From contig VLTN01000032.1 of assembly GCA_008330645.1 (NCBI GenBank), positions 248,001 through 312,000 on the forward strand: a stretch of DNA of 64,000 nucleotides. Direction: 5' to 3'. The notes beneath the pieces are model-generated. The model was not told where the DNA came from, made no database searches, and saw only the letters and a list, made by a program, of their open reading frames with translations. This DNA comes from Cafeteria roenbergensis. Lineage: Eukaryota; Sar; Bigyra; Bicosoecida; Cafeteriaceae. This document shows, in pieces, positions 1 through 64,000 of this stretch. The translations under genes were made by a program, and so were the position numbers. Numbering within the stretch: position 1 is the stretch's first letter; each line of letters starts with the position of its first letter.

Positions 1-3000
1 AAGCTGGCGTTGAACTCCGCTGCCCGCTTGGCCGAGGCTGCCCCTGCGGCCAGGGCGCGAGCGGCCTCCTGCGCGGCCGCCTCGTCGGACATGCCTCGCG
101 CCACGGCCTGGCGCGCCACGTTGGCCGCGTGGGCGATGGCTGCCGCGTGCAGCAGCCCCGGCAGAGTCACCGCCCTGGCCTCCTTGCGTGCCCGGCCGGA
201 CTCCCTGGCGCGCCTGGCCTTGTCCTGGCCAGCGTGCCGGCCCATGTACTTCATGAGCCCGGCGGCGAGCCAGCGCCCCGAGATGGGACCGGCCACCTGG
301 TGAGCCAGGCCGGGGATGGAGGAGACCGCGTCGATGACCTCGCGCTCAGCGTCCGCGCTGACAGCGGCGGCGTTGATGGCAGCCATGGCGCTCTCCCGGT
401 GGGCCTGCCGGGCCCTCTCGGCCTCCGCCTCGCTGCGCTGCGCGCCGGCGGCGCCGCCGAGGGAGGCCTCCAACCCGGTGCGCACTGCCTCGGTCGGGCG
501 GTGGGCGAACATGCCCCCGGCGCCTGCCTCGCGGCGGCGCGGCGGCGGCGGAGGGGGCGCCGCGCCCAGCGGACCAGCCCCTGCGGTGCCAGCAGTGGCC
601 GGCCGCGCCTTGGGCCGCGCCGGGCCCGAGGCGGACAGGCCCAGCGGCGTGGCGGCAGCGGGGGAGAGGAAACTGAGGGTGGGGCGGCGCTGGCCCATGG
701 TGCGGCGGGCCATGTCGCTGCGCTTGGATGCCGCCGTGGAGGCGCCAGCGCCAGCGCCAGCGCCGGCGGCTGCGCGCCCGGACACGTCCATGCTGGCCGG
801 GCCGGTGTTGGCCGCGATCCTGGCCATGCTGGCGCCGGTCTTGCTCTTGCGCCGCGCGACGCTGTGCACGTCCGTGCCGGCCTCGGCAGCGGCGGCCGCC
901 TGCGCGGCCGTGACGGGCAGCGACGCGCGCACGCGAGTCACGTAGCTGTCCACGTAGCCCGCCACGGGCAGCCGGCGGGCACCCGTCACATACGCGTCGT
1001 CTCGCAGCTCGTCGGGGACCGAGGCCGCCTCGTCGCTGTCCTCCCCGTCCGCGTCCAGGCCGCCGTTGGCGTCCAGCTGCTCCTCCACGGTGGCCGCGAT
1101 GGCTGCGAGCGCAGCGAGGCCGCGGGAGTGCCCGGCGCCGCTGCCGAGCACCTCTCGCTCGTGGCGCTTCCACAGCTGCAGCCTGCCCTGCGCCCGCTCG
1201 ACGGCCGTCACCGGGGGGCGCCGCGGGTCGTGGCCGAGCAGCAGCTCCGTGTAAGCCACGACGGAGATGGACAGCGTGTGGCTAAAGGCGCAGAGGGCGG
1301 CGAGCGCCGTGCGGTGGGTGGTGCGGAACGGCGACTCCAGCGGCAGCGGGCTCACCGCATGAGTGAGGTCCAGCCGGCCGTGCGCGGGCTGCGCTCCCGC
1401 CCACTCCTCGCCCTCGCCCTCCGCGCTCGCGCCGTCCTCGCGCACCCCAGGGGGCGGGGGCGGCATCGGGATCGGGGTGACGGTGGGGACGGCGGAGGTG
1501 TGGCCCCACGCGACGATGCCGCCGTCCACCACCGCGATGCTGTGGCGCCACCCCGCCGCGATGGAGTCAACGCCGACCCCAGCGAGCGCCCGCACGAGGC
1601 GGGGCCGGTGTTGGTCCTCAAAGTGGCCCAGGCCGAGCTGGCCAAAGGCGTTGCTGCCCCAGGACCACACGCCTCCCATGTTCGTCAGCACCATCACGTG
1701 GCTCCCACCGGCGACAACTGCCTTGGCGGCGCCCGCGAAGTCGGCCTCCTCTGCCCCCGCGGGCAGGGGCAGGTCCCGGTCCAGAAGCGACGCCGTCACG
1801 TCCCGGTCGGCCTCGTCCTCCTCCTGGTTCTTCGCCTCCTCGCCCCGCAGCGGGGCGAGAGGTGTCCCGGTGGCATTGCCGGCAGAGCCGCCCATCGAGG
1901 CCGCGCTCTCCCTCCGCTCCAGCCGGCGCTGCTGCGCCTCGCGCCCGGCGCGCTCCTCCTCGTCGGCCGCACGCTTCCTGTCCCTCTGCTCCCGGGAGGG
2001 CATCGCCACGGGCATGTCAAAGTACACTCGGCGCTCGCGCACCGTCGACGGAGAGCGAAGCTTCGCCGAAGCCCCGCCCACGGAGCGCCCGTCGGTGTCG
2101 CGCTCCGCGGCCGCCAGGAGCTCCGCCTTGGTGCTCAGGCGCACCGCCTCGGACCCGCCGCTGCGCGTGGACCCACGCGTGTGGCCCAGCTTGGAGGCGT
2201 CCGTGTCGGCCACCAGCTCAGCCTCGTCGCCGTCGCCCACGATGGGCTCCTCGCCAGCCTCGAGGGTCGCGGGGGGCCACACGGCCACCGGCAGGGGTTC
2301 GAACTCCGCGCAGCCGTCGGCCATGTCGGCGTGGGGCGTGCCGATGCCGAGCTGGCCGTTGGAGTTGTCGCCCCAGCCGAGCACGCGGCCCTGGAGGGTC
2401 ATCGCCATCGTGAAGCCCCACCCCGTGACCACGGATTTGATGTGGTGCCGCGCCAGCGAGCGCACGGGAGCGGGCTCCAGCCGGTCCGGCGCGCGCCACT
2501 GCCGCAGCTTGCGCTCGGCGCGGGCTGCCGCGCGGTCCTCGCGCTCGCTGGTCGTGCTTGGGCCGCCTGTCTCGCCAGCCGTGGTCACCGACGCGGCGGC
2601 GCTGCTGCCCCGGCGGCCGCCCTTGGCCCCCCAGATGCCCATTCGGTGGCCGCCGGGCACAAACTTGGCCGAACCGCCGTCCACCACGGCCTCCGCCGCG
2701 GCGCCCTTGAAGCCCCTGGCCACCGGCGAGAAGAGCGGGTGGTGGGGGTTGTCGACGTCGTCCATCGTCTCGCCGCGCGCCAGCGCAGCGTTCGTTGCGC
2801 TGGCCACGGCCGCCTCGCTGAAGCGCTCCTTGGGGTCCAGCAGCGCCGCGCTGCCGTGCCCAGTGAACTCGCCGGCGCCCCAGGAGTACACGGCCCCGGA
2901 GTGGGTCACCGCGAGCGAGTGACGGGGCCCCGCCGCGATTTGGACCACCCGCCTGCCGCGCAGGTTGGGCACCTCAGTCGGCTCCGCCGTGGGCTCCCGG

Positions 3001-6000
3001 TGCGTGAGGCCGAGCTGGCCGCGGGCGTTGCTCCCCCAGGACATGACGCGGCCCGACTCGGTGAGAGCCAGCGTGTGGTCGGCCCCTGCCGCGATGGCCA
3101 GCACCTTGATCCCCTCGGTGAGGTACCGCAGGGGGCGCCGCTGCTCTCCCGGCTCAAAGCGCAGCGCGGAGACCATGGTGGGCGTCTGGGTGCCGGAGGG
3201 CAGGCGCCTCGTGGTCACCACCCGGGTGTCCAGGATGGTGGTCGGGCGCTCCTCCTGGTCGTCCTCGCTCCCAGCGGCGGGGTCCGGCATGAAAGAGCCG
3301 CTCCGGCGGAACGACGAGCCGCGCACAGACACCCCGCCGCCGCCGCCGCCGCCGCCGACGCGCGGGGAGCCCGTGGTGCCGCCCACGGCCCACACGCGGG
3401 AGGGCCGCCTGGGGCCCATGCCGCCTCCGCGGGCCGCGCCGCCGCCGCGGGCGAACACCTCCTCGCCGTCGTTCACGACAGAGGCGTGGTCGGTGCCCAC
3501 GCTGGAGCCGTCGTCGCCCATCCGGCCGCCGCGCACGGTGCCCGAGTCGCTCACGCGCACGCCCATCGCCATCATGCGCAGGGAGCCGCTGCGCCCGAGC
3601 ACCAGGGAGCCCGCCCCGGTCTGCATGTGCTTCGGGGTGCGGGTGGTCACGGCGCGGGAGTCCCGGCGGCTGCGCGCCCGGGGACTGACGGAGCGCGACC
3701 TGCCGCTGGCCACGCTGCCAGCGCTGGTGGCCCGCATCAGCGCGGGCGGAGGCGTCCCGGGGGTGCCGGGAGTGATGGCGCCCACACGGGGAGAGCGAGC
3801 GGCCGAGTACTGCGCCGAGGAGACCGGCGACGTGCCGGGCGCCGCCTTGCGGATGAAGCCGTCACGCGCCGAGAAGTTGAGCGCGGATGGCCGGCGACGC
3901 ATCGTCTGGATAGCCGAGCCCGACCGGTGCAGCACGGACCCGCTCGCCGCCCCGGGGGGCGGGGACTCCCCCGTGGCCTCCGGGCTGAACCGGAAGGAGG
4001 AGGCCGGGCCCGCACCGCCGGCGGGAGAGCCCTGCAGCGGCATGCCGGGGCTGAGCCTGGCGGCGGACATGCGGCGGATGAGCCGGGCCTTCTGGGCCAG
4101 GGCGTCGTTGCCCGTGATGGCGCCGCCGAGCGGCTTGGTGATGTCGCCGCGCTGGTGCAGGGGGACCCCGGCCGCGTCCTCCTCGTAAATGTCCTCCAGT
4201 GGCACGCCCACGGTCATGGCCACGGCGGCGGCGCGCGAGGACGTCGACTCGTGGTAGCCGCGGCGCTGCAGCCCGAAGCGCTCGGCGGAGCGGGAGCGGC
4301 GCCGCTTCCCGAGGCCGTGCCTGGCCGCGCTGGTCGTGCTGGTGTTGCGGAACGCCTGCGCCTGGCGCACGCGCCTCGCCTCCGCCGGGGTCATCACCAC
4401 GCGCGTGCGCACGTAGCCCTGCCCCAGCTGGTGGCGGTCGTTCATGCCCCAGGAGTACACGTGGCCCTCCGACGTGAGGACAACGGTGTGGTGCGAGCCC
4501 AGCGCCACCGTGGTCACGCTCTGCCCCCTCTCCCTCAGGGCCGCGTCAAGGTCGGAGAGGCCCTTGGTCCAGCCTTGGGGGTAGCTGTGGTCCACGGACG
4601 TGACGGCATCGACGTCGATCACCAGCGAGTCGCGCGCCACGTAGTGCTCGTGGGCGACGTGCTCCCGGTCCCGCTCCGGCATGCCGTCCGCGACGCGGCC
4701 AAAGCCCGCGAAGGCGAACCCCCACTTGTCCCGCACCGCCTCGGCGCGGCGGCTCTCCGAGAGGCGCTCGCGCAGGCGCCGGTGCTTGGCGGCGTTGATC
4801 CGCGCCACGCGGTGCAGGTGGTGCACGAGCTGGTCCGTCTCCCGCTCGCGGGCCTGCATCGTCTTCCACGAGTGCTCGGCAAGCAGACGCCGCTCGCGGC
4901 TGCCGCGGAGGCGCTGCCGGAACACCGCGTGCCTCATCATGCGCTGCACCGCCGTGGCCGCCTGCCGCATCACGCTGAGGCCGCGCCACAGCAGCATGGC
5001 CCGCAGCCACCGCTGCACCTTGATCGCCGAGGCGCGCAGCTCCAGGAAGGCCGAGCGGACGCCCAAGCAGCGCGCCTGCGCCTGCAGCCGCGCCAGCCGC
5101 AGCACCGCCACGCGGGCCACGACCCGCTTCCGCACGAAAAGAACCACGTTGCGGTTGTCGCGGCGCCACTGGTACCCCCGCCAGCACGCCTGCAGCAGCA
5201 GCGAGGCGTGGACCTCCCCCCAGAACCGCCTGTTCTGCCGCACGAAGGTGCGCGTCGCTCGCTGGATCGTCACCGCCGCCTCGTACCGGTCCAGCAGCTG
5301 CTTGCGCAGCAGCGCCCCGGCCGCCACCGCCTGCAGGCGCTGGAGCGTCCGGAGCGACCGCTGGTAGGCCAGCTGCGCCTTGCGTGCCGCCCAGCACGCC
5401 TTGAGCTTGGTCAGGGCGCGCTTCGCGCGCACGAAGCGCTTCCGGGCCGCGAAGCCCCGGAAGGCCGTCGCGATGCGGATCGCCGCGGCGCGGGCCCGGG
5501 CGAAGAGCAGCCGCGCCGGGCGGGCCCGCATGACGGCCTGCAGCCGGGCCGCCCCCTGCCTCGCCACGAGGAACTTGTTCTGGTAGTAGAGCCCCCTCAT
5601 GAAGGCCTGCACGCGCACCGCGGCGCGGTCCATCACGGTGCGCCGGACGGACCGCAGCGTCTCCAGGGCCGCCGCCACCTCCCGCCGGAGGAAGATGCGA
5701 GTGCGCCCGAGCTGCACCTGCCGGGAGCGGTCCAGGCCCTCCAGGGCGGAGCCGTACTGCGCCCACAGCGCGTCGAGGAGGCCCTCGCACAGGGAGCGGG
5801 CCTCCGCCGCCGTGGCGTGGCGAGGGCAGGCGAGCGGCAGGTGGGCGGAGCTCACCCGGGGCAGGACCATCACGTAGACGTCGTAAAAGTCGGCAAAGAG
5901 GGCGTGCAGCGAGAAGCCCTCCGTCGCGGCGCGCAGGGCCGGCACCAGCGCCTGGCTGCGAACCTGGTGCGCGAGCGCCTTGGTGCACACGCTGGGGGCC

Positions 6001-9000
6001 GAGCCGCGGGCGGCGGCTGCAGCGGCGGACGCGCCGTCCGGAGCGCCGTAGGCTGGGACGAGGCACCGGACGAAGAGGGGGTCCGCGGCCAGGCCCGACA
6101 CCGCCTCAAGGAGGCTGGTCAGCTTTGCGGCGACGTCGGCTGCGCGGGGGGCCTGCGCGCCCTCCACCGCGGCGTCCGCCTCCCCTCGCTCCTCAACGAC
6201 GCGCAGCGAGTCGTAGATGGACGGCGCGGCGCTGGCACGGGAGGCCGCTGGGCCTGCCGCGGCGGCGGCGCCGTGGCGCTGCGACGACGCTGAGGAGCGT
6301 GCGCGGCCGAGCGACGCCCCCGCGTCCTCGGCGTCCGTCGCGGAGCCCCGCAGCGCCTGCGCCCGCATCACCCTGGCCAGCATCGCCACCAGGGGCACGG
6401 ACGACGCCATGACCGCGCCGCAGATTGAGAGCGGCGCCGTGGCCGCCCGGTTGGCGTCCAGCATGCCCAGCGCGTCGTAGGGCGTGTGCCCTTGCGTGTG
6501 CCGCACCGCGAAGAGGTGCTGCATCTGGCGGACGACCACGGCGTGCGCGCGCGTGCGGCGCTCCTGGGCGGCCGCCTCCGAGTCCGTGCCGGGCGGTACC
6601 CCGACCGCCTCGCTGCCGTGCATGGCCACAACGGCGTCCTCTGCCGTCATGTACTCCTCGGCCAGCGTGGCGGCGGCCACCCGCTCCACCGGCTTGGCCA
6701 GCCGGTTGAGGCACCGCGACCGCTTGTGCATCGTGGCAGCCTTCTTGAGCACGTCGGCGTCCGTCGACGCGCTGTAGTGCATGGCCTCCTGGAGAATTCC
6801 CAGCATGCCGATGGAGGGGGCGGCCAGCAGCGAGAGCACCGGCTGGTTGTCCTCCAGCCCGAAGTTGTCCTCGTCCGCCGACCCGCCGCGGCCGTGGTCG
6901 CCGTAGCCCCGCCGGGCAGCTGCCGCGGGGCCGCCGCGCGCTCCTGCGATGGAGAGCGCCGTGGGGGCCGGCCGCCGCTGCCGCAGCAGCCCCTCGTCCC
7001 CGAGCATGTCGGCGCGAGACACGATGCGGCTGGTGGTGAAGGCGCCCTCCGCCTGCTCGGCGCCAAAGTTGCTCAGGAGCTGCCACAGCCCGTTGCGGCC
7101 GAGCCCGGAGCCCCCGCCGGCAGCGACCGAGGTGGGATCAAAGGCCGCGTCGGGAGGGGGGTTGAAGTCGGAGCGAACCGGGCGCGTCCCGTACCCGGGC
7201 AAGTCCAGCACGCCCACGGCCACGAGGCGGCTCGCGGCCGCAGCGGCCGCGGCGTCGGCTCCGGGCACCGCCTCGGCCCGGGGGCCCATCGCGGTGGCGC
7301 CGCTGGCGAGGATGCGGCGCAGCATGCGAACCGCCTCCTCCTCGCCAGGATCGGCGCCTGCGCCGCGCCCGCTGGCAGGCTCCGTGTCGGCGAGGGCGTT
7401 CCTGGCTGCAGCCTTGCTGAGCGCGTCGGCCAGCCCTCCGCCGAGGCCGCCGCCAAGCCCGCCGCCGATGTCGGCGGCCAGCGTGGACGAGGCGAGCCCC
7501 ACCGCCGGGTGCTCCCCTCCGAGCGCGGCGTTGGCCCAGGCGACCACCGTGTCCACCAGCGCGGCGTACAGCGCGCGCATCAGCCGGTCCCGGCGCGCCT
7601 CGGCGTGCGCCACGCTCACGGCCGTCCACCGGGCGCCGCCGACCCCCGTAGCCCTGGCGAGGGAGCGGCGCGTGAGCAGCGCGGCGAGCTTGCCGCGGGG
7701 CAAGCCGAGCAGGTCCGCCGCCTCCTCGAACCGCCTGCCGGCCCACTGCGCCTCGTTCAGCCGGCGGGTCGCGGCCTCGCGGTCGGCAGCGCCGGCGGGA
7801 ATTTCGTCCGACGGCACGACAACGCAGGTGGCGTCGGCCCCGATGCCGTCCAGGGAGCCCGCGACGACGCACGCCTGGAGCTTGGCTGCCGTGGCGGGAG
7901 GCACCGACGCAGGGCCCTGCTGGCCCGGGACGTCTGCCTCGGGCCGGGGAGCCAGCTGCACGTCCCCGAGCGCGATGACGGCTGCCAGCACCTGGTGAAC
8001 GGCGGCCTGCTGCTCCTGCCCCACGCCCAGCAGCTCGAGGGCCGCGTTGAACCGGGCAAACGACGCCGCATCGGACTCCGCGTCGCTGGGCGACTCGGAC
8101 GCCACGGGGGAGGCGCCTCCGCGCTCCGTCACGCCGCCGCGATGCAGCACGCGGCAGTGCTGCGCCTCGGGCACGCTGAGCCGCGCGGCCTCTGCCGCGG
8201 GCAGCCCAGCGCACAGCTGGTAGAAGGCGTGAAAGTTGCGCTCTCCGGGGGGGGTGTGGGTCACGCGCTCCACGTCGAACGGCGTGATGTCCACCCGCGC
8301 AGCAACTGGCATCCCGGGGGCCGCGGCCGTCTCGAGGATGCCCGGGGCAAGGTCGCTGGGGCACGCTGGCACGCCGCCCGGGCTGGCTGCCAGGAACACG
8401 CGCGCGAGGACTCCGCACCGGCTCGCGTCGGGAGACACCGCGGTCTCCGCGCGGGTGAGCGACGCGATGACGGTCTGCGCTGCGTCGAGCCGGCGCGCCA
8501 GGAGGGGCAGCTGGAGCGCCTTGGCGGACTCACGCATGCGGGCGCGGGTGGCCTCTGCCAGGATGAGCTCGATGCGCGCCGCGGACGGGAGAAGCCCTGT
8601 GCGGGCGTGCGGGGAGGCCGGGGAGGCCGACGCGGCGGGCGCAGCCGCGCGGACGGGCGTGCGCGGGCGCTGGGCCATGACAGCGCTGAAGGCCTCGGCT
8701 GCGTGGGTGACGGCGCGACGCCGCGCCGCGTCCACGGCCTTGGCGTGGGAAGAGCCCGGCTCGCTGGCGGACCCGTCCTGGGCTCTGGCAGCCAGCTGCG
8801 CCGTTCCCGCGGCCCCCGCGGAGGCGGCCGTGAGGGAGAGGGGCTGGTCTCCCGGCGTGGTTGGGGCTGCGCTCGCCGCGGAGGAGGCCACGGAGGCGCG
8901 GCGCGCCCCTGTGGTGCGGCCCACAAGCACGGTTGCGGGCATGGCCCCGATGGTTGCGCCGGCGTCTCGCAGGCCCGCCAGCACGTCCTCCGCCGCGCCG

Positions 9001-10332
9001 AGCGACGCCGTCTCAACCTCGGCGGCGATGCTGTCAGCGGACGCAATGTAGCGGATCAGCTCGGCGGACGCGGCCGATTTTCCGGAGCCTGCCTCCCCAA
9101 GGACGAGGACGGCCTGAGGCACGCCCTCCGACACGGCGCGCCAGACCGCCTCCTCCGCGGCCTCGTAGACCGACGGCGCGGAGGCATCCTGCGGCAGGGA
9201 GAGGACGCGCAGCCGAAGAGAGGGCGCGGAGGGGGGGGCGCATCGACTCCGGTGCCTTGTGCAAACGACGGGGGGCGGGGGCGGCTTGCGCTTGCTGTAC
9301 ATGCACAGGCGGCGCGGAGGCACCGCTGGACCCCGCACGCTCGCGGGCTGGACTCACAGGGTCGGCATCAGTAGCTGGCTTGTCGGCGGCGCGGTCCGCG
9401 ATGGCCGCACCCCCCCTCGGGGAGGAGGCGTCGGCCACGGCAAGGGCGCCGAGCGAGGCGGCCACGGCGCTGCTGCGCCTCACGGCGCGCCACCGGGCCA
9501 GCATCATGGCCTCGGTGCTGCTGCCTTCGGCAACCGCCCCGCCGGGGTTCACCACGGCGAGGGTGTCCCCGACCCACGTGGCCGTCGCGCCCCTTGCGAA
9601 TCTGGCGGCGATCGCGTGAACCACGGCCGCCTCGTGAACGTGGGGAAGGTCCACCAGGTTGCTGGGCGCATCCTCGCCGCTGGGAGCAGCGAGGAACAAG
9701 TCGTTTGCGTGCACCTGAAGCGCGCCCGTGCGGGTCACGACGGCGCCGCGAGGGAGGCCGGGAGAGCCGGCCCCCTGCTCGAGGCGGACGCCAAAGGTCT
9801 CGGCGCCGATGCGGTTTTCCACCGAGCCGAGAACGTAGACGCTGCCGGACGGGGCACCAGAGCGGCCCGCTGGATCGGTGTCCTCGTCGTCGGGCTCGGC
9901 CCCGGGGCCTCGCGGCCGCGGCATTGCGGGGTTGAGAACCCACACCTGCGGGGATACGGCGCGAGCGGGCGAGTCCCAGCAACAGCTCATCGCGGCAGCG
10001 CGGCTCAGGGCTTCGCTTCTGGCCACGAGCTTCGCAATCCGACGGGTGGCGGGGCGAGCCCTCGGGTCCAGTGCCGTGGCGCGCGAGTGAGGAGTCCCTC
10101 AACCAGGCCGAGCGAGCAGGCAACCCGCGCTCGGGCTCCCTCGCTGCGGCCCCCTCGGGAAGCAGGCCGCCAGCCGCAGGCTCACCTTGGTCCCGGGCTG
10201 AAGCAGCGGCACCTGGGCCAGCGCGGACGGCGTCAGCAGCGAGGGCAAGTCGCCGGCATCGCCGCGTCGCCCTCCGTAGAGCTGCCGGCTGGAGATCTGT
10301 GCTCCCGCGCCCGACGGCGAGCGCGAGGCCAT
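1..10332 (-). CDS. Giant myosin-like motor with IQ motifs and RCC1 repeats (3' end off window)
   Basis: Three exons are visible: 10332-10186, 9945-9358 and 9188 to beyond base 1, giving about 3,307 residues with no stop before the edge. The ATG at 10332 opens exon 1. Both introns (GTGAG...GCAG) are phase 0, and splicing gives the myosin N-terminal GTKVWVLNP motif. Motor landmarks follow in order: LVDLPHVHE (exon 2), P-loop GEAGSGKS (residues 276-283; canonical GESGAGKT), switch I region PDASRCG (about 498; canonical DNSSRFG), GERNFHAFYQL, switch II DLPGYG (about 907; canonical DxxGFE), FVRCLVP and QLGRTRIFLR. A long array of IQ-like basic repeats spans about residues 1430-1660. RCC1 signatures of the SWG...GQLG type lie near 4480, 3000, 2910, 2370, 1680 and 1530, interrupted by Ser/Gly-rich linkers. 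Myosins transport cargo on actin, but the altered switches make ATPase activity doubtful. The family call is firm; the class is not assigned. Confidence 0.9.
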
Positions 10333-10745
10333 GGCTTGCTGCCTGGAGCCCTTTGCAAATGCAGCGAGCAGCCCCGGACAGCGGCCTTGTGACCAGAGTG
10401 GGGTTTCTCGCGCGCGGGTTGCCAGCAGCGCTCGGTCCGTTGGCGCCGCCTCGCGGATGCGCGCGCGTCAAGCGAGCCGCTGGCTCTGCCGACAGATCGC
10501 CGCACCGCCGCCCCAGCGGCAGTGCCACCAGGCGGCCGCAGGGGTCCGGAAGCGTCCCCAATGCTGTCTGGGCGGCGCCGCCTACGGTGTGGCGCCGTTT
10601 TGGGAGCGTGGAGCGCGCGTTTGCGCGCGTGGCAAGCTCGCACCGAGCAGCGCAAACAACAGCTTCACATTTCGTGCAGGCGGTGCTCACAGGCATGGTC
10701 GCAGCAGCGAAACCGGGGGGACAAGCTATGGGGAGGGCGCTTCGG
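10333..10745. other. Intergenic, 413 bp
   Basis: This lies between the myosin-like gene start and the stop of the next minus-strand gene. It must hold the myosin-like promoter and 5' leader. I see no TATA box, RNA gene or convincing coding exon. Open frames here are GC-driven and lack family similarity. Confidence 0.5.
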
Positions 10746-11760
10746 TCAGCGGGGGCGGGCAGCCCACGCCACGAGGGCTGCAGCGAGGGCGACGCTGCTG
10801 ATCGCGAGCGCCGCGTTGCTTGAGCCCGAGGTGAGCAGCCTGGCCGACCCGTCGGCGTTGCAGACCACAGTGCTGCCCTCCGCCCAAAGGGTCGCGCTGC
10901 AGAACTCCGACGGCGTCGCCGTGTACCCGCCCATGCGCACGCCCTCGGTCGCGTTGCAGGCCATGAGCGTCTTGCAGCACTCAGACGCGACGGGCTCCAG
11001 CAACGTGCCCGGGCAGTCCCCCCCGAGCTCCGCTCGCCACAGCTCGTCCGCGATGCGGGCCGGCGCGCGCTCGTAGGACGTCAGCTCGAACTCGTCCAGC
11101 CTCTCGGGGTCCCGCTGCGCCTCGTAGTAGCTAAAGCCCTTGTTTCCGCCGGCCTCGGCGCACGCAAACGCGCGGGCCGCCGCCTGGCAGGCGGAGCCCC
11201 GGTTGGCGCACACCTGGCTGCTGGTGATCCCGGCTCCATACTGCAGGCGCGTCGCGCGACGGGGACGCCGCAGAGGCGGACGTGGACGCGGGGAGGAGGC
11301 AGCGCTCAGCGGAGAACAGCAACCGAGCGGCACCGGCGCAGCCCGGCCAGCCACGCGCAGCCAAGGCTTCGGGGCGCAGACAGACATGCGGGGGCATGCA
11401 AACGCGGTGCTGCGGTGCGCACCGGCGCGCCACCCGGGCGTGGCAGCGGGAGAGGCGCGAGCGGGGCGGGGAGCGCCGTGCCTTGCGAGCAACTCCTTCT
11501 CGACCGGCGTTGGAGTTGTTGCGCCTCACCTCGCCGCCGACGACAAAGGCGCCCGCGGCCCAGTCCTGGTTGCAGATCATCTGCGCCGTGAGCATCGCCG
11601 CCGAGTCCAGCCGCTCCGCGGGGTAGTTGCGGTCGCTGAGGAACTCGTCCTCCAGCGAGGCGCAGTACGAGAGCTCCCCCCGCTGGTACAGCGTGCAGTC
11701 CGCGGCGGCCCTTGTGAGCGCGCCCACTAGGGCGGCGGCGGCGAGGGGCCACGCGCGCAT
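10746..11760 (-). CDS. Secreted or membrane-anchored Cys-rich protein, function unknown
   Basis: There are two exons, 11760-11530 and 11240-10746, joined in phase 0 across a 289-nt GTGAGG...GCAG intron, giving 241 residues. The ATG at 11760 is chosen because it starts directly with a signal peptide (MRAWPLAAAALVGAL...) cut near AAADC. An in-frame upstream ATG at 11826 would bury that signal. The mature part carries about a dozen cysteines (for example CTLYQRGELSYC, ECCKTLMAC), a tyrosine-rich stretch after the splice, and a C-terminal hydrophobic segment of about 18 residues ending in a short basic tail (AARPR). This fits either a GPI-anchor signal or a single-pass type I anchor. I do not recognise the family. 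It probably sits at the cell surface or in the endomembrane system. Confidence 0.75.
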
Positions 11761-12083
11761 CGATCTCCGCCCCCGGCCTGCCACGGGCGCGCGAGCAGTG
11801 GCCCGGCCGGCCTCGGGGCGGTTCATGCCAACGCAACGCTGGCAGAGCCGACTGGAGCGCGTTCCCGCCCAGCCAGCGCGAGCTGCGCTGCTTGGCGAGT
11901 CGTGGCTGCCAGCCAGCTTGGGCGAGGCGAACACCGATTGCGGGGGCGCGCACGCAGCGGCGGCGGGACAATTCACAAACCAGGCCATGCACGCATCTGG
12001 AGTCAACAAAGCAAACGCACCCGCCCGGACCCGACTCGGTCGGAATGCACGTGCATGCCGGCGGAGGCAGCGGATGCAGCCGG
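11761..12083. other. Intergenic, 323 bp
   Basis: This is the spacer between two minus-strand genes, holding the upstream region of the Cys-rich protein and the 3' region of the LRR gene. Nothing else is recognisable. Confidence 0.5.
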
Positions 12084-13076
12084 TCAAGAGGAGAGCAAGT
12101 CGTGATCCTTGGAAAACCCGCCCGCAATGACCTTGTCGAGCCTGGACTTGCGCCGCGCCGCGAACGCGTCAAAGCCCGGGACCGCCATGAGCGCGGCTTG
12201 GGACGCCTCGGGGTTCCCCTGCAACACGAGCTTTGACAAGGCGGTGTCCACCAGCAAGCTGCTTGGCACCGTGTGGCTGGAGATCCTGATGGAGTTGAAC
12301 CCCGCGTCCACGGTCTTCAGCTTGTGCATGCTGGCCCAGGGCACGTCGGAGAGCGTCTCCAACCCGCAGCGGGCCACGAGCAGCTCCGTCAGCTCCGTCA
12401 GCTCCGCCACCTCGGCTCCCAGCGCCAGCCCATCGTTTCCGGTCAGGTCCAGCGACTGCGAGGGGTCGACAGGCGAACGGCTCGACACTTGCACAGCTCG
12501 CGCATCGACAAGGCGGCGTCAGGCAGCGTGCAGCCCGCCGCCTGCCGCCCGCAGGCCCGCTGGTGGCACGCGCCCACCCCAATGCGCGCAAGCCTCGCCA
12601 GAAAGCCCTTAAAGACGGCGCCCGGTGCTGACTGCTCAGGGCCAGAGTCGCTGCAGCCTGCTCACCTGGATGGCCGAGCCGCACGTCACGGCCGGTGGCA
12701 GACTGCGCAGGCCGTTGAAAGCCAGAGCCAAGACCTTGACCGACGGAGGGAGCGTGCCCACGATGGCAATGGCATTGCTGGACGCGTTGAGCTCGGCCAG
12801 GCTGGTGAGCGGGGCAAGCGATGGCAACGCCACGAGGCCGCAGCTCGCGACGGCCAGCTTTCGGAGCCCCGTGAGCTGGTCCAGCCCGCTCAGGTCGATC
12901 CCCGGGTTTCCTGAAAGGTCCAGGACGTGGAGCCTTGCTCCCAGCTCCAAGACCTGCGGCGGAATCGCCTTCAGGCCAGCGCCCTTGAGAGCCAGCGACC
13001 GGGTGGTCCGCGCAGTTCGCACCCGGGAGGCGAGGTGCTCCGCGCTGAGCGCCTCCGAGCTAGCGCAGCACCCCAT
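12084..13076 (-). CDS. LRRC57: LRRC57-like leucine-rich-repeat protein with dual-acylation N-terminus
   Basis: Exons 13076-12666 and 12455-12084 join in phase 0 (210-nt GTGAGC...GCAG intron), giving 260 residues. The splice restores an LRR consensus, IQ|SLDLTGNDGL, which strongly supports the model. The N-terminus MGCCASSEA is a textbook N-myristoylation site (Gly2) with adjacent palmitoylatable cysteines, predicting membrane attachment. About seven short LRRs follow (LHVLDLSGNPGI, LRKLAVASCGL, VKVLALAFNGL and so on). The C-terminal tail, VPGFDAFAARRKSRLDKV, resembles the end of animal LRRC57 (about 239 aa, also starting MGN...), which is a membrane-associated protein of poorly known function. 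Assignment as LRRC57-like rests on architecture, length and tail; orthology is inferred. Confidence 0.85.
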
Positions 13077-13412
13077 GTCGGAGCGGCTGCGTTGCTGGCC
13101 CACGGTGGTGTGCTCCGTCCGTGCCGAGGTGGGGAGGGCGGGGCCTCCGACCCACCGCTGCTTTGCCTTGCACAAACCTAGAACCAACAAGCAGAGCCAC
13201 TCCCTGTCGCGTTTCGCGAGTGCTGCGGATTGCGATTGCGCCCACAGGTCGGGGCACGCCGTGGGAGAAGCGGCGCGGCGGGCGTGTCGAGGGCCTGGGC
13301 TGTCCCTAATTGGCTGGCATGTCTCAAAGCGCAAAGAGCAGCTCGCAAAAACGTCCGCACGCGCATACAATCATACAGTTGGGCATGCCACTCCGCCCGG
13401 TCGCCTTGTCGC
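13077..13412. other. Intergenic, 336 bp
   Basis: This is the upstream region of the LRRC57-like gene and the 3' flank of OvoA. It includes a stretch of somewhat lower GC around 13160-13240. I see no gene or RNA. Confidence 0.5.
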
Positions 13413-16400
13413 TCAGGCGCAGGCCGACTCGGCGGCGGCCGCGGCGGCCGCGGCGCGGGGGGGGGCTTCCGCGCCCTTGCGCAGCGCCACCGCGTCGATC
13501 AGCTCGAGCGTGAAGCGGCGCGCGTCCTGGCAGCGAAGCACGGGCACATCGGCCGCCTCGACGAACTCATAGAGGCCCCGGGAGCCGAGGTGGCGCACGA
13601 TCGAGTCGCGGGTGGTGACCTCCTCGCCGTTCATGTTGAAGCCGCCGAGCCACGAGTTGCGCGGGGTGACGTCGGCGTTCCAGCTGTGGTCCGAGAGCAC
13701 AACGACGACGCCGCCCTCTGCCACGACGCCGGCCTTGCGAAGGCTCTTGAGCGCGTCGAGGGGCTGGGTGACCTGGGTCAGGGCGCCGTCCAGCACCACC
13801 GCGTCGAAGGGCTTGCCCCCGTTGGCCTTGAGCGCGGGCTCCAGCTCCGACACGCAGGTCTCGACGTACACGGCGCGCGAGCGGTCGATGTCGCGGTCCA
13901 CGTTGACGAGCGCAGTGGTGGTCAGGATGCCCTCGGTGAGGCGCTGGTACTCGAGCTGGCCGTGGTGCTGCAGGAGGCGGGCCTGGCGAAGCACTGGCTC
14001 GACGTGGTGGGTGCCAACCACGTTGCTGAAGTGCCTGCAGAGCTGCATCGTCACTCCGCCGGCGCCGCAGTTGAGGTGCAGGACGGAGGCGTCGGCTGCC
14101 GCGGCCGCAGCGGGGGCCTTGGCCTTGGCGTAGAGCGTGGCCACGGCGTCAGCGAGGCGGCGCGGGAAGGTGCTTGCGTCGGCCAGGGTGATGGCGCCGA
14201 GAGCGGAGACTGCCGGCGCGTCGCCGACGACGGCGAGCTTGTCGGCGGCGGTCGCGTACCCGTCGGTGACCTGCTGGCTGATGTCGCCCATGCCCTCCCA
14301 CAGGTTCTTCACGGTGGCCTGCCCGGGGAAGTCCTCCTTGGTGCCGGCGGTGGTGCGGACGTACCGGAAGCCGAGCTGCTGGAAGAAGTGCCTGCGGAAG
14401 GCGTAGCGGCCGAAGTTGGAGCTCTCGTCGCCGGTGGAGACCCAGGACCCGCCGAGCATCATGGTGTGCCAGCCGTCGAAGCAGGGCGTGCTGAAGTCGT
14501 CGTAGAGGTAGTGGATGCTGAAGTCGGGCAGGCCGGCGAAGTGGTCCTCCACGTACTCCCACACGTTGCCGTGGGTGTCGTAGAAGCCGGCGGTGGAGGG
14601 CGGGTAGAGGTGCACGGGGCTGGGGGAGTGGAACTTCATGTTGGTGTTGCCGGGGCACACCGGGTTCATGACCACGTCGAACGCGGCCGGGTCCTCCTGG
14701 TATGCCGGGTGCTCGATGGAGGCGTCGACGGGGGCGGGAGCGCCGAAATCCGGGACCGTGGCGGGCGGGGCCTTGACAGCATCCGCGGTGGCCACCATGC
14801 GCTCGGCGGCCTCCGGGTCAGCGGGGATGCCCGCGCGCTGGCCGGCGAAGCGCTTGCCGGTGAGGGCCTCCGGGAAGGGGCAAGGGTCGTCGCGCATGGC
14901 GTGGAACTCCGCCTCGGTGGGCATGCGCAGCTGCCCGGGGGCCAGGCCCTCGTTGGCCGCCTTCCAGTTGAGGAAGGCGCGGGCCTCGTGGTAGTTCACC
15001 TCAACCGGCCAGTCCCAGGGCATGGGCACAATGTCGAGCTCCACGCGGAGCATGAACTCGGTCCCGGTGCCGGCGCGCGCGTGGCCGTCGTCCTTCTGGT
15101 ACGGCAGCTCGGGCGTTCCGCCGATGAAGTCGGGCATGGCCGCCGTGGCCACCCAGAAGCTGGGGTGCGTCGCGTTGCGGTACGAGGCCCAGCGCCACCC
15201 CTCGTCGTCGCCGCGGGGGCTCACCCACCACTTGCGGTCGCGGTATCCGCCCGCGAGCACGAACGGGAGGAACTCGGCGTTGGTGACCTTGAAGCGGCTG
15301 CCGGCGAAGGCGGGCACGTCCACCACGCGCTTGCCGTACTCGTTGTCCCAGCCGTACTGGGGGAAGTCGCAGGGCTTCCCCAGCACCACGCGGGTGGCGT
15401 CGACGTCCTGGAGCTTGTTCTTCGGCACCTCAGCGGGGGTGGAGGCGCGGAAGGGGCAGTCGCGCCACGTGGCCGGCTTGCGCACGCAGTCGATGGGCAG
15501 CTGGCGGATGAGCACGGACGAGGTCTCGAGGTGGATGCGCTCGTGCTCGAAGCCCATGATGAGGCCCCAGTAGGGAGAGTCCATGGTGATGGGGACCTCC
15601 TTCGGGTCCGGCATGGCGTTGATGACCTCGACCACCGCGGCCTTGACGCGCTGGCGGAAGGCCTCGGACTCGGCCACGGTGGGCCAGGCGTAGTCGTCGT
15701 CCTGCATGTCGTCCATGTCGTCCCAAGACATCTCGTCCACGCCCGTCTCGAACATCTTCTGGTAGTACGGGTCGATGTCGTCTGCGATCGGGCAGCAGCA
15801 GCCAGCAGCCAGCAGCCAGCGTGGCGGCGCAAACGACGCATTGGCATGCCCGCGCGCGCTCAGGCGGCGCGGCAGGGCACTCCCCCGTCTAGGGCGGTGA
15901 GCTACTTGGGCAACGCCGACGGCGCAGCCCGGCGCGTGCCTCACCGATCACGCCAGCGAGCGCCAGCTTGTTCGCGTACACGCTGCAAGTGTGCGCGAAG
16001 TAGAAGCTGTTCGGCCAAGCAGGGACACGGGGAGCGCAAAACGGGCGGGGGTTGCGGGGGCGGGGGGGGGGGGGGCGTGGGCCGCGGTCGCTTGCCTTGC
16101 CCGCGAGGATTGCGGTTGCGGAAGCGGGCGGGGAGCGGCCTGTCCCTCACATCAGGGGGCGGCGCAGGACGTCCGGCTTCATGTAGAAGACCGAGTCGTT
16201 CTTCAGCAGCGCAAAGAGAGACGAGTTGAGGTCGTAGGAGTTGAGGAAGTACGCCAGGATGTCCGCCTTGGTGGACGTGTTCAGGTTGGGCGCAGGCAGC
16301 GAGTCCAGCACCAGCTCTGCGCGGCGAGATGGGGCACGGACGTGAGGACAACTCGCGGTGGCTGGCTGGGCGGCAGCGCCACGGGACTGTCCATGGCTTG

Positions 16401-16974
16401 GCTGGACCGGGTGTGACTGGGCTCCGATGCGCGCGCGCCAACATCCCGGGCTGGCGCGACACTCGTCTTGCAGACTGGCAACGAGCAGGCCCATCGATCG
16501 GCAGACGGCGCGCGCAGGCTGCAGGCCGAAGATACAACGGCCGCGCGAGTGCGAGAGCCCCTTGCGCGCGCGCGCAGCAGCAGAGGGGACGGACCGCGGG
16601 CCCAGATTCGCCCCGCTTCGGCGCGAGCGGGCGTGGAATGACTGCCACGTCCCCGCGTCAGGCACGTAATTGCAGCTTGGCTGCCACGCGCTCGCTGCCA
16701 CGCTCGCGCCGCCCCGAGACCGCCGCTGTGCCCGGGCTGTGCCCCGGGGCGCGCCAGACGCAGACCGCCGCGCGCACCAGCTGTGTTGGGCTCGCGCGGG
16801 GCGGCTGCCGGACGGAGTGGGCTCACTGTCATCGTCGATGTTGAAGGACTTGGTGGTGAGGCCGCGCCTCTCGGCGCCCAGACCAGCGCGCTTGTTGGAC
16901 GACGCCGTGTACGACCGCCCCATGGACGAGCCGTCCTCGACGCGAACTCGCGTCCTGTCAACAGTCGCTGCCAT
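13413..16974 (-). CDS. ovoA: 5-histidylcysteine sulfoxide synthase / ovothiol methyltransferase (OvoA)
   Basis: Exons 16974-16827, 16316-16151, 16006-15945 and 15781-13413 give a 914-residue protein. The introns are in phases 1, 2 and 1, and each junction rebuilds family sequence (for example PLI|FYFAHT, GVI|DDIDPYYQ). OvoA couples cysteine to the 5 position of histidine with O2 at a non-haem iron, then methylates the product to ovothiol A. The DinB-like N-domain supplies the probable iron triad: His110 in FYFAHT plus His205 and His209 in EHERIHLE (HX3HXE). The sulfatase-modifying/FGE-like domain runs to about residue 620. The C-terminal SAM methyltransferase domain starts with motif I VLHLNCGAGG. 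The methyltransferase domain and length favour OvoA over EgtB or SenA. Ovothiol is a redox-active thiol known from algae and marine animals. It is transcribed away from TOP3A across a 425-bp spacer. Confidence 0.95.
16056..16076. repeat. Poly-G/C tract in OvoA intron 2
   Basis: A nearly uninterrupted run of G on the plus strand lies inside the 144-nt second intron of OvoA (16007-16150). In the transcript it is poly-C, so it doubles as part of the pyrimidine-rich region before the 3' splice site. Such runs are length-unstable and prone to sequencing error. Confidence 0.8.
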
Positions 16975-17399
16975 GGCGGTGCTCAAGCAGATCCGAGTGA
17001 GGCTTGGGTGACGCGTCAGCGCGGCGACCTGATGTCTGGAACCCTAACTCGCGGCAGAGGTTGACGTACATCATCGCGATGCGGGACGGGGGCCTGGGCA
17101 GCGGCCCCGAGCCCGCCAGGGCGTCGCGGCGCGCCGCAACACGCGAGCAAAGCAAAGCCGAGCCAGCCCCCGATGGGCACGCCCGGGGCAGCGGGGCCGG
17201 GCCATGGGCCCGCTCGGCGAGGCGCGCAAACACTTGCTCGGGCGATCTCGCTGCTCTGCCTCAATCCTCCGCGCGGGCAAATACCCCGCGCCGTTGCTGC
17301 AGGAAGCGGCCGAGGGAGGGGCGTGGCCAGCGCACGCGGCCGGCGGTGCGCAGCGCTGGCCGCACACAGGGCGCGCCTCCGCGCCAAGGCCCGGCTGCC
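16975..17399. promoter_or_regulatory. Divergent promoter region OvoA / TOP3A (425 bp)
   Basis: The ATGs of two head-to-head genes flank this spacer, so both promoters must lie here or in short 5' leaders. No TATA box or recognisable operator is evident. The assignment rests on gene orientation only. Confidence 0.5.
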
Positions 17400-20258
17400 A
17401 TGCCCACGCGGGTGCTCAACGTGGCCGAGAAGAACTCTGTAGCAAAGGCGATTGTGGAGCAGCTAAGTCCGAGTCGCCGGCCCGACAAGAGGGTGCGCAC
17501 GAGCCGACCTGCACCGTAGTCGAAGAGCATTGCTGCTTTTGGCAATGCGGCTCGCGAGGCCGCGCTCGGCGCCCTCAGCAGCGCTGTGCGCCTCTCGCCT
17601 GCAAGGTGTTGCCCGCAGGTCAACGGGGACTACAAGTACTGCCCCATCTACTACTTCCGCTGCTCCTTGGCCGCACTGGGAGGGGACTGCGACATGGCCA
17701 TGACGTCTGTGTCCGGGCACCTGATGGAGATTAACTTCCCAGCGCACTTCAGGTGCGCGCAGGGCGCAGACTTGCAGAGTTCGAACCTCGCGCTACGGCA
17801 GGGCTGCTGCACCCGCGACGCAGACTGGCCCCGCCGCCTCCACTGTCATGCTGGGCCTAAGAGTGTCGCGTCTGTTCCCGTCCTGTGGCTCCGCTCGCCC
17901 CACCGCAGGAATTGGGCCGCCATGGACCCGGGCGACCTCTTTGCCGCGCCCATCCAGGCCACGGTCTCGACGCGCTTGAAGCCACTGCAGCGGCAGCTCA
18001 GGCGCCTGGCTCGCGATGCGGACGTGCTGGTTCTGTGGACGGACTGCGACCGCGAGGGCGAGGCCATCGCCTGCGAGGTCCGAGACGTGTGCCGCTCCGC
18101 CAAGCGGGGCCTCCAGGTTCTGCGAGCCCGCTTCTCGGCCATCACAGGGGGCGCGATCCGAGCCGCTGTGATGCCGGGTGCTCTGGTTCCCCCGGACCAG
18201 CTGCAGGCCGACGCCGTCATGGCCCGGCAGGTGCTGGACCTCCGCATCGGCGCCACGTTCACCCGCTTCCTCACGCTGCTGATGCGGCGGGCTCTGCCTG
18301 GGCACTTTGGCCGGACGGAGAGGGGCGGGGGCGGCGCCAGCACCCTGGTTTCGTACGGCCCGTGCCAGTTCCCCACCCTCGGCTTCATCGTCGACCGCTA
18401 CCTGCAGCGGGCAATGTTCCGGCCCGAGCCGTTCTGGGCAATCACCTTGCATGTGTCCCCGGCCGCTCCGGCGGGCCACGGTCCAGGCGCCGCTGCGGCT
18501 GCGGCTGCGGGCGCTGCTGCCACAGGATCTGCCCCGGCAGGGGCGGCGGGCAGCGAGGAGGCGTCGCTGACGTGGTGCAGGGGCAGGACCTTCGACAAGA
18601 TGACGGCGCTGTGCTTGGCCGACGAGGCCGCGGACGCGGTGCAGAGCGGAAGGTGCACTGTTGAGGCCGTCGACCGGCGCGTGCAGACGAAGCGGAAGCC
18701 GCTCCCTCTCACTACAGTGGAGCTGCAGAAGCGAGCGGCGCGGTGGCTGCGCCTGAGCGCTTCTGCGACCGCATCGGCTGCGGAGGCGCTGTACCAGAAG
18801 GGGATCATATCGTATCCACGCACAGAAACGGACTCCTTCCCTGCTGACTTTGCGTTCGTCGACCACCTCCGCGACCACGAGGGCCACCTCCAGTGGGGCC
18901 CGTTCACGTCGAGGCTTGTTCGGGGAGAGTTCCGCCCCCCCCGCTGCGGCAAGCACATGGACAACGCCCACTCCCCGATTTACCCCACCAAGTGCAAGCT
19001 GCCCTCCGAAATCGAGGACGCGACCCAACGCAAGGTGTACGAGCTGGTGTGCCGGCACTTTGTCGCCTGCTGCGCGCAGGACGCCACAGGCGACCTGCGC
19101 ACCGTGCGGGTGCGGGCGGGGTCGGAGTCGTTTCGAGGGTCAGGCCTCGTTGTGACGGATCGTGGATACCTTGACGTCTACCCGTGGGAACGGTGGTCGA
19201 GCCGCTCGCTCCCAGACCTGGGGCCCCCAGGCACGACGCTGGGCTCGGAGCGCGCCAAGGTCGGCGTGAGCGGCGGCGAAACAACGGCGCCTGAGCTCCT
19301 CACGGAGTCGGACCTAATCGCCACGATGGACAAGGAGGGCATCGGCACGGATGCCACCATTGCAGAGCACATCAAGACCATTGTGGCGCGCAGCTACGCC
19401 GTCCAGACGGCAGGATCCCCGGCTCGGTTCGCGCCAACCACCCTTGGGACCGCGCTTGTTTGGGGCTTCGCTAGGCTGCGGGTGCCCATGTACAGGCCGT
19501 TCCTCCGACGCAACATGGAGGCAGACCTCGAGGAGGTGTGTCGTGGAAGCAAGACCAAAGACGCCATCGTGGAGGCATGCATTGCCGAAATGCAACCGCT
19601 CTACACGCAGATCAAAGGAGCCAAGGACACGCTGGTGGGCGCGGTCCGCACGTTTTTGGAAGGGGGAGGGGCTGGCGCGGTGAAGGAGATCGAGAACTTT
19701 GCCAGGCGAGAGGCTCGTCGGAGGGACGGAGAGAGGGCGGATGGAGGGTCAGGCGGAGGGGGCGGAGGCGGAGGGGACGGAGGCGGAGGCGGAGGAGGCG
19801 GAGGCGGAGGCGCAGGCGGAGGAGGCGGAGGCGGAGGCGGAGGCGGAGGAGGTGGCTCAGCTGCAGCCGCTGCATCCCCTGCAGGAACGCCGTCGCAGAT
19901 CCAAAGCAGGGACCTGTCCTCCTTCGCTGGACGCCTCCTTCGCGATGACGGAGGCCCGTCAAAGAGGCCTCGTCAGGCGCCCCCCGTGGCGGCTCTTGCA
20001 AGCGCTGCTTCTGGGCCCTCGGCCGTGTCTTTGGTCCGGCAGGCAGCTGGTGGCGCCTCCGCAACGCCTCGCTCGGGCCACGACACGGCTTCGGGGGGCA
20101 CTCCCAAGCCCAAGACTGTTCGCCGCTGCGGCATCTGCCGCCAGCCTGGGCACACGAGGCGCAATTGCCCCCACAAAACAGGCGGCGGGGTAGTGGCGCC
20201 AGCAGGACCGAGTGCATCCAGCGCTGCGCCAGCCTTTGGCGACGAGGACTTCGTGTAG
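17400..20258 (+). CDS. TOP3A: DNA topoisomerase III alpha (type IA)
   Basis: Exons 17400-17492, 17619-17752 and 17909-20258 give 858 residues. Donors are GTGCGC, acceptors CCGCAG, phases 0 and 2. TOP3A passes single strands and dissolves double Holliday junctions with a RecQ helicase and RMI1. The TOPRIM domain begins at VLNVAEKNSVAK and holds WTDCDREGE (about residue 120). LDLRIGATFTRF and YGPCQFPTLGF follow. The catalytic tyrosine is Tyr378 in ISYPRTET. LLTESDLIATMDKEGIGTDAT matches TOP3A better than TOP3B. The C-terminus departs from animal TOP3A: a low-complexity Gly/Asp tract is followed by one CCHC zinc knuckle (RRCGICRQPGHTRRNCPHK), and no GRF zinc finger is present. A RECQL4 helicase gene lies 25 kb downstream. 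Confidence 0.95.
19741..19856 (+). repeat. (GGAGGC)n hexanucleotide tract in TOP3A
   Basis: Imperfect GGAGGC repeats inside the last TOP3A exon encode a poly-glycine linker with rare Asp and Ala, between the topoisomerase core and the zinc knuckle. The tract remains in frame. It is likely length-polymorphic. Confidence 0.85.
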
Positions 20259-20578
20259 CTGTGCCGTGGCTGCGCGCAGTTGATTGATGAGCTGTGTATG
20301 CGTGGATATGTATTTGTGCGCTGCTCAGTGAGACGACCGCTGCGTGACTTCCAAGCTTGGGACCAGCGGCGCCAAGGTTGCGCGGGGGGTTCTCGGCACC
20401 ATTGGGGGAGCGACGGAGCTGTGCGCGGGGGGGAAGAAGGGTCGAGTTCCCTCCCTCCCACATGGGGGCTCTGCCGAATGTTGGAGAGAAACGCAACATC
20501 CGCTGCGCGCCTCCTGCGTGACCCCGCGCGTGGCACCCTGTGCGAGCAGGTTGGCTGCGGCGGAAGCGCGTGTTTGCC
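20259..20578. other. Intergenic, 320 bp (TOP3A 3' flank, PCIF1 5' flank)
   Basis: Just after the TOP3A stop is a T/G-rich stretch (about 20290-20325, with TGTATG and TATGTATTTGTG) that could act in 3'-end formation. The rest should hold the PCIF1 promoter. No gene is seen. Confidence 0.45.
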
Positions 20579-22573
20579 ATGAGCGCTGCTTTGTGGGATC
20601 GCGAGCACGGCCGAAGTGCTGCCGGACTGGCCAGCTGTGGGCTGCCCTGCACAAGTGATGTAAGGGCCGCCCAAGCCACAGACCTCGGCATCGAGCTCGC
20701 CAGGGCCAGGGCCATCGCTGGACTCCGAACCGCGGCCAAGGAGCTCGTGGCCGCGGCCAAGCCAGGCGCGCGGCTGCCGGCAGGGGCGTTTGACAAGTGG
20801 CTCTTCACTGCTTTGCTTGCCGAAGCTACCTCAGACAGTGTGCGCAAGTCAACCAAAACGATGAGGCGCCGCGCGCGGGCGGCCACTGCCAAGGGCGGGG
20901 CAGCTGCCAACGGGCGGGAGGTGGACGCGGACCCTGTGATCCCCCGAACCGTGCGGCCTCGCACGGACAACGGGGACCTCAAAGCCGTGATTTCCGCGCT
21001 GGGCATCGACGAGGCGCGCTCCGGCACAATCGTGAGCGACCTGTGCCGGGCTGCTGCCCGAGCTGCAGACGCTGTCGACAAGGCGAACCGCACTGGCCCC
21101 CTTGTCTCCGCGCCAAACGCCGGCGCTGGCGGACTGCGCATCGAGTGGGAGGGATCGTCGCGCGATGAGGACGGCAAGCCTGCCGTGCTCTGCGTGGTGC
21201 CCGCGTTGTGCCCGGACGCGGCCATTGCGGCTGCCAAGGCGGAGGCTGCGGCTGAGGAGGCCATCGCCGCGGCCCGGGAGGCGCTGTTGGCAGCCGCGGA
21301 GGGCCAGGACGACGACGGTGATGGTGACGATGATGGTGACGACGATGAGGGAGACGACGATGCCGGTGACGACGAGGAGGAAGAGGAGGAGGAAGAGGAG
21401 GAGGAAGGGCACGAGGGAGGTGAGGCTGCTGGGAGAAGTAGCGCGGACGAGGACGAGGACGAGGCCGAGGAAGACAGCGACGGTGGCTCTGACAGCGCGG
21501 GCGGCGCTGCGGCGAAGAGCGCGATCGACGGGTTCTACTGCGCTCGCACGGCTAAGCCAGTGTCTGCGGCCGCCGCGGCTGCATCTGCCGCGTCCGAGCG
21601 CAAGGCCAAGGCCGAGCGCGGGGCCGAGGCCGCTCGCCGGGCTGTCGAGGACGCCACTGCCGGCCTCCCCTCCCCGTGGATGCTGGACCCCAGCGACGGA
21701 GCCGGCGCCATCTCGCCCTGCGTGCTGGCGCCCCCCGCCGCGGTTGCGCTCAGCGTCTGCCGTGGCAAGACGCGCCTCCGGCTCAACCCGGCCCACTACC
21801 GCAAGCTCGGCGAACTCTACGCGCGCGGGCCCGGGCGCATGCACCCCTGGAAGTTCCACGAGCGGCTCTTTCTCGTGCTCCTGCGCTACCACGGCGAGCA
21901 AGGCGGCGGCGGCTTCCAGGCCGCGGCGCACGGCGAGGTGTTCGACGCGCTCCGCGACCACTGCGGCGCCGACATGGAGTGCTTCGCCTCGCCGCTCAAC
22001 TGCAGGTTCGCGCCCTTCTGCAGCGCCTACCCCGACACGGATCTGTGGTTCGGCGGCGCGGGGTCCTTCTTCTCTCTGGACGCCGGCGCGGGCGGGGGCA
22101 GCTTCGAGGCCAACCCGCCGTTCGTCCCTGCGGTGCTGAACCGGATGCAGGAGTCCATGGAGACCGCCCTGGTTCGGTGCGAGGAGCCCTTGTCGTTCGC
22201 AGTGATCATTCCCGCGTGGGACGGCACCACCGGCTGGCGGGGCCTCGCCGAGTCCCCGCACCTGCGTGCGTCGTTCACGCTGGCCCAGCGCGAGCATGGC
22301 TACCTGGAGGGCTCGCAGCATTGGCGGCGCACGTCGTTCAGGGTCTCGACCTGCGACACAACCGTGTTCATCCTGCAGAACGACGCTGGCGCGGAGCGAT
22401 GGGCCTTCAGCAAGGACGCAGAGGCGTCTGTTCGCGCTGCGTTTGCGTCGCGCCACACAACGCTGGCAGCCAAGCGCGAGGCCAAGGCCGCCAGGCGCGC
22501 CGCCAAGCGGCCCCGGGACGAGGAGGCCGGGGGCGCCGCAGCGGCCCCACCCCGCCGGCGCGCGCTCGCCTGA
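20579..22573 (+). CDS. PCIF1: Cap-specific adenosine N6-methyltransferase (PCIF1/CAPAM)
   Basis: A single exon encodes 664 residues; the ATG at 20579 is the first true ATG (the open frame extends upstream only through non-ATG codons). PCIF1 methylates N6 of 2'-O-methyladenosine next to the mRNA cap. The C-terminal half carries the family core: HPWKFHERLFLVLLRY, FASPLNCRFAPFCSAYPDTD, GSFEANPPF with the catalytic NPPF at about 512-515 (553-556 in human), EPLSFAVIIPAW, GSQH and TTVFILQND. The N-terminal WW domain, which binds the RNA polymerase II CTD in animals, is absent. Its place is taken by an alanine-rich helical region and a long Asp/Glu tract (about residues 243-310). A basic KRP-type C-terminus could be a nuclear signal. 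The stop lies 97 bp before the next gene's ATG on the same strand. Confidence 0.93.
   Translation: MSAALWDREHGRSAAGLASCGLPCTSDVRAAQATDLGIELARARAIAGLRTAAKELVAAAKPGARLPAGAFDKWLFTALLAEATSDSVRKSTKTMRRRARAATAKGGAAANGREVDADPVIPRTVRPRTDNGDLKAVISALGIDEARSGTIVSDLCRAAARAADAVDKANRTGPLVSAPNAGAGGLRIEWEGSSRDEDGKPAVLCVVPALCPDAAIAAAKAEAAAEEAIAAAREALLAAAEGQDDDGDGDDDGDDDEGDDDAGDDEEEEEEEEEEEGHEGGEAAGRSSADEDEDEAEEDSDGGSDSAGGAAAKSAIDGFYCARTAKPVSAAAAAASAASERKAKAERGAEAARRAVEDATAGLPSPWMLDPSDGAGAISPCVLAPPAAVALSVCRGKTRLRLNPAHYRKLGELYARGPGRMHPWKFHERLFLVLLRYHGEQGGGGFQAAAHGEVFDALRDHCGADMECFASPLNCRFAPFCSAYPDTDLWFGGAGSFFSLDAGAGGGSFEANPPFVPAVLNRMQESMETALVRCEEPLSFAVIIPAWDGTTGWRGLAESPHLRASFTLAQREHGYLEGSQHWRRTSFRVSTCDTTVFILQNDAGAERWAFSKDAEASVRAAFASRHTTLAAKREAKAARRAAKRPRDEEAGGAAAAPPRRRALA
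21307..21475 (+). repeat. GAC/GAG-rich tract coding an acidic stretch in PCIF1
   Basis: Imperfect trinucleotide repeats encode alternating Asp/Gly and then Glu runs, giving a strongly acidic disordered linker before the methyltransferase core. Confidence 0.8.
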
Positions 22574-22670
22574 TTTGCTGTCGCAACGTTTGAGTCAGCT
22601 CTGCCAAGCCGCGCAAAACAAGCCGAGCCTCGCCCGCCCGCACCTCGTACACGCACCCGCAAACGTCACC

Positions 22671-23885
22671 ATGGCCGCCGCTGCCGGAACCCACGACATC
22701 CAGCTTTACTCCTTGGCCACGCCCAACGGGATCAAGAGTGAGAGGCCCGCCCGGCAACGGGGCAACGCAGAAATGGAGCCGGCCACGCGGCGCTGCCACG
22801 GGCCACGCAGATTTTCCGCAATGCGGCTTTCCGCCCGCTCATTGGCAAGCCGACGGGACCGAGTGTCGCCCGCCGCGCCACGGCCGCGGCTCTCGCCGCC
22901 ACCGGCCGCCTCAACTCTTGCCCCGCGCGCTCGTCGAGGAGTGACCACCCTGCCGCGCTGCCACCGCAGTCGCCTGGATCCTCGAGGAGCTCAAGGCCGC
23001 CGGCAAGATCTCGGGCTACGATGCGCACACCATCAACATCTCTGCGGGCGACCAGGTGAGCAGCGCTGCCCCAGCCCGCCTCGCCGCGACCCCGCTCGTT
23101 GACTTGCGCGGCGGCACCGTGGTTGCAGTTCCTCGGCGTCGCGCCAGCCCGCTCGCCAAGTCCGCCGCTCGGCCCCGTCCTTGCAATGCGCGATGTTCGG
23201 CCCGCAGTTCAAGCCGGAGTTTCTGGCCATCAGCCCGAACAACAAGATCCCTGGCATCACCGACGCCAAGACTGGCGTGACCATCTTCGAGTCGGGCGCT
23301 ATCCTGCAGTACCTTGCTGACACGTACGGCGCGTTCTTCCCCGCCGACGTCAAGGAGCGCGCAGAGGTGAACGCCTGGCTCTTCTGGAGCTGTGCCAGCC
23401 TCTCCCCCATCCTTGGCCAGGTGGGCCACTTCTTCAAGTGAGTGGCGCCGCTCTGCTTGACACAGTCTGCCTTTTGCCATCCACGGGAGTCGCCTCAGCG
23501 CTGAGCATGTGGAACCCCGCCCCGTCAGGCAGCCTCCGCTCGCCCCCCATGCGTTTGGCGACTCTGTCTGGCCGCTGCACACCGCAGGTACTCCAAGGAG
23601 GACGTCCCCTACGCCAAGGCGCGCTTCAGCGAGGAGGCGGCGCGCCTGCTCAAGGTGCTCAACAAGCAGCTCGCGACGTCTGGCAGCGGCTTTGTCTGCA
23701 GCAGCGGCCTCTCCATCGCTGACTTCACCATCGCCCCGTGGATCGAGCGCCTGCACAAGGGTTTGAAGGAGGGCCCCATCGACTGGAGCGCCTACCCCGA
23801 GGTGGTCAAGTACGCCGGCATGGTGGCCGAATTGGAAGCGTACAAGACCGCTTGCGGCGTCACCCCGTTCCCCAAGTCTGCTTGA
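22671..23885 (+). CDS. Glutathione S-transferase, YfcG/YghU (Nu/Ure2-like) type
   Basis: Four exons (22671-22737, 22970-23055, 23208-23437, 23588-23885) give 226 residues; introns are in phases 1, 0 and 2, all GTGAG...GCAG. The thioredoxin-fold N-domain reads IQLYSLATPNGIK|IAWILEEL, then HTINISAGDQ|FKPEFLAISPNNKIPGI with the cis-Pro glutathione-binding turn, and IFESGAILQYLAD, where Glu-Ser contacts the glutathione gamma-glutamyl group. The helical C-domain follows (FSEEAARLLKVLNKQL, LSIADFTIAPW). The TPNG motif and NPNNKIPA-like loop are typical of the bacterial YfcG/YghU disulfide-bond oxidoreductases and yeast Ure2. The likely role is cytosolic glutathione-dependent reduction; no targeting peptide is seen. 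It is tightly spaced after PCIF1 and convergent with the giant gene downstream (215 bp). Confidence 0.93.
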
Positions 23886-24100
23886 GCTGTGTGCGTGAGC
23901 GCGGCGGTTGAATCGCCCAGGCACGTCTGCCACTTCCCATCGCCGCCGAACGCCGCACGCATGGAACAGCTGCTGCCACTTGAGCAACGAGCAGGTGTGC
24001 GGTGAGCAGGCTGCGATAGTACCTGAGGAAGCGAATGGCAGTCGCGCAGCTCCCTAGATTTGAGCAGCAACAAAACAACGGCGCCGAACAAGCACCACAC

Positions 24101-27100
24101 TCAGGACCTTGCGCCGGGTCCTGCCGAGCCGTGCTCCTGCGAAGACGCCAACTGCGCCAGAGCGGCGAGCGTCACGGTGGAGTCAGTCCTGCCGGTCAGG
24201 GCAGCGATGGAGCCGCTGAGCGCGCTTGCCTCCGTGCGAGTCACGCTCAGCCCCACAGCTGCCGCGAGGCTGGCGACTTCGGCCGGGCCTAGGCGGCCGG
24301 AGCGATGCGAGTCGGCAGCGGCGAACAGCTCGTGCAAGGACTCGGAGCTGGCCCTGAGCTTGCATGCGAGTTCGGCCAGCTGCACGTCTCGCCGGCGCGC
24401 CGCTTCGCTGCTGGGGAGAGTGAATACGTCTCGCATGGGCGTGGCCTGCCAGGCGCGTCGGCGCTCGCGGCGCCGAAGCATGACGGTTTCGAAGGTGAGA
24501 AGCCGCTCCTCCGCGGACAGGCCGCTCAGGGCGTCCAAGAGGGTGCATGCGACCCGTTTGTTCACCCAGACCTCGTTGTTCGAAAAGAGGGCTGCTGCTG
24601 CGACGGCCGAGGTCTCGGGCAGCTGCGTCATCACGCCGCCGGAGCCAACCCGCTCGCTCGCGGCGGCCCCCGGGAAGTCAAGCAGCGAGAGCTTGCTGGA
24701 ACGAACAAGCCAGAGGCCGGGGCTGGGCGCCCCGTCGTGGAGCGAAGCCTCCAGCACGCGCGTGTGGAACGCCCGGCGTATGGCCTCCGCCTCGGCAAGT
24801 GACAAAAGGATCCCGGCAGGGCCGGCGCCGGTCGCCCCGCCAATGGTCAGCACAGCGGCAGCCAGCTTGATGCGGAACTCGGGCTCGCCGCTAATGTCCT
24901 GCGGGCACCAGTGGGGCGACGCGAGCACGGCGGCAGGCATTCCGACAGGCGAGGGGCAGGCTCTTCCGGGCTTCCAAGAGCTGAAGCGGTACGAGCCCGC
25001 AACCACGCTCGCGAGGCCATCGCCCGAGCCCACGCGCCCGAGATCGGCGATGCTCCAGCTCTCGGCCATTGGGATTGCGACGTCGGGGGTGTTGAACCAC
25101 TGCGCGAGCTCGGACTCTCGCTCCGCGTCCTCCTCCTGCTCGACCTCCGCCTCCGCCTCCTGCTCCTGGACCATCTCGCTGCCGAGCTCCAGACCAGCCT
25201 CGGCAGCCGCGTCGTCTTCGCCAGAACCGCTCTTGGAGCGCCGCACGATGATTCCTATTCGCTCCTCGTCCTTGGACCTCACGAACCGCGGGTGCTCGCA
25301 CCTGGCGAAATCCGCAGCAGCTGCAAGCCCTCCCCCGTCGCTGCAGGCCGAGGCAGGCTCCGCCAACGGGTCGGGAACGCTGAAGCTGACGGACTCGCGG
25401 AACACTTTCAGTGCGGGCAGGATGGCCTCCCGCACGCCTCGGTTCGCAATCGGCTTTCGAACTTCGCTGGCGATGGGAAGGCCAGGGGTAGCCGCGCAGG
25501 CCGGGTCCACGCCGCCCATGATGGCCTGCATGTCGCGAAAGGCTGAGCGCCGCCACGTGTGGGCCATGTCCTGCTTGCACAGCTGCGAGAACATCAGGCT
25601 CTCGATGCGGATGCTGTTCCGGAGCAGCCAGCCGAAGAGACCCTGCAGCAGGTCCTCGGACGCAAAGGCGCGAGCCCCACGGTTCCGCTGGATGAGCGAC
25701 GCGACCTCGGGTGTCACGAGGAAGTTGACAGTCTGGCCTTTGCCGATGCCGCGCATGCGCCATGCTGCCTGGAACACGTCGCGAAGCGTGTTGTCCTTGC
25801 CGATGGTGAGCAGGGCTCGGGCCGCGGGCGCCTGCTTGATGTCCATGCCAGTGGTGTGGCACTGGTCGTAGATGGTGAGGCGCTTGTCAAAGGGCAGGCC
25901 GCACTCCGAGAGCGGCACCGCTTCGGTGCGGCCACGAATGGCAACCATCTTGGCGTTGGCCTCGTTCAGGAAGACGACCCCGGAGTGCTTGGGCAGGCCC
26001 TCGCGAAGCAGCATCCACGCCGTGTCCTCGTTGGACATGCCAGTGATGAGCGCGCCGCAGTCGATGAGGGCGTGGTATGGCGGGTCCGCTGTCGCAAGCG
26101 CCTTGAGCAGCGCGCGCACAGACCACGCCTGGGAGCCCGCGGCGTCCTTGAACAGCATTCCCGTGGCCACAGTGGTGTCAATGCTGACCACCGACGGGTC
26201 CGTCAGGGTTGAGAGGAACTGGCCCTCCGACCCCGGCTCAAAGTCGCACGACCCCAGCTCCAGCGGGATGAGGTCGTTGGGCGTGCCGGAGAACCCGCAC
26301 CTGCCAGCGAAGAGCATGTCGGTGCCCAGCTCCTGGCCCGACGCGCTAAGCTTTGCCTCGCGGTGGTTGCAGACGAAGGGGAAGACGGTGGTGTTGAGGA
26401 ACCAGCGAGCGGTGGGGGCATGCCTGCCAAGCAGCCGGAAGACGTCCCGCGCTTGCTCGGCGTCGTCCATCTGCAGCAGCTCAAGCTCAGGCACTTCGGG
26501 CTCGCCAAGCGAGGCTTCCCGGAACATTGCGTCGTCAAGCGCGCCCGTGCTTGCCGGCGATGGGATTTGCTCAGCTTGGCGCTGGGCCTTGACAGCGTCA
26601 GCCACGGCGCCAAATTGTTCCCGCCACGCCGCAGCGGACGCACGGCACCAGCGCGACCAGAGCTGCCGTGCGGGCCGCTGGCTGATGGCGCCCACCTGGT
26701 GCGCCATGGCCTGCTTCAAGGTCCGCCCGACCTCGTGAAGGTGGCGCAGCTGCAGCCCCTCGTACGCGTAGGCGAGCGCCGTGAGGCCGATCAGCACGTC
26801 CGGGTGCGCGTGCTCGCTCACGGGGCTGGGGACGTCGAGGCCCACGAATGGGACGGACGTGAGGAGGCGGGTGCGGGACGTCCCTGGCGCCAGGCTGGAC
26901 GCGTGGGCGCCGGTGAGGAGGCCGAACGTGACGCGGTTGATCTTTGTCAGCGCGTGCGGGAGCAGCCCGGTGACCCACTGGCGCGCGAGGGCGACCAGGC
27001 GACGGCCTCGCTCCGGGAGCCCTCTGCAGACGCTCAGGACCGCGGGCGACCGTGGCGTCCGGCTGGCAACAGCAGCGGCGAGCTCGTCGGAGCCGGGCTG

Positions 27101-30100
27101 GGTCGCGCCCTCCCCTGCCACCTGTGCGGGGCCCTTGAGCCACCACGCTGCCCAGTCGGCGAGCGGCCCGACGAGCGTGTCGTGGTAGAAGCGCTGCTCG
27201 AGCAGCACAAGGTGCGGGGACACTTGCAGGGCGTGCTGCGACAGCCCTGCGCGGATCGCCTCCACGAGTCCGGCGATGGGCCCGGCGTCCTCCCCCCCTC
27301 CCTCCGCCAAGGCCGCCAAGGCGTCCTTGCCAGCCGCCGCTCCGGCCGCAGCAGCCGAGGCGCCCGAGCGCGCAGAGGCGGCAGAAGCCCCCTGCGACAC
27401 GGCGGCCGTTGCCGCGTGGACCGCCGCCACCATCGCGACGGGAAGGCTCCAGCGCTCCGGGCGGGGACCGATCAGCACCGTGTCTGAGATGGGGAAGTTG
27501 AGCTCGCTGGTGAGCGGCGAGAACAGCATGTCCACCTCGTCCAGGAGCAGCCTGCCCTGGCCGCGCTCGCCGAAGACATCCAGGGTCTCGGCCATCAACC
27601 CTGCGGCCGCGAAGTGGCGCTCCCGCTCCTTGCTTGGGCGCTCGAGCGTTCGCACCCCGTCCGACCCCATGGCCTTGCCGAGCTCCTCCACGAAGAGGAG
27701 GGCCATCGACTTGAGCGCCGATGCGGTCGTGATGAGCACGCCGCGGTCCCGCCTCGTGGCGGCGATCTTCTCGTACAGCTGGCGCAGGGCGACCGGGTCG
27801 TCGGCGCGGGTGCGGTCAAAGTCGAGCGTCACGACTCGCTTCGGGATGACTTGCGCGAAGATTTCCGACAAGAGCGTCTGCGTCTGGGCCAAGAGAGCCG
27901 AGGGCACAACCTGGGCGACGATGGACTGCCCGTTGGCCATGAACAGGCAGCAAAGGGGGCTGACGCAGGCCGTCTTGCCCATGCCCATGCGAGCCTGGGT
28001 GATGCGGGAGACCGCCTTGCCGCGCACGCCCTTGCCGCCGACCAGAGCTTCCTTGGCGTCGCCGATCGCGATGCCTGCTCCTGCCATGTCGTCCAGGTCC
28101 AGGTCGATGTCCAGCCCCTCCTCCCCGATCTCGAGCTCCATGTCGTCGTCATCGTCGTTCTCTGTGTCCACGTTGGGGGTCGTTGCCTTGTCGACGTCTT
28201 CCGGCAGGCCGAGGACGTCGACACCCATCTCCCGGACAAACTGGGTGACAATCTCCACCTGCTCTCGGCGCAGCAGCCACCCGTTGAGGAACTCGAACAC
28301 GAGGAACCGGGGGTCCAGCCGCGCCTCATCGGCGTCGCCCGGCATTGTGAACGACGTCGAGGTCTGGAAAGCGCGCTCGGCCGCGCCGAGGGTGCCTCCC
28401 AGAGTCGATGCGTAGTGCCTGCGAGCAACGAGCGAGCTGGCAAGGGCTGCCCCGGCGCGGATGACCGCGCCGTGCTCGATTTCGCCCGGGGTCGTGCTGC
28501 TTGCTCGGATCGCCCGGAGCTGGCTCAGCAGGCGGAGGCTCTGTCCGAGGCAGAAGGAGCACTGCGACGCGCGGTTGGCCCTGAGCATCATGGCGCCGGC
28601 CGCTTCCACCGCCGATCGGGCGCGGTTGGGCGCGAGCATCGGGTTGGCGTTGGTCAGGTCGGCCTCGCGCGAGGCAGAGAGCGACGCCGCGAGCAGCATG
28701 TCGTCCGACACCGGGGCCCGGTGGCCCGCCAGGCGCTCCAAGGAGGTGAGCACGCACGCGTCGGCCGACCGCTCGTCAGCCAGCGCGCTGGGCGCCGCGG
28801 CCAGGCTGGCTGCAGTGTCACTCGTGGACAAGGGCTTGCCCAGCGCCGCGCTGGCGAGCCTCAACGCCGATGCCGCAGCCTCTCCTGCCGACAGGCCGTT
28901 TGCGACGGCGAGAACCGCCGGCACGCCAACGCGGACGGCGCTCACTTCTGCGCTGAAAAGCGCCTGCAGGTGCTTGGCAAGCGCGTCGAGGTCGCCGATG
29001 GCCGCTTCGAGAAAGGCTGCGTCCGCCATCTCGGCTCGCGTCGGCAGCCGCCACCGCTGCTCGCCTCCCGGAAGCACGAGGCACCGCAGCTGCTCCTCCG
29101 TTCCCGACTTGACCCGAGCGTGCCAGTCCCCGCAAGAGGCCTCCAGCCGGCCCCGCATGGAGCTGGCGACGAAGGAGGCGGGCATGGGCTCACCGCCGGC
29201 TGGCGCCGCCTCGAACGGCAGCCCGGGGGCAGGCAGGGGCACGCCTCGCTCCTCTGCCGTCAGAGCCACCACCATTCCGTGGCCTCGCTCAGCCGATACC
29301 TCGCACATGAGCGGGAACAGCGGGCGGCCACCGAAGGCAGCGACGTCCTCCTTCGTGACTGCCGCGGCCGCCAGCGCAACCCCTGCGGGGTCCAGCGCAC
29401 CGCGAGCGGCCTGCTGGGCTGCCCGCACGATGCGCGAGGCAGGGGCTTCCTTCTCGGCCTCGCCCCGAGCGAGCGTGCCGCAGAGGATGAGCGGCTCAAG
29501 CGGTGTGGTGCCCGAGATGGGTGGGGGCTGGGGGGGCGCCATGTCCGGTGTCACCATCACGGCTTGCGTCGGGCTGGGCAGCAGCTGAGCCCGGCGATCA
29601 ACCACAAAGGCGCCCTGCCCCCCGCATGCTGTGTATGCGGCCAGCACCTTGGCGGATACCTCCCTGACATAGTTGACCGAGTTGACGGTGGCCGACGTGA
29701 TGTGATCATCCCAGAAGGTGGGGAAGCCAGAGTGCTCCCCCGCGAGCGTCGCTCGCGTGCCGGTGGCGTTGACTTGCGATGCTGCAAACGCCATCAAGAA
29801 TGGGAACGACCTGCCTTCGCTGTGGCGGCCATACCCAGCGGCCAGTGAGTGAGAGGCAAGGATGATGCGAGCCACAACCGGTGCGAACCGGCGCCCAGCG
29901 TTGTGGCCGCAACCCAGGTCAAACGTCGTATCCCCCACCGAGAGTCGGATGAGCGTTTTCAGCATGTCTCGGGGGTGGTTGGTCATGACGCCAGCGAGCC
30001 ACTTCTGGCCCTCCGAGTCGTCCAGACTCGTCAGCCGCTTCCTCTCGAAAATGAGCTCGTCCCAGTACTCCGACTTGCGGCAGATCTGGTCCAGCTCTGA

Positions 30101-33100
30101 TTCGGGCACGGGCCTGGCCGCCCTCAGGCATTTGAGGTTCTTCTCGATGATCTGCTCGACGTCAGACACAGTCGACTCGAGCCTGCTTGCCACCTGAACT
30201 CGAGAGCTGCTCGCCAGCTTCGTGGTCGCGCCCTTGGTGAAGCCTCGGTGCATGGCGATGTCGACCTCGTTTCCCTTGGTCATCTCCAGGAGCGAAGCAG
30301 CTTGTTCGTGGGTCAGCTGGCACATGCTGCGCACGTGCTCGCGCAGGCCGAGCACCTTGGCGACCTCATTGGCAAGGACCCAGGGAAACCGGATCGAGCG
30401 CACGTACCGCAGGCACAGACAAAGCTGGCACCGAATGGCCGCCATGTCGGGAGTCTTGTCTCGCTGGAACCGACCGAGCTCGGTCAGGAGGAACTGCTCT
30501 GTCCCTGACAGCGGCTTGTCGGTGTCCACGGACCGCAGGACGCGCGACGCGCGAGAATAGTGCCGATGAGCGACCAGACACTGCACCAGGTAGAGGGCTG
30601 CTGCCAGTGAAGGGACTCGCAGGAAGCCCTCCGACACCGAGACGCTGAGGAGGAACGTCTTGCGCGCGCAGGACCAGGTCCACTTGGAGGTTCCGCGGGC
30701 CTGCGCCACAAATGTTGAGAACGGCGCGTCGGCGACGAACTGCTGGATCAGCGGGTGCGAAGGAACGAGCAAGTGCGCTGACCCGTCGCCGCCCCTGAGC
30801 ACGAGCGCGTGCGGCAGGCCGGCCAAGAGCCCCAGAGGCCGAACGCCGACCGTGGTTTCCTCTTCAACTTGCTGCGCGGGCCGCACTGGGTGAGTGCCGG
30901 CGTCGGCGTCCCAGCCGGCGACCAGGCCCTCGTCCTCATTCAGGAACAGCCCGTCGCGGTCCGAGACGAAGAAGCGGACTCCCCCAGGAGATGCCTTCGA
31001 CGGCCTGGCCTCAAGCGATGTTTCGAGCCGCGGCAGTTCGACGGCCCAGAGCGAACGCGCGCCGCCGCTGAGCACCGCCGGCGCGGTTGACGACTCGGCA
31101 AGCCCGCGCTCCTCCTCGCTCAGGAGCGACCACGCCAGCGCATGGCTTGCGGACTCGGCACGCACGACCGAGTCGCGCAGGCTCGCGAGCGCAGTGCCCG
31201 CCGTCAAGTCCGACATGTCATGCAACAGCCTGGCCGGGCCGGGCGAGTGAGGGGGCTCACTGAGCGCTGCGTGGTCGCGCCCAAACAGGGCCCGGGCCGC
31301 CGCCCCCACTGGCCCGGGAGTCCGCATCCCGTGGTACAAGTGGTGCAGTGTGATCTGCAACCCGGGCCAGCGCGCTCCAGAGGCAGCTCTTGCGCTGGCA
31401 GCCGCGGCAGCCGCGGCGCCGCTGGCTGCGGAGCCGACCTCCGTGCCCACCACTCGGGCGATGACCATCACACGGCAGGCACCGGCTGTTCCGTCTTCCG
31501 TTGCTGCTCCTTCAGGCTCCGAGTCGGGCTCGTCACCGCCTGCGCCTGCGTTCGCCCGCGCAGGTACTGGCTCTCCGAGAAGCGTGGTGCCGCCGTCCGC
31601 CTCCTTTCGCAGCCACCACATGAGAGGCAGGTCCAGCAGGGCCCCTGGCAGAACGCCTCGCAGCATGTACACCGGAACGAACAGTGCCCGCGTCGCCGGC
31701 TCGGGAGGAATGCCCGGGTCGGCCTCGATGCGCGCAGCCGACACGGCCACGGTGGCCTCCGAAGGCTCTGAACGAGTCCGGTACACGGCAATCGAGGAGC
31801 CAAACCCCGAGACGCGGGTGATGTCTCCGCCGCGGAACATGCGCGGCGCCGGCGGCGCAGTCGACAGCGCGTACTCGAGCGGCTGCGTGGCGTGGTTGCC
31901 GCAAAAGAGCGATCGTCGGACGTCGCTGCAGTAAATCGGGCGCCGAAACACTCGCCTAGCAAACTCGTCCAGACAGAACACCTCCGCCCAGCCGATGCCG
32001 CCTGTTCCCGCCCCGGCAGCGCACGTGGACTTGTGCAGCACGATCTCCAGTTGGGTCGACGACTCTGGCTGGGAGCAGAGCAATGAAATGCTGGAGGCAT
32101 CTGCGAGCGACTCAACGTCGCTTGGGGCGAAGATGGACATGGTCCGGAGCGCCAGTTGGGCGCGTGCTGCCCGCTCCGCAATGGCCTCCTTGTGGGGCTC
32201 GAGCTTCTCCGCGTCGCACTTTGGAATCGTCGCTGCCTCCCTAAATTCGCCGATGACGCACTCGTCCAACACCTCCGCGGCCCAAGGCAGTGCAGAGCGG
32301 AACGACCCTTGCAACGCTCCGCCAGAAAACACCTTGCGGGTGTGCTTCACGCCGAGCCACTCAAGGTCGCCCTTCCCGCCGGCAGGATAGCCAGATGCCT
32401 GCAGCAGCTCGAGGCACGGGGTGGACTGGTCGCCCGCTTTGCCCGACGACGACTCGTCGCTCGGAGGGGTCCAGTGCTCCACCTCAAGGCTCCCATAGGC
32501 TGCCAGGGAAGGGCTCCCGAGGATGGACAGCCGGGTGCAGTTCTCTTGCCTGGCCACGACGGTGCAGTATGGCACCTCGCCGCGGCCGAAAAACAGCTTG
32601 AATACGCCGTGGTGGGCCGTTGTCTCTGGCACGGGTTGGACGGCCGAGCCCGAGGTCGAGCGCAGCTCGAACGTCTGCGCCAGGAACAGTAGGTGTCCAC
32701 CCGCGCCTTGGTACACGCCCATCTCCAGGTCGTCCTTCGGGCGACTGCCGCACGGCAAGGACTCGCCAGCGTCCCAGTTAGAGCTGTCATTTTGCTGCAC
32801 AATGCGAAGGGCCATCGTGAGAGCTTCTGACCGCTGTGACGGGGTCGCCGATGCAAGCCACGTCACCAGTCGGTTCCGAAAGGTGAACGTCATCTCGGCG
32901 ACGTTGTGCTCCGTCATGCGAATCCCGCCGGCAGCGCGCATCCACGGCGGCTCCAGGCCCGGGGGGACTGCGGCACGCTGGCCAGGAGTCCTGCCTGCAA
33001 GGAGCGGTTTCGGAGCCCTGGCTCGCCATTTGGACATTGTGAAAGGCTTGCCTGCCTGGGCTCCGAACGAGTGCAGAACTCGGGCCAGCGCGACACTGCC

Positions 33101-36100
33101 CAGCACGTCAGCAATGGCCTGGCTGGTCAGCTCGCCTGGAAGGAGCGACAGCCGAAGCAGAGCAACGTGCAGGCGGATGGCGAGCAGGTTCTCTGTCCAG
33201 AACTTGGCTTGGGCTCTGGCCCTGTGGGCCTCCAGCGCCGGCTCAAGGTCCGAAGCCACCACGAGCAGGACCTTCGTGCGCTCTGCTGCCAGGCCCGCGT
33301 GGTGGGACCTGGCTGCTCCGGTGCTGCAGACGGACTCGTGCCCGAGGTCTGGCGAGCCGTCCTGCAGGACGGCAGTCGCAGTCTGGAGCACTCGCGCGGT
33401 CAAGCGGGCGATGAACAGCAGCGTGATGAAGAAGGTGTTGCCGGAGCCAGCGCCGCAAAGCTTCGACGCTGCCTTGATCAGCCGGGAGAGGGCGCCAAGC
33501 GTCGACGCAGGGCAGTGCCGCAGCTCATACCAGAGCGGGCCCCGAGGCGTCGCCAGAAGCGCGGGCGACGACGCAGGCGCAGCTGTCACTGGCAGGGGCT
33601 CGCCGTGCGAGGCTGGCTTGACTGCCAGGTCGCGAAGTTCGAACACAGCGTTCCAGAGGAGCTGGCGCAAGTCTGCGTCGAAGAGCGCTCCGACGAGGCT
33701 GTCGCCGAAAAAGTCCAGGGCAAGAGGGACACGCAGCGTTTCCGTCGTGAGAAGCGCAAGCAGCCTTTCGGACTCGTCTGGAGTCAGGACGTCGCCAAAT
33801 GAATCGAGCCGCACGGCCAGCATGACGTCGTCCTCGTCTGCGGGAGCTTGCGGTCCGCCGCGAGCAGCCACTCCGTGCATCCTCGGGTCGCAGGGCGACA
33901 GCGGGACACTGCGCAACAGCGGAATATCCTTTGACGTCAGGCTGAGCGACCCAACGCTCAGGGTGACGTCGCACACCTTGAGGTCCTTATCGAACTTGAG
34001 CGCGCAGGCCGTGCCAGGCGCGCTCGCAAGCTCGTCGCAAGGAGGGCAAACTTTGGCGTGATCGGCAGGCTCCAGGCAAACCTGCAGCAGAATGTTGGTC
34101 GAGAGACCAAGGCCAAATTCTGCACCAGAGAGTTCCATGAGCAAGCGAGAACGCGCCACCAGAGGAGGCACGCCCGCACGAGTGAGGGTGGCTGACTTCA
34201 TCAGCTCCCTGGCTTCCTGGAGGCTGGCGTCGCTGACGACGGGGTACTCCTCGCACCGAGCGGCTGCCTCGGCTTCCACGAGCAGCGGGGCATCGCTCTC
34301 CACGCGGATGGACTTGCTCGCCTGCGTCCTGAAGTCGCAATAGAGGGCGATGCCGACCTTGTGCTCGGCCGCTGCTACGCTCGAGGTGGGGGGACAAGTG
34401 GCAGCGTGCGGCGCGGCGCCGCTGACCCGCCCCCGGGAGCTTGCGGCTGCCGCTGCGCCGGCGCCGGCGCCGGCGCCGGCGCTTGGGTCGGAGTCGAGGC
34501 CGAGCATTGCCAGGGCGCAGTCGCGCGTGACGATGGCGTCGTACTCGCACACCCGCCTGCGGGCCTCCCCGAGACCGGGGCGACTTGCCTCGAGTGCGGC
34601 CGTCGCCTCGGCGAGCGTGGCACCTGCGGGAGTGACAAACGCCAGCCGAGCGGGCTTGTCTGGCCCGGCGGCCGGGCCCGTCTCCCGACTGGCGCCGTCG
34701 ACCTGGTCCAGCACCTTCCGGCTTACAGTCCCCCTGAGCCGCGAAGAGAGGAAGCCGCCGTCGCACGGGGCGGCGTAGCGCAGGCAGGCGTCGAGCAGCT
34801 GGGCGGCCGCAATGACGGTCAGGTTTCGCATGGCGATGCCTTGGCCTTCGAGGTTGGGAGATGCCCGCCAGAGCGCTAGCACCAAGCACATCACCTCGTG
34901 GGCGTCCTTGGCCAGCAGGGAAGCAGCGTCCTTGGTCATCACGCCGCGCGAAAAGGCCGCGGACCCAACAGGAACACCGGCCCAGCACGCCTCGGCAGAC
35001 CCGTCCCCCGCCACGGCAGGCAGGCCAAGAGCGGCTCGCTTGAGGGCAAGGCCCGTGGGCAGCTTGCAGCACACGACGTCGAAGAGCACCTCCATCGCCA
35101 GCTGCTTGCCGGCGGCCGGGGTCACCCCTCCGCTCCCGGCTGCCAGCATGTTGGCAAGCGCGATGGCGTTTGCAAGGGTCCCATGCAGGCCGCCGGTGCT
35201 TGCCCGGAACTCCACGCCGGCCATGACGTTCGACAGGACCAGGTTGGCGTCGGACTCGACGGCAGCCTCGCCGCCGCAGAAGTCGTCGAACTTGGGGTCG
35301 AACGTGAGCAGCTTGGCGGCGCTCCCTGCAAGCACGGGGCTCCACAACACCTTTCCGGGGGGCGCTCGGCCCGCAGTGGCGTCGCCGGCGTCCGAAATGA
35401 ACCGGACTGGGGGCGGCCCAGTGTCCGCCCAGCCGGCGATGACGCAGCTCGGAAGCAGTTTCTCCTCGAACTCGCTGAGGGTGTGCTCGATCCACCCGGC
35501 CTCGGACGAGGTCAGGTGCCCTCGGCGCACGGCCTTGAGCGTGTGGTGGGCGGTTTGGTGCAGGCCCACTCGAAGGAGCATCAGGTCAGACTGGCTGAGG
35601 GCGGCGGGCCCGAGGTGCACTGGGCAGTTGCCGAGCGTCTCGACCGAGTGCTTTGCCGCGAGCACGAACATGAGCCGCAAGTAGACCGTGGTCCGCTTCA
35701 CCTCCTCGTACGACGCGCCTCGCGAGCGAAGGAAGTACTTGAACGAGATGAGGACGCACCGGAAATAGCACACCCCCGCCCGCTGCGGGGTCATCCAGTC
35801 CCCGTCGAGCGCGTCGTCGTCGACGCAAAAAGTCGGGGCAAGCGCGGTCACCTGGTCGGTTTGGAGGAGGCTGCCCAGGAAGGCGGCGTACCACACTTGG
35901 GGTGTATGGCCCTTGCTTGGGTGGTGGTACAGCTGTCTGTTCACCCAGAGGATGGCGGTGTCGGTCGCCCGCTCGGCGGGAATCTTGGAGAATCGCATGA
36001 CCGACTTGAAGACTTCGCCTCGGGCGTCCTTGCGCTGCGGGTGATGCTCGAGCCCTTCTCCTGAGTTGATGACGACGAAGTCAAAGTCGCCGTCCTCACG

Positions 36101-36771
36101 CCGGTGCCACTGGCTCATGATCGCATGGCCTCCGCCGGTTCCGAGCCACCCCTGCGCACAAAAGACCACCCGGAGCCGAGGGTTGGGGACTGTTTCATGG
36201 CCGGGCGAGCATGCAGCCCCCCGCTGGTCGCAGGCACTCGGTCGCGCTCGCCGACTGGACTCTGACTCACGCTCGGCAGCATCAGGCAGCCGCCTGCCTT
36301 CAGGTTTACGAGGCGGCTGTGCAGGTCGATCACCTGGTCCCGCACAGTGTCGCCAGACCCAGCCACCGTCCCTTCGTCCATGCAGGCAGCAGCGTCGCGC
36401 AAGCGCGCGGGATCCATTCGCCACCCGTGAGCCTCTGCCATTGCGGCCAGTGCTGTCACCAGCTTGACCATGACTTTGAGCGAGGGGACGCTTCGGTTCC
36501 CCTCCAATTCGGTGTCCTCTACGAAGGGGTCGCCTGCGGGCGTGCCAAGGCGGACGGGTGGGCTTGCGGCGTGGCGCTGGGCGGCGACGGGAGACCGCCG
36601 CGCGCACGCACAACGCTGCAACGCCGTGCTCTCCCAGGGCAAGGGCTTGCCAAGGCCGGCCTCACCGAACTCGCCAACGTATGCACCATCCAGCCAGAAC
36701 TTGGTTCCTGCCGGGTAGACCTCGAACGAGGGCTCCCGCGGCCCCGACGCAGCCGCGCTGTGCGCTGCCAT
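24101..36771 (-). CDS. Giant DUF3638-like P-loop (helicase-like) protein, 4,183 aa
   Basis: Exons 36771-36271 and 36151-24101 join in phase 0 (119-nt GTGAGT...GCAG intron). The 12-kb second exon is uninterrupted. The splice gives LPS|GWLGTGGGHAI, matching the N-terminal part of very large DUF3638-type proteins of protists and fungi, function unknown. Late in the protein is a P-loop-like GMGKTACVSPL (about residue 2890), then QVVPSALLAQTQTLL, a DEVDMLF motif (about 3035), GFSGTPNDLIPLEL (about 3448) and QCHTTGMDIKQ (about 3595). This order resembles a superfamily 2 helicase-type ATPase. An EF-hand-like loop (ADSHRSGRLGPAE, about 4108) sits near the C-terminus. The first exon holds a possible extra 78-nt GTGCG...GCAG intron (36611-36534) that would remove 26 unusual residues without changing frame. 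The family assignment is from motif memory; gene reality is very secure. Confidence 0.85.
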
Positions 36772-37164
36772 TTCGATCCCCGCTTGCAGCTTGCGACTTC
36801 CGCCGGCGCACGCAGAAATGGCCCTGCAGTGATGCGAGCAGCAGTACACGTTCAGGCATGCACCCGGGCGAGAGGGGCCGTCACGCGGCACGCCGCGTCA
36901 GGAGCACTTGGCGGGTCACTTGCGCGCGCACACTCACTGCGGTTTGTGCGCAGCGCGCCGGAGTGCTTCACGCAGGAGCTCTGCGGGCTCGCACCGAACC
37001 TGCCGGTCCAGAAACGAGTGCGCTATCAGCAGGGTGCGTGCGCTGGCGGCCAGGCGAACCGCAAGCGGTTCTGCGCGAGAGCCAACATTGACACCACGCT
37101 CTGCCCGTGTGACTCAACGCGTGGCATCCCTCAGTGTCAGAGCAGCGAAGTGATCTGGCCGCAG
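36772..37164. other. Intergenic, 393 bp
   Basis: This is the upstream region of the DUF3638-like giant gene and the 3' flank of the nucleoside-hydrolase-like gene. No further gene or RNA is recognised. Confidence 0.45.
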
Positions 37165-38754
37165 TCACTCCGTCTTCTTGCCACGCCGCGCGGCCTGGCG
37201 GCGGGCACATCCGGCCGGCCGCCAGCCCCTGGCCACAGCCACCGCAAACGCGACCGCCCCAGCGCAACACGCAATCCCAGTGAGCACCGCGCACAGCACG
37301 GGCAGCGCGATGTACGGATTGAGCAGCCCGTCGTCAAGGAAGGCCCCTTCCATTTGCTTGCCCGGCAGGGCGTGAGGGACGTAAAACGCGAGGGCAAGCG
37401 CCCGAACCAGCGGAGCGGGCTCGAGCCGCTGCCCCTGTTCCAGTTCGAACAGCTGAGCCCGTGACGGCACCAGGACGACGCCCGGGTCCAGCATCGACAC
37501 GCCGCCCAGCGGGTCCTCGTCCGGGTCCGACGAGGGCCACGGCATGCTGCGGAGGTCGGCTGCAAGCAAGTCGGCGTCGTCCGGCACCAGGTTGCTCGGC
37601 AGCGGGACTCGCTTTCGCCCCCCCGCCGTTGCCAGCAGAAGCTGCGCCTGCTGCGCGGAAAACCCCAGCCTGACAGCTGCCTCCTGGGAGCCGCTCCAGC
37701 TGTCCGAGTCCAGCCGCACAACATCCCACTCGCGAAACGACGCCGGCGCCAGCAGCGCGGCCACGGCAACCAGGTCGCACAGCAGCCCCGCGGGCGCCCC
37801 GCCGTGCCGCAGCATTGTGGGCTCCGCGGCCCGCCCTCGCTGCCCCTCCGGCGGCACGGCCCCCCTGCCCGCCCCGGCTGGAAAGTGCTCGCGCAGCGCC
37901 GGCTGGAGCGCCTGGCCAGCTGCCTCTCCTGGCCCCGCCGCCGGCCCCACCAGCGCGTCCCACACATCCTGAACCCAGCCACGGGTGCCCTCCCCTCGCT
38001 GGGCCGCTCTGTCCAGCTGCTGTAGGTACTCGCAGGCGGCCGAGCCGGGGCACAATTCGCGCGCCGCTCGAACAAGCGCGGGTGACACCGGCGCCTCCTC
38101 GCAAGCGCGCCTGGGGACGAAGATGCGCGGCACAGGCGCCGACAGGACCTGAAGCGCCGCGCCCGGGTCCGACAGCCCGAGGTTGAGCGCGCCGCCGCCT
38201 GGGCCCCGCACGCCCTCCGCAAACAGCACCGCCCTCGCCCGGGACGCGATGCTCGGCTCCAGCCGCAGCGCGGCCGCAAGGTTGGTGAGCGGCCCAAGGC
38301 AAACGACGGTCACGGTGTTGACAGGGTGGGTCAGCAGCGTCTGCGCAATGAACTCGGCCGCGGGGTTGACGCCGTTCGGGTTGGGTGCCATTCCCCAGTC
38401 TGCCACTCCCGACACGCGAGGAACCGAGTCCTCGACCCCCGCCAGGCGAAGCAGCTGCATGGCATTGGTCTTTGTGTGAGCGAGCATCGCGTTCCCGTAC
38501 GTGACAGTGACCCCGAGCAGCTTGACGCGGTCCGTCGCCGCGACAAGCGAAAGGAACGCCAAGTCGTCTGCCGCATCCAGGCCCGTGCGGATCAGCCCCG
38601 CCGGATCGAAGTCGAGGATGACACCCCCAGGGAGCCACCCCGGGTCGATCGGAGGCCCCGGGCTCCGTGCGTCGGCTGATCCAAGGTCCGCGTTCGCAAG
38701 CGCTGCGGCGAGCACAACGACTGCCAGTCGCAGCAGATGTCCCCGCCCCGGCAT
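37165..38754 (-). CDS. Secreted, membrane-anchored inosine-uridine nucleoside hydrolase-like protein
   Basis: A single exon encodes 529 residues. The ATG at 38754 begins a clear signal peptide (hydrophobic core LLRLAVVVLAAALANA), although the frame stays open upstream. Nucleoside hydrolases cleave ribonucleosides to base and ribose at a Ca2+ site. Family landmarks are VILDFDP...LDAADDLAF (the DTDxxxDD motif, with about nine extra residues between Asp50 and Asp63-Asp64), GVTVTYGNA...KTNAMQLLRLAG, VTVVCLGPLTNLAAAL, LNLGLSDPGAA and LLCDLVAVAALL, where the usual His-Asp is Cys-Asp. A transmembrane helix near residue 490 is followed by a basic tail. It is probably an ectoenzyme or vacuolar protein for nucleoside salvage. 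The altered loop and lost His leave activity uncertain. Confidence 0.8.
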   Translation of the reverse strand: MPGRGHLLRLAVVVLAAALANADLGSADARSPGPPIDPGWLPGGVILDFDPAGLIRTGLDAADDLAFLSLVAATDRVKLLGVTVTYGNAMLAHTKTNAMQLLRLAGVEDSVPRVSGVADWGMAPNPNGVNPAAEFIAQTLLTHPVNTVTVVCLGPLTNLAAALRLEPSIASRARAVLFAEGVRGPGGGALNLGLSDPGAALQVLSAPVPRIFVPRRACEEAPVSPALVRAARELCPGSAACEYLQQLDRAAQRGEGTRGWVQDVWDALVGPAAGPGEAAGQALQPALREHFPAGAGRGAVPPEGQRGRAAEPTMLRHGGAPAGLLCDLVAVAALLAPASFREWDVVRLDSDSWSGSQEAAVRLGFSAQQAQLLLATAGGRKRVPLPSNLVPDDADLLAADLRSMPWPSSDPDEDPLGGVSMLDPGVVLVPSRAQLFELEQGQRLEPAPLVRALALAFYVPHALPGKQMEGAFLDDGLLNPYIALPVLCAVLTGIACCAGAVAFAVAVARGWRPAGCARRQAARRGKKTE

Positions 38755-39399
38755 GGGCAAGCCGCAAGCCGCAAGCGTGGCAGAGGCAGGCCCCTTCCCC
38801 TCCCCCTCTGCTTGCAGCTGCTGGTCGGTGCCTGCGCGGCCTGCGTGGCCCTTGCCCATCTCTGGCAAAGGCGACGCCGCGGCAGAGCCCTGCGCCTCGG
38901 CCAGCCGCCGACGAGCGGGCAGGCGCGTGACAGCGGCAGCAAGGTCGCCTGCAGGCTGACTTGTTTCGCCACCGGATGACTGGCAGCCTGGCGCTCGCGA
39001 GGGCTTGCGCCTTGACACGCGATGGCGTCGGCGTCTGCCCAAATCATTGCACCGAGGATTTGGTGCGTGGGAGTGCCGAGGCAAGCCGTGCGCCTGCAGG
39101 CGGGCGCGGCACGGAAGGTGGCACTGGCGGGCTGGGCGGCACCCCTGACTGAGCCCCGTGAGCGAGTGACGGCCGATCGGGTGGCCCGGTTGGTCGGCGC
39201 GAAGGCACGAAAACTGCCCCTCAGCCGCGGCGACAACACAACATGCAGCCGGATCAGGGCAAGCCTGGCCTGGGCAGCCGACTCGCTTGATGGGACCGCG
39301 CTCGGCAGCAGGGGGGCGCGGGGGCCACGAAGGGCTGCCCGTCGCCCGCAAGCCACGCGGCGCTGCAGGAACGCCAGTCGCCGAATGGAAGCTGCGCGC
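38755..39399. other. Intergenic, 645 bp
   Basis: This is the upstream region of the nucleoside-hydrolase-like gene. Its reading frame remains open to 39351, but the encoded residues are low-quality Arg/Pro/Ala sequence ahead of the signal peptide, so I treat it as non-coding leader or promoter. Nothing else is seen. Confidence 0.45.
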
Positions 39400-39831
39400 T
39401 CAGTGCCTCGAGCGAGGACGCCGCTGCAAGCAGCAGAGCAGCGAGCGAATCCGGGCCTGCGACTCTGGGCCCTGGATGCTCCGCATGAGCAGGTCGCCGG
39501 CCAGGGTTGTGACGAGGGCAGCCCACACGTGGTCAAACGGCATCTGAGGCGCGCACAAGGAGAAGGCCGCTGCGCCGGCGCCGCACCCCAGGAGAGAAGC
39601 CGTAAACGCCGGGACATCATAGAGAGCAGACGCCGGCGGCAGCGTCAAACCCGCAGCGACAGCCTGGGCAGCGGACCAGGTCCAGGGCCTCGCCACAAGC
39701 TCCCCGAAGAGCGGCAGCGCCAGAAACCAGCCTCCAAAGCCCAGCAACAGGCCGAACGCGGCTGCTACGCCAATCCGCCCAGCCCAGCACATGGACTCAT
39801 CCTCGTCTGAAAATTCAGGGCCCTTGATCAT
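39400..39831 (-). CDS. Small multi-span membrane protein, hypothetical (143 aa)
   Basis: This is a single exon with ATG at 39831 and TGA at 39400-39402. A short acidic N-terminus (FSDEDES) precedes three or four hydrophobic segments (AAAFGLLLGFGGWFLALPLFG, AAQAVAAGLTLPP, LLGCGAGAAAFSL, VWAALVTTLAGDLL) and a basic cytosolic-type tail (CCLQRRPRSRH). The segment pattern and loop charges look like a genuine membrane protein, not a GC-driven chance frame. I do not recognise the family. Its start faces the F-box/kelch gene 320 bp away. Confidence 0.5.
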   Translation of the reverse strand: MIKGPEFSDEDESMCWAGRIGVAAAFGLLLGFGGWFLALPLFGELVARPWTWSAAQAVAAGLTLPPASALYDVPAFTASLLGCGAGAAAFSLCAPQMPFDHVWAALVTTLAGDLLMRSIQGPESQARIRSLLCCLQRRPRSRH

Positions 39832-40151
39832 CGCCGATGGTCCTGCGCGCTGGCCGGAAATGGCAGTCGCGCTGCGCAGAAAAATGCCGTCGCTAGTGGC
39901 ACGCAGTCTGGGACGGGGGAGCGGAGCACCAGCGGCCCGAGCTGCCGCAAGGCACCCGGAAGAACCTGCACACTCGCGTTGCTGAGCCGCCGGCCAGTGG
40001 CTGGCGTGCCTCGCGAGAGTGCGCAGCTGGCGCGCTCCCCCGCTGCCAGCCGCCTCTGCCAGCGCCGTTTTCGACGAGGCGGGCGTCGGGGGCTCTAAAG
40101 TCTCCCACAGCGCAAAAATCTGCCCGCTGCCTGGCGCTGGGGCTGGTTGTC
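39832..40151. promoter_or_regulatory. Divergent promoter region, small membrane protein / F-box-kelch (320 bp)
   Basis: This head-to-head spacer should contain both promoters if the small membrane protein is real. A CTCTAAAG element sits near 40094, about 55 bp before the F-box gene ATG. Its role is a guess. Confidence 0.35.
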
Positions 40152-42446
40152 ATGCTGGGGCAGCTGCTTGGGCGAGGCGAAGAGGGCGCTGCCATGCCCG
40201 ACGTGCTGCGACACATTGCCGAGTGGTTGCACGTGCGAGACATCCTGCGGCTGGCTGGCGTGTGCAAGTCTGCCGCCAGCGCAATAGAGGGCTCGGCGGC
40301 GTGGGACGGCGCTGGCAGGCGGGCCTTTGGCGTGGGCCCTGGCTCCGCTATTCCCCGGGGCAGCAGGTCGCTGCGCGCCCTGGCCGAGCGCGCTGGCGCG
40401 GGCTTTGCGGAGGTTGTGCCGTCGGCTGGAGCAGGCGAGGGGCCCGGGGCCCGTCACGCGCCTGGAATGGCTGTGTCCGGGCACACATGCGTCTTGTTTG
40501 GTGGCGAGGCGGGGGGCGCGCTCGTGTCCGACGTGTGGGCCATGGCAATTCCGCGCCTCGTTGGCTCCGCCTCGCCTCGGGCCAGCGCAGCCGCGCCCTC
40601 CGCGCCGCAGCCTCCGCCAATAGATGCGAGCGGCCGCGTGTGCGCCGACTGGGCGCGGCTGCCGACCGAGCGCAGCGACGGCTGCGCGGCTCCGAGCCTG
40701 GTTGGCCGCGCCGGCCACGCGCTGCTGCCGGTGGCCCGGCCAGCGGGCGGAGGAGACCGCCTCGCCTGGTCCTTTCTGAGCGTCGGAGGAGAGGTCAGGC
40801 TTTCCCCGCTCGCGCAGGAGGCCGGCGCTGTTGCGGTGGCTGCGCTGCGAGGGCGGGCCACGCTGCTCGCCGACATTGCTGCCGCAGCGGCTGGTGGACG
40901 AATGACGCTTCAAGACGCAGTCGCCGCCGCCCAGAGCGCTGGCCCTGGCCTCTGGGCGCTGCCCGAGTACACGCGAGAGGCAGCGCTGGCTGCTGCTGCT
41001 GCTGCGGCTTCGTCTGCTTCGTCTGCCGCTGCGGGAAGCGGGGGGGCGGCGGAGCGCCACGGCGACGAGCCGGAGACGCTTGCAGCAGCACGGGCGCTCA
41101 TCTCTCGTGCGGAATCCATTCGGCCCAGGCTCGCGATGCAGACGGCCGCTTCTGGCGGGGAAGCTGCCGGGCAGTGGACGCCGGAGGGGCCTCTGTCGCC
41201 ACTCGCGACTGATTTGGGCGGCTTAATCGGCGGGCTGGGTGACGCGGTCCGCAGCTGGGGACTGGGTGCTGTGAGGCAGGCAGCTGCAGACATGGGACGC
41301 CCCCTTCCCAGGCAGTGCATGACCACAGACGAGGCGCTCAGCCACGCGCTGTTCGCGGCAGCGGACGGCTGCGAGGACGGCCAAGCAGCTGCAGAGGCTC
41401 GAGGCAGGGCGGTGCTGCAAGCGGTCGCGGCGGCTGCGGGGGCCGAGGCTGCTGTTGCCGATGCAGTCTGTGCGGCGCTGAGGCACTTTGGAAGGGCTTG
41501 CAGCAGCGAGGTGCTGCAACTCGAGCTGCGGCGTGGCTCCCCAGGATCTGCACTGGACGAGGCAGCTGCCGTCGGGTCCGGCGAGGTGCGGGTGGCATGG
41601 TCCGAGCTGCCGCAATCGGGCGCAGTCCCGCCGCCCCTTGCAGGACGTGCCTGCGCGAGCCTGCCTGCCGCTGCCGGCGACAAACTCCGGGCTCGAGGTG
41701 TGCTTGCGGGCGGGCACCAGTTTCGCGTGCGCTGCCGGGGCGTGCGGCGGGAAGGCACGCTGTGGATGGCGGAGCGGTGCGAGGTCGTTGCCTTTCGCAC
41801 CGCGCTTGTCAGCGTGCTCACGGTGCGAGCGGGAGCGGCAGCAGGGGGCGGGCCTGCGGTGGAGTGGGCGCAGGTGAGAGGCACTGCGCCGGGCAGTTGC
41901 GCGCTCCCAGCGCCTGTGACGGGCGCATGCGCGGCTAGGGTCCTTGCCCCTGAGATTTCGGCCGACACTGTGCTTGTGTTCGGGGGCTACGACGGCCGGC
42001 GCTGCTGTTCAGAGCTGTTTGCGGTCTCTCTTGGCCATCCTCGTGGTGTCGACGACGATGGAACGGCGGAGACGGTGGCCGTCGCAGTCGAGCCCGTGGC
42101 GGTGAGCCGCGGGTCGCAGCCGTGCAGAAGGCAAGACGCTGCATCTGCGCCCTCTGGGAGTGGCATGATCGTGTTCGGAGGCGCAGACGTGTTCAGCATC
42201 GCCGACTCTTGGGAGGTGCGGGGCCTGAGGCGAACGGCCGAGGGTGGCTTGGCAGCCAAGTGGCGCAGGCTGGTGCTGCGGGGCCTTGCCGCGCCCAGAG
42301 CGGGCGCCCCAGAGCCCCTCAGCGGGAGCGCTGCTGTTCCTACGGCAGAGGGCGGGTTCTTCGTTTTCGGGGGCGAACAGTGCGACCGCGGGCGATCCGT
42401 TGGGCATTCCAAGCGCGCCTTCGTGTGGCGCCCGTGCGCGCTCTAA
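40152..42446 (+). CDS. F-box and kelch-repeat protein
   Basis: A single exon encodes 764 residues, ATG 40152 to TAA. The N-terminal F-box (MPDVLRHIAEWLHVRDILRL, about residues 15-50) would bind SKP1 in an SCF ubiquitin ligase. Kelch signatures follow: HTCVLFGGEAGGALVSDVW near the start, then TVLVFGGYDGRRCCSELF, GMIVFGGADVFSIADSW and GFFVFGGEQCD at the end. This suggests one beta-propeller whose blades are split by a roughly 430-residue alanine-rich insertion (about residues 190-620). The insertion contains unmatched helical sequence and no recognised domain. The likely role is substrate receptor for ubiquitination; the substrate is unknown. Confidence 0.85.
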   Translation: MLGQLLGRGEEGAAMPDVLRHIAEWLHVRDILRLAGVCKSAASAIEGSAAWDGAGRRAFGVGPGSAIPRGSRSLRALAERAGAGFAEVVPSAGAGEGPGARHAPGMAVSGHTCVLFGGEAGGALVSDVWAMAIPRLVGSASPRASAAAPSAPQPPPIDASGRVCADWARLPTERSDGCAAPSLVGRAGHALLPVARPAGGGDRLAWSFLSVGGEVRLSPLAQEAGAVAVAALRGRATLLADIAAAAAGGRMTLQDAVAAAQSAGPGLWALPEYTREAALAAAAAAASSASSAAAGSGGAAERHGDEPETLAAARALISRAESIRPRLAMQTAASGGEAAGQWTPEGPLSPLATDLGGLIGGLGDAVRSWGLGAVRQAAADMGRPLPRQCMTTDEALSHALFAAADGCEDGQAAAEARGRAVLQAVAAAAGAEAAVADAVCAALRHFGRACSSEVLQLELRRGSPGSALDEAAAVGSGEVRVAWSELPQSGAVPPPLAGRACASLPAAAGDKLRARGVLAGGHQFRVRCRGVRREGTLWMAERCEVVAFRTALVSVLTVRAGAAAGGGPAVEWAQVRGTAPGSCALPAPVTGACAARVLAPEISADTVLVFGGYDGRRCCSELFAVSLGHPRGVDDDGTAETVAVAVEPVAVSRGSQPCRRQDAASAPSGSGMIVFGGADVFSIADSWEVRGLRRTAEGGLAAKWRRLVLRGLAAPRAGAPEPLSGSAAVPTAEGGFFVFGGEQCDRGRSVGHSKRAFVWRPCAL

Positions 42447-42850
42447 GCGGTCGCGTGGCCCTCCATTGACGGGCGCCTTTTCGGGAATGCGGCGGCGGCG
42501 GCAGCGGGCTCTTGTGGACGAGCCCCGAGCGTGCCGTCACGAGCGCAGTCGCGTGGAAGGCTTGCGGCGCGGCTGGCCCGCTTGCTGGGGGGTTGAGCGA
42601 GATGGTGGCCATGGCAGGCAGCGCGCAGCTGGCACACACAGCACAGGAATGCAAGGCCTGGGACAGCGATATGCACCGCCTGCCTCCCGGTGGCAAGGGG
42701 CGCTGGCGCTGGCAAAGCCCGCGCGAGAGCGCCGCTGCCGCGGGCCGGAGCACGCTGGGGCTCCGGCAGCGGCTGCGCTTGCGGTCGATGAGACAGTCTC
42801 AGCATTAGGCGCTGACCAGGGAGGGGGGGGGCCTGGGAGGCGAGCGGCGA
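42447..42850. other. Convergent intergenic, 404 bp
   Basis: This is the 3' flank shared by the F-box/kelch and DNAJC7-like genes. It has a G-rich run near 42820-42832. No gene is seen. Confidence 0.5.
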
Positions 42851-43018
42851 CTATCCATAGCTGTAGTGGAACCCGCCAGGCATGCCGCCGCCCATCCCGC
42901 CGGGCATGCCGCCCGCGCGACGACGGCGGCCGCCCCCCATGCCTCCGCCTCCCATGCCGAAGCCGCCACCCATCGCGCCGAACATGGCTTCAAACACTTC
43001 GGGGGGCACGCCCATGCC

Positions 43019-43061
<43 letters not shown>

Positions 43062-45213
43062 CCCATGCCGCCCATGCCCGCGCTCTCGTCGTCGAGGTGC
43101 TCCGGGTCCACCCCGGCGTCGTACCGGCGCTTCTTGGACTCGTCAGAGAGCACGTCCCAGGCCTCGTTCAGCTCCTTGATCTTGCTCTCGGCGATCTTGC
43201 GCTCCTGCTCCGACTTGTGGGCCAGCTTGTCGGGGTGGTGCTTCAGCGTGAGCTTCCGGTAGGCCTTCTTGATCTCCGCGGTGGTGGCGGAGCGAGGCAC
43301 GCCGAGGGTCTTGTAGAAGTCCTTCTTCGAGGCGACCTTGATCAGGCGCCTCACGGTAGGGATGCTGCGGTGAGGGGCCGGGGGGAGAGACGGAGGGGGG
43401 GCGGGGAGGGCAGCGGCTTGGCAAGGACGAGCTGGCAGCAGCAGGGGCGACGGCGGCAGCAGCAGGGGCGACGGCGGCAGCAGCAGGGGCGACGGCGGCA
43501 GCAGCAGCTGGCAGCAGCAGGGGCGACGGCGGCAGCAGCAGCCGCGGCAGCAGCAGGGGCGGGCCAGGCGAAGGCGGACCCGCCAGGCTCGGGCTCTCCG
43601 CCAGGCTCGGCGCGGCGCACTCACTCTCGGTTGATTGAGCGCAGTGTGTCCGAGTCGGGGGCCAGGTCCTTGGCCGCGTTGAGGTCGCGCAGCGCCCGCT
43701 CAAGGGCCTCCTTGCCGCCGATCTTCTGAGCGCACTCGGCGCGGCGAAGGTACCCCTTGATGTACTGGTCGTTGAGGTCGAGGCAGGCGTCGCAGTCGGC
43801 CGAGGCCAGCTCCCACTGGCGCAGGCGCATGCGTGCGGCTGCCCGGTTCGCGAAGACGGTTGAGAGGAACAGCTTCGACTCCGGCCCCAGGTCGATGCAG
43901 GCGGTGTAGGCCGTCACGGCGGCCTCGTTGTTGCCGGTGCGGAAGGCCTCGTTGCCCTCGGCCTTGAGCGCCTCCTGCTTGCGGATGGCCTTGAGCAGCT
44001 GCCCAGCGGCCGTGTTGTCCGGGTCCATCTTCATCACCTCGGAGAGGTGGCGCTGCGCCTGCGGCAGGTTGCCTTGCAGGTAGAGGCAGTTTGCGCGGAC
44101 GGTGAGGGCCCGGTTGGAGCGGCGGCCTTCCCCGGTGCGCACCACGTCGGTGATGAGGGCCATGGCTTCGTCGACCTTGCCCAGTCCGAGCAGCGCCTCG
44201 GCCTCGAGGATGTCCACCTCCGTGCTGGACTTGACTTCAGCCCGCACGCCGACGAGCTCGCGCTTGGCCTCCGCCCACTTCTTGTCGCGGGCGGCCTCGC
44301 GGGCGCGCTCCAGGTGCTTCATGGTCTTGGTGGCCTTGAGCCGCTCGGCCTTGACGCCGTCGAACCGAGGGTCGCGCAGGTGCGCCCTGGTGTGCATGTT
44401 CATGGCGCCTTCCACGTCGCCCTGCGGTCGGGCCAGCGCAGCGCGCAGCGCATCGAGGCGAGGGAGCGGGGAGCGGGGTTGGGGGCCGCGGCGCGGCGGG
44501 GGGGAGCCCAATTTCAGCGGGTGCTGCAAAGCGCTCTGCCCCGCGCGGTCGCTGCGTCCGTGGCCGGGCGCTACGGCCTACGGCCGGGACGGGAGAGCGA
44601 AGCAGCGCGTGGTGCAGCGGAGCGAGGCCTGCCGGGCGTTCGCCGGACGCAGCCGGGGCGACGGCACCGACCGAGCCGGCCCGGCTGCCGTGCAATTCGA
44701 CTTCGTCTGGCCGGTGCCGGATCAGGCAGCAAAGGTGCCGCAGCAGCAGCGCCGCGGGCCGCGCACAGGCGCCGCGGCTCGCCGCCCCCATCGTGCTCCC
44801 CACCATCACCAAGGCGGGGGCGCGCGGCCGCGGCGCAGCGCGAGGCGGCGCCTCGCCACCCACGTGGGCCGCACGAATGCTCCACTCCAGCCAACTCTGT
44901 GTCTCACCATCCGAAGGCGGGCCGTGGCGCCGCGCATGTACGCCTTCATGAAGTCGGGCCTGAGCTCGATGGCCTTGTCGCAGTCCTGGACGGCGTCCTG
45001 GAAACGCCCGCACATCATGGCGGCAGCCGCTCGGTTCGCATAGAACGCCGAGTTGGCGGGGTCGACGGCGATGGCCTTGCCGTACGCATCGATGGCCGCG
45101 TTGTACTGGCCTGCCTTGTACTTTTCGTTCCCTTCGGCCTTGAATGCCTCGGCGCGAGCCTTGTCCTCGCTCGAAACGGCGGCCGCCGCAGCGGCTGAAG
45201 ATGACGAGGCCAT
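42851..45213 (-). CDS. DNAJC7: DNAJC7-type TPR and J-domain co-chaperone
   Basis: Exons 45213-44908, 44421-43625 and 43364-42851 give 538 residues; introns are phase 0 and 2 with GTGAG...CCGCAG. The protein bridges HSP70 and HSP90: TPR units bind the chaperone C-termini and the J domain stimulates HSP70. Exon 1 begins with a TPR ([21 protein letters not shown]). Exon 2 holds further TPRs ([36 protein letters not shown]). Exon 3 carries the J domain ([21 protein letters not shown]) with HPD in LKHHPDK. It ends in a Gly/Met-rich repeat (GGMGGM) and HYSYG. TPR-TPR-J order and length match animal DNAJC7/TPR2. It is divergent from RECQL4 (287 bp between ATGs). Confidence 0.95.
43008..43081 (-). 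repeat. GMGGM-coding trinucleotide-rich repeat in DNAJC7-like gene
   Basis: CCCATGCCG-type units recur about eight times in frame and encode the Gly-Met-Gly tail after the J domain. Gly/Met- or Gly/Phe-rich segments often follow J domains. Confidence 0.8.
43433..43560. repeat. 21-bp minisatellite in DNAJC7-like intron 2
   Basis: Units of about 21 bp with core CAGCAGCAGGGGCGACGGCGG recur about five times, some with an extra CAGCAG. They occupy half of the 260-nt intron 43365-43624. The array lies between good splice sites and the frames on both sides are intact, so it is intronic. Confidence 0.85.
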
Positions 45214-45500
45214 GCTCGCAGCACTCACGGCGGGACTCCTCCCTGCCGGTCGGTTCGGGGTGGGCGACGAGGGTGTAACGTCGCGCTCGCAGCGCAGGGG
45301 CACACGCCAACCGCACGGGTGGGGGAGGGCTGTCGCTTGCCGACTGCCCGCGTGCTGGCGGCGCGGCGCGCACGGGCGTTGGCCTCGCCACTGCCGGCCC
45401 TCTGTCGAGCGACGACTGTGCCGGCAGAGGCGGCGCCCGCGGCAATTGCGGACCGCGTTCAAATGCTGCAACTCGCGGCCCCCCGCCGCCCCGGCGCGAT
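45214..45500. promoter_or_regulatory. Divergent promoter region DNAJC7-like / RECQL4 (287 bp)
   Basis: This spacer lies between two start codons on opposite strands. Both promoters must be here or in 5' leaders. No canonical core element is visible. Confidence 0.5.
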
Positions 45501-46479
45501 ATGGCCGCGGCCGCCGCGCTGCGCGGCGAGATACTGAGCTGGCGCAAGGCATTCCGCGACGAGCATGGGCGCAACCCGACCAAGGCGGAGCTGGCGCCGA
45601 TTCAGCCCCTCATTGCGCGACTCCAAGCGGGCGGCAAACCGGCGTCGGCCGCCGGGCCCGCCCCCGCCGCCCGGAGCGCAGCCCCGCCCACAGTTCCACC
45701 GGCACCCGCGCCCCCTGATCGGCCTGGGGCGGGGCAGCGTGCTCGGCCCTTCCGCACTCCGCGGGCTGGAGAGCCGAGTCTGTTCGCCGCCCTCGCCCAG
45801 CCCAGCGTCCAGCAGGCCGGGTCCTCGGTGGGGCGCCGGGCCACCGGCCGGTCGGTGGCAGCTGTGCTGGCGCGCAGGGACGCTGGGCTGTCCAAGGGGG
45901 CGAGCCTTCAAATCGCAAAGGCCCCCGAGACGCGGCCGGAAGCTCCGGCGCCACACACCACTGCCCCCGCCATGAAGGGGCGGCGCGGGCACGCCCGCAG
46001 GCTGTTGCACGGCGCGATGCTGCATGCCCTGCAGTCCGGATCGCCGCTTGCGATGCCCGATCTGCGCGAGGGGCGGGACGCCGCCCCGCCGGCAGCGCTG
46101 CCCTCCGCGACTTGGGACGCGCTCGCCGGTCACGACGAGGAGGCGGCCCAGAGCCGCGAGGGTGGCGCGCCTGGCGGCGTACCGTCCCTCCCTCGGCCGC
46201 CGGCTGAGCGCGCGCCGCCGCTTGCGGCCCTGCCCCGGGCCCCAGCGGGCCTGCCGCGCGGCACGGCGAGCTCGACCGCCCGCCCTCCTGCAAGTCCGCC
46301 GGCCGTCTCGGGTGCGCCGCCTCGGGACGGTGCACCCGCTTCGCCGTCGCGCGGCACCGCGGACGCTGCCGTGGACGAGGCCATCGCCTCCCTGGCGGCA
46401 CCGCCCACCGCCGCAGCCGGGGCCGACGCCCGCGCCGTTTGGACGCAGCCTCCGCGTCGGAGCATCCCCAAGACGGCCC

Positions 46480-46516
<37 letters not shown>

Positions 46517-49500
46517 CGCATCCCCGCACTCTTCCGTCCTTGCTGGGGCGCCTGGTCCGGGCACGCAAGGCCATGCCACCAGGCCGCGCGCGGGCGCGGT
46601 TCCCCAGCGCGCGCACTGCAACCCGCCCGGGACGCCGCCATCGTCGTATGCAATGACCGCGGCTGGCGGGGCAGTGGAGGGCCGCCCGGATCTCTGCAGC
46701 GAGGGGGAGGGGGTCGAGCCGGCGGCCGCGCACTGGCGCGATGCCATGGAGGCCGAGGCTCGCGGCTGGGTCGACGAGGCGCCAGCGCAGCGGCCCGCTT
46801 CCGGCAGGGCGTCTCTCGCCGCCGGCGATGAGGCCGAGGGGGAGGGCAGCGCCGTGGCTCGCGTGACGGGCATCGGGAGCGGGAGCTGGAACCAGGACAA
46901 CTTCGTGAGGCTGGACCTCCGAGGCAGAAAGTGGCGGCGAAAGGTTAAGCCGGGCCTGGTGAAGGCGAGGAAGGAGGCCTTCAGGAGGCGAATGGGCTGG
47001 GGGCGGGGCGCGGCGGGCCCGGACACGGACCCCGACGTGGCCGCAGGAGCGGGCGAGTTCGTTGCCCGGCTCGCCGCGCGGATGCCCGTGGGGAACCCGG
47101 CCGCGGCAGACTATGACGTCATCGAGGCGTGCCTGGACGCCGCCTCGGCAAAGCTGCCAGGCGCCGGTGGCGACGATGCTGGGGGCGACTCTGCTGGAGG
47201 CGACGTTGCCGGGGGCGACACTGCCTCGGCCGGGGTGTGTGAGTCGCAACGGGAACAGCCCGACGACGGGGTGCCGGACGGCGCTGCTATTCGCAGCGGC
47301 TCTGCCAGTGCCGGGCCGGGGGACGCCTTGGTGGTCGAAGAGGCCGCGGAGGCGTCGCTCCTCTCAGCGCCGCGGGCCCCGACGGTGCTGTCCGCCTCCG
47401 CGGGCGTGTCAGCCCGCGCCGGCCGAGTGGCAGTGGTGGCCGGGGCCCGCGCCCTCGTGCCGCTGGACGCAGACGACGCAGAGCTCCTTGGAGCGATGAT
47501 GGCGGAGCGCCGAGCCCGGCGGCGGGGCGTCGATCCGTCCGCGGCCGCGGCTCGACGGCAGGCGACGCTACGCCGACTGGCCACTGCGGCAGTGGCAGGG
47601 CCAGCCGCGCCAGCGCGCGACTCGGCGGGCGGTGGGCGCCCTGGGCCAGGCGGGGCTCTGCCGGGGCCGGGCGGCAAACCAGCTCTGCCGACGACGTCGG
47701 TTCGCGGGCGGCCGCTGTGCCCCACCCACGGCATCGAGGCCGCGCTGCGGACTGTCAGGAAGGCCGGGCGGAACAAGGGTCGCAAGTTCTTCGCCTGCCC
47801 TATGCCGCGCGCCGAGCAGTGCAAGTACTTCTGCTGGCAGGAGGACTTTTGCGGCGAGGCTGTCAAGCGCTTTCTCGACGAGGCGAAGCGGTGCGAGGCG
47901 GGGGACCCCGCTGCCGCGGCGGCGCTGAGGCTGTCGGCTGGCAGGCTGAAGTGGGCAGAGAAGTCGGCGGCAGAGCTGCGGCAGCTGGCGCGCGTCAGAG
48001 GCATCGACTCGAGGCCCAGGCTTGCTCCCGCTGGACCTGCCAAGGCGCGCAGAGCCGCTGGCGCCGCGAGACGGGCTGGCGCTGCGAGAAGGGCCGCCGC
48101 TGCGAGGAAGGCTGGCGCTGCAGGCCGGCGAAGCCGCGCCCCGGCGCGGGGCTCGGCGCCCCGCCGCTCGCGATCCGGCTCGGAGTCGAGCAGCGGTTTC
48201 AGCTTCTCGGGCAGCGACGAGGAAAGCCCCAAAGCAACGCAGGCGTCTGTCGGTGGCGGGCGGTTCGGCAGGACGGCGAACGGCGCCGAGGAGGAGGACG
48301 AGGACGGGGACGAGGACGAGGACGAGGAAGCGGAGGAGGACGAGGCGGCTGGCTCCGACAGCGGGGCGTCTGACATTGGCTCCGACGACGCCGAGTCGGA
48401 CACGGGCGAACCTGGCGCAGCGGAGCGTAAGGGTGCTGCTGCTGCTGCGAGCGACGCGGCGTCGCTCATGCGGCCCCCTGTGCCTCGCTGCGCGCTCTCG
48501 GGGCTTCGCAAGGCAGAGCTGGTTGAGCTCATGGCAGCCGATGACGCCTGGAGGGCGGGCAAGGAGGTGGCACTGATGCTGCGGCGCGACGCGAGGGGCG
48601 GGGCGCCGAGCGGGGAGAACAGCCCGGCAGGCTCCGGGCGCGGCTGGAAAGGTCGAGCGTCGGGACCTGGCTCGGCTGGCGGAGGGCGTGGCAACGCAGC
48701 GAGCCGTACGCGCAGCAGTGGCGGAGCGGGGCCCGGCGCGCGCGGTGACGACGGCGACGATGCCGCCGCGCTGGCCGCCGTGTTGGCCGCCGAAGAGGAG
48801 CTCCGAGCGCGGGATGACGGCCGCTCGGACGCCCTGCGGGCTCTGCAGGACGACATCGGGCTCCGGTCGTTCCGCGGCCACCAAGAGTGGGCGGTGGAGC
48901 GCGTGCTGCGGGGCCAGAGCACGCTGCTGGTGGCGGCCACGGGGTCGGGGAAGAGCCTCGTGTACCAGCTCCCCGCCCTGCTGCTCGCTAGGGGGGTGCC
49001 GGTCGGGGCGGACGAGGCCGAGGAGGTGGCCACCCGCTGCGGAGCCGCCGGCCAGCCTCTGCCGCGGTGGCTGCGGCGCGACCGCGGCCCTCCCGGCCCC
49101 CTGGCGGTGGACGACGTGCTCCTCGCGGCCGCTGAGGCCAAGGCTGTGCCGTGCGATGGCTCTGCCGATGGCTCTGCCGATGGCTCTGCCACAAGCTCCT
49201 CACGCGACGCCGGTGCTGCCCATGACGCCGGCGCGTGGGGCGTGCCGTGCGGTCTGGAGTGCCGCGGCATCACGGTGGTGGTGTCGCCGCTTGTGGCGCT
49301 TATGCAGGACCAGATGGCGCGGCTGCCGCCCCCGCTGGTGGGCGTGTGCATCGCTGCGCAGCAGACGGCGCAGGCCACTGCGGAGGCCCTTGCGGCTCTG
49401 CGCGGCGGGCTCTGCCACGTCCTGTTCGTGAGCCCAGAGCGCTTGCTGGCCCCGAGCTTCCGCCGGCTGGCGGCCGACCCTCTTTCGTTCCCGCCGGTGG

Positions 49501-52079
49501 CGATGCTTGCGATCGACGAGGCGCACTGCGTGACGGAGTGGGGGCACAACTTCCGGCCGGCGTACCTGCGGCTGCGGGCGGCGGCGGAGCGGGTGCTGCG
49601 TCCGCGTTGTACGCTGGCGCTGACGGCCACGGCCACTCCGCGTGCGGTGTCGGGCGTGTGTGGGTCGCTGTCGCTGCCGGAGGGCGGAGTCCGCGTCGGC
49701 GACTGGCACCGCCCAAACCTGTTCCTCAGCGCCTCCAAGGAGGAGGGCGACCTGCGGCCACGGGCGCTCGTGCGGCTTCTGAGCGACGCCGACTCGCCCC
49801 TCTCGGCCCGCGCCGCCCCCTCCGTCATCGTGTACGTGCAGCGGCAGCGCGAGGCCGAGGCAGTGGCCGACGGCCTCCGCTCCAGGGGCGTGGGCGCGGC
49901 GCCGTACCACGCTGGCATGGGCCCCTCGCAGCGGGCCCGCACGCAGCGCCGCTTCACGGGCGGCACCCTCCGCGTTGTGGTAGCGACCGTGGCGTTCGGC
50001 CTGGGAATCGATAAGGCCGACGTCCGCGGCGTGGTGCACTGGGGCGCCCCTCGGTCCCCGGAGGACTACCTGCAGCAGGTCGGGCGGGCGGGCCGCGACG
50101 GCAAGCCCGCTCACTGCCACGCGTTCGTGGGGGCGTCCGAGTGTACCAGGGCGCGAGCCCTGGCCTCCGGCGACGGCGTGTCGGTTCCGCAGTCGGCGGC
50201 TCTGGTGGCAGCCTTGGCAGGCGCGACGTGCCGGCTGCAACGCGCAGCTGACGCGGCGGCTCCGCTGCTTTCGGCCCACCGGGACTCCGCGGCCCTGAAG
50301 GGCGTGGCGGACCCGTTCGCGCAGGCCAACGGCAGCGTGGGGCGGGGCGGGGCCGGGATCGACCCCGCCGGCCCGGCGGCGGCCTCCCTCTGGCCCGAGG
50401 TTGCTGCGCCGCCCGTGTCCGTCGACCTCTGGTGGTGCCGCGAGGGCCTGGACCTTCGCTCGGAGGTCGTGGAGACGGTGCTGGCGTACCTCGAGTCCGC
50501 CGGATTCGCGGAGGCGGAGGAGCCGCGGTACGGCGTCGTGGACGTGACCCTCACGCGCAGGCACCCGCTGCAGGCGGCGGCGCTGTCCCCCGCCCTGGGG
50601 ACCTCCATCGCGCTGGCCCGGTCGGCAGACGGCGACCTCGCCGTGGCCGAGGGCCCGGGCGACGGCGTGCTGTGGCGTGACTCGCGCGGCCTGTGGGTGG
50701 TGCGAGTGGACGTGGCGTGGGCGGCGGCTGCGCTGCGTCGCCCGCCGCGGTCGGTCGCCTCGGAGCTGCTCCGCCTGAGGGACGTGGCCGAGGCGAGGCT
50801 GGAGTTCTCGCGGTGGAGCCTGTCGGTACGGCTGCTTCCGCTGGGGGTGCTGCGCGCGCGCGGTGTGGTGGAGGCCGGGGCGACGGCGGCGGAGGCGGCG
50901 GAGGCGGCGGCCAGGGCTGTGTGGAAGCGCGCCGGCCGCCTTCGGGCGGGGGCCTGCGCCCGCGTCGAGCAGGCGTGGGGCATGCTTCGGGAGGCCGCAG
51001 CGGACGGGTGGCGCCCGTCGCTGGGCCTGCGGCCCGCTGCCTCCTCGGGAACCGGCTCCGCCCTTCGTGTCGGCTCTGCCAGCTCTGCCGGAGGGAACAG
51101 CGAGCGCGGGTTGAAGCGGGCCCGGGACGACGCTGGTTCCACTCGCTCAGGCAAGCGGGTGCGGGGCCACGTGCCGGCGGACGACGACGTGGAGGAGATG
51201 CGAGCCGCGCTGGCGGCTTCGGCCCGCGGTCGGGAGCACCCTGCCGGGGCTGCCGGCGCTGGGGACAGCGCCCGGCTCGCGGCTGCCGGCTCGGGGCGCG
51301 AGGCGGGGAGCGACTCCGGGGACGAGAGCTCCGACGACGACGCTGGCTCGGACGCGGGGAGCGACGGAGGATCGGGCCAGCTGACCTCGTCCCCCGGTGC
51401 CGGCAAGCGGGGCGGGGCTGCGGCTACCCTCCTCTCCCGCCTGGGCAGCTACTTCGGCTCCCCGGCAGAGGCGCGGGGGCTTGTCCCGATGCGCTCGCCG
51501 CTGCGCTCGCTGCCCCTGCCGCTTCTTCGACGGGACGCGGCGGCGCTGAGGCTGGCCCAGGCGCGGGCGGCGATGGGAGACCGCGAGGCGGAAGCGGCCG
51601 TGCGCCTGGGCCACCGCATGGCGTCGCTCGAAGGCGAGATGAGGGACGCGGTCTCGGGCGTGGCGGGGCGCGTCAGGGCGTGCGTGCGCGCGACCGTGGG
51701 CGCCAAGTCGGAGCTGGGGCCGGCACGGACGATGAGCCTGGGCCTTGCGGACGCGGCTGTGGCGTGGCGGTGCGGGGTCCTCGGCGAGCCGCGCGAAGTG
51801 GCTGGCGAGCGCGACGACGTCGTGCTCGACGCAATGACGGCAGCAGCGTGCAGTCCCGAGGCGTGCGCGCGGGTGCTGGTCGGCGTGGGGAGCGAGCTGT
51901 TCCCGCCGCAGACCTGGCGAATGAGCTCGGCGTGGGAGGCAGGCGCGGCCTTCAAGGCCGAGGAGCTCGCGGCCATGGCCGCGGCCGCTGGGTGGGGCGG
52001 CGGGCCTGGCGGAATGGCGCCGCTGCTGCGGGGGCTGGACGGCGCGTACGAGCTCTCCGGCCCCGAGAGCAAGGCATAG
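45501..52079 (+). CDS. RECQL4: RecQ-family DNA helicase, RECQL4 type, with GRF zinc finger
   Basis: One 6.6-kb exon encodes 2,192 residues, ATG 45501. RECQL4 acts in replication initiation and DNA repair. The N-terminus (ILSWRKAFRDEHGRNPTKAEL) resembles the Sld2-like segment of RECQL4. A long disordered region follows. A GRF-type zinc finger lies at about 735-783 (RPLCPTHG...GRKFFACP...CKYFCWQEDF). The helicase core has LVAATGSGKSLVYQLPAL (Walker A, about 1147), VSPLVALMQDQ, IDEAHC (about 1337), FRPAYLRLR, LALTATATPRA, VVVATVAFGLGIDKADVRGVVH and QQVGRAGRDGKPAHCHAF. The last two motifs favour RECQL4 over BLM or WRN. About 600 residues follow, with acidic and Ser-rich patches. No CCHC knuckle is found, unlike vertebrate RECQL4. 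Confidence 0.94.
46481..46513 (+). repeat. (GCA)n microsatellite in RECQL4
   Basis: About ten GCA units in the disordered N-terminal third of RECQL4 encode a poly-alanine run. The tract is in frame and probably length-variable. Confidence 0.9.
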
Positions 52080-52252
52080 GCACCATCGTGGCGAGTTCGA
52101 CTGCGCGTGGCAAGCCAGCCGGAGCATGTTGCGCTTGCGCTGCCGGCTGCAACGCGTGTGCTGCACCCGCGAAGACTCGAGTCCGCATGCATACCAATTG
52201 CAGGCGCGCCACACACAAGAACGCACGGAATGCAGGCTGTGGGCCACCGCAC

Positions 52253-52772
52253 TCAAGAGTCCTCCATGCTCTGCGACGACAGGGAGCGCGCGGAGGGTCG
52301 ATCGCATTGCCCGCTGTGGGCGTGTGTCCGCGCGCGCGAGTTGCCTGACTGGCCCAGACCACGCACGGCGCGGGCGCAAGCAAGACCCCCCCCTCCTCCC
52401 GCCCGTCCGCTCGCCAGCCGGGTGCTCACCATGATGCGCGCGGCGTAGTCGTCCGCCAGCGCCGTGAAGCGGCTCGTGTCCGGGAGCGCCTCGTCCGCGC
52501 TCACAGGGAGTCCGCGGCCGTCGGGTGGGGTCAAGGTCGGCATCGGCCCGCCAGCTCCCACAGAAACTTGAAGCTCCAAGTGCTGCGGTGCGACGAGGCA
52601 GGCGTGCGGCAGGCCCGAGGCGTGGAACGACGCGAGCGCGGCGGACGCTGCGTGCGAATCTGCCTGGAATTCCCTTGCGCGGCCTGCGTGGAACTCGCAC
52701 CTTGAGCATGGCGTAGGACTCAGGGATGCCGGCCGACGGCATTCGCGAGAGACCGGGTCCGTGCGATGCCAT
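52253..52772 (-). CDS. Unknown small protein, three exons, 80 aa
   Basis: Exons 52772-52701, 52582-52430 and 52270-52253 are all in phase 0. Sites are GTGCGA...CCGCAG and GTGAGC...GTCGCAG, the same signature as neighbouring genes. The product is 80 residues: start MASHGPGLSRMPSAGIPESY, middle LELQVSVGAGGPMP, end RFTALADDYAARIM plus SMEDS from an 18-nt last exon. Three independent junctions keeping frame argue for a real gene, but I find no family match. The second intron (159 nt) is a multiple of three without a stop, so retention would give a longer C-terminus. Its start faces mL41. Confidence 0.5.
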
Positions 52773-53092
52773 CGCGCGCTTCGGCTTGTCTGCCGAGGAG
52801 TGTGGGCCGAGGAGGGCCGGGCGAGCGAGTGCCAATCGCCGCCTACACACAGACCCGAATCGCGGTGCAGAGCCGAGGGCCAGCATGCGTGACCCACTCC
52901 AAAGCAGCCCCGCGCGCCCCCGACCGCGGCTCCTACTCCCGCCAGCGGGGCCGCTTCTGTTCTGCCTCTGGGCTCCCGCGAGGGCGCGCGCTCCCGCATT
53001 GGCACACGCCCGGCAACAACTTGCTGCAGAGCCCAGCAGAGCCGAGCAGTGCCCGCCGAGGCCCGGCACCTGTGTCTCGGGAGGCTGCAGAG
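52773..53092. promoter_or_regulatory. Divergent promoter region, small protein / mL41 (320 bp)
   Basis: This is the head-to-head spacer upstream of both genes. No core promoter motif is recognised and no other coding sequence is seen. Confidence 0.4.
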
Positions 53093-53767
53093 ATGACGGC
53101 CAAGCGCCTTCCCAGGCGCATGCGGTGGCGCAAGCCCATGTCGCCGAAGCACGGTAACAAGGGTGAGTCGGTTGCGGCCGGTCGCCTTCGGGAGCGCCGC
53201 GAGCAGCGCGGCCGCCCGAGCCCCCGCGGCTGCCGACCCCGCCGCGCGCGCTTCCGCCCCTCTCCGCACCCCCTCGTGTCCACGCAGACTTCTACAAGGG
53301 AACCGGCGGCCACAAGTTTGGCGTGCACACCACCAAGGGTGAGCCCGTGGGGCGCGTGTCGCGCTTGGCCCGGCGCAAGTGCTGCGCAGCGCGTGGTCAG
53401 CCGTCTGTCGGCGACTTCCGCCTTCGCCCCCCCTGCCACCCCAGCCCCCCGGTCCGCCCCCCCCGAGCTGAAATCGCAGGCGGGTACGTGATGCTGCCAC
53501 ACAAGGCCGTCGAGTACGTGGCCCCGAACCTGTCGGGCTTCAACGTGAGCTGGCCTGCTTCGCATCGCTGCGCCGCGCCACCCCCGCTTGCGCTTGCCGC
53601 CGCTCCCCGTGTCGGCGCCGGCGCCAAGCGGCTTGCCCAGGAATCGCGACTTGGTTGCCCTCTGCCCGCAGCTGACCCCGTACGTCGCGCACAACACGCC
53701 CAAGCTGGCGCGCCCCGACGTGTCCGTGGCGCCCGCCGCCGAGGCAGCCGAGGGCGAGCGGAGCTGA
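53093..53767 (+). CDS. MRPL41: Mitochondrial large-subunit ribosomal protein mL41 (MRPL41/MRPL27)
   Basis: Four small exons (53093-53162, 53288-53338, 53480-53544, 53672-53767) give 93 residues; introns are 125, 141 and 127 nt in phases 1, 1 and 0. Splicing yields KHGNKD|FYKGTGGHKFGVHTTKGG|YVMLPHKAVEYVAPNLSGFN|LTPYVAHNTPK. The Lys/Arg-rich start, the YYKGTG-like motif and the P-(D/N)-L-(T/S)-G-F-x-L-x-PYV core identify mL41. It is part of the mitoribosomal large subunit. The basic N-terminus probably serves as a non-cleaved mitochondrial signal. The protein is shorter than human MRPL41 (137 aa), lacking its C-terminal extension. Confidence 0.93.
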
Positions 53768-54285
53768 GCTCGGTGGCCCCAGACCGAAGGGTGGCCGGGC
53801 GTGTCCGGCCAGCTGTGAGTGAGTGTGTGTGGAGGGTGCGTGTGCGTGCCGGCGAGGCGGAGCGAATGTGGGCAGCGGCATGGGAAGCAGTCCGGCGTGA
53901 TTTCGCAGCGGGCGCGGCGTGCACTGTGCTGTGGCGTCCGGTCCTGCGTACCAGCGTGCCGCACGCGCGTGGCACTCTTGAACACACAATCGCAAGAGGC
54001 CGCGCAAAGGAAAGCGTACGGCGAAGCAGGCGGGCCGTGGTCGCGGCGGGCGGCAGCCGGTGCCCCCAGTCCCCCACCCTCCTCACCCAGCAAGGCCAAC
54101 TCTGCCTGTGAGGGGAACGGGCAAGGGTGGGGGCAAGCCGGCCCGCACCAGCGCAGCCTCGGACCGCGGGGCCGAGCCCTGCCGCCCCTGCCGCCTCGGC
54201 CCTGGCATCCAGGGCCAGGCCGAAGCACGGCGCGGCGCCGCTCGGGCGCGCAAGTCCCAGGCCTGCCTCCTCCTTCACGGGGCGC
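53768..54285. other. Convergent intergenic, 518 bp
   Basis: This is the shared 3' flank of mL41 and the Rieske gene. A GT-rich stretch at about 53813-53850 lies 50-80 bp past the mL41 stop and could act as a downstream 3'-processing element. No gene is seen. Confidence 0.45.
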
Positions 54286-55544
54286 TCAGCCGAGGATGAG
54301 CTTGTCCTCGCCCACGAACTTGTACGGCGGGATCTCGAGGTTGAGCGGGGCGGGGCCGCGGCGGATGCGGCCGGAGCCGTCGTAGTGGGAGCCGTGGCAC
54401 GGGCAGTACCAGCCGTTGTAGTCGCCGGCGTTGGACATGGGCACGCAGCCGAGGTGGGTGCAGATGCCAAGGATGACCAGCCACTTGGGGTTCTCGGTGC
54501 GCTCGGCGTCAGTCTGGGGGTCGCGCAGGCCGGCGGGGGTGTCGGCGCACTCGGCGATCTGCTCCTCGGTCCGGTTCCGGATGAACACGGGCTTGCCGCG
54601 CCACTTGACGGTCACGGTCTCAGAGAGGGGGATGGCCCCAAGGTCGACCTCGACGGAGGCCAGGGCAAGCACGTCCGCGGAGGCGGACATGGTCGCAAGC
54701 GCGTTCACGATGGCGAAGCGCACGGTGGAAGCGTACACGAACTTGGCACCGCCCAGCACAAAGTACGTGAAGGCGCGCTTCTTGGTCTGGTCTCCGGGCG
54801 CCCTGCGCGCCTTCTCGAAGTAGGAGTCGGAGCTGCCGTAGTCCATGCTGTCAGAGACGGCCTTGAGGGCCTTGTCGGACGACGCGCCCGTGGTGTCGGG
54901 GCCGAACACGCGGGGGTCGCCGCCGGCCATGGCAGCTGCGAGGCGGACAGCGGCGCACGGAGACGCAGGCAGGGCGCGCAGTCGCAGCGGTACGCCGGGC
55001 GGCGCGACGCGCCGGCGGGCGGAGGCGGGGGGGGGCGGGAGGCAGCCCGTCGGAGCGCAGCAGCTGCCAGGCGAGACGGCCGCTCCGTGATCATTGCCCT
55101 GTCAACAACCGAGGCGCAGGTCGCCGGGCGCCGCCCGCGGAGAGCGCATCGCAAGCCCCAGCCTCGCCCAGGAGTGCGCGCGTGGACCGGAAGCCGGTTC
55201 CTGGAAGCCGCGGCCGAAGGGGGCGCAGCGGCGCGCGGGCGCGGGGCGCGCAGGCAAAAAGAAGCGCGAAGCCTCGCACGCGGCGAGCCCACCGGCCGCC
55301 ACGCGGGCCCACGCGCGATGCAGCGCCATCGCGCTGCCCGGGGGTGCTCGATCGCGCCCGCGCCTTTCGAAGCGCGGCGCAGGCAGCGTGCGGGGGGCGC
55401 GGCGAGGCGCGGGCCGGCTGCGCAGGGCGCGAGCCAAAAGCGTCAGGCGGGGACGAGCGGCTCACAGGCGGTCGAGGAGACGGCCCGCACAGCGACGCGG
55501 CCAGCCAGGGGCTGGGCCACGGTCCGGATCGCGCGGGTGAGCAT
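54286..55544 (-). CDS. UQCRFS1: Rieske iron-sulfur subunit of mitochondrial complex III
   Basis: Exons 55544-55466 and 54935-54286 (530-nt intron, phase 1) give 242 residues. The short first exon is a mitochondrial presequence ([20 protein letters not shown]: Arg-rich, no acids). The second carries the hinge and membrane anchor ([20 protein letters not shown]) and the soluble 2Fe-2S domain. Cluster ligands are in CTHLGC (residues 185-190) and CPCHGS (204-209). [12 protein letters not shown], the Pro loop, follows. The protein transfers electrons from ubiquinol to cytochrome c1. Length and motif spacing are typical of mitochondrial, not plastid, Rieske proteins. Confidence 0.97.
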
Positions 55545-56000
55545 GGTTGGCCCCACTCGGGATGCGGTGCGAGGGTGCGGCCCCCGCCAGCGGCGGTCGG
55601 CTGCCGAGGACCTTCGGCGCTCGACGGCATTCGGAGCAACGTCTTGCCCCGGGGCGGCGAGCGGGCTCTGCCGGGCGGAGCGCTGCTCCAGTTTTGCGCC
55701 GCGCGGACTCGCCCTCGCGGCTTGCGGCACTGGAGGACGCTCTCGGGCATCCGCGCCAGGTGGACGGCCTGCTGGCCACAGGCCCTGCACCTGCGAACCT
55801 GCAACTGCGCATGCTTGCGCCAACACCTGCTTCCGCTCGCTCTCGCTGGTTCGTGCGAATGCGTGTGTGATGCGCTGGCAGCAAAGCACACGTCGGGAAC
55901 GAGCGCAAGGGCAAACACTGCTGAAAAGGCGGCTGAGGGGTGGGGCCTTGGCGCGCACGCGCGCCTGCCAGCCGGGCACAACCGCTCGTGACCTCAAGAA
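55545..56000. other. Intergenic, 456 bp
   Basis: This is the upstream region of the Rieske gene and the 3' flank of WASHC2. No convincing coding sequence is seen. Confidence 0.5.
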
Positions 56001-59000
56001 TCAAAACCCGCTTCCAAAAAGGCCGCCCTCGCTGTCGCTGGCGCCGCGCCCAGCCACTTTGGCCCCGAACGAGCCGAAATCGCCACCTCCGAATAGGCCC
56101 TCGTCGTCGTCGTCGTCAAACAGCCCGCCTCCGCCGCCCCCGGACGGAGCTGGTGGAGGCACGGCCGACGGAGGCGGCGGTGGCGCGGAGTTGAGGTCGT
56201 CGTCGTCGTCGAACAAGCCCCCTCCGCCAAGCAGACTGTCCGCAGCGGCAGCAGCAGCAGGGGCAGGGGGTTCCGGCGCAGCAGCCGCAGGCTGGGGCGA
56301 CGGGGACCGCGGAGCTGGGGGCGGCGGCGGCGGCATGTCGTCCTCGAACATGGAAGCGAAGGCATTTTCAGGCTCGGGCGCAGGCGGCGGGACCGCGTCG
56401 TCGTCGTCCGGTTGCTCGGGGGGGGGCGGCGGGACCGCGTCGTCCTCGTCCGGTTGCTCGGGCGCAGGCGGCGGGACCGCGTCGTCCTCGTCCGGCTGCT
56501 CGGGGGGGGGCGGCGGGACCGTGTCATCCTCGTCCTCGAACATGGATGCGAACGCAGAGGCTGGAGCAGGGGCAGGAACTGCCTCTGGAGCAGGGGCAGC
56601 CGCTGCTGGAGCAGGGGCAGGAACTGCCTCTGGAGCAGGGGCAGCCGCTGCTGGAGCAGGGGCAGCCGCCTCTGGGTCCGGCAGGGCCGAGCGTCCGCGA
56701 CGGCGGCGGTTCCTCATCGAGGGCCTGGCCACGGCAATGGCCGCTGACCCAGCGACCCCGGCCCCTTGCGCAGGCGCGCCTGCCGCCTCCGCCTCCGCCT
56801 CCGAGGGGGCTCCTGCCTGCTCGCGCTCCGCAGCTGCACGGGCCTTTGCAGCCGCGATGGCGGCAGCAGCGCCAGCGCCGCCCATGCCAAACATTGGCAT
56901 GCCCCCGACTGGACGGCCTCCCGCCGGCGGGGCCGGCAGCCGCTTGCTGGCAACACTGGCCTCCGCCTCCTCCTGAGCGGGGGCGGGGGCCGGGGCGGCA
57001 GCCGCGGGCGCAGGGGCGGGGACCTCCGCCTCAGCATCGTCGTCCTCGTCGTCGCCGAAGAGCCCGGCTGCGGCAGCCGCACTTGCCACCGGCGCGGCCG
57101 CCGGGGCGGCCACTCGGGGCGCCACCGGAGCCTTCGGCGGGACGTCATCCTCGTCCTCGTCGCTGCTCCAGCCGCCCCCCTTGCCGCTCTGGGCCTGCAC
57201 CCGCGCAGCTGCCGCTGCCGCGAAGCTGGGAACTCCGAAGCGCCCGGCCGGCGATGCAGACGGCGCCGGCGCAGGTGCCGCCTCCTCCTGAGCGGGGACG
57301 GGGGCCGGGGCGGCAGCCGCGGGCGCAGGGGCGGGGACCTCCGCCTCAGCATCGTCGTCCTCGTCGTCGCCGAAGAGCCCGGCTGCGGCAGCCGCACTTG
57401 CCACCGGCGCGGCCGCCGGGGCGGCCACTCGGGGCGCCACCGGAGCCTTCGGCGGGACGTCATCCTCGTCCTCGTCGCTGCTCCAGCCGCCCCCCTTGCC
57501 GCTCTGGGCCCGCACCCGCGCAGCTGCCGCTGCCGCGAAGCTGGGAACTCCGAAGCGCCCGGCCGGCGATGCAGACGGCGCCGGCGCAGGTGCCGCCTCC
57601 TCCTGAGCGGGGGCGGGGGCGGGGGCCGGGGCGGCAGCCAGAGGCGATGCCTGTTCCGGCTTGGGCTGCGCCGGCGGAGCGGGGCTGGGTTGCGCGAGGC
57701 TCGGGCTCCCGAACAGACCACCGCCAGAGGCGGCGCCTCCCGCGGCCGAGAAGAGGCCGCCACCGAGAGGGTCGTCGTCGTCGTCGTCGTCCGCGTCAAA
57801 GAGACCTCCCCCTCCCGTGCTCGGGGCGGGCCCAAGCCTGGCAGAGCGCGCCGCTGCCGCAGGCCGGGGTGCGGCGGAGGCGAAGAGGCCTCCGGACCCG
57901 ACGCCGTCAAAGCCGTCGTCGTCGTCGTCGTCGTCGTCGAAGAGGCCAGATGCCCTGCTCATTCGCCTGGAGGCAGCTGAGGGCAGGCCACGGCGTGAGC
58001 TGGGCGCAGCGGCGGGGCCAGCGGACACGGGCACCGCGGCGCGCCCCGGGGCTGCAGCGGGTGCTGGTGCTGGTGCAGGCGCCGGTGCCGGGGCCATGGA
58101 TGCAAGGAAAGCATCGCCGCCGACCTCCTCGTCGTCCTCGTCGTCGTCGAACAGCCGAGACGGAGCAGGTCCCAGGGGGGCTGGCGCCGGGGGCGCAGCG
58201 GCAGGGGGCGCCGCGCGGGATGGCGCGCCCGGACGAGCGTCGGCGGGGGCGGCCGCAGCGGCGTCGCTCGGCTCGGCGCCGACCCTCGCCGCGCGCTTCT
58301 GTGCCGCCGCAGCGATCATAGCCATCATTCCACCGCCATCGGCGGGGGGCGCCGGGGGCGCCTCCGCCTCGTCACCGCCAGCGGGGCCGGCCATGGCGGG
58401 CGCCTGCGTAACGGGCGCCGGAGGGGGCTGGGCGGGGGCCAGGGCGCCGCCGGAGGGGCCCTCAGCGCCCTGCGCATCCGCCGACTGCTCCGGCTCCTGC
58501 GCGGGCGCGACGGCGTCCATCAGTGCGAGGGCGTCCTCCTCGTCGTCCCCGAAGCCGGGCCCTTGGAAGGCCTGGGCGGCGATGTCGTCGGCCTCCTCGT
58601 CGTCCGTCAGGGCGCTGTCGTGGTCATCCTCTGTGGCGGCGGGGGCTGCGGGCCCTGCCGCCTGCCCGTCGGCGTGGCTAGCGCCCGTGTGCGCCCCTGC
58701 TGCGCCGGCTGTCTCGGCACTCCCAGTTGCGGCCGCCGCCTGAGGGGCCACCGCCGCCGCCTCTTCCTCTTCTTCTTCCTCCTCCTCCTCCATCTCCAAG
58801 CCCAGGGTGGGGTCCTCGTCGTCCGCAAACGGCGCTGTCCCGATAACAGCGGGAAGGGGCATGGCAAAGCGATAGGCATCGGCATCCGGCACGCCCGGGA
58901 GCGCCGCGTCTGCCTCCTCCGGCTCCACGTGGTCGTGCGCCCACGGACCGTACAGCCGCAGGGCGCCCAGGCCAAGGGCTACGGCGCGGGCGCTTCGCGA

Positions 59001-59676
59001 AGAGGTGGCAGCAGCTGCGCCAGCCTTCACGATGTCCTCGGCGTCGTCTTGCACAACTACAAGCGCAGTTTCGGTCACGGGCCCGGCCGCCCCGGCCCCG
59101 GACGCTGCACCCGCCGCTGGCTGCGCGGCCGTGTCCTCGTCGTCGCCAACTCGGTTCTCCACGAACTGGGTGTTGCCCAGGAGGGACAGCGTGTTCGCCA
59201 CGGTGCGAAGCCGAGTGGACGTGGCCGACGCCTCGCTCCTCAGCGATTCCAGGCCGTCAACGACGCGGGCGGTGCGCTCCGCCAGCTGCTTCGAGAAGGA
59301 GTTCATGATGTTGTAAAGCTGCGGGACTCGCGAGGGGCGGAGGAGGGCGCGCTTGGGTGAGCTGCTGGCCCGAGCGGCAAGGGCAAATCCGCCGCTGTCG
59401 GGTTCAACAAGAGCACCGAGCCCGGAGCGCGGGCGGGAGCCAGCCCGGAACTGCGCGCGCGCGCCTTCCCGTGCAGTGCGGTGCGACCAGCTATGGAGCG
59501 GCCCTGCTGCTCAGCCAGGCGGCGCTTCCTGAGAGGCGTGGAGCGCTCCCGGATGGTTCCACCACCACCCAGCGCAGGGCGGGGGGCTCAACCGGCAAGC
59601 AACTCACCACCATGTCCGTCGTCAGGGTGCGCCTGCCGGAGTTGGCAGCCGCGAAGCCGCGAAGGGACTCTTCCAT
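56001..59676 (-). CDS. WASHC2: WASH complex subunit 2 (FAM21)
   Basis: Exons 59676-59608 (23 codons, MEESLRGFAAAN...) and 59318-56001 join in phase 0 (289-nt GTGAGT...GCAG intron), giving 1,128 residues. The junction rebuilds the conserved head: TLTTDMV|LYNIMNSFSKQL, then TVANTLSLLGNTQFVENRV, the FAM21 signature. FAM21 links the actin-nucleating WASH complex to retromer on endosomes through many LF-acidic motifs. Here these are SRLFDDDEDDEE, SGLFDDDDDDDDGF, GGLFDADDDDDDD, AGLFGDDEDDDAE (twice), ASMFEDEDD, GGLFDDDDDLN and GGLFDDDDDEGLF. The tail is otherwise low-complexity Pro/Ala/Glu. It contains a 105-residue tandem duplication and shorter repeats. The first exon was chosen because without it the FAM21 head domain is truncated. 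Confidence 0.93.
56390..56530 (-). repeat. 42-bp tandem repeat in WASHC2
   Basis: A 42-bp unit recurs three to four times and encodes 14-residue EQPDEDDAVPPPxP repeats between two LF-acidic motifs. Copies differ at few positions. Confidence 0.85.
56558..56668 (-). repeat. 45-bp tandem repeat in WASHC2
   Basis: A unit of 45 bp containing two CTGGAGCAGGGGCAG cores is repeated twice plus a partial copy. It encodes Ala-Pro-Glu-Ala-Val-Pro-type sequence. Confidence 0.8.
56971..57600 (-). repeat. 315-bp tandem duplication in WASHC2
   Basis: Two head-to-tail copies (56971-57285 and 57286-57600) are nearly identical. I see two differing bases by eye. A partial third start lies at 57601. Each encodes 105 residues including one LF-acidic retromer-binding motif and a GWSSDEDEDD motif, and the frame is preserved. 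Confidence 0.92.
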
Positions 59677-60384
59677 GCTGCCAGCCTCCAGGCGCCCCCA
59701 GGACGCCGCTGGAAGCGCGGTGGTGCTGGCGCCTGTCCGCGCATCGCCCCGTGGCTCTGCCAGGCGCGCCTCTCGAGCTTGTGCATCTGCGACCTCCTGT
59801 CGGCCGTGGCTGCCCCTCGCGCTTGCATGGGCGTGAAGCAGAGGGCGCACCCCACTCGGTTGGTCCAGTGCGCAGAAGATGAAAGCTTTCACATCGTGTT
59901 GTCCATCCGTGATTGCGCCCTCCAGTCGGCTCTGGCCAAGCTGTTGTCATCTCGGAGCCCCTACCCCGCCCCCGCCCGCCCAGCTACAACTTGCTCCTCG
60001 CCTCACCTTTGCGGGTTTCCGACTGCCAAAATGTTCGAGGCGGAGAGTACCAGAGAGATCCCTGCCTCCGACACGCCCTGGCCAAATCCACTTGATCATG
60101 GAAGAGGAGGCGTGCGGGTTTCTCCCACGTGTGGCTGCCAAAACACTTGTTCATGGCAGTTGTGAAGACACCGCTGCGATGAGTGTAGCCGTCTCATCCC
60201 GAGAGTATTTGGGCATTTCGTGTTCGCTGTGGACAGCAGCAGCAGAATTTTGGGGATATGCCCCCATCCAATTCCTCAATCCACACCATGGCATCCCAGG
60301 CGGCCCCCACATGTGTGTGGCCTCGTCAAGCGCTTCAGACAGCGCCACCCGGGGCAATTCAGATACACTTTGGGGAGGTCCCAT
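59677..60384. other. Intergenic, 708 bp, lower GC than surroundings
   Basis: This is the upstream region of WASHC2 and the 3' flank of the PhnZ-like gene. Its right half (about 60170-60384) is visibly less GC-rich (near 50-55% by eye). It holds an in-frame continuation of the PhnZ-like reading frame after its TAG stop (60384-60151). No gene can be supported. Confidence 0.5.
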
Positions 60385-61209
60385 CTACTTGGAGCTTTTC
60401 AGCAGCCCGTGCAGCAGTGGCTCCCAATCGGCCAGCGTCGGCACACGCTTGCCCACAACCTTTGCTGCTTCGTCCCAGGTTCGCATCTTCAAGATGGTGT
60501 CGAACATCGGACTGCGCTCAAATGCTGCTGCCTCCGCGTCTTCCATCGCCCCCCCCTGGTGCCGTAGAGTTGTTTTGGAGGCATCCGACAGCTTTGACGC
60601 GTATGCTGGGTTCTTCCAGCACAGGTAGCGCTTGGCTTGGACGTGGCCTTCCACCACAAGGCCAACGGTCTCCGGGAAGCCCAGGCCGTCGCAAAACACC
60701 CTCCCGATGCCTTCGTGGTTCACAACGCCGCAGTCATCCATCAGGTCAGTGGTGCCCTCCCTCAACCCGAGCATGTGGCCGATATCTGCGGCGCGTTCGC
60801 AGCATCGTCCAGGCCAGCCTCCTTGGGTCGCGGAGTGCCGGCCCACGCGCCACCCAGACACGTAGCCCCGTGCACGGCAGTCATCCTCCCACGTGGTGTT
60901 TTTCGGGGCGACGAATTCGCGCCACAGCGAGGCGGCGGCCATGGGCCAGCTCTCAGCGACTCTGCAACTGCCGGACTCACCGTGGAGGAGGGCGCCAGCG
61001 ATCACGGCGGCCTCCGCGCCGGCCTGCCGCGCTAGGTCCGCGCACTGCAGCGCATGCGCCTCTTGCGTGACCGCCTCGCCGATGTAGTCCGACGTGCCGA
61101 ACTCGGAGAAGATCGACCTGATTTCGGCAATTGCTTCGTCTGCGGCAGGCCTCCCAGTCTGGGCGCCGCTTGACGCGGACCCGGCTGGCGCAGCGGACGA
61201 AAGCGCCAT
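60385..61209 (-). CDS. PhnZ/TmpB-type HD-domain diiron oxygenase (organophosphonate catabolism)
   Basis: Exons 61209-60981 and 60785-60385 (195-nt GTGAGT...GCAG intron, phase 1) give 209 residues; ATG 61209, TAG stop. PhnZ and TmpB use a mixed-valent diiron centre and O2 to split the C-P bond of 1-hydroxy-2-(trimethyl)aminoethylphosphonates, releasing phosphate. The sequence aligns from memory nearly end to end: SDYIGEAVTQEAHALQ (the DYIGE and His52 region), ALLH|DIGHM (His76-Asp77, the HD motif, with the intron splitting the Asp codon), NHEGIG (His100), VEGHVQAKRYLCW (His124) and KLSDASKTTLRHQGG. All ligands I can place are present, so activity is plausible. The partner hydroxylase (PhnY/TmpA type) is not in this window. 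GC (about 60%) is lower than in neighbouring genes, a possible sign of transfer from bacteria followed by intron gain. Confidence 0.92.
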   Translation of the reverse strand: MALSSAAPAGSASSGAQTGRPAADEAIAEIRSIFSEFGTSDYIGEAVTQEAHALQCADLARQAGAEAAVIAGALLHGESGSCRVAESWPMAAASLWREFVAPKNTTWEDDCRARGYVSGWRVGRHSATQGGWPGRCCERAADIGHMLGLREGTTDLMDDCGVVNHEGIGRVFCDGLGFPETVGLVVEGHVQAKRYLCWKNPAYASKLSDASKTTLRHQGGAMEDAEAAAFERSPMFDTILKMRTWDEAAKVVGKRVPTLADWEPLLHGLLKSSK

Positions 61210-61363
61210 TGCCGCCTCACTTGGCCTCTGTGCTCGTGTGCAAGAGCGGCGCGCTTGAGGTTCAATGGCAGCGCGTGCAGAGCAGGCACGCGCGAACACG
61301 AAAACGCATCTTCAGCAGTCGCAGCCACTCGGAGCCGCCACGGCGTGGCGCCAGCGCGCAGGC

Positions 61364-64000
61364 TTAAGCTGGGAGGCGGGACAGGCGCGCCACAGGGCGG
61401 CAAGCCAGCGCGTCGCCCTCAAGCATCGCACGAACGCTCGCGGCGTGGCGGACCAGCACCACGTCCGCATCCACGCCGCCGGCGACGGGGGAGCGCAGGC
61501 TCGCTTCCAGGCCGGCATCGACGGCCGCAGCCACGGCAGAGCCACCCGCCACCACGACGTTGGCGCCCGCGCGGGCTGCCGCAACGACAGCGCCGGCCAC
61601 CTCGCGCGTGCCCTCCGCCAGCTCGTCGCACTCGCACACGCCCATGGCGCCGCCGGCCCACACCACCGTGCCCGCCCCCTCGATTGCCTCCGACGCACGC
61701 TCCCTGCTCACCGGGCCGATGTCAAGCGCCACCCCTCCGACCCTGGGCGGGGCCGCCCCCAGCCCGCCGGCCGGCCCGGATCCGGCGCCCGCTGCGGCTG
61801 CTGCGTCGCCTCCCGCAGCCCCCTCGGCAGCAGCGGCGCTCGTCGCGACCAGCGCCTCGGCTCGCCGGCCGAGCCCCTCCCAGGCCGCCACAGTGTCCAC
61901 GGGTTCCACCGACAGCGTCTGGGCCGCCTCGAAGGGAGCCGCGCCCGCCCCCACCTCGATCGTACCCTTGCCACCGGTTGCAGCGAGCAGCAGCGCCCGA
62001 GCGGCGGCCGCGGTCGGCAGCCGGCCCTGCCCGCCACCAGCCCCCTCGCCCTCGCTCTCCGCGGCTGCCTCCGCCTCCGCCTCCGCCTCCGCCTCTGCGG
62101 CCGCCCGCACCTCTCCCCACTCTGTCGCCGCGGCAGCTGCAGCCTCCGCCCGCGAAGCCGCCGCCTCCCGCATCGCCCCCACGAGCCTGCGCCGCGCCAC
62201 CCGCCTGGCCAGCCGCTTGTCGCGAAGCTCCTCCCAGCCCTCGTCGTCGTCCGAGTCGACGCCCTCCGCCTCCTCCTCCTCCTCCCCCACAGCCTGCCCA
62301 GACAGCCCCAGGCCCCACCTCTCCTCGACCGCGTCCGCCTCTTCCTCCTCGTCGTAGTCTGCCAGGGCAGGCGCGACGGGCGCAAAGGCCCGCGGGGCTG
62401 TGACGAGGTCCACGGGCGCGTACACCCGCACGCCACGCCGGCGAGCCACGTTGGCCAGGCGACGGAGCGGCCCCACCGCAGCGGCGATGACGGACGGCAC
62501 TCCCGCCAGCCCAGCGCCAGTGGCCTCAGCCCAGGCGTCATCCGTTGCGGCGAGGTCGACCCCTCCCACGACCGCCGCCCAGGCCACGCCAAGCGCACCT
62601 CCAATCACGACCCGATCACACACCAGGGCAAGCGCGGCCGCCGTGGCGGCCGCCTTTGCCACAGAGGAGGGCCCCGCATCCAGCCCGCCGCCGACCACTC
62701 CCACCACCGGCCGCCGGACCCCAGCGCCGGCGGCGGCCCCGCCAGCTGCTGCGATGCCGCCGCTGGCAGCCTCTGCCGAGGTGACGGCGCGGCTGGGGGC
62801 AGGCACGGCCAGGAGGCGGCCGAGGACGCGCGCGAGGCCCTCCGTGGCAGGCCCGAGCACAGTCAAGCCGCTCGCCGCGCCCGCGCATTCGGCCTCTGCA
62901 CCAGCGCCGCGGCTGCCGCCGGAATCGTCCCTACCGGGGCCGAGGGGGGCCGCGCCCGGCTGGACGCGGCGCAACCGCTCCGGTGAGGGCGAGAGCGGGA
63001 CCAGCAAGCCGGCGCCGGGCGGCGACGCCGGCCGCCGCTGGAGCCCTCTCCCGCCCCCGCTTGCTGCGGAGTCTGCGGCCGACACCACAGCAGCTGACGG
63101 GGTCGACGCCGCGCTTGCGGCGTCGTTGGCGGCGGTGGCCGCTGCCTGGCGCGATGCAGGCCGGCCCCTGCCCGAGCCGAGGAGGGCGGGGGACGGGTCC
63201 CACGCCCCCAGCGCCGTGGTGCCTCGGCCCGCGTCCCTCACAGTCGCTCGGTCCTGGACCTCGCGGCGCTCCTCCGCGAGGAGCTCCCGCACGAACGCGC
63301 AGGCGGACCGCTCGTGGGCAGAGGCTGCAACGGCGGCAGACGCCCCGGACGCCACCACCCCGGACAAGGCAAGGCCGGATCCTGCCAGGAGCGCCACGTC
63401 ATCCGCCACCACCACATCGCACAGTGCCCCCAGCCCCGCCCGCATCGCGGCAGCCTCGGCGCAAAGTCGGCCTCGGCTGCGAAGCTCCGCAGTGGACGCG
63501 GCTCGGGCGGCCTGCTGCTGCAGCGCGGCCCTTCCAGCGAGCTCGGCACAGGCCAGCGCAAGGCCAGCTGCGTCTCCCGGCGAGGCGCCGATGCCAGTCC
63601 AGAAGGCGCTGGAAGCACCCTCCGTGCAGAGCCGAGCGCCGCAGGCGCCCACCTGGGGCGCAGCAATGCCAGCCAGCCGCGACCAGCGCCAGGCAGCGGC
63701 GGCGTCGGGCCCTGCCAGACGCGACGCCGACACCGCGGCCCACGCAGCCGCCTCGCCCGGACCCCACGCGGCCACGCGGGAGTTGTCGAGGGCGGCGATG
63801 CCCGTGGCGGCCGGAAGGCGAGACGACGGGCATGCTGCGGGCCACCCGCCGGTCAAACGTTCAGCCGAAGGGTCCGAGGCCACTCCCGCTGCCGTGAGAC
63901 CGACGGCAGAGCCGCACACCAGCGGGTTTTCGAGAACCACCACCCGCGTGTGGGAGCCGCCCTCGGCCTGGCGGACAGCGCGGTCCAGCGCCTCGGCTGC
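61364..64000 (-). CDS. Degenerate phosphoglycerate-kinase-like protein (5' end off window)
   Basis: The frame is open from the right edge to TAA at 61364-61366, at least 878 residues; no start is visible. Several segments follow the order of phosphoglycerate kinase: RVVVLENPLVCG (PGK: LLENLRF), LCDVVVADDVALLAGSG (PGK: VNDAFG), AGLLVPLSPSPERL, VVGVVGGGLDAGPSSVAKA (PGK: AIVGGAKVSDK), VALDIGPVS, TVVWAGGAMGVCE (PGK: VVWNGPMGVFE) and GANVVVAGGSAVAAAVDAGL (PGK: GGGDSVAAV). The catalytic lysine-containing and GGGD nucleotide motifs are altered. Ala-rich and acidic insertions (for example 62030-62380) double the usual 400-residue length. It is probably catalytically inactive. The alternative is a chance Ala/Gly-rich resemblance, but seven ordered matches argue for real homology. 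Confidence 0.75.
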   Translation of the reverse strand, partial: AAEALDRAVRQAEGGSHTRVVVLENPLVCGSAVGLTAAGVASDPSAERLTGGWPAACPSSRLPAATGIAALDNSRVAAWGPGEAAAWAAVSASRLAGPDAAAAWRWSRLAGIAAPQVGACGARLCTEGASSAFWTGIGASPGDAAGLALACAELAGRAALQQQAARAASTAELRSRGRLCAEAAAMRAGLGALCDVVVADDVALLAGSGLALSGVVASGASAAVAASAHERSACAFVRELLAEERREVQDRATVRDAGRGTTALGAWDPSPALLGSGRGRPASRQAAATAANDAASAASTPSAAVVSAADSAASGGGRGLQRRPASPPGAGLLVPLSPSPERLRRVQPGAAPLGPGRDDSGGSRGAGAEAECAGAASGLTVLGPATEGLARVLGRLLAVPAPSRAVTSAEAASGGIAAAGGAAAGAGVRRPVVGVVGGGLDAGPSSVAKAAATAAALALVCDRVVIGGALGVAWAAVVGGVDLAATDDAWAEATGAGLAGVPSVIAAAVGPLRRLANVARRRGVRVYAPVDLVTAPRAFAPVAPALADYDEEEEADAVEERWGLGLSGQAVGEEEEEAEGVDSDDDEGWEELRDKRLARRVARRRLVGAMREAAASRAEAAAAAATEWGEVRAAAEAEAEAEAEAAAESEGEGAGGGQGRLPTAAAARALLLAATGGKGTIEVGAGAAPFEAAQTLSVEPVDTVAAWEGLGRRAEALVATSAAAAEGAAGGDAAAAAGAGSGPAGGLGAAPPRVGGVALDIGPVSRERASEAIEGAGTVVWAGGAMGVCECDELAEGTREVAGAVVAAARAGANVVVAGGSAVAAAVDAGLEASLRSPVAGGVDADVVLVRHAASVRAMLEGDALACRPVARLSRLPA

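Follow-up and report, generated by a model that had tools for sequence, protein, structure and literature searches.

A giant RCC1-tailed myosin of Cafeteria roenbergensis, probably a weak motor

The question raised by this locus is what a myosin head can still do when conserved residues of its nucleotide switches have been replaced, while it is carried together with a long neck and an RCC1 propeller in one very large protein. The initial annotation of the window (the whole stretch of 64,000 nucleotides analysed here) took the gene for a possible pseudo-motor scaffold or actin tether with all three nucleotide elements eroded. Our analysis suggests a giant RCC1-tailed myosin that is probably a weak motor, with a head that may hold rather than pull. 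The gene model consists of three exons:

10186..10332, minus strand: exon 1, residues 1-49, start ATG at 10332, GT-AG phase 0 splice model
9358..9945, minus strand: exon 2, residues 50-245, with the first portion of the motor including the purine-loop NP
1..9188, minus strand: exon 3, residues 246-3307, one open reading frame, open at the window end, with the remainder of the motor, the IQ array, the RCC1 region and a C-terminal region

The two introns expected earlier (240 and 169 nt) are both plausible as GT-AG introns in phase 0 in this sequence model, with splice points placed by eye from the myosin pattern. The stop-free protein has 3307 residues, in agreement with the proposed length of more than 3,300; this is a minimum, since the gene extends past window position 1 and its C-terminus lies outside the view. 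Because the window has a GC content of 71.7% and the strand opposite the gene also holds an open frame of 2096 codons, the length of the frame alone is weak evidence of coding. Better evidence is given by the GC content by codon position (0.75/0.60/0.92 in the coding sequence), a pattern that is absent from the introns and the upstream DNA. The myosin-RCC1 gene is real. Its product has an extremely biased composition (Ala 19.2%, Arg 10.5%, Lys 1.6%), which is an effect of GC and has to be weighed before any lost Lys, Asn or Glu is read as functional.

Within this protein the domain order is myosin head, about nine IQ motifs and RCC1 propeller region. Profile searches with the translated exons placed both families above their cut-offs. 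The Pfam Myosin_head profile matched exon 3 with 104 bits (cut-off 33.3, E 8.5e-30) and gave a weak match to the open frame of exon 2 alone (E 0.052); RCC1 (PF00415) scored 160.3 bits for exon 3 (E 1.6e-47) and 174 bits in a second search (cut-off 21.7), and WD40_RLD 223.5 bits (cut-off 150; E 2.7e-64 for exon 3). The two regions that follow the head are:

4824..5630, minus strand: IQ neck, residues 1432-1700, repeat spacing mostly 23 residues or multiples
1494..4523, minus strand: RCC1 propeller region, with six clear blades at residues 1801-1838, 2273-2311, 2324-2363, 2493-2532, 2732-2770 and 2785-2810

The long IQ array is supported by the PF00612 profile, which recognised five stretches of the neck (31.4 bits, cut-off 20.3), and by eight non-overlapping IQ-like stretches found by regular expression, to which one near residue 1484 was added by eye. 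The propeller is split, as had been proposed, with long inserts of about 430 (434), 130 and 200 residues between its blades. A profile of the six blades scored 31.6 to 68.3 bits against its own protein, compared with 10.7 for the best stretch of 200 shuffles; these values serve only to place the blades, since the profile was built from those same blades. Independent support for RCC1 comes from a PDB match to UVR8 (E 2.4e-53). Residues near 1733 and 2870 may together close a seventh blade, as judged by eye. The predicted model of the RCC1 part, made without an alignment, is of low confidence (pLDDT 35.1, pTM 0.27). For the head, matches to myosins X, XV, V, VI, II and I were among the best 60 of 91 distinct PDB chains (E up to 0.001). 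The head model is likewise of low confidence (pLDDT 44.5, pTM 0.42), and with it the best 50 of 215 Foldseek matches were myosins or a myosin fusion, at TM scores of at most 0.21; these matches are given no weight here. By homology, the head is classed as that of a divergent myosin, a class assignment that makes no claim of a proven motor.

One rival explanation is an artefact of the gene model or assembly, with introns missed or two genes falsely joined. The model was made from sequence alone and contains many Ala/Gly-rich inserts, and two short inserts (residues 912-943 and 985-1015) have a nearly flat GC content by codon position, close to that of the introns; moreover, the 434-residue RCC1 insert holds three in-frame GTRAG..YAG pairs. 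However, this same insert has a GC3 of 0.95, and 16 of the 17 inserts examined (three in the RCC1 part and 14 of the 19 in the head) contain no in-frame GTRAG..YAG pair of at least 60 nt, although looser GT-AG pairs cover most of the insert in 8 of the 17. The P-loop, both switches, the IQ array and the RCC1 part share the single open frame of exon 3, so that on the present assembly both parts belong to a single gene, as the initial annotation had also held. We consider an artefact very improbable.

The state of the nucleotide pocket was read from a MAFFT alignment of the head with Dictyostelium myosin II, chicken myosin Va and three heads from a genome scan. The latter lie on three contigs (L001-L003) filed under the Verrucomicrobiaceae bin JAIYDP01; they appear to be intron-bearing eukaryotic myosins, so this bin is probably contaminated. 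An hhalign alignment against the two references begins past the P-loop. All three motifs named earlier are present, in one exon:

9075..9098, minus strand: P-loop GEAGSGKS, residues 276-283, Walker A intact
8412..8435, minus strand: switch I SPDASRCG, residues 497-504, same register in MAFFT and hhalign
7188..7205, minus strand: switch II DLPGYG, residues 907-912, Glu459 replaced by Gly, same register in MAFFT and hhalign

A degenerate P-loop, as the initial annotation had it, is ruled out: in the alignment with both references the loop satisfies the Walker A consensus G-x4-G-K-S/T, and it keeps G179, E180, G182, G184 and K185 of Dictyostelium, with the changes S181A, A183S and T186S. In the switch I region (Dictyostelium 227-241) five of 13 invariant residues are kept (A228, T230, S237, R238 and G240), and the changes are N227R, K229E, R232V, N233S, N235D, S236A, F239C and K241V. 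The sequence SPDASRCG departs from the canonical NxNSSRFG, and the claim of an altered switch I is thus right for Asn233 and Ser236 but not for Ser237, Arg238 and Gly240, which remain. Switch II retains two of five invariants (D454 and G457) and shows I455L, F458Y and E459G; DLPGYG differs from the canonical DxxGFE, and the reported loss of its Glu is borne out by both alignments. The statement that all three elements are eroded is therefore correct for switch II and part of switch I, and overstated for the P-loop. A regular-expression search of the window in six frames found no canonical switch I or II elsewhere. Nor was one restored by any of the local GT/GC-AG pairs of 30-700 nt tried as splices, 418 around switch II and 488 around switch I. 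Within the splices tested, a missed intron concealing a canonical switch is ruled out, which speaks further against an artefact.

The changes in the switches have to be seen against the divergence of the whole head, which shows 24.8% identity to Dictyostelium over 750 columns of the MAFFT alignment and keeps 64 of 158 invariant columns (invariant across the references and the three contig heads where present). In the pocket (Dictyostelium 126-135, 179-187, 227-241 and 454-459) 14 of 28 invariants are kept, and outside it the count is 50 of 130 (Fisher p=0.29). By this count the pocket is not selectively eroded, its invariants being kept at least as often as others, and since they are lost no more than others the divergence is general: the head as a whole has diverged strongly, and its changes are not confined to the switches. 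The least-kept regions are 188-226 (0/7), the relay 460-510 (6/23) and 693-759 (2/7), and a Pro stands at the Glu683 position in the SH1 region. Where Dictyostelium and myosin Va agree, the present head keeps 119 of 314 columns, and L001, L002 and L003 keep 225 of 301, 147 of 220 and 194 of 271, respectively. Invariant Gly, Ala, Arg and Pro are kept in 25 of 37 cases and invariant Phe, Tyr, Met, Ile, Asn and Lys in 13 of 52, and GC drift explains much of the divergence. It could be argued from this low identity and drift to GC-favoured residues that, in a genome driven by GC, the head is no more than a weakly constrained folding relic, and that the IQ-RCC1 part alone matters. Nevertheless, the frame is open throughout the head, conserved segments show a coding-type GC content by codon position, the Gly and Lys residues of the P-loop are kept and the structural segments stand in order; we regard a relic as quite improbable.

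Besides substitutions, the head contains 19 inserts of at least 10 residues relative to the two references, among them:

8490..9035, minus strand: loop 1 region, with inserts of 72 (residues 297-368) and 98 residues (381-478)
7227..7502, minus strand: pre-switch II insert of 92 residues, 808-899
7095..7175, minus strand: insert of 27 residues (917-943) between switch II and the relay helix, same register in MAFFT and hhalign

The relay helix is driven by switch II, and for this reason the 27-residue insert is the most telling one. Its GC content by codon position is nearly flat (0.75/0.72/0.84), and no in-frame GT-AG pair of at least 60 nt lies within four residues of it. Loop 2 has no Lys and a net charge of -2, which speaks against strong actin binding.

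Two further readings of the head need to be compared. One is a slow but working motor, whose head continues to cycle with a different acidic residue in place of Glu459. It agrees with the retention of the Walker A loop, Ser237, Arg238, Gly240, Asp454 and Gly457, as well as with the long regular IQ lever, which is most useful to a motor, and an Asp seven residues past DLPGYG might in principle substitute. However, the first six positions past this motif (TRPVRS) contain no acidic residue, and the low count of relay invariants together with the Pro at the Glu683 position weighs against a cycling head. We think this reading unlikely, although it is to be taken more seriously than a relic. The other is a slow or non-cycling, hydrolysis-impaired tether or scaffold that would bind nucleotide. 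We take it as the best explanation as a whole, our confidence and our doubt being about equal; the general divergence of the head, the GC drift and the lack of Lys in loop 2 weigh against it. E459G, N233S and the 27-residue insert can fairly be read as signs of impaired hydrolysis, and to this extent the pseudo-motor proposal stands, without the erosion of all three elements on which it was built.

Previous work on the motor cycle bears on this reading from both sides. The bridge between Arg and Glu is described as critical for hydrolysis (PMC11112018). In Dictyostelium, S236A is reported to give a slowed motor and S237A and R238A a dead one (PMC6572417), and the mild effect of S236A counts against the tether. 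Taken together, Ser237 and Arg238 being kept, S236A merely slowing the motor and Glu459 being lost, we infer nucleotide binding without efficient hydrolysis instead of an empty pocket. In the proposed mechanism, the head would still bind Mg-nucleotide through its intact Walker A loop and the Mg-side residues Ser237 and Asp454, the bridge between Arg238 and Glu459, by which the pocket closes for hydrolysis, could not form with Glu459 lost, and the 27-residue insert might uncouple the relay helix from switch II. The head would then hold actin, a putative ligand, or another partner, the lever could bear calmodulin-like light chains, maybe with calcium control, and the propeller would dock on a second structure, directly or via a partner, as the RCC1/ATS1 domains of TgMyoH do on the conoid. 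A more specific proposal is a nucleotide-gated, non-hydrolysing clamp, with ATP bound but not split, that is controlled by calcium and connects actin with a microtubule-type structure, as a pseudo-motor evolved independently of myosin-18; we put it forward tentatively and consider it rather doubtful.

The architecture and this kind of pocket decay are each already known. Toxoplasma gondii MyoH is described with a head, eight IQ motifs and three RCC1/ATS1 domains that are required for its anchoring at the conoid (PMC4711953). The present protein shares the order head, IQ, RCC1, a likeness drawn from the domain description, whereas MyoH is described as an actin-based motor (PMC4711953). T. gondii MyoL (PDB 9ya0), with 2484 residues and three EF-hand subunits bound to its neck, is located in the preconoidal P2 ring (PMC12819142) and carries RCC1 (PMC12918799). 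It resembles the present protein in its giant size and in its RCC1 part, which matches by sequence with E 6e-8. The MyoH/MyoL-type order is found here in one protein. Orphan myosins of Paramecium, likened by description, have tails with IQ, coiled coil and RCC1 (PMC2375034).

Regarding the pocket, a general statement that the P-loop and both switches are altered in some myosins is given in PMC5583752, and the heads of Myo18A/B are reported to have negligible ATPase with all three elements altered, their switch II DTXGFQ being expected to block the Arg-Glu bridge (PMC11112018). The present head shares with them the change of Ser to Ala in switch I (A528 of myosin-18 equals Ser236 by counting from R530) and, in switch II, both a Pro and the absence of the Glu, and with Myo18A a small extension after switch II (PMC11112018). 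Altered switches with a lost switch II Glu, a feature of class XVIII, are therefore found here. In contrast, the P-loop Glu is lost in myosin-18 and kept here, and the tail is a coiled coil in myosin-18 and RCC1 here. With IQ and RCC1 after the head, the protein is not filed as class XVIII by its predicted domains, and the likeness is probably convergent. The earlier assertion that no myosin with all three elements eroded was known on this architecture stands only for the combination: such alterations are described in Myo18A/B and RCC1-tailed myosins are known, and no RCC1-tailed myosin lacking the switch II Glu was found in titles and abstract openings of the open-access literature, though the combination may already exist in MyoH or MyoL. 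If the head is dead for hydrolysis, a pseudo-motor with similar changes (Ser236 to Ala, switch II Pro, Glu459 lost) would exist beyond the myosin-18 family, in a protein whose layout resembles that of myosins active at a microtubule-based apparatus. It would then be possible to ask what an RCC1 myosin requires of the motor cycle.

Viral contigs scanned twice with reference heads yielded no myosin, and a scan for the P-loop pattern gave eight contigs with no tblastn match to the references; an RCC1 query found seven loci in viral contigs, at 31-36% identity. As for the neighbouring genes in the window, positions 13413-15947 (minus strand) hold a gene of the ovothiol pathway, an OvoA-type 5-histidylcysteine sulfoxide synthase (TIGR04344, 1.3e-139); its match to the C-terminal methyltransferase model is weaker and falls below the cut-off. 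A type IA topoisomerase (17586-20258, plus strand) adjoins a PCIF1-domain protein (20540-22573, plus strand). Another giant protein is encoded at 24101-36613 (minus strand) by an open frame of 4170 residues with DUF3638 and DUF3645, and a nucleoside hydrolase domain lies at 37165-39351 (minus strand). Finally, an open frame of 2192 residues at 45501-52079 (plus strand) contains a DEAD helicase, a helicase C domain and a GRF zinc finger, and a partial match to phosphoglycerate kinase was observed at 61364-64000 (minus strand).
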